A DNA stretch of 46,791 bases from a virus: IMG/VR virus record IMGVR_UViG_3300020478_000923, positions 1 to 46,791 of that record; one strand, 5' to 3'. A model generated the notes under the pieces. The model was not told where the DNA came from. It worked only from the letters and a program-made list of their open reading frames with translations, and searched no databases. This document shows, one piece after another, positions 1 through 46,791 of this stretch; within the stretch, counting starts at the first letter, position 1; each line of letters starts with the position of its first letter. The position numbers and the translations under genes are program-made.

Positions 1-464
1 AAACTTGTGCTACGTTCAGTAATCCAGACTTCTTTAGCACCTTCAGTTTTACTAATAATGCCATCAACTTCATAAGGAGACAAAAATTGACCTTTTTTAA
101 TATTAACAATACATCCAGAATCACACGCTTCTCTAATTAAATCTGTTTGACGGCAAAGAAATGCAGGAATTTGTATTACATCAACTATTCCTGAAATTTT
201 CTTTACTTGATCACGTTCATGAACGTCAGTAAGAATTTTAAGTTTAGGATATTGTGCCTTTATTTCTGCAAAATCTATAAGCGTTTGTTCTAATCCTAAT
301 CCACGCTTACTATTAATACTAGTTCTATTAGCTTTATCAAAACTAGCTTTAAAATAATAATCAAACTCTGTATTATGAGCAGTAGCTTTACAATAATCTA
401 TAACTTTTAGACTATGCTCTAAACTTTCATGCTGACACGGGCCTGCAATTACTTTAAATTTCAT
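1..464 (-). CDS. kdsA: KDO-8-phosphate synthase, N-terminal part (runs off window)
   Basis: This enzyme condenses phosphoenolpyruvate with arabinose-5-phosphate to make KDO-8-phosphate, the precursor of the inner-core sugar of Gram-negative LPS. About 154 codons are present and the C-terminus lies outside the window. Family blocks are seen in order: IAGPC (residues 7-11), FKASFDKANRTS with the substrate-binding Lys, Asp and Asn, LTDVHE, IPAFLCRQTDL, NIKKGQFLSP and WITERSTS. Cys in the AGPC block is typical of the metal-dependent class; metal-independent enzymes such as E. coli KdsA have Asn there. The ATG overlaps the TGA of the upstream gene as ATGA, which suggests coupled translation. It is the last visible gene of the leftward late block, after two glycosyltransferases, so a role in modifying surface sugar is inferred. 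The visible part is intact and active-site residues are kept. Confidence 0.93.
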   Translation of the reverse strand, partial: MKFKVIAGPCQHESLEHSLKVIDYCKATAHNTEFDYYFKASFDKANRTSINSKRGLGLEQTLIDFAEIKAQYPKLKILTDVHERDQVKKISGIVDVIQIPAFLCRQTDLIREACDSGCIVNIKKGQFLSPYEVDGIISKTEGAKEVWITERSTS

Positions 465-1024
465 TTAATAACCTCATAATAATATTTGTCTAATTTTTTC
501 ATTGTATAAATTGAAACTGGTTCTTTTTTAAATTCAAACTCTTGATCAAAAGGTATAATCAGATACTTGCCATCTTCAAATTGGTTAAAATCAAACCGTA
601 ATGTTTTATACAAAATGTTTGGATCATTCTTTCTAGTAATACTAAAACTTAACTTGTTATTAAAACTTACTTTTTGTGATAATAAATTAGATTTAAGATT
701 TCCACCAACACTAATTTTCCAACAAGTATCTTTAATATTTTGGGTTATAGTTAAATCTGCATCTTTTGTTTTTCTAGTAGGTAATTCATATATTAAATCA
801 TTAACATTAAATGAGTCTATATCATCCATTAAATGAGATTTTAATTCATACTTTTTCTTACGTTTAGAATATTCGACACGATAATGAGATAATTGTTCAT
901 GGCCTAATAAAATACCTTCAACATCTTTAATGTTTACTTCAATGTAACTCCCATCTTCCGGTTTATAATTAGGTAATGATAAAAGTTCTCCAGTATCTGG
1001 ATTAAAAACTGCGTAACGTTCCAT
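461..1024 (-). CDS. Hypothetical protein, 187 aa
   Basis: I do not recognise this protein. It is soluble-looking, with no signal peptide or membrane segment. It begins MERYAVFNPDTGE, which reads like a short beta-hairpin, and is rich in Lys, Asp and Tyr, with a mid-section pattern (ITQNIKDTCWKISVGG) suggesting beta-strands. The ATG lies 2 bases beyond the stop of the upstream glycosyltransferase, with AGGT about 10 bases before the start inside that gene. Its stop overlaps the kdsA start. Sitting between a glycosyltransferase and kdsA in one transcript, it could belong to the same surface-sugar or adhesin function, but nothing in the protein itself shows this. Confidence 0.8.
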   Translation of the reverse strand: MERYAVFNPDTGELLSLPNYKPEDGSYIEVNIKDVEGILLGHEQLSHYRVEYSKRKKKYELKSHLMDDIDSFNVNDLIYELPTRKTKDADLTITQNIKDTCWKISVGGNLKSNLLSQKVSFNNKLSFSITRKNDPNILYKTLRFDFNQFEDGKYLIIPFDQEFEFKKEPVSIYTMKKLDKYYYEVIK

Positions 1025-1027
1025 AAT

Positions 1028-1864
1028 TTATATACCTAACCAAGTTCTATACTTTTTAATCTTATCATGTGTAACAAAATCCTTTTCAGTATAATGAAAG
1101 ATTCCTTGTTGCATATGATTTCCAATTTTTAATTTTAAGTCATCTGTCAAATAACTGCCTACACGATCTTGCCATTTACTACTAGCATTTTCCCAACCTT
1201 GTATATACGGTTTCATATGTGTAAAACTTGGGAATAATGTTTTATTATTTGTAATTTTTTTATCACAATCAAGTATTTTAGCAACAATAGATGCACTTAA
1301 ATCTACACTTAAACTTTTTTGATATAATTCTTTAGCATATTTCCCATAAAATAATTCCCAATTATTCATTACTAATTCTAACCATGCATAAAACTCTTGT
1401 GCAAATTTTGACTTTTTAAAATAATGAAATCCTGCATATAAATTAGGTAATTCGTTTACAGTAAATGTTTTACGATAATAATCATTTGTTATACGTTCTC
1501 CTCTATATGTATAAACATTATTAACAAAAAATAAATCGTAATTTTTTAAAAATGCCCACCAATTTTCTAAGTCTTGTAATACTAACATATCAGTATCAAG
1601 AATAATAGTTTCGTCATATGGTGATGCATGATATAATTTCCAACGATTATCTACTTTCCATTCCTTGTTTTCTGCATTATCACTCCAGGGAATTTCTTTT
1701 ATAATATCAAATAGCTTAATATATTTTTCAGGAACAGAATCATTAGTAACTAAACATATATTACATTCTTTTTGAGTTGCTTTTAAACTCATAGCAAGTA
1801 AACACGCTTGTAAAACATAGTCATCCTTACTATTTTGTGCTAAAAATACAAAGCCTTTACTCAT
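1028..1864 (-). CDS. Putative glycosyltransferase (GT-A fold, GT8-like)
   Basis: A 278-aa protein with the layout of a nucleotide-sugar glycosyltransferase. The N-terminal region (VFLAQNSKDDYVLQACLLA) looks like a Rossmann-type sugar-nucleotide binding start, followed by ICLVTND and then the acidic DTD motif at residues 90-92 within PYDETIILDTDMLV. Such DxD motifs bind the metal that holds the nucleotide sugar. A later YAGFHYFKKS block resembles the acceptor side of GT8 enzymes. It is a paralogue of the next gene upstream, sharing PYDET and LD(T/S)D. The two genes overlap by 8 bases (ATGAGTAA), so expression is probably coupled. Donor and acceptor cannot be read from sequence. The target could be host LPS, a phage structural protein or a small molecule. 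Enzyme class is fairly sure, exact activity is not. Confidence 0.7.
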   Translation of the reverse strand: MSKGFVFLAQNSKDDYVLQACLLAMSLKATQKECNICLVTNDSVPEKYIKLFDIIKEIPWSDNAENKEWKVDNRWKLYHASPYDETIILDTDMLVLQDLENWWAFLKNYDLFFVNNVYTYRGERITNDYYRKTFTVNELPNLYAGFHYFKKSKFAQEFYAWLELVMNNWELFYGKYAKELYQKSLSVDLSASIVAKILDCDKKITNNKTLFPSFTHMKPYIQGWENASSKWQDRVGSYLTDDLKLKIGNHMQQGIFHYTEKDFVTHDKIKKYRTWLGI

Positions 1865-2711
1865 TATCTATTATCCTATTAAGACTAAACTTGTTTATTA
1901 CATGAACACTACTTCCTTTTACTTTTAAAGGAGTGTATTCACCTAAGAACTTATCTTTCTGTATTAGAAATAAAAATTGATCTTTTTGTAACTCCCATAA
2001 AATGTCTTTATCACTAGTAAAATACATTTTACCTGGCATTGTATGAGAAAAATTTCCACGTTGATAACCGTTCATTATATGAATTGCAATACTAAACACC
2101 CAATCATTACGGAAAGTGCCTCTATTAATCTGAAAGATACTATTATAGTGTTGCCAATTTTCTTGAATATGTTTTGTTAAATCAAAGAATATTTTATTAG
2201 CTTCTGTTTTTCTAAAAAATACACACGTTGCCCAATAAAAATCAACACTAGTATCACTAATATGAACAAATTGTGCATCATTTCTAAAACCACTCAAATC
2301 ATGTGCTTCTTTAAAAATTAAAAAATCGTGATCTTGTGTAAAACAGTTCTTAAATAAATCATTACTTACAATATAATCGCTATCTAACATCAACGTTTCG
2401 TCATATGGTGTTAAATCATATGCACTAGTTCTTAAATCATTCTTAAATTCTAATTGTTTAAAAACATTAGTACCATCATAATAGCGTTTTCTACTAGGAG
2501 AAGTTGCTAAAGGAACTTCAATTACTTGATCAAAGACTGTTTTATAATCTTTATATGTATCTTTAAGGTAATTAATACTGTCAGTAACTACAGTTGTTGG
2601 AAGATTAAGATAATGTTTAATACGTTTTGCTAAAAAATGTGCTTGTTTAATATAATCTATTTGAGCATTATTTCGAGCAAAGATTAATACACCTTTTTTA
2701 TTTTTGCTCAT
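1857..2711 (-). CDS. Putative glycosyltransferase, paralogue of its neighbour
   Basis: A 284-aa product if started at the ATG at 2709-2711 (MSKNKKGVLIF). An in-frame TTG two codons upstream is possible, but the ATG gives the same MSK start as the paralogue and has a GGGA stretch upstream. The order of motifs matches the downstream paralogue: GVLIFARNN, then TTVVTDS, then PYDETLMLDSD with the DSD metal-binding motif near residues 110-112. The two proteins are clearly diverged in their C-terminal halves, where the acceptor is expected to bind, so they may add sugars to different acceptors. The gene overlaps the 119-aa gene upstream and the other glycosyltransferase downstream. The function is inferred from fold-level motifs only. 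Confidence 0.68.
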   Translation of the reverse strand: MSKNKKGVLIFARNNAQIDYIKQAHFLAKRIKHYLNLPTTVVTDSINYLKDTYKDYKTVFDQVIEVPLATSPSRKRYYDGTNVFKQLEFKNDLRTSAYDLTPYDETLMLDSDYIVSNDLFKNCFTQDHDFLIFKEAHDLSGFRNDAQFVHISDTSVDFYWATCVFFRKTEANKIFFDLTKHIQENWQHYNSIFQINRGTFRNDWVFSIAIHIMNGYQRGNFSHTMPGKMYFTSDKDILWELQKDQFLFLIQKDKFLGEYTPLKVKGSSVHVINKFSLNRIIDNE

Positions 2712-3057
2712 AATCAACTAATCCCGACACGGTCCTTTTAGTACGAATTTTTTCATACTCTGTTTGATACTCATTAGTTGCAGTAAAATAGATATCCATA
2801 ATATCGTCAAAGAACTTAATTAAATCTTTAATTTTAATCGGAGTGTCATTATCGTCAAGTAATACTATATCTGAATCGTTGCCTTTACTAATAAGCATAC
2901 TCACAAAAGTAATTAATTCTTTAGTAACTGCGAATTGACCGCCATTAAAATAATGTACAGCACTTTGATAGTATTTTTCTTTTAAAACACGCTTTTGGTT
3001 ATTAAGCGTTACCATATAATTAGAAAAATCTAATGCTTTGGATAATCGCTCATCCAT
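2698..3057 (-). CDS. Conserved-looking phage hypothetical protein, 119 aa
   Basis: A small acidic, mostly helical protein (MDERLSKALDFSNYMVTLNNQ) with no membrane segment or recognised domain. The middle section IVLLDDNDTPIKIKDLIKFFD may be a short beta-hairpin followed by a helix. A good AGGAG ribosome-binding site lies about 7 bases before the ATG. It sits between the tail adhesin genes and the glycosyltransferases and its 3' end overlaps the first glycosyltransferase. A role as an adhesin-assembly helper would fit the position (T4-type tail fibres often need chaperones), but this is a guess from context, not from a motif. Confidence 0.75.
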   Translation of the reverse strand: MDERLSKALDFSNYMVTLNNQKRVLKEKYYQSAVHYFNGGQFAVTKELITFVSMLISKGNDSDIVLLDDNDTPIKIKDLIKFFDDIMDIYFTATNEYQTEYEKIRTKRTVSGLVDYEQK

Positions 3058-3080
3058 AACTTTCTCCTATAATTATGCTA

Positions 3081-3088
3081 TATTTACA
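3081..3088 (-). promoter_or_regulatory. Weak candidate late promoter (TGTAAATA)
   Basis: On the minus strand TGTAAATA lies in the only sizeable gap (56 bases) between the adhesin genes and the 119-aa gene. It matches the T4 late -10 element TATAAATA at 6 of 8 positions and sits about 24 bases before the start codon. T4 late promoters have no -35 box, so this short match is all there is to judge by. Confidence 0.3.
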
Positions 3089-3113
3089 GGAAAAATACTT
3101 TGGAGAGTTTAAA

Positions 3114-4019
3114 TTAGGTTAAATTAGAACCAGCGTCGTTGGCGTGAGTTGGTGTTGGAACCGAAACATTTACACCAGTTGCACGGAATTGAGAAACTAT
3201 ACTTGTAAGTGTACCTTTAACTGTTTCATCAACTGGAAAACCTGGATCTGTAGGATCATCATCATTAAAATTAATTCTAAATGTTAAAATATCAGGATTA
3301 ACTGCTACATTACCTTTTACTTCGATAATATAATGGTTTTCTGTATACTGCCCTGATCCTTGTTTATCAAAAATTGTTTGGTAAGTGGTAGTAACATCAA
3401 AATAACCAATGTTTGATCCTGTTCCTGATCCTGTTGCTGATGTGTCTGTATAATTAAATTTTACTGTTTGCATATTAGATAGTATTGTAGCCCAATTAAT
3501 TGTTTTAGCTTCAGTACCTGTAAATGCAATATTTGCCGAAAAACGAATTTCACCACCGGAGTTAAAAAAATGTCTGGCATGATTACTATCAGTAAATGAA
3601 ACATTTACTATATGATCAAGTTGACCATCCCATGGATTAGTATATTGACCTTGAACACCAGCTTCTGCTGTACCTTGGTTAACGTCAATTAAAAATCTTT
3701 CATTTTCAAGTGTAGTAGTTAAACTTTCATATTGGGCAACACCTTTTTTATTAACAGTATTACTATCTTCAATTACATCAGTTTGGACAATAAGAGCAAT
3801 ACTACTTGGTGCTAAATTTGTTTGGTGTTTTCTACCTGCTGAAAGATCGTCAAAAAGTAATGACATATGAGTTGCTGTAACTTTTTCGTTTGTAGCAACT
3901 TGTGAACTATTCAAGGATTGCCCGTATCCTTCATCACCTGATCCTGTACCCATAATTGTCGCAACACGACTTTGTAAATTGTTGTACCGTGCCGCTGTGA
4001 TTATATCACCAACTGCCAT
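3114..4019 (-). CDS. Putative virion protein of the tail-adhesin cluster, 301 aa
   Basis: The protein begins MAVGDIITAARYNNLQSRV and continues with a Gly/Ser/Thr-rich body made mainly of predicted beta-strands (for example IRFSANIAFTG, YFDVTTTYQTIFD), the composition of a phage tail or fibre component. I know of similar starts in marine T4-type phage structural proteins but cannot name a T4 counterpart. It lies 3 bases downstream of an adhesin gene, with AAAGGT about 8 bases before the ATG. There is no signal peptide, membrane segment or catalytic motif. It may be a fibre tip, a fibre-associated capping protein or a minor baseplate protein. The virion assignment rests on composition and neighbours. 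Confidence 0.7.
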   Translation of the reverse strand: MAVGDIITAARYNNLQSRVATIMGTGSGDEGYGQSLNSSQVATNEKVTATHMSLLFDDLSAGRKHQTNLAPSSIALIVQTDVIEDSNTVNKKGVAQYESLTTTLENERFLIDVNQGTAEAGVQGQYTNPWDGQLDHIVNVSFTDSNHARHFFNSGGEIRFSANIAFTGTEAKTINWATILSNMQTVKFNYTDTSATGSGTGSNIGYFDVTTTYQTIFDKQGSGQYTENHYIIEVKGNVAVNPDILTFRINFNDDDPTDPGFPVDETVKGTLTSIVSQFRATGVNVSVPTPTHANDAGSNLT

Positions 4020-4022
4020 AAT

Positions 4023-5528
4023 TTATACCTTTAATATACATTCAACTAGTTTCTCTGAAACACTAGTATTTGATTCGAGGGCAACGCCTACTATTAATGC
4101 ACCATTTTCAATTACAGTAGTAGCTGTACCTTTTACACCTGCATAAAGACTCTGGCCTTTGACTACTGCTCCAACTACTCTTACTGGAACTCGTCCTTTA
4201 AGTGCAACATTTTGGCCATCAGCATCTGCATTCATTAAATACGCTGGATTTTCACTAATAACACCAACTGGCGCTGGTGCAACAAATCCCAATGCTTTAT
4301 CTTCGTTTGTTACATCACATTCTGTAAGCTCTGTACTGGCATCTTCACTAACTGCAACTACTGTACCATAGTCGTATACTTTGTCAGTTGTATATTTTTC
4401 TGCCAAGTCAGCGTATTGTGCCGCTGTAGCTGTTCCAGTAAATAGATTTGCAAATAAATTCCCGCTACCATCCCTAACTGCTACAGTATTATTAGTTGCG
4501 GCAGTATCTGCTGATCTAAAATTAGCACCTACTTTAAGTGTTTCAGCTTGTGAAGCCAACCCAGTAAATGCTGTTGCATGAACACTTGCAAATTTTAATG
4601 ATGATGTTCCTAAAGTAAACGTATCCGTTGTTGGAGGAAACATACCTGTAGCATCCATTGTAAGAGGCTCTTTAACATTTCCTAACGCATCGTCTAATTT
4701 AAACTTAATTTTTGTACCAACCTGGTTTTGTATTACACCTTCATTATCATTTTCGATGTAAATCTTCATGTCATTGGAGTCACCAATGGCTATACCAGCG
4801 TCTGCAAACGTTGTTAATGAAGTAAATGCTCCTGATCCTGCAAGAGCAAAATCTGTATCTGATTTACCATTTAACTTTAATGAGTTACTTGCTGTTCCCC
4901 AGTAATAATCTGTTGAACTAGTAACACCGCCTGTAGCATTAGTAGTATTACGTAATGTAGTACCCTTCTTAATATTGTCAAATCCTGTAATAGTATTGCT
5001 TGGATCTGTTGCATCAATAGTAAATGCTACCGAACTTATAATGAAAATTACTTCATCATTAACTGTAGCGGCAATAATAATTCTGTTTACACTATTTGTA
5101 TCACGTACAGATCTTGTTACCATCTGTGAAACTGTAGCGCCAATACCTTGAGGTCCAATTAGAACATAACCTGTTCCATTATAAGCATATAATTGTTCAT
5201 TAGCTGAGTCAAACCATAGGTCACCAGTGGCTAATCCTGCTGGCGCAGTTGTGGCAACTTCTGCACCGCCTGTTGTACGGAACTTGGTCCCGTCATAAAA
5301 TTTTAATTTTCTTGAAGTGGCATCATACCAAATTTGTCCTGAAATTGCTTTTGGTGGCTGAGCCGCACCGCTAAAATTCTCTAATAAGTGTAGAAAATTT
5401 TCATTCTGAATTTCGCCGTATCCGGCATAGTTCTTACCTACTAATTTGATATCAGTAGTTTGATCAACTGTACCGTCTTCTACGACTACTAGTGTTACAC
5501 CACTGTATCTATCTATTGTATATGCCAT
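4023..5528 (-). CDS. Tail adhesin with repeated N-terminal module and G2-peptidase-like C-terminus
   Basis: A 501-aa protein, third of three tandem paralogues in transcription order. The first 125 residues hold the shared attachment module, with NFLHLLENFSG, GQIWYDATSRKLKFYDG and a second copy of that unit, GDLWFDSANEQLYAYNG. The middle is a beta-rich stalk. The C-terminus (YADLAEKYTTD, then GVISENPAYLMN, then VALKGRVPVRVVG) resembles the intramolecular-chaperone/peptidase G2-type domain that ends many phage fibres and may cleave itself after folding. The likely role is host-surface recognition at the baseplate. A strong AGGGG precedes the ATG and a late-promoter match lies upstream. The fibre role is well supported, self-cleavage is only inferred. 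Confidence 0.8.
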   Translation of the reverse strand: MAYTIDRYSGVTLVVVEDGTVDQTTDIKLVGKNYAGYGEIQNENFLHLLENFSGAAQPPKAISGQIWYDATSRKLKFYDGTKFRTTGGAEVATTAPAGLATGDLWFDSANEQLYAYNGTGYVLIGPQGIGATVSQMVTRSVRDTNSVNRIIIAATVNDEVIFIISSVAFTIDATDPSNTITGFDNIKKGTTLRNTTNATGGVTSSTDYYWGTASNSLKLNGKSDTDFALAGSGAFTSLTTFADAGIAIGDSNDMKIYIENDNEGVIQNQVGTKIKFKLDDALGNVKEPLTMDATGMFPPTTDTFTLGTSSLKFASVHATAFTGLASQAETLKVGANFRSADTAATNNTVAVRDGSGNLFANLFTGTATAAQYADLAEKYTTDKVYDYGTVVAVSEDASTELTECDVTNEDKALGFVAPAPVGVISENPAYLMNADADGQNVALKGRVPVRVVGAVVKGQSLYAGVKGTATTVIENGALIVGVALESNTSVSEKLVECILKV

Positions 5529-5548
5529 ATGTTAACCCCTGTTAATTA

Positions 5549-5556
5549 TATTTATC
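5549..5556 (-). promoter_or_regulatory. Late promoter match GATAAATA
   Basis: On the minus strand GATAAATA, 7 of 8 bases of the T4 late element TATAAATA, lies in the 33-base gap between two adhesin genes. It is about 20 bases before the ATG of the 501-aa adhesin and upstream of its AGGGG ribosome-binding site. It would let the last adhesin and the genes behind it be transcribed separately by gp55-programmed polymerase. The same GATAAATA form occurs in front of the tape-measure gene. Confidence 0.55.
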
Positions 5557-5561
5557 GTTTA

Positions 5562-7394
5562 TTACCATAAACCGCCGCTGGAGCCTCTATCAGACTCAAA
5601 CACCCATGTATTACCCGCTACGATAAATCGCTTTAATCCTCTAGTTACATTTGTTTGTACTGTACCTGTTGCGTTTGCTATTCCAAAATCCTGTATAACT
5701 GATTCGTTTTGTACACCATTTGAATCAACAGCTATTAATGATTTGTTTATATACCCAGGATTCCCAGCATTTGAATCTTGAAAACTAATATTCTGTACCG
5801 TTGCTCCTGATACTGAAGAACATATTACATAAGCATACGATCCAGTCTTTTTATTCGCCGCTGGATATATATCTTCAATTATTGTGGCAATTTGTGCATT
5901 TGTAAGTGATCCTGGATCTATAGTCAAAATAACAGGCTCATCAGCAATTTTATCGTCAACATAAACTTTAGTTGCCGCATCTTGATCAGATGTAGGATTC
6001 GCTAATCCCGAAATTCTCTGGTTATTTGTAATAGTAATAGCACCATTACTAGTAATTTGTAAACTAGCTGTACCAGTTGAAATTGCGTTACCGTTAAGAG
6101 TAATATCATCAACACTTAACGTAGTAAGTGTACCTATTTGTGTTAACCCTAACGCCTGTGTTACTGTTGATCCTATTTCAGTTTTGTTTAATACTTCTGC
6201 ACCATCAACTTTATAACCTTTAGTTGCGGCTAGATCAAAATTTTCTGAACTAGTCCATGCTTGAGTAGAATTCTTCCATAATAACTCTTTATCTACTTGT
6301 GAAGATTTAAGTATAATACCACCGCCATCTACTCCAGCATTATTAAGTACTGTACTATCACTTGTTATTGCTAGTTCAATATTCTTATCTTCTACCCTTA
6401 AATTCTGTACTTCAATATTAAATTGGGAACCGCCTATTAAAAAGTCTCCATCAACTTTCATATCTCCGCCAACATGAAGTGCATATTGTGGCGTTGATTG
6501 GAATACCCCAAAGTGTGAATTTGTTGTATCAACTACAAGAGCATCAACAAACCCAGTTGGCTTTCTAACTCTAACTTTCCAGTCATGATTTGATAATTGA
6601 TTCTCACTAACAAAAGATGTGCCTACAACTTTTAAAATATTATTTTGTGCTAATCCAATTGTAAGGCCGCCGGAATTTTGTACAGTTAATGTTCCAGTTG
6701 TAGTTGCTGAAGCATCTGCTGGTAAAAATTGTGCCGCTGACTTAACATTGCCATTAGCATCTCTTAATGCACTGGCTTGATCTGCAACACCTCTGTATCT
6801 AAAATCAGCAAGAGCAACAGGCGTAAATCCTTTTTTAATGACTCCAGTTATACCAGAAATAGTATATCCTACTGCTGGTGTAAATTCTGTATTACTCCAT
6901 ACACCTACAATAGTTCCTGCAATAAAATATTTCATTACAACTTGACTATTATTAAATGTATCTATTAAAGTAACAACTTCAAATCCACTTTTACCTTGTG
7001 CTTTACTATATATTGGTCCAGCTAATTCTAAATCACTTCCATCATAAAAATGAAGTTGATTTTTATCACTGTCAATCCAAAGGTCACCTGCAACTAATGT
7101 ACTCGGTTGCTGTGCTTGTACAGACGGTGCACCACTTGTTCTAAAACCAGTACCATCATAAACTTTTACTCGTTGCGATGATGTGTCGTACCATAGCTGG
7201 CCTTTTAATGGATTACTAGGAGCAGAAGACTTCGCAAAGTTCTCTAGCATCTTAATTAAATTTTCATTTAATGCTTCACCAAACCCTGAATAGTTTTTAC
7301 CTATTAAAGAAATATCACTTGTAGTAGTATCTAATTGGCCGTCAACTAAATCAACTAATAAGGTTCCGTCTGTTTTGTTTAATTTATAACTCAT
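5562..7394 (-). CDS. Tail adhesin/fibre paralogue, 610 aa
   Basis: The second of three tandem adhesin genes. The start at 7392-7394 (MSYKLNKTDG) is chosen because AGAGGT lies about 6 bases before it and the ATG overlaps the previous stop as TAATG; an in-frame start 8 codons earlier would lack this. Residues 1-130 carry the shared module: ISLIGKNYSGFGE, NENLIKMLENFA, GQLWYDTSSQRVKVYDG, GDLWIDSDKNQLHFYDG. After a beta-rich stalk (VQNSGGLTIGLAQNN, LRVEDKNIELAI) comes a distinct C-terminal domain (about residues 490-610, LTIDPGSLTNAQIATIIEDI to the end) that the other two do not share. I infer that this tip gives a different binding specificity. No enzyme motif is seen. Confidence 0.78.
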   Translation of the reverse strand: MSYKLNKTDGTLLVDLVDGQLDTTTSDISLIGKNYSGFGEALNENLIKMLENFAKSSAPSNPLKGQLWYDTSSQRVKVYDGTGFRTSGAPSVQAQQPSTLVAGDLWIDSDKNQLHFYDGSDLELAGPIYSKAQGKSGFEVVTLIDTFNNSQVVMKYFIAGTIVGVWSNTEFTPAVGYTISGITGVIKKGFTPVALADFRYRGVADQASALRDANGNVKSAAQFLPADASATTTGTLTVQNSGGLTIGLAQNNILKVVGTSFVSENQLSNHDWKVRVRKPTGFVDALVVDTTNSHFGVFQSTPQYALHVGGDMKVDGDFLIGGSQFNIEVQNLRVEDKNIELAITSDSTVLNNAGVDGGGIILKSSQVDKELLWKNSTQAWTSSENFDLAATKGYKVDGAEVLNKTEIGSTVTQALGLTQIGTLTTLSVDDITLNGNAISTGTASLQITSNGAITITNNQRISGLANPTSDQDAATKVYVDDKIADEPVILTIDPGSLTNAQIATIIEDIYPAANKKTGSYAYVICSSVSGATVQNISFQDSNAGNPGYINKSLIAVDSNGVQNESVIQDFGIANATGTVQTNVTRGLKRFIVAGNTWVFESDRGSSGGLW

Positions 7395-9427
7395 TAGCTT
7401 ACCTCTAATACCCCACAATATATTATAAAATTAACCGCCATATACGGATTCATAATATCTACCGGTGATCCTAGCGGTACTGATTGCCCTGTTAATACTC
7501 CGCCACTTGTTGGCATAGCTTGTCCCGCCCCTGTTCCAGTTGGTGCATCATATTGAATTGTTTCTGGATCATTTGGTGTCGAAGAAACATCTCTAATAGT
7601 ATAAAACTGATCACCACTATCACCTCTTAAATCATGTTCGTGTTCTGGTAAATTTGTAACTGCAATAGTTTGTGTTTGTTGTCCTGAGTGTGTACCTATG
7701 TTATCAGCCGCCGAACTTGTAACTGAATTAGCACTAGTACCACCCATGTTATCTAAACCTAATGGAAACCTACCTCTTAAATCTGGTAGTGCAAAAAATC
7801 CTGCTGTAACTAACGTTTGATCTTTAAAGTTGTATTCAATTGCATTAAACAAATTTTGATATTGTGCTATAGCAACTTCACGCCCATCACATATTAACCA
7901 GTTAAGTGGTGCAACTGCTCCACCCCACATTGTAATTCCACCAACTGGATATGTTGGTATTGAGCTAAACAAATTATTTCTTGTAACTTTATATACACCA
8001 GTTGTTCCACTTACTCTATTAATTAATATTTCATCATCGACTTGACTTGTAGCACTATCTGGTTTATTAGCAATAAAACTATTTGCAATAGAAGTAGTAA
8101 AAGTTTTAGTACTTTGGTCTTGCCCATCGAAACTAAATGACGGCGATGTAACATCTCCTGTCATTTGGAAAGTTGTGGCACTTGCAAGTTTATCTGCAGA
8201 TCCAGAACGTCCACTAACTGTACCTGTAACGTTTCCTGTTAAATTACCAATAAATGTTTGTGCATGAACATTTAACCATTGTTCATTTGTCGTTCCTAAA
8301 TTACGTGCTAGTGTTAAATTAGGTACAATATTTTGAGTTGTAAGTAACCCTGCAATATTACTATCACCACCAACAAATAATTTTTTAGCAATTCCTACGC
8401 CACCTTTTGTTGTAATACTTCCTGTACTAATAGTTGACGCATCAGTCGTACCTTCTACTAACAATGCACTATCAGTTTGAATATTACCAGTAACATCTAA
8501 TGCTTGGTCTGGTGATAAATTATTAATACCTACTCTAGCTTGTGAGTCAATTCTAACAACTGTTTTAATTGTACCATTATCATTAACTCTTATGTCAATA
8601 TTAGATCCTGATGTTTGGTGGGCAATAATGCCTGCTTGGCCTTCAACGCCAATTGACATAGCACTATCTGATCCAACAATAACACCTGAATTATTTTTAA
8701 TTTTAAGTGGAAATAAACTTGTACTTAAAACATCATTTCTTAAAAAGCTAGACGCCGTTACTACTTTTCCGCTTACTATTAAGTTTTCTGCTTTCTCTGC
8801 CGTGCCGTAATATTTTCCAGCACCGTCGCCTGTAATATCTACTGTACTTAAATTGTATCCTGGAAAAATTGTAGTAAAGCCATTAATAACACTTTTTGGT
8901 ACAAACTTTTCTGTTGAAATTATTGCAAGTACTTTTGCTTTAACTTCTACTTGTAAAACTGTATAAGAAACGTTATCTGTTCCAACAATCACTGCAGGTT
9001 TAATACCTGTTGACAATCCATCACTAAATGTTGGTCCTACTAAAATCCAACCTGATCCTGTAAAAAGATAAAGCTGTTGGTTATCTGTATCAACCCATAA
9101 GTCACCAACTACTGATTGATTTGCGGCAGGTTCATTAGTTGCCTTCTTTAATCCACTTGCAGAAATCCAGTTAGTGCCGTCATAAATTTTTAATTGATTA
9201 ACTCCAACTGTAGTATCATACCATAGTTGTCCTTCAACAGGGTTTCTTGGAGATGTATTAAAAGCAAAATTTTCTAGTAAATGTAAAAAGTTATCTGCAA
9301 TAGCTGTTCCATAAGCCGTAGTATTACGTCCAGGAATATCTAAACTAGTAACCTGATTGATGGTATTATCTTCAACGGTAATAGTACCCTTATTTGCTAG
9401 GTCAGTATGTGATACTAAATATGCCAT
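7394..9427 (-). CDS. Tail adhesin with tail-collar domain, 677 aa
   Basis: The first of three adhesin paralogues. The N-terminal module is the same as in the next two (NFLHLLENFAF, GQLWYDTTVGVNQLKIYDG, GDLWVDTDNQQLYLFTG). The stalk from about 150 to 500 is beta-rich with fibre-like repeats (GNLTGNVTGTVSG). The C-terminal 180 residues form a phage tail-collar domain: GGITMWGGAVAPLNWLICDG, then FFALPDLRGRFPLG, then EHEHDL, and the closing PYMAVNFIIYCG. Collar domains with the His-rich EHEH segment occur at the tips of T4 gp12-type short tail fibres. The gene starts 5 bases after the 204-aa gene, with TAGGG close to the ATG. This is the most confidently assigned receptor-binding candidate in the window. 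Confidence 0.87.
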   Translation of the reverse strand: MAYLVSHTDLANKGTITVEDNTINQVTSLDIPGRNTTAYGTAIADNFLHLLENFAFNTSPRNPVEGQLWYDTTVGVNQLKIYDGTNWISASGLKKATNEPAANQSVVGDLWVDTDNQQLYLFTGSGWILVGPTFSDGLSTGIKPAVIVGTDNVSYTVLQVEVKAKVLAIISTEKFVPKSVINGFTTIFPGYNLSTVDITGDGAGKYYGTAEKAENLIVSGKVVTASSFLRNDVLSTSLFPLKIKNNSGVIVGSDSAMSIGVEGQAGIIAHQTSGSNIDIRVNDNGTIKTVVRIDSQARVGINNLSPDQALDVTGNIQTDSALLVEGTTDASTISTGSITTKGGVGIAKKLFVGGDSNIAGLLTTQNIVPNLTLARNLGTTNEQWLNVHAQTFIGNLTGNVTGTVSGRSGSADKLASATTFQMTGDVTSPSFSFDGQDQSTKTFTTSIANSFIANKPDSATSQVDDEILINRVSGTTGVYKVTRNNLFSSIPTYPVGGITMWGGAVAPLNWLICDGREVAIAQYQNLFNAIEYNFKDQTLVTAGFFALPDLRGRFPLGLDNMGGTSANSVTSSAADNIGTHSGQQTQTIAVTNLPEHEHDLRGDSGDQFYTIRDVSSTPNDPETIQYDAPTGTGAGQAMPTSGGVLTGQSVPLGSPVDIMNPYMAVNFIIYCGVLEVS

Positions 9428-9432
9428 TTACC

Positions 9433-10047
9433 CTACGCCTCATTAAAGCCGGTTAGGCTTTGTACCCTTACGGTATAATCAATTTGAATTAACCTATTTA
9501 AACTCTTTTGTACTGGATGGAAAACTACATGAGTTAATAATCTACCAGTTCCTGATTTTGCATAACTTACAAGTCCTAACTCATCAAATACATATAAACT
9601 TTCACTTCCAGTTGCATTATCAATTGCATCTTGTCCGCTAGGCTCACCATAGTCTAATAAACAAGTTGCTAAAATATCTGTATAATTTGTACCACTAACA
9701 TGACGTGTTTCTAGCTTATTTCTTGTAGGATCTGTATTATTAACTGAATTATCGTCAATTACTTTAGTGTATGTTTGACTATATAAACTCGCGTTTGTAC
9801 CGGTGGAATTTGGTGACAAATATGTAATAATTCCTGTCGGATCTACTGAAGTTCCTCCATTACCAAAAACCATGCTACTAACAAACCCTTGGCCTTGGTT
9901 CGCTAAACTATCTGCTAATGCAATACTCATATTTTCATAGTGAATAGCATTTCGCTTGTTTACGAAGATTTCGCCCGAGTTCGGATCATGAATCTTAATG
10001 TGTCCTTGTAAAAGTACACCGTTTTGCTCTTTAAAATTGTCTGTCAT
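9433..10047 (-). CDS. Putative virion structural protein, 204 aa
   Basis: Lies between the giant structural gene and the adhesins. The sequence has GHIKIHDPNSGEIFVNKRNAI near the start, then SMVFGNGGTSVDPTGIITYL and a beta-rich C-terminus ending in IQIDYTVRVQSLTG. This looks like a compact beta-sandwich virion protein, and I believe similar proteins sit here in other marine T4-type phages, but I find no resemblance to T4 gp8 or to any other named wedge protein. It could link the adhesins to the baseplate. AGGAT lies about 9 bases before the ATG and a late-promoter match is just upstream. Gene call is sure, role is inferred. Confidence 0.75.
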   Translation of the reverse strand: MTDNFKEQNGVLLQGHIKIHDPNSGEIFVNKRNAIHYENMSIALADSLANQGQGFVSSMVFGNGGTSVDPTGIITYLSPNSTGTNASLYSQTYTKVIDDNSVNNTDPTRNKLETRHVSGTNYTDILATCLLDYGEPSGQDAIDNATGSESLYVFDELGLVSYAKSGTGRLLTHVVFHPVQKSLNRLIQIDYTVRVQSLTGFNEA

Positions 10048-10065
10048 ATTATCATCCTACAAGTG

Positions 10066-10073
10066 TATTTATT
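10066..10073 (-). promoter_or_regulatory. Late promoter match AATAAATA
   Basis: On the minus strand the run CTAAATAAATA contains AATAAATA, 7 of 8 bases of TATAAATA, about 19 bases before the 204-aa gene. It overlaps the final codons of the giant gene. It would give the adhesin block its own late transcript, independent of reading through 14.7 kb of upstream gene. Confidence 0.5.
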
Positions 10074-13000
10074 TAGGTAACGTTACCTCTTTGCTTCTTA
10101 AGAAACGTCCTATGTTATTTTCCTGTCTATGCAACGGAACTCCTGAGTCAGTCCAAGTTCTTCCGAGCTTTCTAACCACTATAATTTTACTATTAATAGG
10201 TGGTGTATTCAACATTGTTACTGTTGACGTTGTTCCATCAACGCTAAATTCAGCTGGTAATGTAACATCTGCTTCAGGACTGTCTAAATCAACAGTTTTA
10301 TCAAATGAGCTAATTGCATTTTTGCGTAAACGCTTTCCTGCTACAAAAATCTCAAAATCATTTACAGATTTTGGAACAAAATCAACTGTTATAGCTTTAG
10401 TTGATCCGTCTGCTGTAAATACCTGGGTTAATATCTCGTCTTTATATGGCATTGTTTGAGGTGGGCTTTGATCAAACACATCTGACCCTTTAGAATGCTT
10501 CTCTGCAATACCTGTCCCTAAAGTACCTCTACGTAACTGTCTAATCGCTCCACCCTCTTTCAGATAGTACTCTATACGCTCTCCATTTACAAATAATATA
10601 CCCGGAATTCCTTTATCTTTATTAGGAAGTGGCAAACTATCATAATTTGTAACAATTATCTTACTATCATACCAATTTAAATCTTCAGCTAATGTATATT
10701 TATTACTATCTCCTAAACGCTTATAATGTGTTCTATTAAGCATATCTTTAAAAATTCTAAACCCAAATTTTGGAATAATTACAGGATTAGTAAAATGTAT
10801 AATTTCAATTTTATCATTAGCATCAATATCAACTACAATCCTAATATGTTTTCTATCATCAGTAACATAATAATCAACACTAGGAGTTAATGCTACCTGA
10901 TTTAACGTAACCCATACATAATGAGCATCAATGGCTTCTTCACGTAATCTGATTATTCCATTAGTTAATTGATGATATTCTGTATAGCTATCTGTTCCAA
11001 TTGTAACAGCATTTCTTGCCACTACATCAAATACTTCTCTTTCAATTTTTCTAATATCATGTTTACTAAACTGGTATACAGTAACAACATCACCATTAGT
11101 TGGAGCAGTATCTAAATAAACTTTATTAGGTGTTTTAACAAATAAACTTGTTCCACTATCAAAATATCCCATCTGGTAAGCACCGCTATCAATAACAAAA
11201 ACTTCTAACGTATCGCCAGTATTACCAACGTCTGTGTTTAATACAACTGCTCCGTTAAATGTATCCCAACGCCAAGTTGTGTTAAGAGCTTGTTCAACTC
11301 CATTTAAAAAGACCCTAACATTTTCAGCACTAATTGTTGCTGTTGAAACTTGCCATTGACGTAACTGATATTCACGAGTAGATATAACTTTAAATTGTTG
11401 ATTAATTCCTGCATCTAAAAATTTATTACCAACTCTAACAATAATGTTTTGACTAGTTGGTTCACTAGTAAACGGAGTTTGGCTTAATGTAAACTCTTTA
11501 TTAACACCGTTACCAGTAAAACTATCTGTTGTTATTTGGCTAAATGCTTTAGCTGAGCTTTCATAAATTGCATATTGAATTACTGCGCCATCGTTAGGTA
11601 TTGTTCCTAATTTAAATACGGCTCTATTTTTAGTTTCAAATGTAGAATCTGTTTCTGATAAATCAGTTTGAACAGTTTCACCGTCAACAGTTAATGTATA
11701 TGACAATCCTGTTTTATAAACAACTGGAGTTACAAATTGTGTTGTTGAACCATCACCTATAAAAGTATCTAAGTCAAGAACTTTTTCACCATTATTAGAA
11801 AATGTTGAAATATGTACTACTTTACCACTAGCCGGAGCAGTAACAAACTCAACACGTTTAAGTTTATAATTTATAGTAAATCCAGTTGGCGCTTTTAAAA
11901 TAGTTCCATCTACTTTTACAAAAATATCTTCGTTACTAGATGGTAATTGATCTATTGAAAAGTTTTTATTAGTTCCGTCACCAATATAATTATTACTATT
12001 AATTATACTTGATCCATCTGCTGTTCTATCGTAAACTTTAAAATCAACTGTATCCATAATTTGTCCTGGAACTAATTCTTCAGGACCTTTAGACGTTAAT
12101 GGTGTAACAAATCCGTCACCGTCAACAACTATTTCTTCAGACAAAATTCCTTTAGCTGTTGAATACGTTAAATCTCCACCCTGCAACGCTGTATCATAAG
12201 CATCAGGATCTGGAATAAAACTACCGTCACTAGTTGCTTTTCTGATAATAATTACATCATTAGCAACTGTTGGAATTAATTCCTCATTTAAATGAATTGT
12301 TTGGGTAGTTCCATCACCTACAATTGATTCCATTACTGCATTTGGATTACCTATTACACCTATTGTACTTCCATCCCATTGTGGATCATCTACACGTACA
12401 CCGTTTTTATAAACATTATAAGTTACGCCATTTTCTAAAGGCTTACTAAGAGCAAATACATTCGTACTTCCGTCTAATGTAAATACTTCGTCTTCATACG
12501 TATTATCAAAGGTATCCCAAGTTGATGTAAACCAAGGCTGTGAAAACCAACCTGCTCCGCCACCAAAGTCAAAACTTCTAACTTCTACACCACCATAATC
12601 AATACCATCCATTAATTGTGCTATATCATTTCCTAACTGCCCATCAGTTGGTTTATAAAATAGATTAATACGATCTTGTGCTTGAAGCATATTAACATCT
12701 TTACTATATTTGATTACTATTGATGCTAAATTTTTGGGAGGCTCTGTAAAAGTTATTTCTCCTTTATACCTTGTATATCCTTTAGTATTCTCTGCAACAT
12801 TTTTAAATGTATATTCGCTTGTTAAAGATTCTATTCCACTAACAGTAATATAAATCTGAGCAGGTCTTAAATCCATAGGCCATTTTAATGAAAACGTTTG
12901 TTGACTTGCATTGCCAGTAAATGTTTCAGTTTCTTCAAGAGTAGTAATTAAAAATGTTCCTGTAACTCTATCAAACTTTGATATAATATGTGCATTACGT

Positions 13001-16000
13001 ATTTTTCCGTTACCAAGTTTAGCAGAAAGAACAGCTGGCTTACCACCTTCTGATTGTGTACCATTAATGCTAACTGTTGGTGCTGATAAGTATCCTTTTC
13101 CAACACTTGTCATTTTGATCCAAGTAATTTTGCCACCTGTACCAATGTATGCTTGTGCTTTAGCACCTGTTCCTCCACCACCAGTTAATGTAATTACTGG
13201 AGGTTCAAGATACCCTGTCCCGCCATCTTTAATTTGCATCATTACAACTTCATAACCTAAATTATCTTTCCAATGCCTATTCGGATAATTTACAAGTCCT
13301 GGATCTACACCATATAATGCATCATCTTTAACTTTTAATGACGGTGGAATAATTTTTCCAGCTTGTATGTCATAAGCAGGCGGTAAATCAAAGTCTGTTA
13401 CTACAGAATTTGTTTTATCTAACTTTGTATAAGAAGTTAAATACTCTCTAATTTTAGTTTTATAAGGTTTAGTTTCTTCAACAAATTTTTCATAACTTGG
13501 AAGATTATCATTCTGGAATGTAACTTTTTCAGCTAACTCTCCAATATTATGTCTTGCTTTAAGGAAACTTGTTTTGAATCCCCAATCAATCATACGTTGT
13601 TCAGAAAGTACATAACGTAAACTTGATACAAACAATTTATTATATTCAACTGCAAGATCATTTACAAAAATATCATCACGTAGTGCCTCTAAAATTATTC
13701 TAAACTCTTGAACTGGTTGATTATCATAATCAGATGTATCATAACTTAAACTATCATATCCTATGTTCCAAACTGGATAGTTATATAAACCTGAAGAAAA
13801 TTGTATTGTTCCTTTTTCTCTACCAATTGTTTCATAATTTGTAGTATAATCTACATCTGCAACTGTATTAACTTTTCTTAATAGTAACCAACCTCCAGAA
13901 CCAATATTCTTAATTTTAATAATATCACCTATATTATCTTCCAACGCTGTTAATTGATAACTTTCATTAATTAAATAGGTAATATTTGTAAATTCATTAT
14001 ATCCTGGTGCATACCAATCAGCATAATCCCAAAAATCAGGAACATTAAATGATTGGCTATCTGTTCTTTCCCAAGCCATAGTAGTAGTATTATAAGTATG
14101 AAGTGACCATTTGCCATTAATATTTTCATCTGCTTTAACAAGTGTACTATATTTTCTAACAGTTAATACTGTTGTTGTAGCATAATCTCTACCTGGATGT
14201 TTTACTGTTACTGTAGAAATTTTTCCTAATGTATCTAAAGTTATAATAAGTTCAGCACCTCGCCCATTACCTACTTTTGCAAACTCATATGTAGGTGGTA
14301 CTTTATATCCTCTACCAGGATCAGTAATCTCTACTCGGTCTAATCTACCATTTTTCCAAATTGGTGTTAGTACTGCTTGTTTAACATTTGCAGTTCCAAC
14401 AAATACTATTTCTGCATAAGTGTCAACAGATTGATCAAATTTTCCAGAATGAATAGTCGGTAGTGGATCAACTTGTTTTAGACTTTCAATGTTATATTCA
14501 TCAACAAGAATTTCTTTTTTAATAATTCTATTAACTCTTTCAATAAGTTGTTTAACAGCTTCTAGTCTATTTACAAACCAACTTTGTCTCGGTCTATTTA
14601 ATGCGCCATATCTTTCTTTTGGACTTAATTCAGTATCAGGAACAGCTCTATATTTTTTATCCCATCCAACTAAACTATCCCACCATTTAGCTTCTACATC
14701 AGCCTTAGGTCTACTAGTTGCTAAACCTTCACTTATAAGTTGATACTCATTATGAATATTAGTATAGTTGTCAATAGTCCAGTAACGGAAATTAACTGCT
14801 GAATTCTCAGCATTAAATAATGATTCACAATTATATAATGCAAATCTATTGTCACTATATAATGCCGCAAACTTGTAACCTTGTGCTTTAGGATCTTCAA
14901 TTAATTGTGCAACATCAAAGGCACTTGTTTTACGCCATTCAACATTTGGAATATGTTTTTTATTTTTAACCCAGTAAAAATATTTTGTTGAAAAACTCTG
15001 TGCTTGTTTATTAAAAACTTTTATTGATGATAATACACTATCGTCAGTAAACTTAGGTTGTCCACTAATTCCTTGTGCTAATCCTTCTTCTGTATCTGCC
15101 AATGTTGACCATTGTGAAGGTTTAAGTGTTGTTTCAACCCATTCGTAAATATCAATTGAAGCACCTTTAAATAATTTATTCCAGGTTGCTGTTTGATAAA
15201 TTATACTTCCTTGATAAGGATTGTGATATTTTACTGTACTTAAATCCCACCATATTCTACCAACTTTATCTTGTCCCCAAGCACTACCTTCATCAACAAC
15301 TACATTTGTTCCGCCAACTGTATATGTTGCAGGATCATATAATGTTTTATATGAAATTTCTTCTTCAGCCGCGCCGGCAACTTTTCCTTGAATTGGATCA
15401 ATATAGTCTATTTGACTAGCAAGTAAGTTCTTTGCTGTATCATAAACAAACACACCTTTAAATTGAGATACATTAATTTGATCAAGTGGGTAACGTAATT
15501 TTTGCCATGATAAAACATTTCTTTCGCGTCTAAAGTCAATTATTGTTCCTTGATAGTTATTACCTGTAGTAATTGTTAGCTCTGGCATAGAGACATAAAC
15601 ATGGTTATCTGTAAATAATATAATATCACCAAAGCGTCTTGTTACAGGATTATTATAAACAAATTTTTCACTATAAAGTAACGTATTATTGAAGCGTTGG
15701 AAAATAAGAACTTGCCCGCTATCTTCATTTGCTGTTTTAAAGTTAGTAAGATTATTATCCCAAGATGTAGGTAAAACTGTAGTATTTGCATCAAATGTTG
15801 TAGTTGAAATAAGATCACCACCGCGTGACGAAACAGCTAAATTATTTTTATCAAAGTCTATTGTTGCTCCAAATCTTTCTGCTACATCATTCTCTGGACT
15901 ATAGAGTGTTTGTGACCATATAAAACTACCTGACACAAGCCTATATACATAAACAGCACCGTTATTAGTTTCTACTTCATCTTGTAGGGGAGCCCCAATT

Positions 16001-19000
16001 GCAACCATTGTTCCATCATCTGAAATTGCAACTGCATCTCCAAAGCCTATACCTGTTACAGGCGTTACTATTGCTTGGCTAAATTCATAATGTCCATTGT
16101 TTAATCTGTATATAAGAACTTTAGGATCACTATTAGTAAATTCGGCTACGACAGCTAAAACATTTCCATCTTTATTACTTGTAAATGTTTTACCAAAATT
16201 CTTTAATGTTGTTTGGTCTAGAACTGTTACACCGTCAACAACTAAACTAGTATCATTAGGAATATATCCTACATAATCTATATTAGTTGATAATTTTGTC
16301 CATACTGTTGGATTAAATGCACCAGGTGTTAAATTAGTTTTACTTTGATAAAAGAACTGTTGATATAAAACAATATCATTTTCATAATACGAATTAGAGA
16401 TATTAAACACACCTCTATAATTTTTATCTTTACCATACGCATAATCACACCCTGAGCCGTCAGGAGCAGTACCGTGATTAAAGAAGTATATTCTACCAGC
16501 ATTTCCTACTGTATTAATATCTTTAGTACTAACATATAAAGTATGTAACTCTTTATTTGTAGCCCAATGTACTTGAGTTCCAAATTCTTTATTGTTATTA
16601 TTATGCTCTGAAGTATATCCATAATTTAATGAATATTCACCATTGGCAGTTTTTTCATAAGTTAAAATTACTCCCTCATTAGTATATGTACTTGCTGTAC
16701 CGTTAGTATGTACAGGAATATTATATTTTTGTTTCCAATCCTTGTTTAGCGGTGTTGGATAATTTGGTGTTCTAGCAATTCCACTTACTGTACTACTTGA
16801 ATAAAAGTGTACTTCTAAGTCATTTTGAAACGTCGACGAAGTAACAGGTAACTGACTCGAATCCGTATTTTTAACAATAACCATTTTACCTGCAATCGAT
16901 GAATCCATATCGGCATGATCTAACCTCCCAGATAAGCGATTAACGCCTGGACTAATAGCATCTTTAATACTAATAGTACTAGTAGCACTATTATTATTTC
17001 CAAAGCTAAATGTACCTACCCTATTTTTTACATAAAGGCGACACGTTAATAATTGCTCTTGGAGATATGTTACTTCAGCTGTAGCACCAGTGGTGTCGTC
17101 AATAATAGTTTGACCTTCTTGTGGGATATAAGGATTCCCACTATTATCAAAATTTGTAAATGTAACATCAACAAATCCGTCCCATACATCATGTACTGTA
17201 TGAGATTTATTTAAATATGTAAATGGTAAACCTAATGAAACAGGATCAAATACTGAAATAGGTGCAACGCCACCTCTAATAGTATTAACCCACATTGTAA
17301 AAGTATCTGTTGCATTAAGAGTATCTGTAACTGCTTTTGGTCCTCTTATAAACCATAATTCACTTAAATTAGGTAAACCGTTTTTATCGTAATAACTTAA
17401 ATGTCCTAGTCTACCACCTCTTGATGGATCTGTAACAAGACTTAATGCACGAATATCATCTGATGTATTACCGAACAAAACAGGTGAACGTGATTCAGCT
17501 TGAGTAATAAAATCTTGTCCTACAAGATTTGGTACTGTAATTTCTTGAGCTGAAGTTACTGTAGTAGTAAATGAAGGAATACCATCAATTTTCCACCAGC
17601 CGCCAAATGTATCAGCCGCCGATGTTGGTTTAACCAATGTGAATGTTCCACAACTTTGAGCATTTAAATAAATTGTATCAGTGCTAGAAAATGCTCCGCT
17701 AACATCTCTCATGTAAATTATTGCTTGGCTAATATTTACAACCCTAATATATGCTACTTCACCGATTGCAGTATCAGACGATAATGCATCTCCAACTGAC
17801 GGAGTACGTATTAAATTGTCAACGTATAATACTGCATCGATCTTTTGTGCAATAACTTTTTGACCTTCAATTGCCGCAACACCCGGACCTGTAGAACCCC
17901 AAGGTAAAATACCTGTTGGATAATTTTGTGAAAATTCATTCCAATTAAGAACTAATTTATCACCTACAGCTGATCCATCATATTGTGCAACTGGGGCTCT
18001 AATTAACATATGATCTGTTGTAACATCTAACCCATAGTCACCTCTTATAGCATAAACTATATCTGGATATGAATTATTAACTGCATCATAATTAGCTTCT
18101 TCTATAAATGCTGTCGACCAATAACTAGGAAATGTTAATGCTCCAGTTGCCGCCGCAATTGGAAATTGTGCTTCCCAATATGCTTCTAAATATCTAACAA
18201 TCTCACCAGCAACATAAGATACTCCGCCATCAAAGTCACCTTTAAATTTAGTTTTTACATTACTTGCCTCCGGAGCACCAATAACTAAATGTTTTCCATC
18301 ATCAGTTAAAGCAATACTAGATCCGAACTTACCTGAACCTGTATAAAGATCCGTCGGTGCTTCAATTGTTTGCCTATGATAATAATTTACATTATCTGCA
18401 ACTCTATTAAAAACATGAACCTTTTCTTGTCCGACTGCAGATGCAATTAAAATAGTATTTCTATCATCAGTTGCAATCAACTGACCGAACTCGTGACCTT
18501 CACCTGTTTCTAAATTAGAAATAAATTGATGTGAACTATATGTTGGTTTATTTTGTAATACAGCCCATGTACCTGTATCGTCATTATCAACCCAAATTTT
18601 CTCACCATTCTGTAATTCACTATTAATAACTCTAGTATTTGCATCAAGCATTGTGGCAACTCTAGCAGAAGTAAATTTTGTAATAAATCCGTCAGCTGTT
18701 TCCACATCCGCAGTTGTACCATTTTCATAACAAATAATATTATCTAATGATACTTCTTTAACTTTGAAGAATTTTTCTGCACCAGTAACATCTAGAATAC
18801 CTACTATATCATCTTTACTATACCTAGCTTGTGTATTAACTTTAATTGTTGTTGTTTTAGCATCTTTATCTGAAGTTACAGATATAACTCGGTCAGTCGA
18901 TCTAATATACTTAAGAACATCCCAGGTAGTTTTCTTTGTTCCTACCCATATATACTCACCAACATTTAAAGATGACGTAGTTAAAGTTAAGATATCATCA

Positions 19001-22000
19001 AATTTTGCTACAGTTACTTTAACATCATCTTCATTAACATAACCTGCTGTTTCTATATATTCTACAGTTGTGGAACGTTTAGGAAACGGTTTATGTGTAT
19101 AATTGTTTGGTTTAAGATAAACTTCAAACGGACGTAGACGATAAATTAAATCAGTTTCAATACCTGTAACAGTATCAACTAGTTCAACTGGTTGAGGCGA
19201 TAATTTAAAATTAGCTTCGTCTAATTTAAATTCTACTTCTTCAAATCCATCTGCTGAGCCATACTGTCCTAACTTAACAGCCCATTCTTCGTAAAAATCA
19301 ATACTATCTTTCTCTGCACTACTTAAAGCATCAAACAATTTTGTTAAACTATTTTGTGTTCCTTTATCTTGAATATATCCTTGATAAAACTTATACTGAC
19401 TAACATCATCAGTAATAATATTTGAGAGATACGGTCTTTTTTGATACCCAATAAGGTGTTGTGCTATTTTTTGTTGTTCTGTATCAAAGTTATCAGTATC
19501 TAAATCATAATAATCTTTAAATTGTTTTGCTTTATAATCTAAATTCGGGATTAATTTAGAAGTTGGTTTTTCTGCTAATCTCTCCCATTTAGACGCATCA
19601 AAACTTTCTGTTCCAGGACTTTTTTCTGTAGCAACATAAAAGAACTCTTTATATTTTACTGTATCACCTAAAACATAATCTTTATAAGATTGCCATTCAT
19701 TAACAATTGCGTTATCATATATAAAGCCTGGAATATTTAAACTTCCTTTCCAGTCATCAGTTCTATAACCTAAAACTTTAATACGTTCTTGTCTATAACC
19801 AGGTTCTAAATCATAAACAATATCATTAAAAACTGTATGATTATCAATTAAACAAACGTGTTCTGTTTGTATTAATGGCAACTTAACAGCATAGATACCA
19901 TCAGCAGTATTTCGTGTAGTTATTTGAATTTCATTATCATTGTTTCTATAAACTTGGGTAAACTCTGGTTCTAACTTACGACCATCTGCTTTTAAAAGTG
20001 TAAAGTCATGAAAACTATCAAAAATATTGTCTGAAACAAAAAAATCTCTTTTAAATTTTAATCTATTACCTGCTGGACTTAACGTTATAACACTACCTTC
20101 TTTCCAGTTTTGTGTTGTCCAGAATAAAAATTCTTTAGCACTTATCTCCCAATTTTCAACTGCATTAATATCTTTATTAAAGAAGCTAAAATCAAATCCT
20201 TGTAATTCTAAATATTTTCCGTATCCTAGTAAAAAGTCAACAACTTCTTGAATACTTGTTAATAAGGCACCATAAGCTAGTTGTTTAGTACTTTCAAGTA
20301 TAGGCGGAGTAGTTTCAAATTGCCTTCTAAAGATTGCTTCTACGCCACCTGTTACAGGTAATTCAACTAACCTAGCAAAAAAATCTACATTAAATCCATC
20401 TGTACTAGTATGAGCTGTTTTAACTCTATAAAACTCATCACCAAACTGAACTGTTTGTCCAACTACATATACTTGATTTGCTTTCCATTCAAGAAAAGAA
20501 TCTGTAATACCACCTACTCTTGCAACAGGATCATCTGCTAGTTCAATAGCTTTAAGATATGTAAAGTAAGGATTAGATTTATCATAACCTTTTATAACAA
20601 AGCCTGCGGCTTTTTTTTCAATAATAACACCACTATAACTTACTAAATCTACTACCGAACTTTTATTTAAGAATATTTTATAGTTTTCATCAGGAACAAA
20701 AACATTACCTTCATTAAACGGAGTTCTACTATCTAATAATAATTTAAATTTCTCTTGGTGAGTAAATCCAGCAACTTTAAAACCTAATTGATTTTTTAAA
20801 GTTCTTAAGTCAGTTTTATATCCGTTCCAAGTACCTAATGATTCTGAATTAATATAATCACAAATATAATTAACTAATCCTGAAGTATTAACTCTAGTAG
20901 TATCGTTTGATACCATTGGAAAAACTATATCTTTTAATCTAAGTCTTTTATCTGTTTCACTATAAACAATTTCTTTAGCTGGATTTCTAATTATACGTGA
21001 TCTATCAAATCCTAATCCCATAATTTTAGTTGGCTGATTAAGGAGCCAACTACAAATAAATGCAAACGGATATTCACTACTTCTTCGCCAAGCTGTTTCA
21101 GTCGGTGCTTCGTCACCGAATATAAATTCTTTATTTGTAAAAACAAGAACATAATTTTTAGCATAGTTACTATCTAACGGACTTAATAATTTACCTTGTC
21201 CGTCAACAGGAATATGCTTTGTAATATCTTTTCTAGCATACGCGGCCAAATATTTTAATGCTTTGCCGGGTTCTCTAACTACACCATCTTCAATATCTTT
21301 CCATAAAATTTTATTTTCTCTAGTATACGGTGCTGGTCCATATACCGTTTTCCACCATTTTGGTTCAATAGTATAACCTAACATCTCCCAAGGATGAGTA
21401 TGCGGGCGATCAGTATCATATGCTTCTTTATAAATTGCTCGCCAATACCCTGGTAATTTTTTACCACTCGGCGATGTCATAGCACTATAATTAAATGTAA
21501 AGCTATTTGATCTTTCATAAAAATTATGATCTGTATAATCTAAATCACCAACATTAGATAACCAAGCTACAAAATCTGTAATTAATGCTTTATCTCTTGC
21601 CCATTTACTAAATCCTGTATCTCTTGATTCACCACCGATAAATTCATGTATATCTAGAATAGTTGGATCATATTGTAATTTAATATTATTATAAATTCTT
21701 TGTTCTAATTCTAATAATAAATCATCTCTAAAATCACCAAAGCAAACAAAAATGTTACCATCATGACCTTGAATTACTTCTGTTGGTGTTTGATAAGTGT
21801 TATCAATAAATTTCATAGGTTTATATTTTGGATATAAACCTAATTTAGTCGGTGTTGGCGGAATATAACTTCCGTCAGTACTTTTATATTCATAAATTTC
21901 TATAACATCATCAACTGCTTTAGTTGTTGTAACAGTTACAAAGCCTGGATGCTGAGTGTCAAATTTATAATCAATTCCTTCATGTAATTGTATTTTATTT

Positions 22001-24798
22001 TTATAGATATAAACTGCTCTATTAGATAATGTTGTTAAGTTAAAATCTGTTGACAACGCAAAGAATTGTGTATCTTTATCTTTTACAATATGCTTAACTG
22101 TAGAACAAGTTCCTAGGCCAATCATATCACTAAAATAAAATGGCATATCACTAGTTTTATTCTTAACTACTTCTGCCATTACTTTATCAAAATGAGCTAC
22201 TGTTTCTCCTTGGATGCCTGAAGTATTTGCTGTTTGCAGGAAAACCCTTCTAAATTTTCCGTATTCATTACTAGCATATCTAAGTGCTTTAATAATATTT
22301 GCGTTAGTATTAGTAATGTGGTATAAAGCAAGATCAACTTGCCCACTATGTTGTATAAAACGTCGACCATATGGCGTAATATTTCCGATGTCTCTTAAGT
22401 TATTCATGCCGGGCATTTGCCCTTTAAATTCATCGTTATATTCAGTCATTGATTGTACATGATCGTTTACTTCGCCTAAAGTAAAAGCAATCACATTATC
22501 ATTTAACGGATTTCGTTCTAAGTTATAAGGTATTTCATAATAACCTTTATTATTTTTCTTTGTAGCACTATGCGATATAATCTTAACTACATCATCTTTT
22601 ACTAATTTTTTAATAAAAGTAATATAAGCTATACCATTGATTCTATTAATTGAAAAATCTGTTAGGTTATACTTTCTTACATTATTAACATAAACCCTTA
22701 ACCATAAATCATTTAAATCCCCACTACGATTATAAACATCAACAGCAAAATCATTTGTTTGTGTTGAAACAACATATTGCCTTACTACATTCTGTCTACT
22801 GTCAGCAATAGCTTTAGTCCAACCTGATGTATATACAAAAGTATTAAGAGCAGAATAATCTCTCAACAATGTTATATCAGTATTTGCTTTGACTACTGCA
22901 TTGTTTTTTTGATAACTGTATTCTTCACTTAACAAATCAAAATTAAAAAGAATATCTCCTGAATTTTCTAATGCTCTATAACTTAATGAAAATCCTAGCT
23001 CTGGATCTTTAACATTACCAGCACCAAGTTTATAACTAAAAATTTTATTTCCAGTAAATGTTGTTGATGGATAATATGTTGTATTTGATAATGAATAACC
23101 GTTTTTATCAAACAGATCAAATAAAGGTGCTTGGTTTGTAGTAGTTTTATCTTGTCCGGCTTTCCACTTGGTTCCGTTATAATACCACATCTTACCTTTA
23201 TAAACATCACCGTTTCTAACTAATACAGTTTCATTCTCTAACGGAGTTGTATCTGTTGTTTCAATAAGACTGATTTGTCTTACTAAATTATGTGTAATAA
23301 ATTTAACTTTAAAAATTTTTCCGCTTACTCTACTATCAGGATCAGCAGTAAACAAGATACGCATATTATCAACAAGATCAATACCGTCAATATTATATCC
23401 TACTGCACCTTCAATATTTGAAAATACATCTTTAGTAAATGTATCTAATAAATCAATATCTTCTTTAGCACTAGTTCCAAAATTATATAATTTTATTCCA
23501 GCATCAAATTCAATGATAGGTCGTTTGGCTCTAAAATTTTGATCTAATTCAACTGGTGTTCCAGAAAGCGTTGCGGCTTTTTCAATTACTTCTCTATGAA
23601 ACCATCTATTATAACGTGACCATGGATTTCTACTTTTAGATGCTTTATTAACTACAAGATAATCTTTTACTCCTGCAAAACTATTAGCATTACTATACGG
23701 TAATCTATCAAACCCTACAGTATCAAAGGGTACAGGTTTATCTGTTGAATATGTAGCTGGTATTTCTAAATCTTTTTCATGGACTAACTTAATTTCAGTT
23801 CCAACACCTTCAACATACCATTCTCCTTCGGCATACTTTGCTGGTGTTACAGTTCCTTGAAAATAAACTTTCATACCGTTTGAGAAAGCTATTCCACCAG
23901 TACTTGTGTAAGTTTTTTTACCTAAAATTTCAGCTTCAACATCTATTGCTGTATTTTCAAATGCATCTGCAATTTGTATCAATCCACTTGCATTAATGTC
24001 ATTTCCATTTACATAATATAAAGTATCAGGAGCATTATCAGGAATTGTCCAAGTAATAGTCCCGATATCAACAGTTTGTGTACTATCATCAGTTCCTTTA
24101 GTAAACAATAAACTATTATCTAACGAACGTGCAGTTCTAAAAGTTAATGGCATACCAGGTGCATTAATCTCAAAAATATAAGTTTGCCCTCTATATAATT
24201 TTAATGTAGGATTAGATGTTAAACCGTCTGGTGTAAAAATATAACTATTATTGTCTATGTTATCTTTTTTAGTTACTTTATAAGTACTTGTAATATCTTT
24301 AGCTTGACCAACAATACCTATACCTATTGGACCATTTGGTAACCAATAATATTCTCTAAAGTTTGTAAACTTATCCCAATCAATATGGGGGTTCCAAGCA
24401 TAGTATTCTTGACTATTAAGTTTACTATGATCATCTACAGTACCGCCAAAGGCTCTTATTTGATTAATATAATCATTATAATCTTTATAAAAAGTAACAT
24501 TGTTTAGTTTATCTTTTACTACTGCCGCAGATTCTAATTGATAATTTTCTCGATCAGCACTATGTTCAGTAATATACGTATCGTTAGCCTTGTATGATTT
24601 GGCAGTATCACGGCCAAAATATCCGGCTAATTTTTCTGCTACACCCGGTTGTGTTAATTGATCTAATGTAGCGTTAAGAAACTTTTTATTTGTTATGGTA
24701 CGAAAGTATCTAGGAAGTAACTCCGCACTTTTCCTACGTGGGGGTGTTTTACCACCAGTTGGTAATGGATATTCATGTTGATCGTCAGTAAAAGGCAT
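10069..24798 (-). CDS. Giant baseplate/tail structural protein, 4909 aa
   Basis: One uninterrupted frame of 14.7 kb, overlapping the gp6 stop as TAATG. It occupies the place after gp6 where T4 has further wedge genes (7, 8, 10), so it may supply one or more of those functions, but I see no clear match to them. Rough layout: N-terminal 1-1400 with blocks such as FREYYWLPNGPIG and YTIEPKWWKTVYGPAPYT; four CBM5/12-like segments near 1446, 1713, 2198 and 2804; FG-GAP propeller-type blades between about 2105 and 3060 (KFGSSIALTDDGKHLVIGAP, GFGDAVAISDDGTMVAIGAP); GxGYxxPP glycine-rich repeats near 3499, 3863 and 3903; and from about 3960 to the end at least seven GDG(S/T)-type beta repeats. There is no signal peptide, membrane segment or protease motif. 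Predicted mass is above 500 kDa. Virion role is strongly inferred from context and composition. Confidence 0.85.
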   Translation of the reverse strand: MPFTDDQHEYPLPTGGKTPPRRKSAELLPRYFRTITNKKFLNATLDQLTQPGVAEKLAGYFGRDTAKSYKANDTYITEHSADRENYQLESAAVVKDKLNNVTFYKDYNDYINQIRAFGGTVDDHSKLNSQEYYAWNPHIDWDKFTNFREYYWLPNGPIGIGIVGQAKDITSTYKVTKKDNIDNNSYIFTPDGLTSNPTLKLYRGQTYIFEINAPGMPLTFRTARSLDNSLLFTKGTDDSTQTVDIGTITWTIPDNAPDTLYYVNGNDINASGLIQIADAFENTAIDVEAEILGKKTYTSTGGIAFSNGMKVYFQGTVTPAKYAEGEWYVEGVGTEIKLVHEKDLEIPATYSTDKPVPFDTVGFDRLPYSNANSFAGVKDYLVVNKASKSRNPWSRYNRWFHREVIEKAATLSGTPVELDQNFRAKRPIIEFDAGIKLYNFGTSAKEDIDLLDTFTKDVFSNIEGAVGYNIDGIDLVDNMRILFTADPDSRVSGKIFKVKFITHNLVRQISLIETTDTTPLENETVLVRNGDVYKGKMWYYNGTKWKAGQDKTTTNQAPLFDLFDKNGYSLSNTTYYPSTTFTGNKIFSYKLGAGNVKDPELGFSLSYRALENSGDILFNFDLLSEEYSYQKNNAVVKANTDITLLRDYSALNTFVYTSGWTKAIADSRQNVVRQYVVSTQTNDFAVDVYNRSGDLNDLWLRVYVNNVRKYNLTDFSINRINGIAYITFIKKLVKDDVVKIISHSATKKNNKGYYEIPYNLERNPLNDNVIAFTLGEVNDHVQSMTEYNDEFKGQMPGMNNLRDIGNITPYGRRFIQHSGQVDLALYHITNTNANIIKALRYASNEYGKFRRVFLQTANTSGIQGETVAHFDKVMAEVVKNKTSDMPFYFSDMIGLGTCSTVKHIVKDKDTQFFALSTDFNLTTLSNRAVYIYKNKIQLHEGIDYKFDTQHPGFVTVTTTKAVDDVIEIYEYKSTDGSYIPPTPTKLGLYPKYKPMKFIDNTYQTPTEVIQGHDGNIFVCFGDFRDDLLLELEQRIYNNIKLQYDPTILDIHEFIGGESRDTGFSKWARDKALITDFVAWLSNVGDLDYTDHNFYERSNSFTFNYSAMTSPSGKKLPGYWRAIYKEAYDTDRPHTHPWEMLGYTIEPKWWKTVYGPAPYTRENKILWKDIEDGVVREPGKALKYLAAYARKDITKHIPVDGQGKLLSPLDSNYAKNYVLVFTNKEFIFGDEAPTETAWRRSSEYPFAFICSWLLNQPTKIMGLGFDRSRIIRNPAKEIVYSETDKRLRLKDIVFPMVSNDTTRVNTSGLVNYICDYINSESLGTWNGYKTDLRTLKNQLGFKVAGFTHQEKFKLLLDSRTPFNEGNVFVPDENYKIFLNKSSVVDLVSYSGVIIEKKAAGFVIKGYDKSNPYFTYLKAIELADDPVARVGGITDSFLEWKANQVYVVGQTVQFGDEFYRVKTAHTSTDGFNVDFFARLVELPVTGGVEAIFRRQFETTPPILESTKQLAYGALLTSIQEVVDFLLGYGKYLELQGFDFSFFNKDINAVENWEISAKEFLFWTTQNWKEGSVITLSPAGNRLKFKRDFFVSDNIFDSFHDFTLLKADGRKLEPEFTQVYRNNDNEIQITTRNTADGIYAVKLPLIQTEHVCLIDNHTVFNDIVYDLEPGYRQERIKVLGYRTDDWKGSLNIPGFIYDNAIVNEWQSYKDYVLGDTVKYKEFFYVATEKSPGTESFDASKWERLAEKPTSKLIPNLDYKAKQFKDYYDLDTDNFDTEQQKIAQHLIGYQKRPYLSNIITDDVSQYKFYQGYIQDKGTQNSLTKLFDALSSAEKDSIDFYEEWAVKLGQYGSADGFEEVEFKLDEANFKLSPQPVELVDTVTGIETDLIYRLRPFEVYLKPNNYTHKPFPKRSTTVEYIETAGYVNEDDVKVTVAKFDDILTLTTSSLNVGEYIWVGTKKTTWDVLKYIRSTDRVISVTSDKDAKTTTIKVNTQARYSKDDIVGILDVTGAEKFFKVKEVSLDNIICYENGTTADVETADGFITKFTSARVATMLDANTRVINSELQNGEKIWVDNDDTGTWAVLQNKPTYSSHQFISNLETGEGHEFGQLIATDDRNTILIASAVGQEKVHVFNRVADNVNYYHRQTIEAPTDLYTGSGKFGSSIALTDDGKHLVIGAPEASNVKTKFKGDFDGGVSYVAGEIVRYLEAYWEAQFPIAAATGALTFPSYWSTAFIEEANYDAVNNSYPDIVYAIRGDYGLDVTTDHMLIRAPVAQYDGSAVGDKLVLNWNEFSQNYPTGILPWGSTGPGVAAIEGQKVIAQKIDAVLYVDNLIRTPSVGDALSSDTAIGEVAYIRVVNISQAIIYMRDVSGAFSSTDTIYLNAQSCGTFTLVKPTSAADTFGGWWKIDGIPSFTTTVTSAQEITVPNLVGQDFITQAESRSPVLFGNTSDDIRALSLVTDPSRGGRLGHLSYYDKNGLPNLSELWFIRGPKAVTDTLNATDTFTMWVNTIRGGVAPISVFDPVSLGLPFTYLNKSHTVHDVWDGFVDVTFTNFDNSGNPYIPQEGQTIIDDTTGATAEVTYLQEQLLTCRLYVKNRVGTFSFGNNNSATSTISIKDAISPGVNRLSGRLDHADMDSSIAGKMVIVKNTDSSQLPVTSSTFQNDLEVHFYSSSTVSGIARTPNYPTPLNKDWKQKYNIPVHTNGTASTYTNEGVILTYEKTANGEYSLNYGYTSEHNNNNKEFGTQVHWATNKELHTLYVSTKDINTVGNAGRIYFFNHGTAPDGSGCDYAYGKDKNYRGVFNISNSYYENDIVLYQQFFYQSKTNLTPGAFNPTVWTKLSTNIDYVGYIPNDTSLVVDGVTVLDQTTLKNFGKTFTSNKDGNVLAVVAEFTNSDPKVLIYRLNNGHYEFSQAIVTPVTGIGFGDAVAISDDGTMVAIGAPLQDEVETNNGAVYVYRLVSGSFIWSQTLYSPENDVAERFGATIDFDKNNLAVSSRGGDLISTTTFDANTTVLPTSWDNNLTNFKTANEDSGQVLIFQRFNNTLLYSEKFVYNNPVTRRFGDIILFTDNHVYVSMPELTITTGNNYQGTIIDFRRERNVLSWQKLRYPLDQINVSQFKGVFVYDTAKNLLASQIDYIDPIQGKVAGAAEEEISYKTLYDPATYTVGGTNVVVDEGSAWGQDKVGRIWWDLSTVKYHNPYQGSIIYQTATWNKLFKGASIDIYEWVETTLKPSQWSTLADTEEGLAQGISGQPKFTDDSVLSSIKVFNKQAQSFSTKYFYWVKNKKHIPNVEWRKTSAFDVAQLIEDPKAQGYKFAALYSDNRFALYNCESLFNAENSAVNFRYWTIDNYTNIHNEYQLISEGLATSRPKADVEAKWWDSLVGWDKKYRAVPDTELSPKERYGALNRPRQSWFVNRLEAVKQLIERVNRIIKKEILVDEYNIESLKQVDPLPTIHSGKFDQSVDTYAEIVFVGTANVKQAVLTPIWKNGRLDRVEITDPGRGYKVPPTYEFAKVGNGRGAELIITLDTLGKISTVTVKHPGRDYATTTVLTVRKYSTLVKADENINGKWSLHTYNTTTMAWERTDSQSFNVPDFWDYADWYAPGYNEFTNITYLINESYQLTALEDNIGDIIKIKNIGSGGWLLLRKVNTVADVDYTTNYETIGREKGTIQFSSGLYNYPVWNIGYDSLSYDTSDYDNQPVQEFRIILEALRDDIFVNDLAVEYNKLFVSSLRYVLSEQRMIDWGFKTSFLKARHNIGELAEKVTFQNDNLPSYEKFVEETKPYKTKIREYLTSYTKLDKTNSVVTDFDLPPAYDIQAGKIIPPSLKVKDDALYGVDPGLVNYPNRHWKDNLGYEVVMMQIKDGGTGYLEPPVITLTGGGGTGAKAQAYIGTGGKITWIKMTSVGKGYLSAPTVSINGTQSEGGKPAVLSAKLGNGKIRNAHIISKFDRVTGTFLITTLEETETFTGNASQQTFSLKWPMDLRPAQIYITVSGIESLTSEYTFKNVAENTKGYTRYKGEITFTEPPKNLASIVIKYSKDVNMLQAQDRINLFYKPTDGQLGNDIAQLMDGIDYGGVEVRSFDFGGGAGWFSQPWFTSTWDTFDNTYEDEVFTLDGSTNVFALSKPLENGVTYNVYKNGVRVDDPQWDGSTIGVIGNPNAVMESIVGDGTTQTIHLNEELIPTVANDVIIIRKATSDGSFIPDPDAYDTALQGGDLTYSTAKGILSEEIVVDGDGFVTPLTSKGPEELVPGQIMDTVDFKVYDRTADGSSIINSNNYIGDGTNKNFSIDQLPSSNEDIFVKVDGTILKAPTGFTINYKLKRVEFVTAPASGKVVHISTFSNNGEKVLDLDTFIGDGSTTQFVTPVVYKTGLSYTLTVDGETVQTDLSETDSTFETKNRAVFKLGTIPNDGAVIQYAIYESSAKAFSQITTDSFTGNGVNKEFTLSQTPFTSEPTSQNIIVRVGNKFLDAGINQQFKVISTREYQLRQWQVSTATISAENVRVFLNGVEQALNTTWRWDTFNGAVVLNTDVGNTGDTLEVFVIDSGAYQMGYFDSGTSLFVKTPNKVYLDTAPTNGDVVTVYQFSKHDIRKIEREVFDVVARNAVTIGTDSYTEYHQLTNGIIRLREEAIDAHYVWVTLNQVALTPSVDYYVTDDRKHIRIVVDIDANDKIEIIHFTNPVIIPKFGFRIFKDMLNRTHYKRLGDSNKYTLAEDLNWYDSKIIVTNYDSLPLPNKDKGIPGILFVNGERIEYYLKEGGAIRQLRRGTLGTGIAEKHSKGSDVFDQSPPQTMPYKDEILTQVFTADGSTKAITVDFVPKSVNDFEIFVAGKRLRKNAISSFDKTVDLDSPEADVTLPAEFSVDGTTSTVTMLNTPPINSKIIVVRKLGRTWTDSGVPLHRQENNIGRFLRSKEVTLPK

Positions 24799-27700
24799 TA
24801 GACGTTATTACTCCCAGAGCTTGATGTAATAGTACCTGATGTATATGTACCAGCACTTTGTATACCTGAATTAGTCGATGTTGCAACAGTTAAAACTTTA
24901 CCTGAAGCTTTTAATCTACTTGCTGTAATGGCATCTATTACTTCAACATTATCAACAGTTGCTCCACTTATAAAAATTTCATCTGATTCAGATTTAATCT
25001 CATACAAACTACCAAACCCTTGCGATTGTTGGTTAGGAACAATTACAATTGTTACTAACTCAGGTGCAACAGTGGCCATAATAAAAGTACTCAACTCTGA
25101 GAAATAAAACGTGTCTCCAAAATCCCAATTATCTAAAGCAAAGAATTGGTTAATTGCTGAAATAACTTTTGCCTTAATTGCGTTAGTATTAACAACTTGG
25201 TCTGGATTTTTAACTATTTTAATTGTTGCTTGTAAATCTAAATCAGCTTTTGCACCAAATAAAACTTTATACTTTACAGGATGATAAATTACATCATCAC
25301 TAATTGATTTAATTTTATTAATTTCAGATCCATAATTATTAAACAGATTATCACTACTTGCAGGCAATGGTTTAGTTGTTAATGTTCCATCTAAATATTC
25401 TCTAAACGAATCGTCATAACTTTTTGTTAATAGATATGTGTCGATAAGATTACTGCTACTTGGATCGATTCTATTATCATCATCTGCCGCGTGTACATAT
25501 TGGAATTTAAGTTTATCCCTTCCAACAAACGCTCTATAATCAGTAGTTAATACCAATACGCCGGATGTTAAAGTTTTAAATACATTTTCTGTAACTAGAT
25601 AAAATACTTGTCCGTCAGTATACTGACTTAATGCACCTACAACACTTTCTGATTGCTTTACATTAATAACTGCTCCGTCAATGTAACTATAATCTTCAAG
25701 TCCATCAGTAGTAATATATTTCTTCTGGAAAATATATTTTGTTAATGGGCTTACTGTTTCATTAACAATTTCAATAAAAGTTTCCGGATCGTCAACTATT
25801 CCATCTTCGTCTGCATCATAAAAACTTACTTCAATTTTTTTACTATCAACATATCCATCAGCATCACGATATGCATCACTAATTTCCCATTTATGTTCTA
25901 ATGTGAATGGCGTTAATGAATCAGGTTTTAAGTTAATAGACAAAACTGAAATTTTATCTTTAATAATTTGTCCTGTTTTATTATCAAATATTTTATCGGA
26001 ACTATCATAATAAAATCTAATTTCTTTATCACTTTCAAAAATATATCTTAAGCCTCGATATGTGATTGTATATTTTTCACCATCTGTTTCAAACAATAAC
26101 AACCAACTTGCATCTAATTGTTGATTAGTAGTATCACCTGTTTTTCCTAGACTAAATTCTCCAAGAATATTTAAATTATTTTCAACAACAACTCGCCATT
26201 GTCGTAAATTAATATCATACCTTAACCCAAATGTTTTATTAGCAAATAACTGATCAATTATTTGTGTTTTTACATTTGCTATAAGTGTTTTAGAAAACTT
26301 AGGTACAATTTGACTTAAAACAGCATTTGTTGGAATAACATCATTAAGTATAATCGGACCTGTACCATCTGTATTATCAATAGCACCATCTCCAGCAATA
26401 CTAACTACTTTAACCCATTTATAATTTAAAGATCCTATATGATCTGCGGCTCCGGCCATTAATGTACCATCTTCCATAAAATGATAGCCTGCCGGTGGTA
26501 AAAATTTTATTAACGTTCCTTCTTCAAGGAATCTTAATGCACTACCTGTAAAACTACCAACTTGAAATCTTGTTGAATCTACATCTTGAATATGTCCAGT
26601 TGTTATATTCGTTCCCTTTGTAGTTTGTACCCAACTTGCTCCTAAATCCGAAACAATAGTTTTAGGAAAATTTGTCAAATAATAATTTAATAATTGCTTT
26701 TCAGCTAAAATAGGTATAATAGTTTCTTCTACAATTCCTTCAAGGTCTATTTTTGTTGTATATGTAAAATCTTTATATTTTGTTAATGTTTCTTTATACA
26801 CAACTCCGTCATTACCAAATAAGTTTGTACTAGAATATTTTCCTGTACTATCTAATAAATCAAAATAGCGTGAAACACCACTTGATGTTCTATTAACACT
26901 TTTAACTTTAATAATTTCTTGACTAATTCTTAATGGTGCAACTTGATAATCTTCGCCAGTGACCATTCTATTTTGTGTATAATAAGTTGCTGGAGCATTC
27001 TCACGAATACTTGCATTTGTTTCAGTAGTAGTTGCATTATCTATAGTATACTTTAATGACAATGTTACGTTTAATGTTTCTTGATTTCCTGTTGTTGATG
27101 TATAAGGAACAGCTATTCCTACTGAAGTCATATCTGCTGGAATAATACTATACGCTTGATTAATACTTGTTCTGTAATAAACTCTAAAATCACCTTTAGG
27201 TAAGTTTCCAAAGGTACCGTCTGAAAATATTAAATTAATTTTATCTTGTGATTGTGTAAGAACAGCATAAATGTTTCTAACACTTTTTCGTAAACTATTA
27301 TAAACAATATTATTACCTTCAATTGCATCAACTCTAGTCCATAACTCAGATTCTGAACCAATTGAATTTAATTTATAAAGCCATACATCTGTATCATTAA
27401 TATTAGTGGCATCAAGAGCAATTGTCTGATTAGAACTTGGTGAATCTACAGTAAATGTACCTTGGTCTAATGTCCCTTGTCTAAAATGACAAAAATATCC
27501 ACTATTAGAACTTCCTGGTCCTCGGCCATCATCTCTATATAGGAATGCTAAACTATTTCCAGGTAAAGGTGGTTCTTCAGATATAGTACCACTAATAACA
27601 TCAGCTGATGTTATTTGAAACTGAAGATTTCTTCCATCAACATTTTTACTAAAACCATAAACAGGAACATCTGTATTACTTGCTCTATATCGATATTGAT

Positions 27701-28253
27701 GTGTTAGTATACCTTCAACTGTATCCTTTTTTATTGGACGACCGATAGTTGCATTGACTGGTAATGTTGCATTAAGAATTTTTTCGAATTGCTCACGCCA
27801 ATCTGGATTAGCTGGATCATTCCAAACAACTGTTTGATTAGATAAATTAGTTCCATTTGAATCTACTACTTCTTCAGTAGTTGAAACTGCTTCAAACTTA
27901 ATTAATCCGTTAGCACATTGATTACGTTTGGGATTATATGATAGTAACCTTGCTAAACGTAATACTGATTCTCTACGTTCTGCTAATTCAAGAAAATTTT
28001 CTCTAGAATTAAGGTCAATACGATAAGAAATATTTTGTCCTAAAAATGCAATAAGATCTATTAATGCTAGATATTCGCTTGATTCAATATAATCATTAAA
28101 ATCTTCTGGATAGTTATCACGAATATAGGCTATCATAGTACGACGTAGACCATCAAAATCGTACGATCTAAAGTCGGCATTTCTAAACGTTTGATATACA
28201 CGTTTCCAGTCTTCTGCAAGAAGTAATCTATTTTGTCTATTTGTTACTGACAT
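24798..28253 (-). CDS. gp6: Baseplate wedge protein gp6
   Basis: T4 gp6 forms the dimer ring of the baseplate wedge that ties the hub to the periphery. The N-terminus shows the family pattern: FRSYDFDGLRRTMIAYIRDN, then YLALIDLIAFLGQNISYRID, NFLELAERRESVLRLARLLSY. Further on, NRMVTGEDYQVAPLRISQEI matches the baseplate J-like core shared by gp6 and phage Mu/P2 gpJ-type proteins. At 1151 aa it is much longer than T4 gp6 (660 aa), with extra beta-rich segments in the middle (about 400-900). It starts behind AGGGA and a late-promoter match in a 56-base gap, and is coupled to the giant gene behind it. Identity is firm. Confidence 0.88.
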   Translation of the reverse strand: MSVTNRQNRLLLAEDWKRVYQTFRNADFRSYDFDGLRRTMIAYIRDNYPEDFNDYIESSEYLALIDLIAFLGQNISYRIDLNSRENFLELAERRESVLRLARLLSYNPKRNQCANGLIKFEAVSTTEEVVDSNGTNLSNQTVVWNDPANPDWREQFEKILNATLPVNATIGRPIKKDTVEGILTHQYRYRASNTDVPVYGFSKNVDGRNLQFQITSADVISGTISEEPPLPGNSLAFLYRDDGRGPGSSNSGYFCHFRQGTLDQGTFTVDSPSSNQTIALDATNINDTDVWLYKLNSIGSESELWTRVDAIEGNNIVYNSLRKSVRNIYAVLTQSQDKINLIFSDGTFGNLPKGDFRVYYRTSINQAYSIIPADMTSVGIAVPYTSTTGNQETLNVTLSLKYTIDNATTTETNASIRENAPATYYTQNRMVTGEDYQVAPLRISQEIIKVKSVNRTSSGVSRYFDLLDSTGKYSSTNLFGNDGVVYKETLTKYKDFTYTTKIDLEGIVEETIIPILAEKQLLNYYLTNFPKTIVSDLGASWVQTTKGTNITTGHIQDVDSTRFQVGSFTGSALRFLEEGTLIKFLPPAGYHFMEDGTLMAGAADHIGSLNYKWVKVVSIAGDGAIDNTDGTGPIILNDVIPTNAVLSQIVPKFSKTLIANVKTQIIDQLFANKTFGLRYDINLRQWRVVVENNLNILGEFSLGKTGDTTNQQLDASWLLLFETDGEKYTITYRGLRYIFESDKEIRFYYDSSDKIFDNKTGQIIKDKISVLSINLKPDSLTPFTLEHKWEISDAYRDADGYVDSKKIEVSFYDADEDGIVDDPETFIEIVNETVSPLTKYIFQKKYITTDGLEDYSYIDGAVINVKQSESVVGALSQYTDGQVFYLVTENVFKTLTSGVLVLTTDYRAFVGRDKLKFQYVHAADDDNRIDPSSSNLIDTYLLTKSYDDSFREYLDGTLTTKPLPASSDNLFNNYGSEINKIKSISDDVIYHPVKYKVLFGAKADLDLQATIKIVKNPDQVVNTNAIKAKVISAINQFFALDNWDFGDTFYFSELSTFIMATVAPELVTIVIVPNQQSQGFGSLYEIKSESDEIFISGATVDNVEVIDAITASRLKASGKVLTVATSTNSGIQSAGTYTSGTITSSSGSNNV

Positions 28254-28272
28254 ATCTTTTCCCTATTAACTC

Positions 28273-28280
28273 TATTTATT
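28273..28280 (-). promoter_or_regulatory. Late promoter match AATAAATA upstream of gp6
   Basis: On the minus strand AATAAATAG lies 20 bases before the gp6 start, upstream of its AGGGA ribosome-binding site, in the 56-base gap after gp25. It fits 7 of 8 bases of the T4 late element TATAAATA. Confidence 0.55.
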
Positions 28281-28309
28281 TGATTTCATTAACCACATAC
28301 TTAATTCTG

Positions 28310-28753
28310 TTAAAATCCACCAGCTTCTTCATCAAATGTTAAACGCATCTGTTCTGAAATATTATACGGTAGATATGATAATGTGCAGTCAACTATAATT
28401 CCAGATTCATATTGATCAATAACAATAGCATCTACACTTACTCTTGGATCAGAGTTAACAATTTCAGTAATATTCTGTGCTATAACAGTTTTTAATTGTT
28501 CTGTTAATGGTTCATATATAACGTCCCATACAATAGTACCAAATTCAGGATTTTCTAACTTTTCTCCTTGGCGAATATGAAAATGATTTATAATGTCTTG
28601 TTTAATTAATGCTATATCATATAAAACATTACTTCTATTAGCTGGATCAACAGTACTTAATCCTCGATAAGCTCTACTAGTCGCAACAGGGGTTTGACGC
28701 TGTGCTGTAGGTACTCTAATCTGTTTGTATAAATCTCTATCTGATATACTCAT
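28310..28753 (-). CDS. gp25: Baseplate wedge protein gp25
   Basis: A 147-aa protein of the GPW/gp25 family, which helps join the wedge to the hub and nucleate the sheath. Family features are present: NVLYDIALIKQDIINHFHIRQG near the N-terminus, followed by ENPEFGTIVWDVIYEP, then IVNSDPRVSVDAI and a C-terminal beta pair ending at LPYNISEQMRLTF. The length is close to T4 gp25 (132 aa). It begins directly after the gp5 stop codon, and is followed by the gap carrying the gp6 promoter. The gp5-gp25-gp6 order is the one I expect in marine T4-type phages. Confidence 0.93.
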   Translation of the reverse strand: MSISDRDLYKQIRVPTAQRQTPVATSRAYRGLSTVDPANRSNVLYDIALIKQDIINHFHIRQGEKLENPEFGTIVWDVIYEPLTEQLKTVIAQNITEIVNSDPRVSVDAIVIDQYESGIIVDCTLSYLPYNISEQMRLTFDEEAGGF

Positions 28754-30361
28754 CTAATCTACCTTCTTTGATTCCTTTTTAAATGGATCAACTGTAGCTG
28801 TAAACTCCAACGGATTAACTGCTGTTACTACATTATCTCTATCTGTTAATACAATTTTAAATGCTAACGGATTCATATTTTCATGATGATCCCAAGGTTC
28901 ATGCATTGGTGCTCTTTGTGCCAAAATCCCAGTTGCATTATTTGTTGGAATGCCTGGTAAAATATGAGTATTAAGGGCTGTAACAATTTGAGAAGCTGAT
29001 GCCGCCGGACCATTCATATGAATTTGCGGAGCAGTTTCAAAATGATTGCCACCTGATTTAATATGTGATGCTCCGGCTGATGTAATTTTAGTGTCACCGT
29101 TAGTCCTATATTCTGTATTACCTATTGTAGTAACCCATTGATTGCCTCCAAATAATCCTTTAAAATTATTAAGTGTTTCCATCTGGATGTTCCCTTTACG
29201 GAGTTTAACTTCGCCATCTTCCCCTAATCCAGTATATGTTCCACTTGCTTTTAAATCTATATTAGCACCAGCTTCAATAGTAATATTCCTATCTGCTGTA
29301 AAATTAAAATCATTTTCTGTATGCATACTAATACTATCTTTTGCATATACATCTATTTTTCCATCTGATGTTAATTCAATCCATGCTGATCCTTTTGAGT
29401 TAGCAATATAAATTAGGTCTTCTGTATTATGTAATAAAATTTGATGACCTGTTCTTGTTCTTACTCTAAATAATTCATTATGTGGTAACTCACGTAATCC
29501 GTCAGTTTCACCGAAAGCCACATTAGCATATTCTGGTGGACCGTCACTTGCTGGTGTCTTTCTTAAAAGTTTATCATTACCATCATCCATTACAAAACTA
29601 GTGCCACCTAGTCGACTGCGATTTTTAGAAACAACTGAATCAGTTAACCCATTTATTCCTGTTGGTGCTCCAGCAGTTTTATCTACTGGTCCTGGTGTAC
29701 TAATTCCGAATACTGCACTAGGCACTTCACGTCTAGCACTTGAAGTTGTTGTGCCTCTAAACTCATCTATAAAATCTTTAGAAGCAAACCCTTGAACAAT
29801 TAACTGATCAAGAAGTCTTTTTTGATATGGTTTTAAAAATTTAGTAGGATCTTGTTTAATTCCTTCTTCAACTTCTCTATTATATTCAGCTACTGGAATT
29901 TTTTTACCTTTAAAATCATCAGGAGTTCCGTCAGTTGTAATTGACGTTGCCGCTTCTCCTGGCATAGCAAAATTCATATAACGATCTTGAATACACCCTA
30001 GCCAATAACACTGGTTAGGATTGCCTTCTGCAAAGATTACTAAAACTTTAGTTCCAACATCTGGTGGAATCATCCACCAACCATAACTTTGTTGACTATT
30101 TCTATAATCTTCACTATTAGTTACTGACCAAGCAGTTGTTTGTCCAGCAAATGGTGACAGATATTTTGCATCAAAAGTTTGTCCAGGAGTTGCACCATCA
30201 TTACCAGATGTAGTTTTTTTCAATAACTCAACGTGTATAGTTCCCATATAATGCGGATCAAGATGACTTACTACTCTAGCTTCAAACGGACCTGGATCAG
30301 GTATGTGAGATATAGCATCTGTTGAAATTTTTTCTACTAGTGCGTTTAAATAATTAGACAT
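28754..30361 (-). CDS. gp5: Baseplate central spike gp5, without lysozyme domain
   Basis: 535 aa. The N-terminal OB-fold domain (about 15-145) is recognisable from GPFEARVVSHLDPHYMGTIH, GYGWW-type SYGWWMIPPDVGTKVLVIF and GNPNQCYWLGCIQD. The C-terminal part (about 290-470) is a needle of short beta-strand repeats (WIELTSDGKIDVYAKDSISM, NITIEAGANIDLKASG), the triple-stranded helix of gp5/VgrG spikes. Between them T4 gp5 has a lysozyme domain. Here the linker (about 150-290) is Pro/Gly/Ser-rich and I see no Glu/Asp/Thr lysozyme triad. The start overlaps the previous stop as TAATG. The spike role is firm; cell-wall digestion must come from elsewhere. Confidence 0.87.
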   Translation of the reverse strand: MSNYLNALVEKISTDAISHIPDPGPFEARVVSHLDPHYMGTIHVELLKKTTSGNDGATPGQTFDAKYLSPFAGQTTAWSVTNSEDYRNSQQSYGWWMIPPDVGTKVLVIFAEGNPNQCYWLGCIQDRYMNFAMPGEAATSITTDGTPDDFKGKKIPVAEYNREVEEGIKQDPTKFLKPYQKRLLDQLIVQGFASKDFIDEFRGTTTSSARREVPSAVFGISTPGPVDKTAGAPTGINGLTDSVVSKNRSRLGGTSFVMDDGNDKLLRKTPASDGPPEYANVAFGETDGLRELPHNELFRVRTRTGHQILLHNTEDLIYIANSKGSAWIELTSDGKIDVYAKDSISMHTENDFNFTADRNITIEAGANIDLKASGTYTGLGEDGEVKLRKGNIQMETLNNFKGLFGGNQWVTTIGNTEYRTNGDTKITSAGASHIKSGGNHFETAPQIHMNGPAASASQIVTALNTHILPGIPTNNATGILAQRAPMHEPWDHHENMNPLAFKIVLTDRDNVVTAVNPLEFTATVDPFKKESKKVD

Positions 30362-33228
30362 TAAGCGGCTCCACTATTGGCTCCGGTGCCAAAACGGATA
30401 TCACTATTATCTCTACCACCAGTATACGCCGAAGCGTCGACATAATGTGGAGAACCAGATATCCTATTCCTGCCATTGAAATCTTCAAGAGGAGATCCTG
30501 AACTTTTATTCTTTTCTGCTTTCTTCGTTTCTACAGCTTGACCAGATTGATTTCTTTGTCTTAATAATGTTAATTCTTGTTCAAACTTACCACCGGAAAA
30601 TGATGAATTAACATTTGTTACCCAATATATTCCACTAAACTTTTCTAATTGATGACTAGCTTTAGTATCATTATCTTGAGCTTGATTAAATTCCATTACT
30701 CCATTGTATCCTACATCTATCGGAGTTCTAAATGTGATATTAATGTAAACTTGTTTTGATTTATATACCATCTGGCCGCGAGGATCAATCATTGCTTTGC
30801 CGCCTTTACCAGCACCAGAACTATTATAATTCCCAATACCACTATCACTAATATAATAAGGATCTCCCCAAATTCTTAATTTAAGTTGCATTAAGTCAAC
30901 AGTATGATTTACTAACGCATTATGAAAAGTTCTAGCAATATCTTCTTTTTCATTTCCTGGAATACCTCGAACACTAGAGGTAGGATTACCAATAGAAACT
31001 TGTCCTACTTTTCTTATACCTCCTTTAACATTACCAGATGAACCTTCTTTAAGTTTTTGTGGACTGCTATTTTCATCATGTGATCGGTTTGTAGCATAAG
31101 CACCATGATCAGTGAGATCTTTTTGTTTAGCTCCTTTATCTGGAGATACAGGTGTTAAGAATCTATTTTCAAAATTTATTTCTAAATTTATAATGTCTTT
31201 ATTCTGTCCTGTATACATATAATCATAATACTTTACAACATGATTTCTAATATCGTCTTCACCATGCATTATTTCACTTGGCTTTTCAGTTATTGAAACG
31301 TTAACGTCATAAGGTACAACTCTAAATACATATATTTTAGGAGGCCTACCACGTTGTTCTTCTGCTTCTTTAACAGGAATATTAAAAACTTGTGTTTCTA
31401 TTCTAAACCATTCTTTAGCACCAGACTCTTTAGTTGCTCTATCTAATAATCCTCTACCATATTCACTAGATAATACTACTTCTTCAATAATTTTATTAAT
31501 CTTAGTACCTTTTTTAAATTTTATTTCTCTAGTATTTTTAGGAATTTGATTTACTTGTTGTTCAGTTATATTTTTTGTTTTACTATGAGCTAGTTCTTCA
31601 TTAGTTGGAGACGTTGACCCATCTTGTAGGGGATCAAATACAATTTTTGATTTACCAATACTATTAATATTAGCCTGTATTACTTGATCTGCCTTTAATT
31701 CTTCGCTTATATTATTTCGCTTAATAGATACTCCTAAAATCTTTTTAGCCCAAATTTGGAAATCAAACTCTTTAGTTTCACCTATAACCTGTCGTAATTG
31801 TGATTCACTTATTTTAGAAGAATTAAAATGCTTAATAGCTTCTTCTTTTGTAAGGTTTTTTACACTAATGGCCGAATTAAGTTTTTGTCCTGCTACAGGA
31901 GAACTTGCACTAGCTTCTTTAACCGGAAACAAAACTACATATTCGTCAGCAAATATTCTTTCATCTTTTGCTTCACGTTTTAATAAACTAGAATTAATTA
32001 CAGTTGCTAAACTTCCTGCACCTGATTGTAAAATCTGTTCTACAGTTTCTCCTGAAATTGCAATATCAGTTTTAATTTGTTGTACACCATCTGTTAATGC
32101 ACCACCATTGTAAGCTATTGCTGTACAATCATATTCTGTCCCTCTTGTAGTTACATTAAAAGTAGATCTTGTTATCATTATAGGCAAATGACGTCCTGAT
32201 TCACCCGCCATGTCTGAAAGTCGTTTAATATCTCCAACTGTATCATTAAAATCTACTCCTCCTGGCTTTGAAGGTTCTTGTAACCAACCAACCCAGTCTA
32301 TTGAAAGCATAAATGGAGCACCAAGATAATTCACATGGCCGGCTCGTCTAGCACCAATTTCTAATGCTTCTAAAAACTGCCCCATACTATAAGGTTCTAT
32401 AACTTTAAAAGTCATTTGATGATATGCTGTAGTTCTTGATTTAGGATTAGGGGAAATAATCGAGTCTATGGTTAAATCTTCTATAAAATATTCTGTTCTG
32501 CCGATATTCCAAGCGGCAAGGTTGTTGTTACCAATATCTGTTTCCATTGACGTATCAACTTTTTTACCACCTATACCTTGTGTGCCACCACCTGACTTAA
32601 TAATTATGTGTTGTGGACCATTCTTCATATAAGTATTATCAGGATCAGCTAGTTCTTCATTTGTTAAAGCACTTAAAGTAATTTGATAATTTGCACTAAC
32701 AAATCTTTCTAAAGGATTTGCTCGTGGAATAGTTCCGCTTACAGTTACAGTACCTGCATCTTGTACCTCTATTGTTCCTTCACCTTCGTTTCGTTCTGGC
32801 AGTTGATTGGCTATTAAAGCATCTGATCCATCAGAAGATCCTGACGAACCATTACCTATATTGTCTATAGCATTATTAACAACTTGATTATTTGCATTAA
32901 GGATTTTATTTGTTTCTGGAACACCTACAATTCGCTGAATATTATTAATATCTCCGGTAACTGCTTTAATTGTCTTATCTGCAATTGGGGCTATATTATT
33001 TTTTAGGGTTTTCATTTCTGCTGTAGCTACATTTTTAAATTCAGATAGTTGATCAACACCACCTTTAAAAGATCCTTCAAATTTTGCTATTGTATTTGCA
33101 GAATTATTAGTAAACTGATTCCCTAAAGTTTTCAAATTTGAATTAGAAAGATTTGCCTCTTGGACAAGAGCATTACCTTTTGATAATGTTGTGCTTAAAA
33201 GATTTTTTATACGACCTGTTTCAAACAT
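30361..33228 (-). CDS. Putative baseplate hub protein (gp27 position), 955 aa
   Basis: Lies between gp53 and gp5. In T4 gp27 forms a trimeric ring that holds gp5, and this protein is the only candidate in the window. The first 170 residues are helical and low-complexity (LQTLGNQF-like, ISNIQRIV-like turns), followed by a domain beginning NYQITLSALTNEELADPDNT and a segment LSIDWVGWLQEPSKPG that could be a hub barrel. Later parts are beta-rich (LRIWGDPYYISDSGIG, VYINITFRTPIDVGYNG). The tail is Gly/Ser/Asn-rich. T4 gp27 is only 391 aa, so this protein would be much enlarged, and sequence likeness to gp27 is not evident by eye. Virion hub role is inferred from gene order. Confidence 0.6.
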   Translation of the reverse strand: MFETGRIKNLLSTTLSKGNALVQEANLSNSNLKTLGNQFTNNSANTIAKFEGSFKGGVDQLSEFKNVATAEMKTLKNNIAPIADKTIKAVTGDINNIQRIVGVPETNKILNANNQVVNNAIDNIGNGSSGSSDGSDALIANQLPERNEGEGTIEVQDAGTVTVSGTIPRANPLERFVSANYQITLSALTNEELADPDNTYMKNGPQHIIIKSGGGTQGIGGKKVDTSMETDIGNNNLAAWNIGRTEYFIEDLTIDSIISPNPKSRTTAYHQMTFKVIEPYSMGQFLEALEIGARRAGHVNYLGAPFMLSIDWVGWLQEPSKPGGVDFNDTVGDIKRLSDMAGESGRHLPIMITRSTFNVTTRGTEYDCTAIAYNGGALTDGVQQIKTDIAISGETVEQILQSGAGSLATVINSSLLKREAKDERIFADEYVVLFPVKEASASSPVAGQKLNSAISVKNLTKEEAIKHFNSSKISESQLRQVIGETKEFDFQIWAKKILGVSIKRNNISEELKADQVIQANINSIGKSKIVFDPLQDGSTSPTNEELAHSKTKNITEQQVNQIPKNTREIKFKKGTKINKIIEEVVLSSEYGRGLLDRATKESGAKEWFRIETQVFNIPVKEAEEQRGRPPKIYVFRVVPYDVNVSITEKPSEIMHGEDDIRNHVVKYYDYMYTGQNKDIINLEINFENRFLTPVSPDKGAKQKDLTDHGAYATNRSHDENSSPQKLKEGSSGNVKGGIRKVGQVSIGNPTSSVRGIPGNEKEDIARTFHNALVNHTVDLMQLKLRIWGDPYYISDSGIGNYNSSGAGKGGKAMIDPRGQMVYKSKQVYINITFRTPIDVGYNGVMEFNQAQDNDTKASHQLEKFSGIYWVTNVNSSFSGGKFEQELTLLRQRNQSGQAVETKKAEKNKSSGSPLEDFNGRNRISGSPHYVDASAYTGGRDNSDIRFGTGANSGAA

Positions 33229-33232
33229 AAGT

Positions 33233-33529
33233 CTATCCTATTTCAGATTTGATATCAGCTATATTTGGTAATAAGATTTCAACGCCAGTTTCTATATCAT
33301 AAACTGGATCTTCTATAATATCCATGTTTCGTTGTGCAAATACCCACCAAAGTTTTGGATTATCATATAAATCATAGGCAAGTAAATCGGGTCTATGATT
33401 ATACTGAGCTTGTATAACGTACGGCGTATCATCAGGTGATGCTGGTATCGGACGAATTTGAAAATATCCTAAAAAGTCTCCCCCATTACTGTATGGAGTA
33501 TCTTTCCACGGTGATGATCCACTTGGCAT
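33233..33529 (-). CDS. gp53: Baseplate wedge protein gp53 (LysM-like)
   Basis: 98 aa with the hallmark of the gp53 family: a RPDLLAYDLYDNPKLWWVFA segment followed by NMDIIEDPVYDIETGVEILLP. This reads like the LysM-type fold seen in gp53, in which an Asp/Tyr-rich stretch, a buried WWV and a closing ILLP strand recur. It is about half the length of T4 gp53 (196 aa), so it corresponds to the core domain only. The stop codon of the gp48-like gene overlaps its ATG as TAATG, and 3 bases separate it from the 955-aa gene. Position next to the tube cap and spike supports the assignment. Confidence 0.78.
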   Translation of the reverse strand: MPSGSSPWKDTPYSNGGDFLGYFQIRPIPASPDDTPYVIQAQYNHRPDLLAYDLYDNPKLWWVFAQRNMDIIEDPVYDIETGVEILLPNIADIKSEIG

Positions 33530-34464
33530 TAAATAAATCCTCCAGTATTGTTTCCAACATATCCGCCTTTAACAAATCTTTCAAGGCTAAATGATTGAAC
33601 TGCACGTCTGCTGTAAAGAGGCTGTACTGTTACAGAAAATAAACTCTGTGCAGGTGCCCAACTACTTCTTGTCTCACCAGGACGAGCATCTTGGCCCATC
33701 GCTTTTGATTGAGCTCTGATCATAGGCCCCATTTCAGCATCTGGTCCAAGTCCACCTTTATATTCACCAATCGATGTTGAAATATAATCAACTTCTTGAG
33801 GCATATCAATTGTAAACTGTACTATAACAACTGGAACATCGTTGAATACATAATCACCGTAACCATTTAGTTTAACTACTGGCGGAGGTGCTCCTTGATT
33901 TACTCCAGAGCCACCGTAAAACATTTTTGTACAACTTCTTAGATAGTGTAATGCCGATACCCAATATTGTGCTTCAAAGCCATTTTGTACAAAAAAGTCT
34001 CCAGTAATAACTAGTTGATCCACTTGTGAGTTAGCATAAATTTGATACGGATAATTAGTATGTGTCGGCGCCAACGCATTATAACTTGCACTATGACTTA
34101 CAAGAACAGCCGGAGTGAACGGAAATACCAAGCTGTTATTTGTTTCTCGTAAAGGGGCTAATAATTGGGATTCAGATTTAAAAGGTTCTACATTGGGTAT
34201 ACTCAAACTTACTCGCCAATCTTGTTCTTGGGCTTTAGGAAAACTACCTACAGCCGCTTCTTTAATAGGACCAATAACCCCATCTGGAAGTTTTTCCTTC
34301 CGAGACTCTTTCATAAGACCTTTTGCACTTGTAACGTTTTCAGCTAATTTCTGGACTTTACGAATACCTGGTTCTAAATGCTTTAAATTGGGAGTTACGA
34401 ATTCATTGACTGCGTCAAACCCACCTTGTATTTTATTTGCTACTGTATCAATTATACCGACCAT
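33529..34464 (-). CDS. Baseplate tail-tube cap protein (gp48-like)
   Basis: 311 aa, first gene of the leftward late block. The central part (NNSLVFPFTPAVLVSHSASY, then YQIYANSQVDQLVITGDFFV, ALHYLRSCTKMFYG, then VVIVQFTIDMPQEVDYI) has the beta-barrel pattern of tail-tube-like proteins, and the length and position suit gp48, which with gp54 forms the platform on which the tail tube starts. gp54 is the alternative. The N-terminal 90 residues are Lys-rich and helical. GGAG lies 9 bases before the ATG. I am confident of a baseplate/tube junction role, less so of gp48 over gp54. Confidence 0.65.
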   Translation of the reverse strand: MVGIIDTVANKIQGGFDAVNEFVTPNLKHLEPGIRKVQKLAENVTSAKGLMKESRKEKLPDGVIGPIKEAAVGSFPKAQEQDWRVSLSIPNVEPFKSESQLLAPLRETNNSLVFPFTPAVLVSHSASYNALAPTHTNYPYQIYANSQVDQLVITGDFFVQNGFEAQYWVSALHYLRSCTKMFYGGSGVNQGAPPPVVKLNGYGDYVFNDVPVVIVQFTIDMPQEVDYISTSIGEYKGGLGPDAEMGPMIRAQSKAMGQDARPGETRSSWAPAQSLFSVTVQPLYSRRAVQSFSLERFVKGGYVGNNTGGFI

Positions 34465-34483
34465 TTGGCTAATCTCCTACAAG

Positions 34484-34491
34484 TATTTAGT
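34484..34491 (-). promoter_or_regulatory. Candidate late promoter ACTAAATA for the leftward baseplate block
   Basis: On the minus strand ACTAAATA holds the TAAATA core of the T4 late element and lies 19 bases before the gp48-like start codon. The predicted transcript would begin almost at the GGAG ribosome-binding site, giving a very short leader. A second, weaker match (TATAAACT, 34510-34517) is further upstream. It overlaps the -35 of the rightward promoter by one base. Confidence 0.35.
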
Positions 34492-34519
34492 TGACTTTAT
34501 TAAGTGCATAGTTTATAAT
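34491..34519 (+). promoter_or_regulatory. Sigma70 promoter TTGACT-17-TATAAT for gp55
   Basis: TTGACT (34491-34496) and TATAAT (34514-34519) are separated by 17 bases, one base short of the perfect sigma70 consensus. The start codon of gp55 is 23 bases downstream. This would let the unmodified host polymerase make gp55 and the genes behind it before late transcription. Confidence 0.8.
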
Positions 34520-34542
34520 AAGACTTTACTATGGAGAAATAC

Positions 34543-35409
34543 ATGAGAAAGGTGAACTATTTAAACAACCGAGATCTACTAGCAGAGATCCATAAATCAA
34601 AAAATACATTTTGTAGTTACACAGATGACGATTTTAATCAATTTGATATAATTTTACCTACTATTGAAAAAGTTAATATACGGACAATAGCTGAAGCAAA
34701 GCGAAATAGGGCTAAAAGAATAGGCCAAAAAGCATACGAAGAGCGTAAAGCTAACGGTGAAAAAGTTAAACAAGCTGATTGTGAAATAGATTATAAAAAA
34801 ATCAATAAAACTGATGTCATCTTCAGAATTATGACATATGATCATATACCCGACGATAAAGGGCGTAAAAAGAAGCCAAAAACAGTTGCTGATACTAAAG
34901 AAAAATTAAACTTTCCACCTTTCCAACATTATAAGTTTAATGAAGCAAATGATTTAGTATGTATTGGCAAAAGCCATTGGGTTGGGGGCATGGATAACGG
35001 CTACTTTGATAAAACTTGCGGACAAGCAACCGAAAAACTGGCAATGATGTGGATGAAATTATGTGAACGATACGCAACTAGAGGAAATGTAAGAGGATAT
35101 ACATATAATGACGAAATGAAAGGTCAAGCAATCTTACAACTTGCTCAAATAGGATTGCAATTTGATGAATCAAAATCAAATAACCCATTTGCATATTATA
35201 CTGCCGCAGTTACAAACTCATTCGTTAGAATTATTAACATCGAAAAACGTAATCAAAACATTAGGGATGATATTTTAGAAATGAACCACATGAATCCATC
35301 ATTCACAAGGCAGAATCAAGGAGTTTGGGAACGTGAACAAGCTGAACATAATAAAAATTGGGAAAAGAATGCGAAAAACACTTCGAAAAAACAGAAAGTT
35401 GACAAATAG
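34543..35409 (+). CDS. gp55: Late-transcription sigma factor gp55
   Basis: gp55 is the phage sigma factor that directs host RNA polymerase to TATAAATA late promoters. The N-terminus KVNYLNNRDLLAEIH matches T4 YNYVNNKELLQAI, and the sigma-2-like core GNVRGYTYNDEMKGQAILQL, IGLQFDESKSNNPFAYYTAA and IINIEKRNQ matches T4 SGYTQSWKQEMIADGI and KNPHAYIT. A segment of about 135 residues (about 20-155) is inserted between them, including PPFQHYKF and GKSHWVGGMDNG; I recall similar insertions in cyanophage gp55. The start at 34543 is preferred over an ATG 12 bases earlier because GGAG then lies at the usual 7-base spacing. It gives 288 aa against 185 in T4. It is transcribed from a sigma70-type promoter just upstream. 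Confidence 0.9.
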   Translation: MRKVNYLNNRDLLAEIHKSKNTFCSYTDDDFNQFDIILPTIEKVNIRTIAEAKRNRAKRIGQKAYEERKANGEKVKQADCEIDYKKINKTDVIFRIMTYDHIPDDKGRKKKPKTVADTKEKLNFPPFQHYKFNEANDLVCIGKSHWVGGMDNGYFDKTCGQATEKLAMMWMKLCERYATRGNVRGYTYNDEMKGQAILQLAQIGLQFDESKSNNPFAYYTAAVTNSFVRIINIEKRNQNIRDDILEMNHMNPSFTRQNQGVWEREQAEHNKNWEKNAKNTSKKQKVDK

Positions 35410-35427
35410 AAAAATATAACATATAAT
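35399..35427 (+). promoter_or_regulatory. Perfect consensus sigma70 promoter TTGACA-17-TATAAT
   Basis: TTGACA (35399-35404) and TATAAT (35422-35427) are 17 bases apart, a perfect match to the sigma70 consensus. It overlaps the last codons of gp55 and is 24 bases upstream of the gp47 start. It would drive gp47, gp46 and the downstream genes early, in addition to read-through from the gp55 promoter. Confidence 0.85.
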
Positions 35428-35450
35428 ATGTCGAATAAGAGGTAAAAACA

Positions 35451-36470
35451 TTGTTTAAAAAAGCCGCCGTTTTTACGGATATACATTTCGGATTAAAATC
35501 TAACAGTAAAATACATAATGACGACTGTGAAGAATTTATAGATTGGTTTATAGAACAAGCCAAAGAGCATAATTGTGAAACAGGTATCTTTATGGGTGAC
35601 TGGCATCACAATAGAAACAGTCTAAACATTACTACCATGGATGCTACTATCCGAAGTTTAGAAAAACTTGGTAAAGCATTTGAAAATTTTTACTTCTTTC
35701 CTGGTAACCATGACTTATATTATAAAGATAAGAGAGATATTCATTCAATAGAGTTTGGTAAGCACATTCCTGGCATTACCATCGTTAATGAAATTACTAC
35801 AAAGGGTGATACTACCTTAATACCTTGGCTTGTAGGTGACGAATGGAAACGAATTCCAAAGATTAAAAGCAAGTATGTATTTGGTCACTTTGAACTTCCA
35901 ACATTTTATATGAATGCTATGGTACAAATGCCTGATACTGGTGAACTACAACCTGATCATTTTAAAAATCAAGAGTATGTGTTCTCTGGGCACTTCCATA
36001 AAAGGCAAGTTAAAGGATGTATTAATTATATAGGTAATGCTTTACCTCATAACTATGCTGATGCTTGGGACGATGAACGAGGAATGATGATATTCGAACA
36101 CGGCGGCGAACCCGAATATATCAACTGGTGGAATTGTCCCAAGTATCGCACAGTTAAACTTTCAAGGTTACTAGATGAAAAAGATACATTAATTAAACCA
36201 AAGATGTATTTGCGAGTTACATTAGACTTGCCTATATCGTATGAAGAAGCAAGTTTTATTAAAGAAACATTTATTAATGAATATAATTGTAGGGAAATTA
36301 CACTTATACCAAACAATAAAGACGATGAAATTAATACAGACATTGATATTACAAAATTTGAAAGTGTTGACCAAATTGTTGCTAAAGAAATTCAAGCTAT
36401 TGAATCAGACAATTATGATAAAGCAAAATTACTTGACATTTATAACCAGTTAGGACAAGATCGTGATTAA
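35451..36470 (+). CDS. gp47: Recombination endonuclease subunit gp47 (Mre11/SbcD-like)
   Basis: 339 aa, the metallophosphoesterase nuclease of the gp46/47 complex that resects DNA ends for recombination-dependent replication. Mre11-type motifs appear in order: D10-x-H12 in FTDIHFG, GD50 in FMGDWHHN, the GNHD signature (85-88), H146 in VFGHFELP and the GHFH pair (H181, H183). All metal ligands are present. The start is TTG at 35451, because GAGG lies about 8 bases before it and no closer in-frame ATG keeps the first beta-strand with D10. Its 3' end overlaps the GTG of gp46 by 8 bases, coupling the two subunits. Confidence 0.93.
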   Translation: MFKKAAVFTDIHFGLKSNSKIHNDDCEEFIDWFIEQAKEHNCETGIFMGDWHHNRNSLNITTMDATIRSLEKLGKAFENFYFFPGNHDLYYKDKRDIHSIEFGKHIPGITIVNEITTKGDTTLIPWLVGDEWKRIPKIKSKYVFGHFELPTFYMNAMVQMPDTGELQPDHFKNQEYVFSGHFHKRQVKGCINYIGNALPHNYADAWDDERGMMIFEHGGEPEYINWWNCPKYRTVKLSRLLDEKDTLIKPKMYLRVTLDLPISYEEASFIKETFINEYNCREITLIPNNKDDEINTDIDITKFESVDQIVAKEIQAIESDNYDKAKLLDIYNQLGQDRD

Positions 36471-38235
36471 AATACAAGACTTAACTGTTAAAAACTTTAT
36501 GAGTGTAGGTAATACTACCCAAGCGATTAATTTTAATAAGAATCAACTAACTCTTGTTTTAGGTGAAAACTTAGATCAAGGTGGAGATGATGCTGGTTCA
36601 CGTAATGGTACAGGAAAAACAACAATAATTAACGCATTAAGTTATGCATTGTTTGGTCAAGCACTTACAAATATCAGGCGTGATAATTTAGTAAACAAAA
36701 CTAATAGTAAAGGTATGTTAGTTACTCTAACTTTTGAGAAAAATGGAGAAAAGTATCATATTGAACGAGGACGTAAACCTAATTTACTAAAATTCTCTAT
36801 TAATAATGAAGATCAAGAAATAACTGACGAAAGTCAAGGGGATTCTCGTAAAACACAACAAGATATCAATACATTGTTAGGTATGAGTCATGATATGTTT
36901 AAGCATATCCTAGCATTAAACACATATACTGAACCTTTTTTAGCATTAAAGAACAATGATCAACGTGCTATTATAGAACAACTACTAGGTATTACTATAT
37001 TATCTGAAAAAGCAGATCTATTACGTGAGCAAATGCGTATTAATAGAGATAAAACTACTGAAGAGAATGCAAGACTAACTGCTATTCAAGATAGTAATGA
37101 AAAAATTAAAGAAAATATTGATCGTTTACAAAGTAGACGTAAGGCTTGGATAGCACAAAATAAAGAGACTTGTACTAAACTAGAAAAAGCAATTTATGAA
37201 TTAGAACAATTAGATATTGATAGTGAACTAGATGATCATGAAAAACTATCTGAATGGACTGACTTAAACAAGCATCATACAAATCTTACAAAAGAATTAG
37301 CAACTGTTGAACGTGCATTAGAACAAGCAGATAAAAATGTACAAAAAATAGGTAGTGACCTTGACAATCTTGAACACGCTAAATGTTATGCTTGTGGTCA
37401 AGAACTACATGACGAAAAACTTGAATCATTAAGGGACAAGGTTCAACGTGATTATGGTGACGCACATACATATATGATTGAAATTTCTGAAAAACAAGAA
37501 AAGGTACAAAAGAAATTAAATGAAATTGGTGATTTAAGTAGAAAGCCTAATACTTTTTATGAAACAGCTAAAGAAGCCTATGAACATAGAAATAATGTTG
37601 AAAATTTAAAAACTGCATTAACAGAAAAAGAACAAGAAATTGATCCTTATCAGGAACAAATTGATGATTTGAAAAATACTGCTTTACAGGAAGTTAATTG
37701 GGACACTATTAACGAACTAAAATCTACAAAAGAACATCAAGACTTCTTATATAAACTATTAACAAACAAAGATAGCTTTATAAGAAAGAAAATTATTGAT
37801 CAAAACCTTAACTACTTAAACAATAGACTTACTTATTATCTTGATAAAATAGGTTTACCTCATACTGTTAAGTTTTTAAACGACTTAAATGTAGAAATTA
37901 CACAACTTGGACAAGACTTAGACTTTGATAACTTGTCGAGAGGTGAACGTAATAGATTAATCCTTGGATTAAGTTTTGCATTTAGAGATGTTTGGGAAAG
38001 TTTATACCAACAAGTTAATATATTGTTCGTTGATGAATTAATAGATAGCGGTATGGATACAGCAGGTGTTGAATCTTCGTTAAGCATATTAAAGAAAATG
38101 GGTAGAGAACGTAATAAAAACATATACCTTATTTCACATAAAGACGAATTAATGGGTAGAGTAACTAATGTATTAAAAGTTATTAAAGAGAACGGCTTTA
38201 CTTCATATGATAATGATGTAGAGGTTATGCAGTAA
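36463..38235 (+). CDS. gp46: Recombination endonuclease subunit gp46 (Rad50/SbcC-like)
   Basis: 590 aa, the ABC-type ATPase that works with gp47. It starts with GTG, overlapping gp47. The N-terminal ATP site shows the Walker A loop RNGTGKTT (residues 47-54). The central coiled coils flank a zinc-hook CxxC (C308 and C311 in KCYACGQEL). Near the end come the ABC signature LSRGERNR (about 491-498) and Walker B ILFVDELIDSGMD (about 518). Length and layout match T4 gp46 (560 aa). The ATG of the next gene overlaps its stop as TAATG. Confidence 0.94.
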   Translation: MIKIQDLTVKNFMSVGNTTQAINFNKNQLTLVLGENLDQGGDDAGSRNGTGKTTIINALSYALFGQALTNIRRDNLVNKTNSKGMLVTLTFEKNGEKYHIERGRKPNLLKFSINNEDQEITDESQGDSRKTQQDINTLLGMSHDMFKHILALNTYTEPFLALKNNDQRAIIEQLLGITILSEKADLLREQMRINRDKTTEENARLTAIQDSNEKIKENIDRLQSRRKAWIAQNKETCTKLEKAIYELEQLDIDSELDDHEKLSEWTDLNKHHTNLTKELATVERALEQADKNVQKIGSDLDNLEHAKCYACGQELHDEKLESLRDKVQRDYGDAHTYMIEISEKQEKVQKKLNEIGDLSRKPNTFYETAKEAYEHRNNVENLKTALTEKEQEIDPYQEQIDDLKNTALQEVNWDTINELKSTKEHQDFLYKLLTNKDSFIRKKIIDQNLNYLNNRLTYYLDKIGLPHTVKFLNDLNVEITQLGQDLDFDNLSRGERNRLILGLSFAFRDVWESLYQQVNILFVDELIDSGMDTAGVESSLSILKKMGRERNKNIYLISHKDELMGRVTNVLKVIKENGFTSYDNDVEVMQ

Positions 38236-38441
38236 TGGATGATACACACGATTTAATAACTAAAGCATATTTAGAATACTACAAAGCTAACGAAAACTTT
38301 GAAATACGTAAAAGCGAACGTACTAAACGTGATGCTAGAAGATGGTTAAGCGAAATACGTAGACTATGCACAGTAAGACGTAAAGAGATCATGGCAGACC
38401 ATACTGCCAAAAGAGAGGCTAGCAAAAATAATTCTGAGTAA
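38235..38441 (+). CDS. Small basic hypothetical protein, 68 aa
   Basis: A highly charged, likely all-helical peptide (YYKANENFEIRKSERTKRDA, then RRKEIMADHTAKREASKNN). Its start overlaps the gp46 stop as TAATG. Basic charge suggests nucleic-acid or protein binding, and being coupled to gp46 suggests a replication or recombination accessory, but no family is recognised. I believe similar short genes follow gp46 in marine T4-type phages, from memory only. Confidence 0.7.
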   Translation: MDDTHDLITKAYLEYYKANENFEIRKSERTKRDARRWLSEIRRLCTVRRKEIMADHTAKREASKNNSE

Positions 38442-38449
38442 GTATCTAC

Positions 38450-38872
38450 ATGGAGTGGACTTACCAGGGAAAAATCATTAAAGAACTACCAAAGGATTGT
38501 GTTGGATTTGTGTATCTTATTACAAATACAACCAACAATCGTAAATACGTCGGTAAAAAACTAGCTAGATTCAGAAAAACCCGGCCGCCACTCAAAGGTA
38601 GGATAAACAAAAGAAGAAGTACAGTAGAAAGTGACTGGAGAGACTATTGGGGGTCCAGTGACTGGTTGCTAGAAGATGTTAATAAGCTAGGAAAAAACAA
38701 ATTCACACGAGAAATACTACATTACTGTCCAAGTAAAGGCGTAACAAGTTATCTAGAAGCAAGAGAGCAGTTTGAACGCAAGGTTCTAGAGACTGATGAC
38801 TACTATAACGGTATTATTAATGTACGAGTAGGCGGATCAAAGGTTCTTAGAGAAGCTCTTAAAGGCAAATAA
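38450..38872 (+). CDS. GIY-YIG family nuclease, free-standing
   Basis: 140 aa. The core GIY-YIG motifs appear in variant form: VYL (residues 21-23 in GFVYLITNTTNNRKYVG) and YVG (33-35). A likely catalytic Glu is at residue 103 in SYLEAREQFE. The central part (RRSTVESDWRDYWGSSDWLL) is basic and aromatic, plausible for DNA binding. The family includes homing endonucleases (I-TevI, Seg proteins) and repair nucleases. It is not inside another gene or a recognisable intron, begins 8 bases after the 68-aa gene and is followed by the structured-RNA-like gap. The start rests on position, since no strong ribosome-binding site is seen. Confidence 0.78.
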   Translation: MEWTYQGKIIKELPKDCVGFVYLITNTTNNRKYVGKKLARFRKTRPPLKGRINKRRSTVESDWRDYWGSSDWLLEDVNKLGKNKFTREILHYCPSKGVTSYLEAREQFERKVLETDDYYNGIINVRVGGSKVLREALKGK

Positions 38873-38880
38873 TCAAATAT

Positions 38881-39292
38881 AAGCAACATTGTTTGGTCGG
38901 GGTAGCTCGACTCACCTTGAAAGTGTACATTATGACATTTGGATTCTGGTGCGTTGCAAGGTTAAGCTAACTACAGGCTTAAAAGATGCTGGCTCTGAGA
39001 AAAAGCAACCAGCTCAGTAGATAACCCTGCTTGATAAGGGTTTAATACTGTCCGTAACTATTGCGAAGGCTAAAGTAGGGGGTTTGCGGGTTACCGCCTC
39101 CGTGCATTATGCAATCTTTTTTATCAAGATGGTACGCTCATCTCACATGATGGCTATTAAATGCTTCGTCCGGGTACGGGCGAAGTATGGCTCAACTATC
39201 TACATGATGCAAAAGTGCTTCGCACTTAATTCAACAGTTGAAAAAATAATGTGTTAGAGCGATAGCGAGAACACAGATCAACGCAGTTGATC
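38881..39292 (+). ncRNA. Candidate structured non-coding RNA
   Basis: A stretch of about 410 bases with no credible gene, clearly richer in G+C than its surroundings. On the plus strand I find perfect or G-U helices: GTCGGG/CTCGAC closed by GTAG (38896-38911); TTAAGC/GCTTAA; GCTGG/CCAGC with a loop CTGA that can pair with TCAG directly after the stem, a possible H-type pseudoknot; AACCCT/AGGGTT; GCGG/CCGC; an 11-bp hairpin (39161-39188); AAGTGC/GCACTT (39213-39227); and AGATCAAC/GTTGATCT (39275-39293). A U-run follows the first half (39117-39122). The 11-bp hairpin relies on U-G pairs valid only on the plus strand, which suggests the strand. It matches no RNA family I can recall (not a tRNA, tmRNA or RNase P). 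Confidence 0.45.
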
Positions 39293-39490
39293 TTAATGTA
39301 GTTCCGGATCACGTCCATAACGAAAAGCATCTTTATCATATACTACAACTTCTTCTATAATATATTCAGAATCTTTATTCGCGTCTTTCAACTGACCCAT
39401 TACTTCAAATGCTTCAGCTTCTGAACTACAGTCCATTAGCTCTTGCTTTTTAGTAACCTTCTCTATAACCCTATATACAGTATGAGGCAT
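39293..39490 (-). CDS. Small hypothetical protein, 65 aa
   Basis: A short alpha/beta protein (YRVIEKVTKKQELMDC, then EAFEVMGQLKD, then YIIEEVVVYDKD), the size and pattern of a small stand-alone domain with strand-helix-strand order. It is not recognised. It runs against the GIY-YIG gene and the candidate RNA, and divergently from the 187-aa gene with 64 bases between. No clear ribosome-binding site is seen; TATAAT (39520-39525, minus) lies upstream but has no matching -35. Its sequence looks coding and the start ATG is the first in frame. Confidence 0.6.
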   Translation of the reverse strand: MPHTVYRVIEKVTKKQELMDCSSEAEAFEVMGQLKDANKDSEYIIEEVVVYDKDAFRYGRDPELH

Positions 39491-39525
39491 AGTAATTATT
39501 TAATGGGGTATGTCTGAGGATTATA

Positions 39526-39533
39526 GCTAAATA
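39526..39533 (+). promoter_or_regulatory. Candidate late promoter GCTAAATA
   Basis: GCTAAATA carries the TAAATA core of the T4 late element, 22 bases before the 187-aa gene, with AGGGAG (39542-39547) as ribosome-binding site in between. The same CTAAATA form is seen at 34484 and 10070 on the minus strand. Confidence 0.4.
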
Positions 39534-39554
39534 TAACTGACAGGGAGTATAACT

Positions 39555-40118
39555 ATGAAAGTACAGCAAATTGTAAGTGAATCTAACATTAATGAAGCAC
39601 CAGGTGGCAGTTGGGCTGGTAATTTAGCAACTAAAGTTGCATCAAAAATTGGTACTGCTGGGTCTAAAGCGGGTGCTCAAGGTAAATTAGACGCTAACGC
39701 AAGAGCTAAAGAACTATATACAGCATTTAGATCATATATGGGTCAAACAGGCGGAGATCCTAAGAAGCCTACAACAGATCAATTAAAAGATTTTATGGCT
39801 ACACAAAAAATGCCAACAGGTAGATTGAATAACTTATCTGGCGTTTTAACAGGAAAACAAGTAGACGATATATTACAAGGTGCGGCACAAGATACTTTTA
39901 AAGGAGCGGCTGGTCAGGCGGCAGTAGGCGCAGAGCCAGAACCAGAACAACCTTTAGGACAAAAATTTGGAGCTCAACCTGGTGCACCAGAAACAGATCA
40001 AGGACAAGCTGGTGGAGGTGAAGCCCCAGCTGGTAAAGGTAAGATTCCAGCTAATCTACAAAAACAAATTAATGCGTTAAACCCGCAACAAAAACAAGAA
40101 CTAGTTAAGTTACTATAG
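39555..40118 (+). CDS. Putative internal head protein, 187 aa
   Basis: Begins MKVQQIVSESNINEAPGG. T4 internal proteins begin MKTYQEFIAEA and are cut after the Glu by prohead protease gp21, whose sites are hydrophobic-x-Glu followed by Ala or Gly. The sequence INE|A here (Glu14) fits that rule. The rest is Ala/Gly/Pro/Gln-rich, with a globular-looking segment (LYTAFRSYMGQTGG to VDDILQGAAQD) and a low-complexity C-terminal third. It is transcribed with the 932-aa gene, 9 bases apart, from a late-promoter match and a strong AGGGAG site. Coding is sure. The head role is inferred from the leader alone, and a general virion or assembly protein is the alternative. Confidence 0.7.
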   Translation: MKVQQIVSESNINEAPGGSWAGNLATKVASKIGTAGSKAGAQGKLDANARAKELYTAFRSYMGQTGGDPKKPTTDQLKDFMATQKMPTGRLNNLSGVLTGKQVDDILQGAAQDTFKGAAGQAAVGAEPEPEQPLGQKFGAQPGAPETDQGQAGGGEAPAGKGKIPANLQKQINALNPQQKQELVKLL

Positions 40119-40127
40119 GATAAACAA

Positions 40128-42926
40128 ATGAAACTGCAAGAAGTTTTTGCCTATAATTTAAAAACCCAACACATATTAAATGAAAGTTGGGACACACTTA
40201 CAGAAAGCCAACGCATTTATCTTGGCAAAGCAGAACGTGAGCTATGGCCATTAATGGAACAGCTTACAAAAGTCTTTGAAGCAGAGCTTACCGCAGATCA
40301 AATTCAAACAATTTTCAAAAATGCTGAAACCCATGCAATGGATTCAGGCACAAACAGAACTGCACTAGGTAAAGCAGGCGATGTAGCAAAACTTCCTGTC
40401 AAATTAATGAAGGATCTTAATGATAAGATTAACGAACTTGGTAGAGCGGCACAACAAACTGGCCCTGTTCAAAACATAGATAAAAAGTTTGAAGAGTTAA
40501 AAAACAAAATTGGATCTAAAGATGCAAAAATCGTTCAAGGTGTTAAAGCAGTTAGCGATTGGGCAAAAGCAAATCCGGGTAAGGCAAGTTTAGCAGTAGC
40601 TATCTTAACAGCCGCGGCGGCGTTTGCCACTGGTCCAGCCGGCGGTGCGGCAGTAGGTTTCTTATTACGTGGCACTAGAGATTTATTAAAAGGTGAAAAA
40701 CTTTCAACAGCGACAGGTAAAGCAACTAAGATGGCGGCAGTTGGTGCAGGTATAGGTGCCCTTGGAGATGCTATTAGTGGAATGTTACCTGGAGAAATTT
40801 CAAATACATTTATTAACGATGCCTCAGGCGAAATTGATGTAACAAAATTATCTGCCATGGATGCAACTAGTATGGCAGACCTTGATGCTACTGCGGCCAA
40901 CGAACTTATACAAACACAAGGCGCGATGCAAGAATTAATGCGATCACATGATCTTGATGCAGAAGCAAAAGAAATTCTTCAAGGTCAATGGGAACAAGTT
41001 AATGCTAAGATTATTGAACTCAATGGCGGTGGAAATGTAGTTGATGGCATTGACAATATGCAAGCCGAATTTGACATTGAAGGCACAGGTGCTAATATTG
41101 AAAAAACAACCTCAGGTTCAGAGATAGACGGATCTGAAATAGATGCAACTGAAGTTACAGCCGAATTAAGTGCAAGTGAACTTAATGATTTAGGTATTAA
41201 TTCAGCTGACTTTCCTGATAACGAATGGTTAACACAAAATACACAAAAGTTTCTTGATGCTGGTATGACACAAGAACAAATTGATGCACTACAAGATGTA
41301 CAAGGATTTGAAAGAGCAATAGCTAATAAAGAATTTATGGGTACAAATATTTCATCAGAGATGACATCTGAAATATCAACTGACAATATAAAAGTTGACG
41401 GTATTCCAGATGACATAAAAGTTGGTGAAACCTTTAAATCAGAGGTCTCAAAAACATTTGAGGACGGAACTGTATACAGTGGTTATGTAACAACAGAAAT
41501 TACAGGTGTTGATGCTAACGGCAATGCTGTATACAAACTAGTAGATGTACAAACAACGACGAATCCAATGAGTGATGAATTATCTAAGGCATTAGATGCT
41601 CTACCTGAAGAAATGCAAGATGAATTATTTGATAAAGTACTGAATACTGGTATAGCATCGGGTTCAATGGAAACAGCAATTGACAACACGACAGCAAATA
41701 TTGTTAAAGCGTCGGCGGCAGTTGGAATCGGGGCAGGACTTGCAAAAGCAGATTTAAAATCCCAGGAGCCTAAAAAAGGTGATCAAACCGAATTTGATTT
41801 TAGCAAAAAAGATACCCCACAAGAAGCATATAAACGAGACTTACACAGAATGTTAGCAGAATTAGGTGTAAAAAAAGAGCCTGCATCAGGAACACAGACG
41901 GATATGTTTAAAGATGCCGGATTAGAAGATCCTAATACACTAGGTGCTAAAGCAAAAAGAGGCTTAGGTGCGGCAGGTAAATGGGCTAAAGGTAAAGTAG
42001 CAAGTGGAGTAGCTGGCGTTAAACAAGGTATGAAAGATGCAGGAAACAAAGTTACTGCTAACAAACTTAACAAAGCCTGGCAAAAAGCAGGATCACCGAT
42101 GGACACAGGATCTATTGTTAATATATTAGCTGATGCAGGATTAAGCAACGATGATATAACAGCAATTGGAACAAATACTAAAGTTGATTTACCACCACCA
42201 ACAACTAAAAAAGATCCAGAAGGTGTCAAACCTAACCAAGGAGCAGATAACGGAATTGAGAACGGAACTAAAGCAGATGCGTCTGATGGTCAAGAATATA
42301 CTCAGCAAGGTGGAGAATGGCTTGACCCAAATAACAAAAAAGCAACACCTGAGATAGAAAAAGAATTAGATGCACAAGTGGCAACACCTACTGATAACGA
42401 AACAGTTCCATCAGATGGCGGACAAGCTGGTGCAGAAGCAGGTACTCCTACTCCAAAAGGTACAAAGGTAACAGACCCAGAGAGCAAGAGAGAATTTACA
42501 GCGGACGGAAATGGTGGTTGGACCCATCCTAATTTTGGGAATGTAGGACCTGACCATCCGCTTAACAAAAAACTAAATGCAATAGCGGGATCTAAAGCAG
42601 ATCCTACTAAAGCAGGTGCAGAAGCAGATCCTACTAAAGCAGATCCTAAAACAGATACTGGTGCAGAACCAGAAGCAGGTGCAAACGCTGGAGCAACACC
42701 AACAGCAGGTACAGATAAAACTGTAAATGATTTAGCAAACGCAATTACAAAAGCAGGTGTTGGAGATGAGGTTAAAGCACAATTACAAGGTGGTGGAACA
42801 GCAGAACCAGAAGCAGGTGGTGAAGTTAATTTACCACAACTTGCAACAGATCTTTCCAAAGCCGGCGTACAAAAAATAGCACGTGATCAATTAGTAAAAC
42901 AGCAGACCGCTGATTACATGACTTAA
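40128..42926 (+). CDS. Large putative virion protein with hydrophobic segment, 932 aa
   Basis: Begins MKLQEVFAYNLKTQHILNES, again with a T4 internal-protein-like start and a possible gp21 site (LNE|S at Glu19). Residues 150-180 are a hydrophobic, Ala/Gly-rich stretch (LAVAILTAAAAFATGPAGGA) that could cross a membrane, followed by another Gly/Ala-rich segment to about 225. The middle is acidic with repeated ADGxxYxG-type elements (TFEDGTVYSGYVTTEITG). The C-terminal third is Ala/Pro/Glu/Thr-rich low-complexity DNA with repeats such as ADPTKA. A protein packaged in the head and ejected with DNA would fit, but a tail role cannot be excluded. The stop overlaps the end of the convergent frameshift gene by two bases. 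Confidence 0.75.
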   Translation: MKLQEVFAYNLKTQHILNESWDTLTESQRIYLGKAERELWPLMEQLTKVFEAELTADQIQTIFKNAETHAMDSGTNRTALGKAGDVAKLPVKLMKDLNDKINELGRAAQQTGPVQNIDKKFEELKNKIGSKDAKIVQGVKAVSDWAKANPGKASLAVAILTAAAAFATGPAGGAAVGFLLRGTRDLLKGEKLSTATGKATKMAAVGAGIGALGDAISGMLPGEISNTFINDASGEIDVTKLSAMDATSMADLDATAANELIQTQGAMQELMRSHDLDAEAKEILQGQWEQVNAKIIELNGGGNVVDGIDNMQAEFDIEGTGANIEKTTSGSEIDGSEIDATEVTAELSASELNDLGINSADFPDNEWLTQNTQKFLDAGMTQEQIDALQDVQGFERAIANKEFMGTNISSEMTSEISTDNIKVDGIPDDIKVGETFKSEVSKTFEDGTVYSGYVTTEITGVDANGNAVYKLVDVQTTTNPMSDELSKALDALPEEMQDELFDKVLNTGIASGSMETAIDNTTANIVKASAAVGIGAGLAKADLKSQEPKKGDQTEFDFSKKDTPQEAYKRDLHRMLAELGVKKEPASGTQTDMFKDAGLEDPNTLGAKAKRGLGAAGKWAKGKVASGVAGVKQGMKDAGNKVTANKLNKAWQKAGSPMDTGSIVNILADAGLSNDDITAIGTNTKVDLPPPTTKKDPEGVKPNQGADNGIENGTKADASDGQEYTQQGGEWLDPNNKKATPEIEKELDAQVATPTDNETVPSDGGQAGAEAGTPTPKGTKVTDPESKREFTADGNGGWTHPNFGNVGPDHPLNKKLNAIAGSKADPTKAGAEADPTKADPKTDTGAEPEAGANAGATPTAGTDKTVNDLANAITKAGVGDEVKAQLQGGGTAEPEAGGEVNLPQLATDLSKAGVQKIARDQLVKQQTADYMT

Positions 42927-43153
42927 AAGAAAGGCAAATGAGTCTTTTTAGTCGTTTCCATATTAGATTTAATTAATCTCACAAACTGTTCTCGATCTTC
43001 ATAACTCGAAGCATACATTTCGTCAAGGGTTACACCTCCACGCATATACCAGCAATACTGAGCTAGTTCATATCTCATTTGCTTTGCCTCGTTATCTAAG
43101 TCTGCGACTTGTCTTAGGATTTCATCAAGAGGTAATGTTGAAATCCTTACGCG
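42923..43153 (-). CDS. Frameshift extension of gp26 (tail-assembly chaperone T-type domain)
   Basis: A 76-codon open frame in the -1 frame to gp26, ending TAA. Reading from 43153 it gives RVRISTLPLDEILRQVADLD, then MRYELAQYCWYMRGGVTLDE, then EDREQFVRLIKSNMETTKKT and HLPFF. It is a compact helical, charged protein. The frame is opened by a TGA inside the gp26 end and has no ATG, GTG, TTG or CTG in its first 30 codons, so it cannot easily start by itself. Fused to gp26 by a -1 shift it would give about 387 aa. The N-terminus of a downstream T domain is what the lambda gpGT precedent predicts. The coding character is good (clean amphipathic helices, conserved-looking PFF end). An ATT start is the only alternative. 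Confidence 0.75.
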   Translation of the reverse strand, partial: RVRISTLPLDEILRQVADLDNEAKQMRYELAQYCWYMRGGVTLDEMYASSYEDREQFVRLIKSNMETTKKTHLPFF

Positions 43154-43162
43154 AAAAAATTT
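43116..43162 (-). promoter_or_regulatory. Programmed -1 frameshift signal
   Basis: On the minus strand the gp26 codons read TCA AAT TTT TTC GCG TAA. AAATTTTTTC (43153-43162) holds two overlapping canonical slippery heptamers, A AAT TTT and T TTT TTC, both in the gp26 frame. A 5-base spacer GCGTA follows, then AGGATTTCA (43139-43147) pairs perfectly with TGAAATCCT (43116-43124) across a 14-base loop. Heptamer, 5-9 base spacer and stem-loop are the standard parts of a bacterial or viral -1 frameshift site. The stop codon of gp26 lies in the spacer and first stem base. Confidence 0.8.
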
Positions 43163-44085
43163 GACTGATCAAAAGATACAGGAACTTCGTAATGAGCGTT
43201 AGCACCCTGTTTTAGTTCTTCCTCAGTAGCATCCATCTTAATAGGTTCTAGAACAAATTTATTTCGTTCAACTTCTAGATGATTTACAATTGCAGTATAG
43301 AATTCTCTATCAGCATTTGCAATAAATTCTTCAATATGCTTTCTATCTACAACAATTTGATCTCCAACTTGAATTTGTACAATTGCATTTGTTACAGTCT
43401 CAACAGTTATACCTGTTAACTTTACAAAAGACTCATTAAATTTTACAAGTTTTTCTTCATCGTTCATATCAGTATTGTTAACTGTGGCAAATATTCTTTG
43501 TTCTTCAAAAGTTTTAATTGCAGTTTTTGTAAACTCTCTATAGTTTGAAGGACGTATAGTAATTTTCATATCGCTATGCGTTAACACATTTTGAAAGTCA
43601 ACACCAGAAAATTTATCAATTACTCTTCTTAAATCTAAATCAAAAGTCTTTTCGATTACAGGATCAGTACCTGGAACTTTAGTAGTTAATTCTAATTTTT
43701 CACCATAAGTTGCCATTCTAATAGCGACTAGAATTGTATCTAAATCAATACTTGGTATATTCCAAGGATCTTTAATAGCTGGTATACAGCTTTTAATAAC
43801 TTCTACAGTTGCTTGTCCATTTAATAATGCATCTGGCGTTTTAAAGACAAGCTCGTCTTTTGCCGTCATTGCATATACAGGCACTTCTTTATTTTCGGGC
43901 ATTTCTAATGCACCAATAGGATAAAAAGCACCTTTACTAGGTAAAGATATATAAAGTTTAGGTTGTCTAAAATATTTTTGTAGTGGATTAGACTGAGCCA
44001 CTTGAGGTTGGTTTCCACCAGGAGAAAGAGGTGTTGTCTGTGGTCCTACTGGAATACTCCCCGGCATTGTTATTTGATTAGCCAT
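43147..44085 (-). CDS. gp26: gp26-type baseplate hub protein, zero-frame product
   Basis: 312 aa of the T4 gp26 family. The core shows LYISLPSKGAFYPIGALEMP, VYAMTAKDELVFKTPDALLN, QATVEVIKSCIPAIKDPWNI and PSIDLDTILVAIRMATYGE. The family is described as a hub subunit/assembly protein. Here it sits directly opposite the tape-measure gene, the place of tail-assembly chaperones, and its last codons form a frameshift site that would add a 76-aa extension. I infer a chaperone-like role for the pair. T4 gp26 is 208 aa, so this protein has an extra 100 residues. It starts behind CCGGAG and an exact TATAAATA late promoter. Confidence 0.88.
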   Translation of the reverse strand: MANQITMPGSIPVGPQTTPLSPGGNQPQVAQSNPLQKYFRQPKLYISLPSKGAFYPIGALEMPENKEVPVYAMTAKDELVFKTPDALLNGQATVEVIKSCIPAIKDPWNIPSIDLDTILVAIRMATYGEKLELTTKVPGTDPVIEKTFDLDLRRVIDKFSGVDFQNVLTHSDMKITIRPSNYREFTKTAIKTFEEQRIFATVNNTDMNDEEKLVKFNESFVKLTGITVETVTNAIVQIQVGDQIVVDRKHIEEFIANADREFYTAIVNHLEVERNKFVLEPIKMDATEEELKQGANAHYEVPVSFDQSNFFA

Positions 44086-44096
44086 GTTTTTCTCCG

Positions 44097-44104
44097 GATA
44101 AATA
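44097..44104 (+). promoter_or_regulatory. Late promoter match GATAAATA for the tape-measure gene
   Basis: GATAAATA on the plus strand fits 7 of 8 bases of TATAAATA and lies 52 bases before the tape-measure start. It is inside the leader of gp26, so the two late promoters of this 70-base gap overlap each other's first transcribed bases. Confidence 0.5.
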
Positions 44105-44121
44105 TATTAAGTTCATGCAAA

Positions 44122-44129
44122 TATTTATA
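44122..44129 (-). promoter_or_regulatory. Exact late promoter TATAAATA for gp26
   Basis: TATAAATA on the minus strand is identical to the T4 late -10 element. It lies 37 bases before the gp26 start codon with CCGGAG in between. It is the only exact match among the late-promoter candidates in this window. Confidence 0.75.
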
Positions 44130-44155
44130 ATGAACAGTTAACTTGGGTTTTAATT

Positions 44156-46791
44156 ATGGTAGAAGTAACATATCGTGGCGGGAATATGGATGGTATTACT
44201 AGTAATGCCGCCTCTGAAGCCACTCTCGAATTGCTAGTAAAAGCTATGTCCGCCAAGGGCGGTGGCAGTGGTGCTCAAGGTTTATATAATAAAGCCCAAA
44301 AAACAGGCACAGCTGAACTGAAGAAAATGGCAAAAGCCCAAAAAGAGGCTACTGCCGGTAAACAAGCCGAAACAAAAGCAACACAAAAAGTTACCAAAGA
44401 ATTAGGATTTTTTAGAAAAGGTCTGAATACAGCTATAACGGCTATGAACAATGCGTTCGCAGGTATAGGCGGTGCGGCTGGAGGCATGGTTAAAGAAGTA
44501 TTTGGTGCCGGTACTAACTTATCAGACTTTTCACGACACTTAACAGGATTAGCAAAACAATTTCCAATAGTTGGTGGAATGGTTGGGGAATCAGCTCAAG
44601 CCTTAGTAAGTGTTATTGACAAACAAATTGATGTAACTAGACAAATAAACCAAGTTGGCGGTAATTTAGGTGAAGGCTTATTTGGCACACAATTAGCCGC
44701 GGCAGAGGCAAGAATGAGTATAGATAGTTTTGCCGCATTAATGGGTTCCCAATCTAAAAACCTTTCAGCAGTCTTTGGTGGTGCCACAGCAGGTATGCAA
44801 CAATTCGCAGGGGTTATGAAACAAGTAAAAACAATGGACAAACAGTTTGCCGCTTTAGGTTATACTGTTGATGAACAAGCAGAATATACTGCTGAATATC
44901 TTGATTATGCTAAAGCACAAGGTTTACTAGAAGGCAGAAATAATAGACAACTAGCCAAAGGTGCTCAAGATTATATGTTGCAATTAGATCAGTTAACAAA
45001 AATTACTGGTATGTCAAGAAAAGAGGCCGCGGCGGCGTTAAAAGCACAAGCTGATGATAAACGATTAACAGCAATTTTACACAACATGGACGAAGGAACC
45101 AAAGCAAACTTAAATGCCGCACTAGCCCAAGTTGGCAATTTAAGTCCTGAAATGGGTGATGCAATGGCAGAACTTGTCGCTACTGGTGGTGTGCCGATTA
45201 GTGATATGGGTAAATCAATGATGCTATTGAATCCTAGACTAGGTGAGATGGCTAAAGGATTAAAAGATGGAAGTGTAAGTCAAGAAGCATTTGCAGATGA
45301 AATTAAACGTAGTCAAGAACTGGCTAAACATAGAATGAAAACTGAAGAAGGAGTAATTTCAGCTAGTTTGGCTATGGGTGATAAAACACACTTGGCAACT
45401 ATAGCTATGGCACAAACAGGTAAAGTTGGTGGTGATTTAGCTAAAGCACAAGAAGATCAAAAAAAGCAAATGGAAGATGAGCAAAAACAAGTAATGAACT
45501 TCCAACAAGTTATTGTTGATTTGCGTAACACTATTATGAAAGAATTAATTAACAGTAAAATCTTTGACGAAGTTGTAAAAGTAATTGGAGATGTTACAAC
45601 TTGGATAGGTAGTGAAGAAGGTATGATGAAAATTAAAAGCATCATAAAAAGCGTAACTGATGGAATATCAGGAATGATTACTTGGCTAAAAGAAACAGAT
45701 TTTGGAAAACTATGGGACGACAATGTTAAAAAACCTCTTGAAAATCTTAAAGGTTTGCTTCCTGACTGGGTCAAAAATATGATTTTTGGTAAAGGTGAAA
45801 AAAATGCGGCAGTTGAAAAAGCTAAAACAGAACGTGCAAACTGGAAAGAAATTGAAAAAGAAATGGAAAGCATGGGTGTTACTAGTAAGAGAATGGCTGA
45901 CGGCACAATTGTAACATTAGATGAGGTTAAAGCTAAAATTGTTGGCTTTGATAAAGAAATAGCAGATGCTGAAGGTGGTGAAGGTTGGTTTAAAACATTA
46001 TCAGATAACATTTGGTTAGTAGGCGGAGCAGTTGCGGCCGTACTTGCCACAGGGATGATAATTCCTGTTGCTCTCTTAGGATTGGCCCTTATATTAAAAG
46101 CATTTGCTAATGGTCCAACGGCAATTGGAGCGGCAGTTCTTGCAGGATTGTTTATTGGTACTGGGTATGCTATTAATCTTGCAGGTGAAGGAATTAAAAA
46201 TGCTGGTGCAGGAGTTGATGCCGTTGCGAAAGCAATGAAAGACTTGTCTGAAATTAAAAATGTTGCTAATCTAAAAGAGATGGCTGGCATAATGGGCGAC
46301 TTGTCAGGAGCATTATTAAAATTTGCTATAGGTGGAAAAATAGCAGAGTTAATGGATGCAAAAGCATTACCAAATTTAGCAGAATCACTTAAAGCATTTG
46401 AAAGTGTTAATGCGTCAGCACTTGCTCAAGTTGGTCCAGGGATAGCGGCACTATATGAAGGTACAAGTAAATTTACTGGTGACGGTGCTTGGGAAGGTTT
46501 TTCTAAATGGGTCGGTAGCTTATTCGGAGGTGATAATAACTTCGAACAAATGGCTGAAGGCATTAAAAACTTTGAAGGCATTGATGGTACCAAACTAGCA
46601 AACTTAGGTGAAGGCTTAGGCGGCATAGCTGAATTTGTTAATAGTATTAATGCCGCTTCAGATCTTGACAAGCAAGTAAAAGCTGTTAAAAAATTGGTTG
46701 AAGTAATGGAAGATTATACCAAACAGTATAATAAAATGAGCGGAGATATGCAATCTAGTTTCAATATGGCAGTAAACAATTCCGGAAAAGA
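44156..46791 (+). CDS. Tail tape-measure protein, N-terminal part (runs off window)
   Basis: At least 878 codons, open to the window end. Tape-measure proteins set tail length and pass into the cell during DNA injection. The sequence is long, Ala/Gly/Lys-rich and helical (AELKKMAKAQKEATAGKQAE), with a strongly hydrophobic region at about residues 617-680 (GAVAAVLATGMIIPVALLGL, then AVLAGLFIGTGYAI) that could form membrane segments, as in many tape measures. It is next to gp26 and its frameshift extension, in divergent orientation. The T4 counterpart would be gp29. The ATG at 44156 is chosen because MVEVTYRGGNMDG starts the frame; the ribosome-binding site is weak (TTGGG). Confidence 0.83.
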   Translation, partial: MVEVTYRGGNMDGITSNAASEATLELLVKAMSAKGGGSGAQGLYNKAQKTGTAELKKMAKAQKEATAGKQAETKATQKVTKELGFFRKGLNTAITAMNNAFAGIGGAAGGMVKEVFGAGTNLSDFSRHLTGLAKQFPIVGGMVGESAQALVSVIDKQIDVTRQINQVGGNLGEGLFGTQLAAAEARMSIDSFAALMGSQSKNLSAVFGGATAGMQQFAGVMKQVKTMDKQFAALGYTVDEQAEYTAEYLDYAKAQGLLEGRNNRQLAKGAQDYMLQLDQLTKITGMSRKEAAAALKAQADDKRLTAILHNMDEGTKANLNAALAQVGNLSPEMGDAMAELVATGGVPISDMGKSMMLLNPRLGEMAKGLKDGSVSQEAFADEIKRSQELAKHRMKTEEGVISASLAMGDKTHLATIAMAQTGKVGGDLAKAQEDQKKQMEDEQKQVMNFQQVIVDLRNTIMKELINSKIFDEVVKVIGDVTTWIGSEEGMMKIKSIIKSVTDGISGMITWLKETDFGKLWDDNVKKPLENLKGLLPDWVKNMIFGKGEKNAAVEKAKTERANWKEIEKEMESMGVTSKRMADGTIVTLDEVKAKIVGFDKEIADAEGGEGWFKTLSDNIWLVGGAVAAVLATGMIIPVALLGLALILKAFANGPTAIGAAVLAGLFIGTGYAINLAGEGIKNAGAGVDAVAKAMKDLSEIKNVANLKEMAGIMGDLSGALLKFAIGGKIAELMDAKALPNLAESLKAFESVNASALAQVGPGIAALYEGTSKFTGDGAWEGFSKWVGSLFGGDNNFEQMAEGIKNFEGIDGTKLANLGEGLGGIAEFVNSINAASDLDKQVKAVKKLVEVMEDYTKQYNKMSGDMQSSFNMAVNNSGK

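Follow-up and report, generated by a model that had tools for sequence, protein, structure and literature searches.

The stretch of DNA analysed here, at its full length of 46,791 nucleotides (hereafter referred to as the window), is a 46.8-kb contig from a marine T4-like virus, and its genes, which include a baseplate wedge gene, a hub gene with a lysozyme, a late sigma factor and an SbcC-like exonuclease, fit a T4-type myovirus. The gp26 gene (43147–44085, minus strand) encodes a 312-residue putative short tail-assembly chaperone (TAC-N) and matches Pfam PF12322 (T4_baseplate; E 3.1e-10, 40.6 bits against a curated cut-off of 24.5) and phrog_150 (baseplate hub; E 2.9e-14). Upstream of gp26 lies a divergent, plus-strand gene (44156–46791) that runs off the window and is tape-measure-like, as judged from homologues in related loci and an annotation in RaK2. 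A convergent plus-strand gene of 932 residues from the open reading frame (ORF) list (40128–42926) approaches from the other side, and its stop codon overlaps that of the −1 frame described below. Elsewhere in the window, a T4-type late sigma factor (34531–35409, plus strand; phrog_12791, E 6e-74) suggests T4-like late transcription, and a single 4,909-residue ORF (10069–24798, minus strand) adjoining the baseplate wedge gene carries a CBM_5_12 chitin-binding-type module and an FG-GAP repeat, and probably encodes a giant adhesin or tail-fibre protein.

Read on the minus strand, the gp26 gene ends with GAT CAG TCA AAT TTT TTC GCG TAA. The slippery heptamer T TTT TTC (43153–43159; 0-frame codons TTT TTC) is located one codon before the TAA stop (43147–43149) and overlaps a second in-frame heptamer, A AAT TTT (43156–43162). 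A shift at T TTT TTC, with base 43153 read twice, would lead into an open −1 frame of 76 codons followed by TAA (42923–43153, minus strand), giving a fusion of 387 residues (311 + 76; 42923–44085, minus strand). A 9-bp hairpin (43116–43147, minus strand) begins 5 nt past the heptamer, after the spacer GCGTA, and consists of the arms AGGATTTCA (43147–43139) and TGAAATCCT (43124–43116) separated by a 14-nt loop. All of these elements had been described in an earlier reading made from the letters of the window alone (the sequence-only reading), and the two heptamers, the spacer, the stem and loop, the 76-codon frame and the length of the fusion were confirmed as claimed. Its further statement that the first 30 codons of the frame are start-free has to be amended, as ATG, GTG and TTG are absent for 25 codons and codon 26 after the slip is an ATG, which opens a 51-residue ORF (42923–43078).

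Related loci were selected because their proteins resemble gp26 or the −1 frame, and not by the presence of the slip. Direct similarity searches of phage records with the −1 frame matched few isolates (3 in one search and 8 in another), and wider relatives were therefore gathered by gp26 similarity and the Pfam profile. The resulting set comprises the window and 90 related loci, 91 sequences in all, which reduce to 57 distinct sequences, and includes the isolates Phosso, Atu_ph07, MIJ3, 121Q, Vibrio 2.275.O, BF, XaC1, RaK2 and XbC2. An in-frame T TTT TTC followed by an open −1 frame of 72–79 codons from the slip is present in 90 of the 91 sequences, the single exception (L035) being cut at the slip by the contig end. 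Conservation of the slip, which the sequence-only reading had proposed to look for among relatives, is complete: the heptamer has the X XXY YYZ form in the 0 frame and is unvarying in all 57 distinct sequences, across marine and jumbo T4-like phages. These sequences share a homologous, α-helical −1 tail of 70–77 residues, and its motif, FFR..LL.., starts at the slip. The 0-frame stop is located 1–11 codons past the slip in the relatives, and even in BF, XaC1 and RaK2, in which gp26 extends 6–11 codons beyond the slip, the conserved −1 peptide still starts there. Homopolymer runs are the usual place of indel errors, and an assembly or sequencing error could in principle have broken a single continuous gene at this point; the relatives refute this reading, to which we assign practically no weight, as finished genomes of isolates show the same break, as do dozens of independent contigs from metagenomes.

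The codon usage at the slip supports a constraint acting on its bases rather than on the protein. When 53 gp26 proteins are aligned, the final two phenylalanines are encoded by TTT (53/53) and TTC (53/53), whereas every other near-invariant residue with synonymous codons uses a mixture of them, the top codon accounting for 33–86%. The codon before the Phe pair encodes any of eight amino acids (N, S, H, R, D, Y, A or L) and always has T as its third base, for which log10 P is about −8.5 if the 29 clusters at 60% identity are taken as independent, a value that is indicative and not exact because the clusters are related. Among background Phe–Phe pairs in the same loci, T_TTT_TTC occurs in 8 of 123. 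The final C of the heptamer also serves as the first base of a nearly invariant Arg codon in the −1 frame. By contrast with T TTT TTC, the A AAT TTT heptamer is probably dispensable, since the bases preceding the T run vary among the relatives.

The homopolymeric nature of the site, which reaches eight T in HTVC008M, would also suit transcriptional slippage, in which RNA polymerase adds a base in the T6–T8 run and ordinary ribosomes then read the −1 frame. However, a purely transcriptional site need not hold phase and would favour longer runs, whereas the 57 distinct sequences all keep an exact, in-phase X XXY YYZ heptamer with TTC as its last codon, and stems follow the slip in several clades. 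We therefore regard transcriptional slippage as very improbable.

The small frame is annotated as a separate gene ('gp51' or 'hypothetical') in P-SSM2, KVP40, HTVC008M, 121Q, BF and others, and could be translated without any fusion, by coupled re-initiation near the gp26 stop; an ATGA or TAATG overlap would likewise yield the −1 phase. We consider this arrangement unlikely on four grounds. First, starts are scarce: in addition to the 25 start-free codons of the window, the first 14 codons counted from the slip include none of ATG, GTG and TTG in 32 of the 57 distinct sequences, and lack an ATG in 48. Second, conservation of the −1 peptide already sets in at the slip, before any start codon is reached. 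Third, re-initiation has no need for the constraint seen on the slip bases. Fourth, T4 gp51 contains both parts as one continuous protein. Non-canonical starts near the gp26 stop (ATT and TTA) were considered but not adopted, since they lie downstream of the point where the conserved −1 peptide begins. An ATG does overlap the gp26 stop in KVP40, 121Q and Phosso, and independent initiation could thus take place in these phages alongside the slip. The sequence-only reading had named an ATG-started small gene in relatives as evidence against a frameshift; such genes occur in the annotations of KVP40 and 121Q, but both phages keep the heptamer and their conserved −1 peptide starts upstream of the ATG.

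The 55 nt past the slip have a folding-energy z-score of −3.8 in the window, whereas the median over the 57 sequences is −0.38, and no stem common to all relatives was found by folding energy among these 57. In the window's clade, the six basal pairs of the hairpin form in all 17 sequences, one of the nine pairs, lying among the basal six, covaries (U-A, U-G, C-G), and the three loop-proximal pairs decay. The compensatory changes that the sequence-only reading had proposed to look for are present at one pair, with the basal six retained throughout the clade, but are not general, and conservation of the stem may be due in part to coding. The hairpin is plausibly a clade-specific stimulator and not a universal element. 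Stems past the slip are found in several clades, including strong ones of their own in P-SSM2 and S-PM2, and are weak elsewhere. A Shine–Dalgarno (SD)-like tetramer upstream of the slip is present in only 2 of the 57 sequences of the window's group and is visible in cyanophages. In P-SSM2 and S-PM2, the slip is preceded by GGAGGG at a distance of about 10 nt and followed by stems of 11–14 bp, a set of stimulators resembling that of dnaX, of which the window lacks the upstream part.

AlphaFold2 predicts an α/β fold for gp26 (pLDDT 85.8) and an all-helical −1 extension (pLDDT 88.9). A fold search of the PDB with gp26 gave no match at E<=0.001, and neither this search nor one by sequence revealed a fold in common with solved tail-assembly chaperones. 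Among viral predicted structures, the gp26 model matched mainly T4-type baseplate hub assembly proteins, and the extension model had no confident match. A weakly gp26-like predicted fold was also observed in uncharacterised proteins of about 430–690 residues from the Erwinia phages Special G and phiEaH2 and the Ralstonia phages RSF1 and RP12, and these jumbo-phage proteins may be unrecognised tail-assembly chaperones.

To place gp26 among T4-like phages more widely, eight records (P-SSM2, S-PM2, HTVC008M, phiM12, W-14, KVP40, RAS14 and T4) were searched with Pfam. Seven contain one PF12322 gene, and T4 is the sole record with two. The gp26 gene ends with TTTTTTC in P-SSM2, S-PM2, KVP40 and W-14, and with runs of 7–8 T in HTVC008M, phiM12 and RAS14, followed in each case by an open −1 frame. 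T4 gene 26, by contrast, has TTC TTT GAG in the place of the slip, and the −1 frame is closed there. T4 gp26 and gp51 (3303–3929 and 3980–4729 of the T4 locus), which are paralogues over the PF12322 domain, each match the whole profile, gp51 having about 48 extra residues. A profile built from cyanophage, KVP40 and jumbo-phage −1 tails, run against a set of 12 sequences, matched T4 gp51 (E 1.8e-6) and left gp26 unmatched. The window-type tail profile matched the tails of RAS14 (4e-14) and HTVC008M (2e-6) well and gp51 weakly (0.02), and the link between the window tail and gp51 therefore runs through these intermediates. Taken with the alignment, this makes the long form equal to the short form plus a gp51-like C-terminal tail.

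These comparisons support the −1 tail as the counterpart of the gp51 C-terminus, so that gp26 would act as the short tail-assembly chaperone and the fusion as the long one (TAC-NC), the equivalent of T4 gp51. The sequence-only reading had suggested a gp51-like element, and the profile links bear this out; moreover, the KVP40 annotators noted that the small frame resembles a 40-residue stretch at the C-terminus of T4 gp51, and the frame is annotated as gp51 in P-SSM2 and as baseplate hub assembly catalyst in HTVC008M. In T4 both products match PF12322, and gp51 has a tail related to the −1 extension of the other phages, but T4 differs in having two full genes, divergently transcribed, and a gene 26 without the slip.

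The tape-measure-like gene adjoining gp26 is conserved but divergent. In about 40 related loci, a homologue of the window gene at 44156 is located head to head with gp26, and other loci carry a long ORF without a match at this position, pointing the same way. In RaK2, the gene at the equivalent position has been annotated for its similarity to a tail tape measure, and a putative tape-measure gene is located downstream of, and co-directional with, gp26 in HTVC008M. The sequence-only reading had placed gp26 beside the tape-measure gene; in the window the two stand head to head, and the tape-measure-like gene is not downstream. The convergent ORF on the opposite flank ends at the −1 stop in the window and in four related loci (L015, L017, L020 and L034).

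We conclude that the locus very probably contains one chaperone gene with two products, made by programmed −1 ribosomal frameshifting. Comparison of the relatives directly documents the conservation of the slip, the conserved −1 peptide and the gp26/gp51 match, and on these points the G/GT-type frameshift put forward in the sequence-only reading stands. The occurrence and efficiency of slippage, stimulation by the stem and activity as chaperones are inferred. Most ribosomes would read gp26 and halt at the TAA, and a minority would move back by one base at U UUU UUC, in the window's clade probably with help from the hairpin 5 nt downstream. The slipped ribosomes would read 76 further codons and produce the 387-residue protein with its α-helical C-terminal extension. 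By homology, the T4 counterparts of gp26 and of the fusion would be gp26 and gp51, respectively; by analogy with lambda gpG and gpGT, coating of the tape-measure protein would fall to the short form and recruitment of tube subunits to the long form.

On a broader view, to which we give about even odds, the −1 frameshift would be the ancestral route to the gp26/gp51 pair across T4-like phages (marine, cyanophage, rhizobial and 280–490-kb jumbo), with the T4 clade as an exception that arose by gene duplication; in the window's lineage, where gp26 is head to head with the tape-measure-like gene, the short-to-long ratio would be set by the slip alone, uncoupled from tape-measure translation. In the genomes of many cyanophages and jumbo phages, the small 'hypothetical' or 'gp51' genes called beside gp26 most likely encode the C-terminal part of a frameshift product and are not independent genes. 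Annotations throughout a large and abundant group of viruses would have to be corrected accordingly. On this reading the two-gene layout of T4 becomes the exception, and whether gene duplication replaced a recoding event becomes a testable question.

Chaperone frameshifting is also known from P2-type phages (E/E+E′), and the slip heptamer of lambda differs from T TTT TTC. The tape-measure gene is downstream on the same strand in lambda and P2-type phages, whereas the tape-measure-like gene of the window is divergent. In lambda, gpG and gpGT are the short and long tail-assembly chaperones (PMC5009743). The chaperone genes of Vandenendeviridae and Andersonviridae resemble gp26 in having a poly-T slip (GTTTTT) near the end of TAC-N and a −1 frame that is open in every genome, but their tape-measure gene is directly downstream (PMC12846349), unlike the tape-measure-like gene of the window. 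Closest to the present locus are the T4-like chaperones of Vladimirov, Gautam and Davidson (2022; Virology 566:9–15), who are credited in the Adele paper (PMC12846349) with poly-T frameshift signals in T4-like TAC-N genes, and are cited by PRFect (PMC10885494) for the observation that in some T4-like phages the short and long chaperones have a gene each. As represented in these two papers, frameshifting in T4-like chaperone genes, of which the sequence-only reading knew no description, has already been described, and the novelty of the T4-like chaperone frameshift reported here is therefore modest. The genes concerned are presumably 26 and 51, judging from their sequences, and form the same short/long pair, with a poly-T slip in TAC-N. 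In the systems so cited, the tape-measure gene is downstream, whereas in the marine/jumbo clade the tape-measure-like gene is divergent. The extension itself also distinguishes this clade, being about 57–63 residues in cyanophages, HTVC008M and KVP40 but 70–77 residues in the marine and jumbo phages, most marine members of which end it with NMETTKKTG.PFF.
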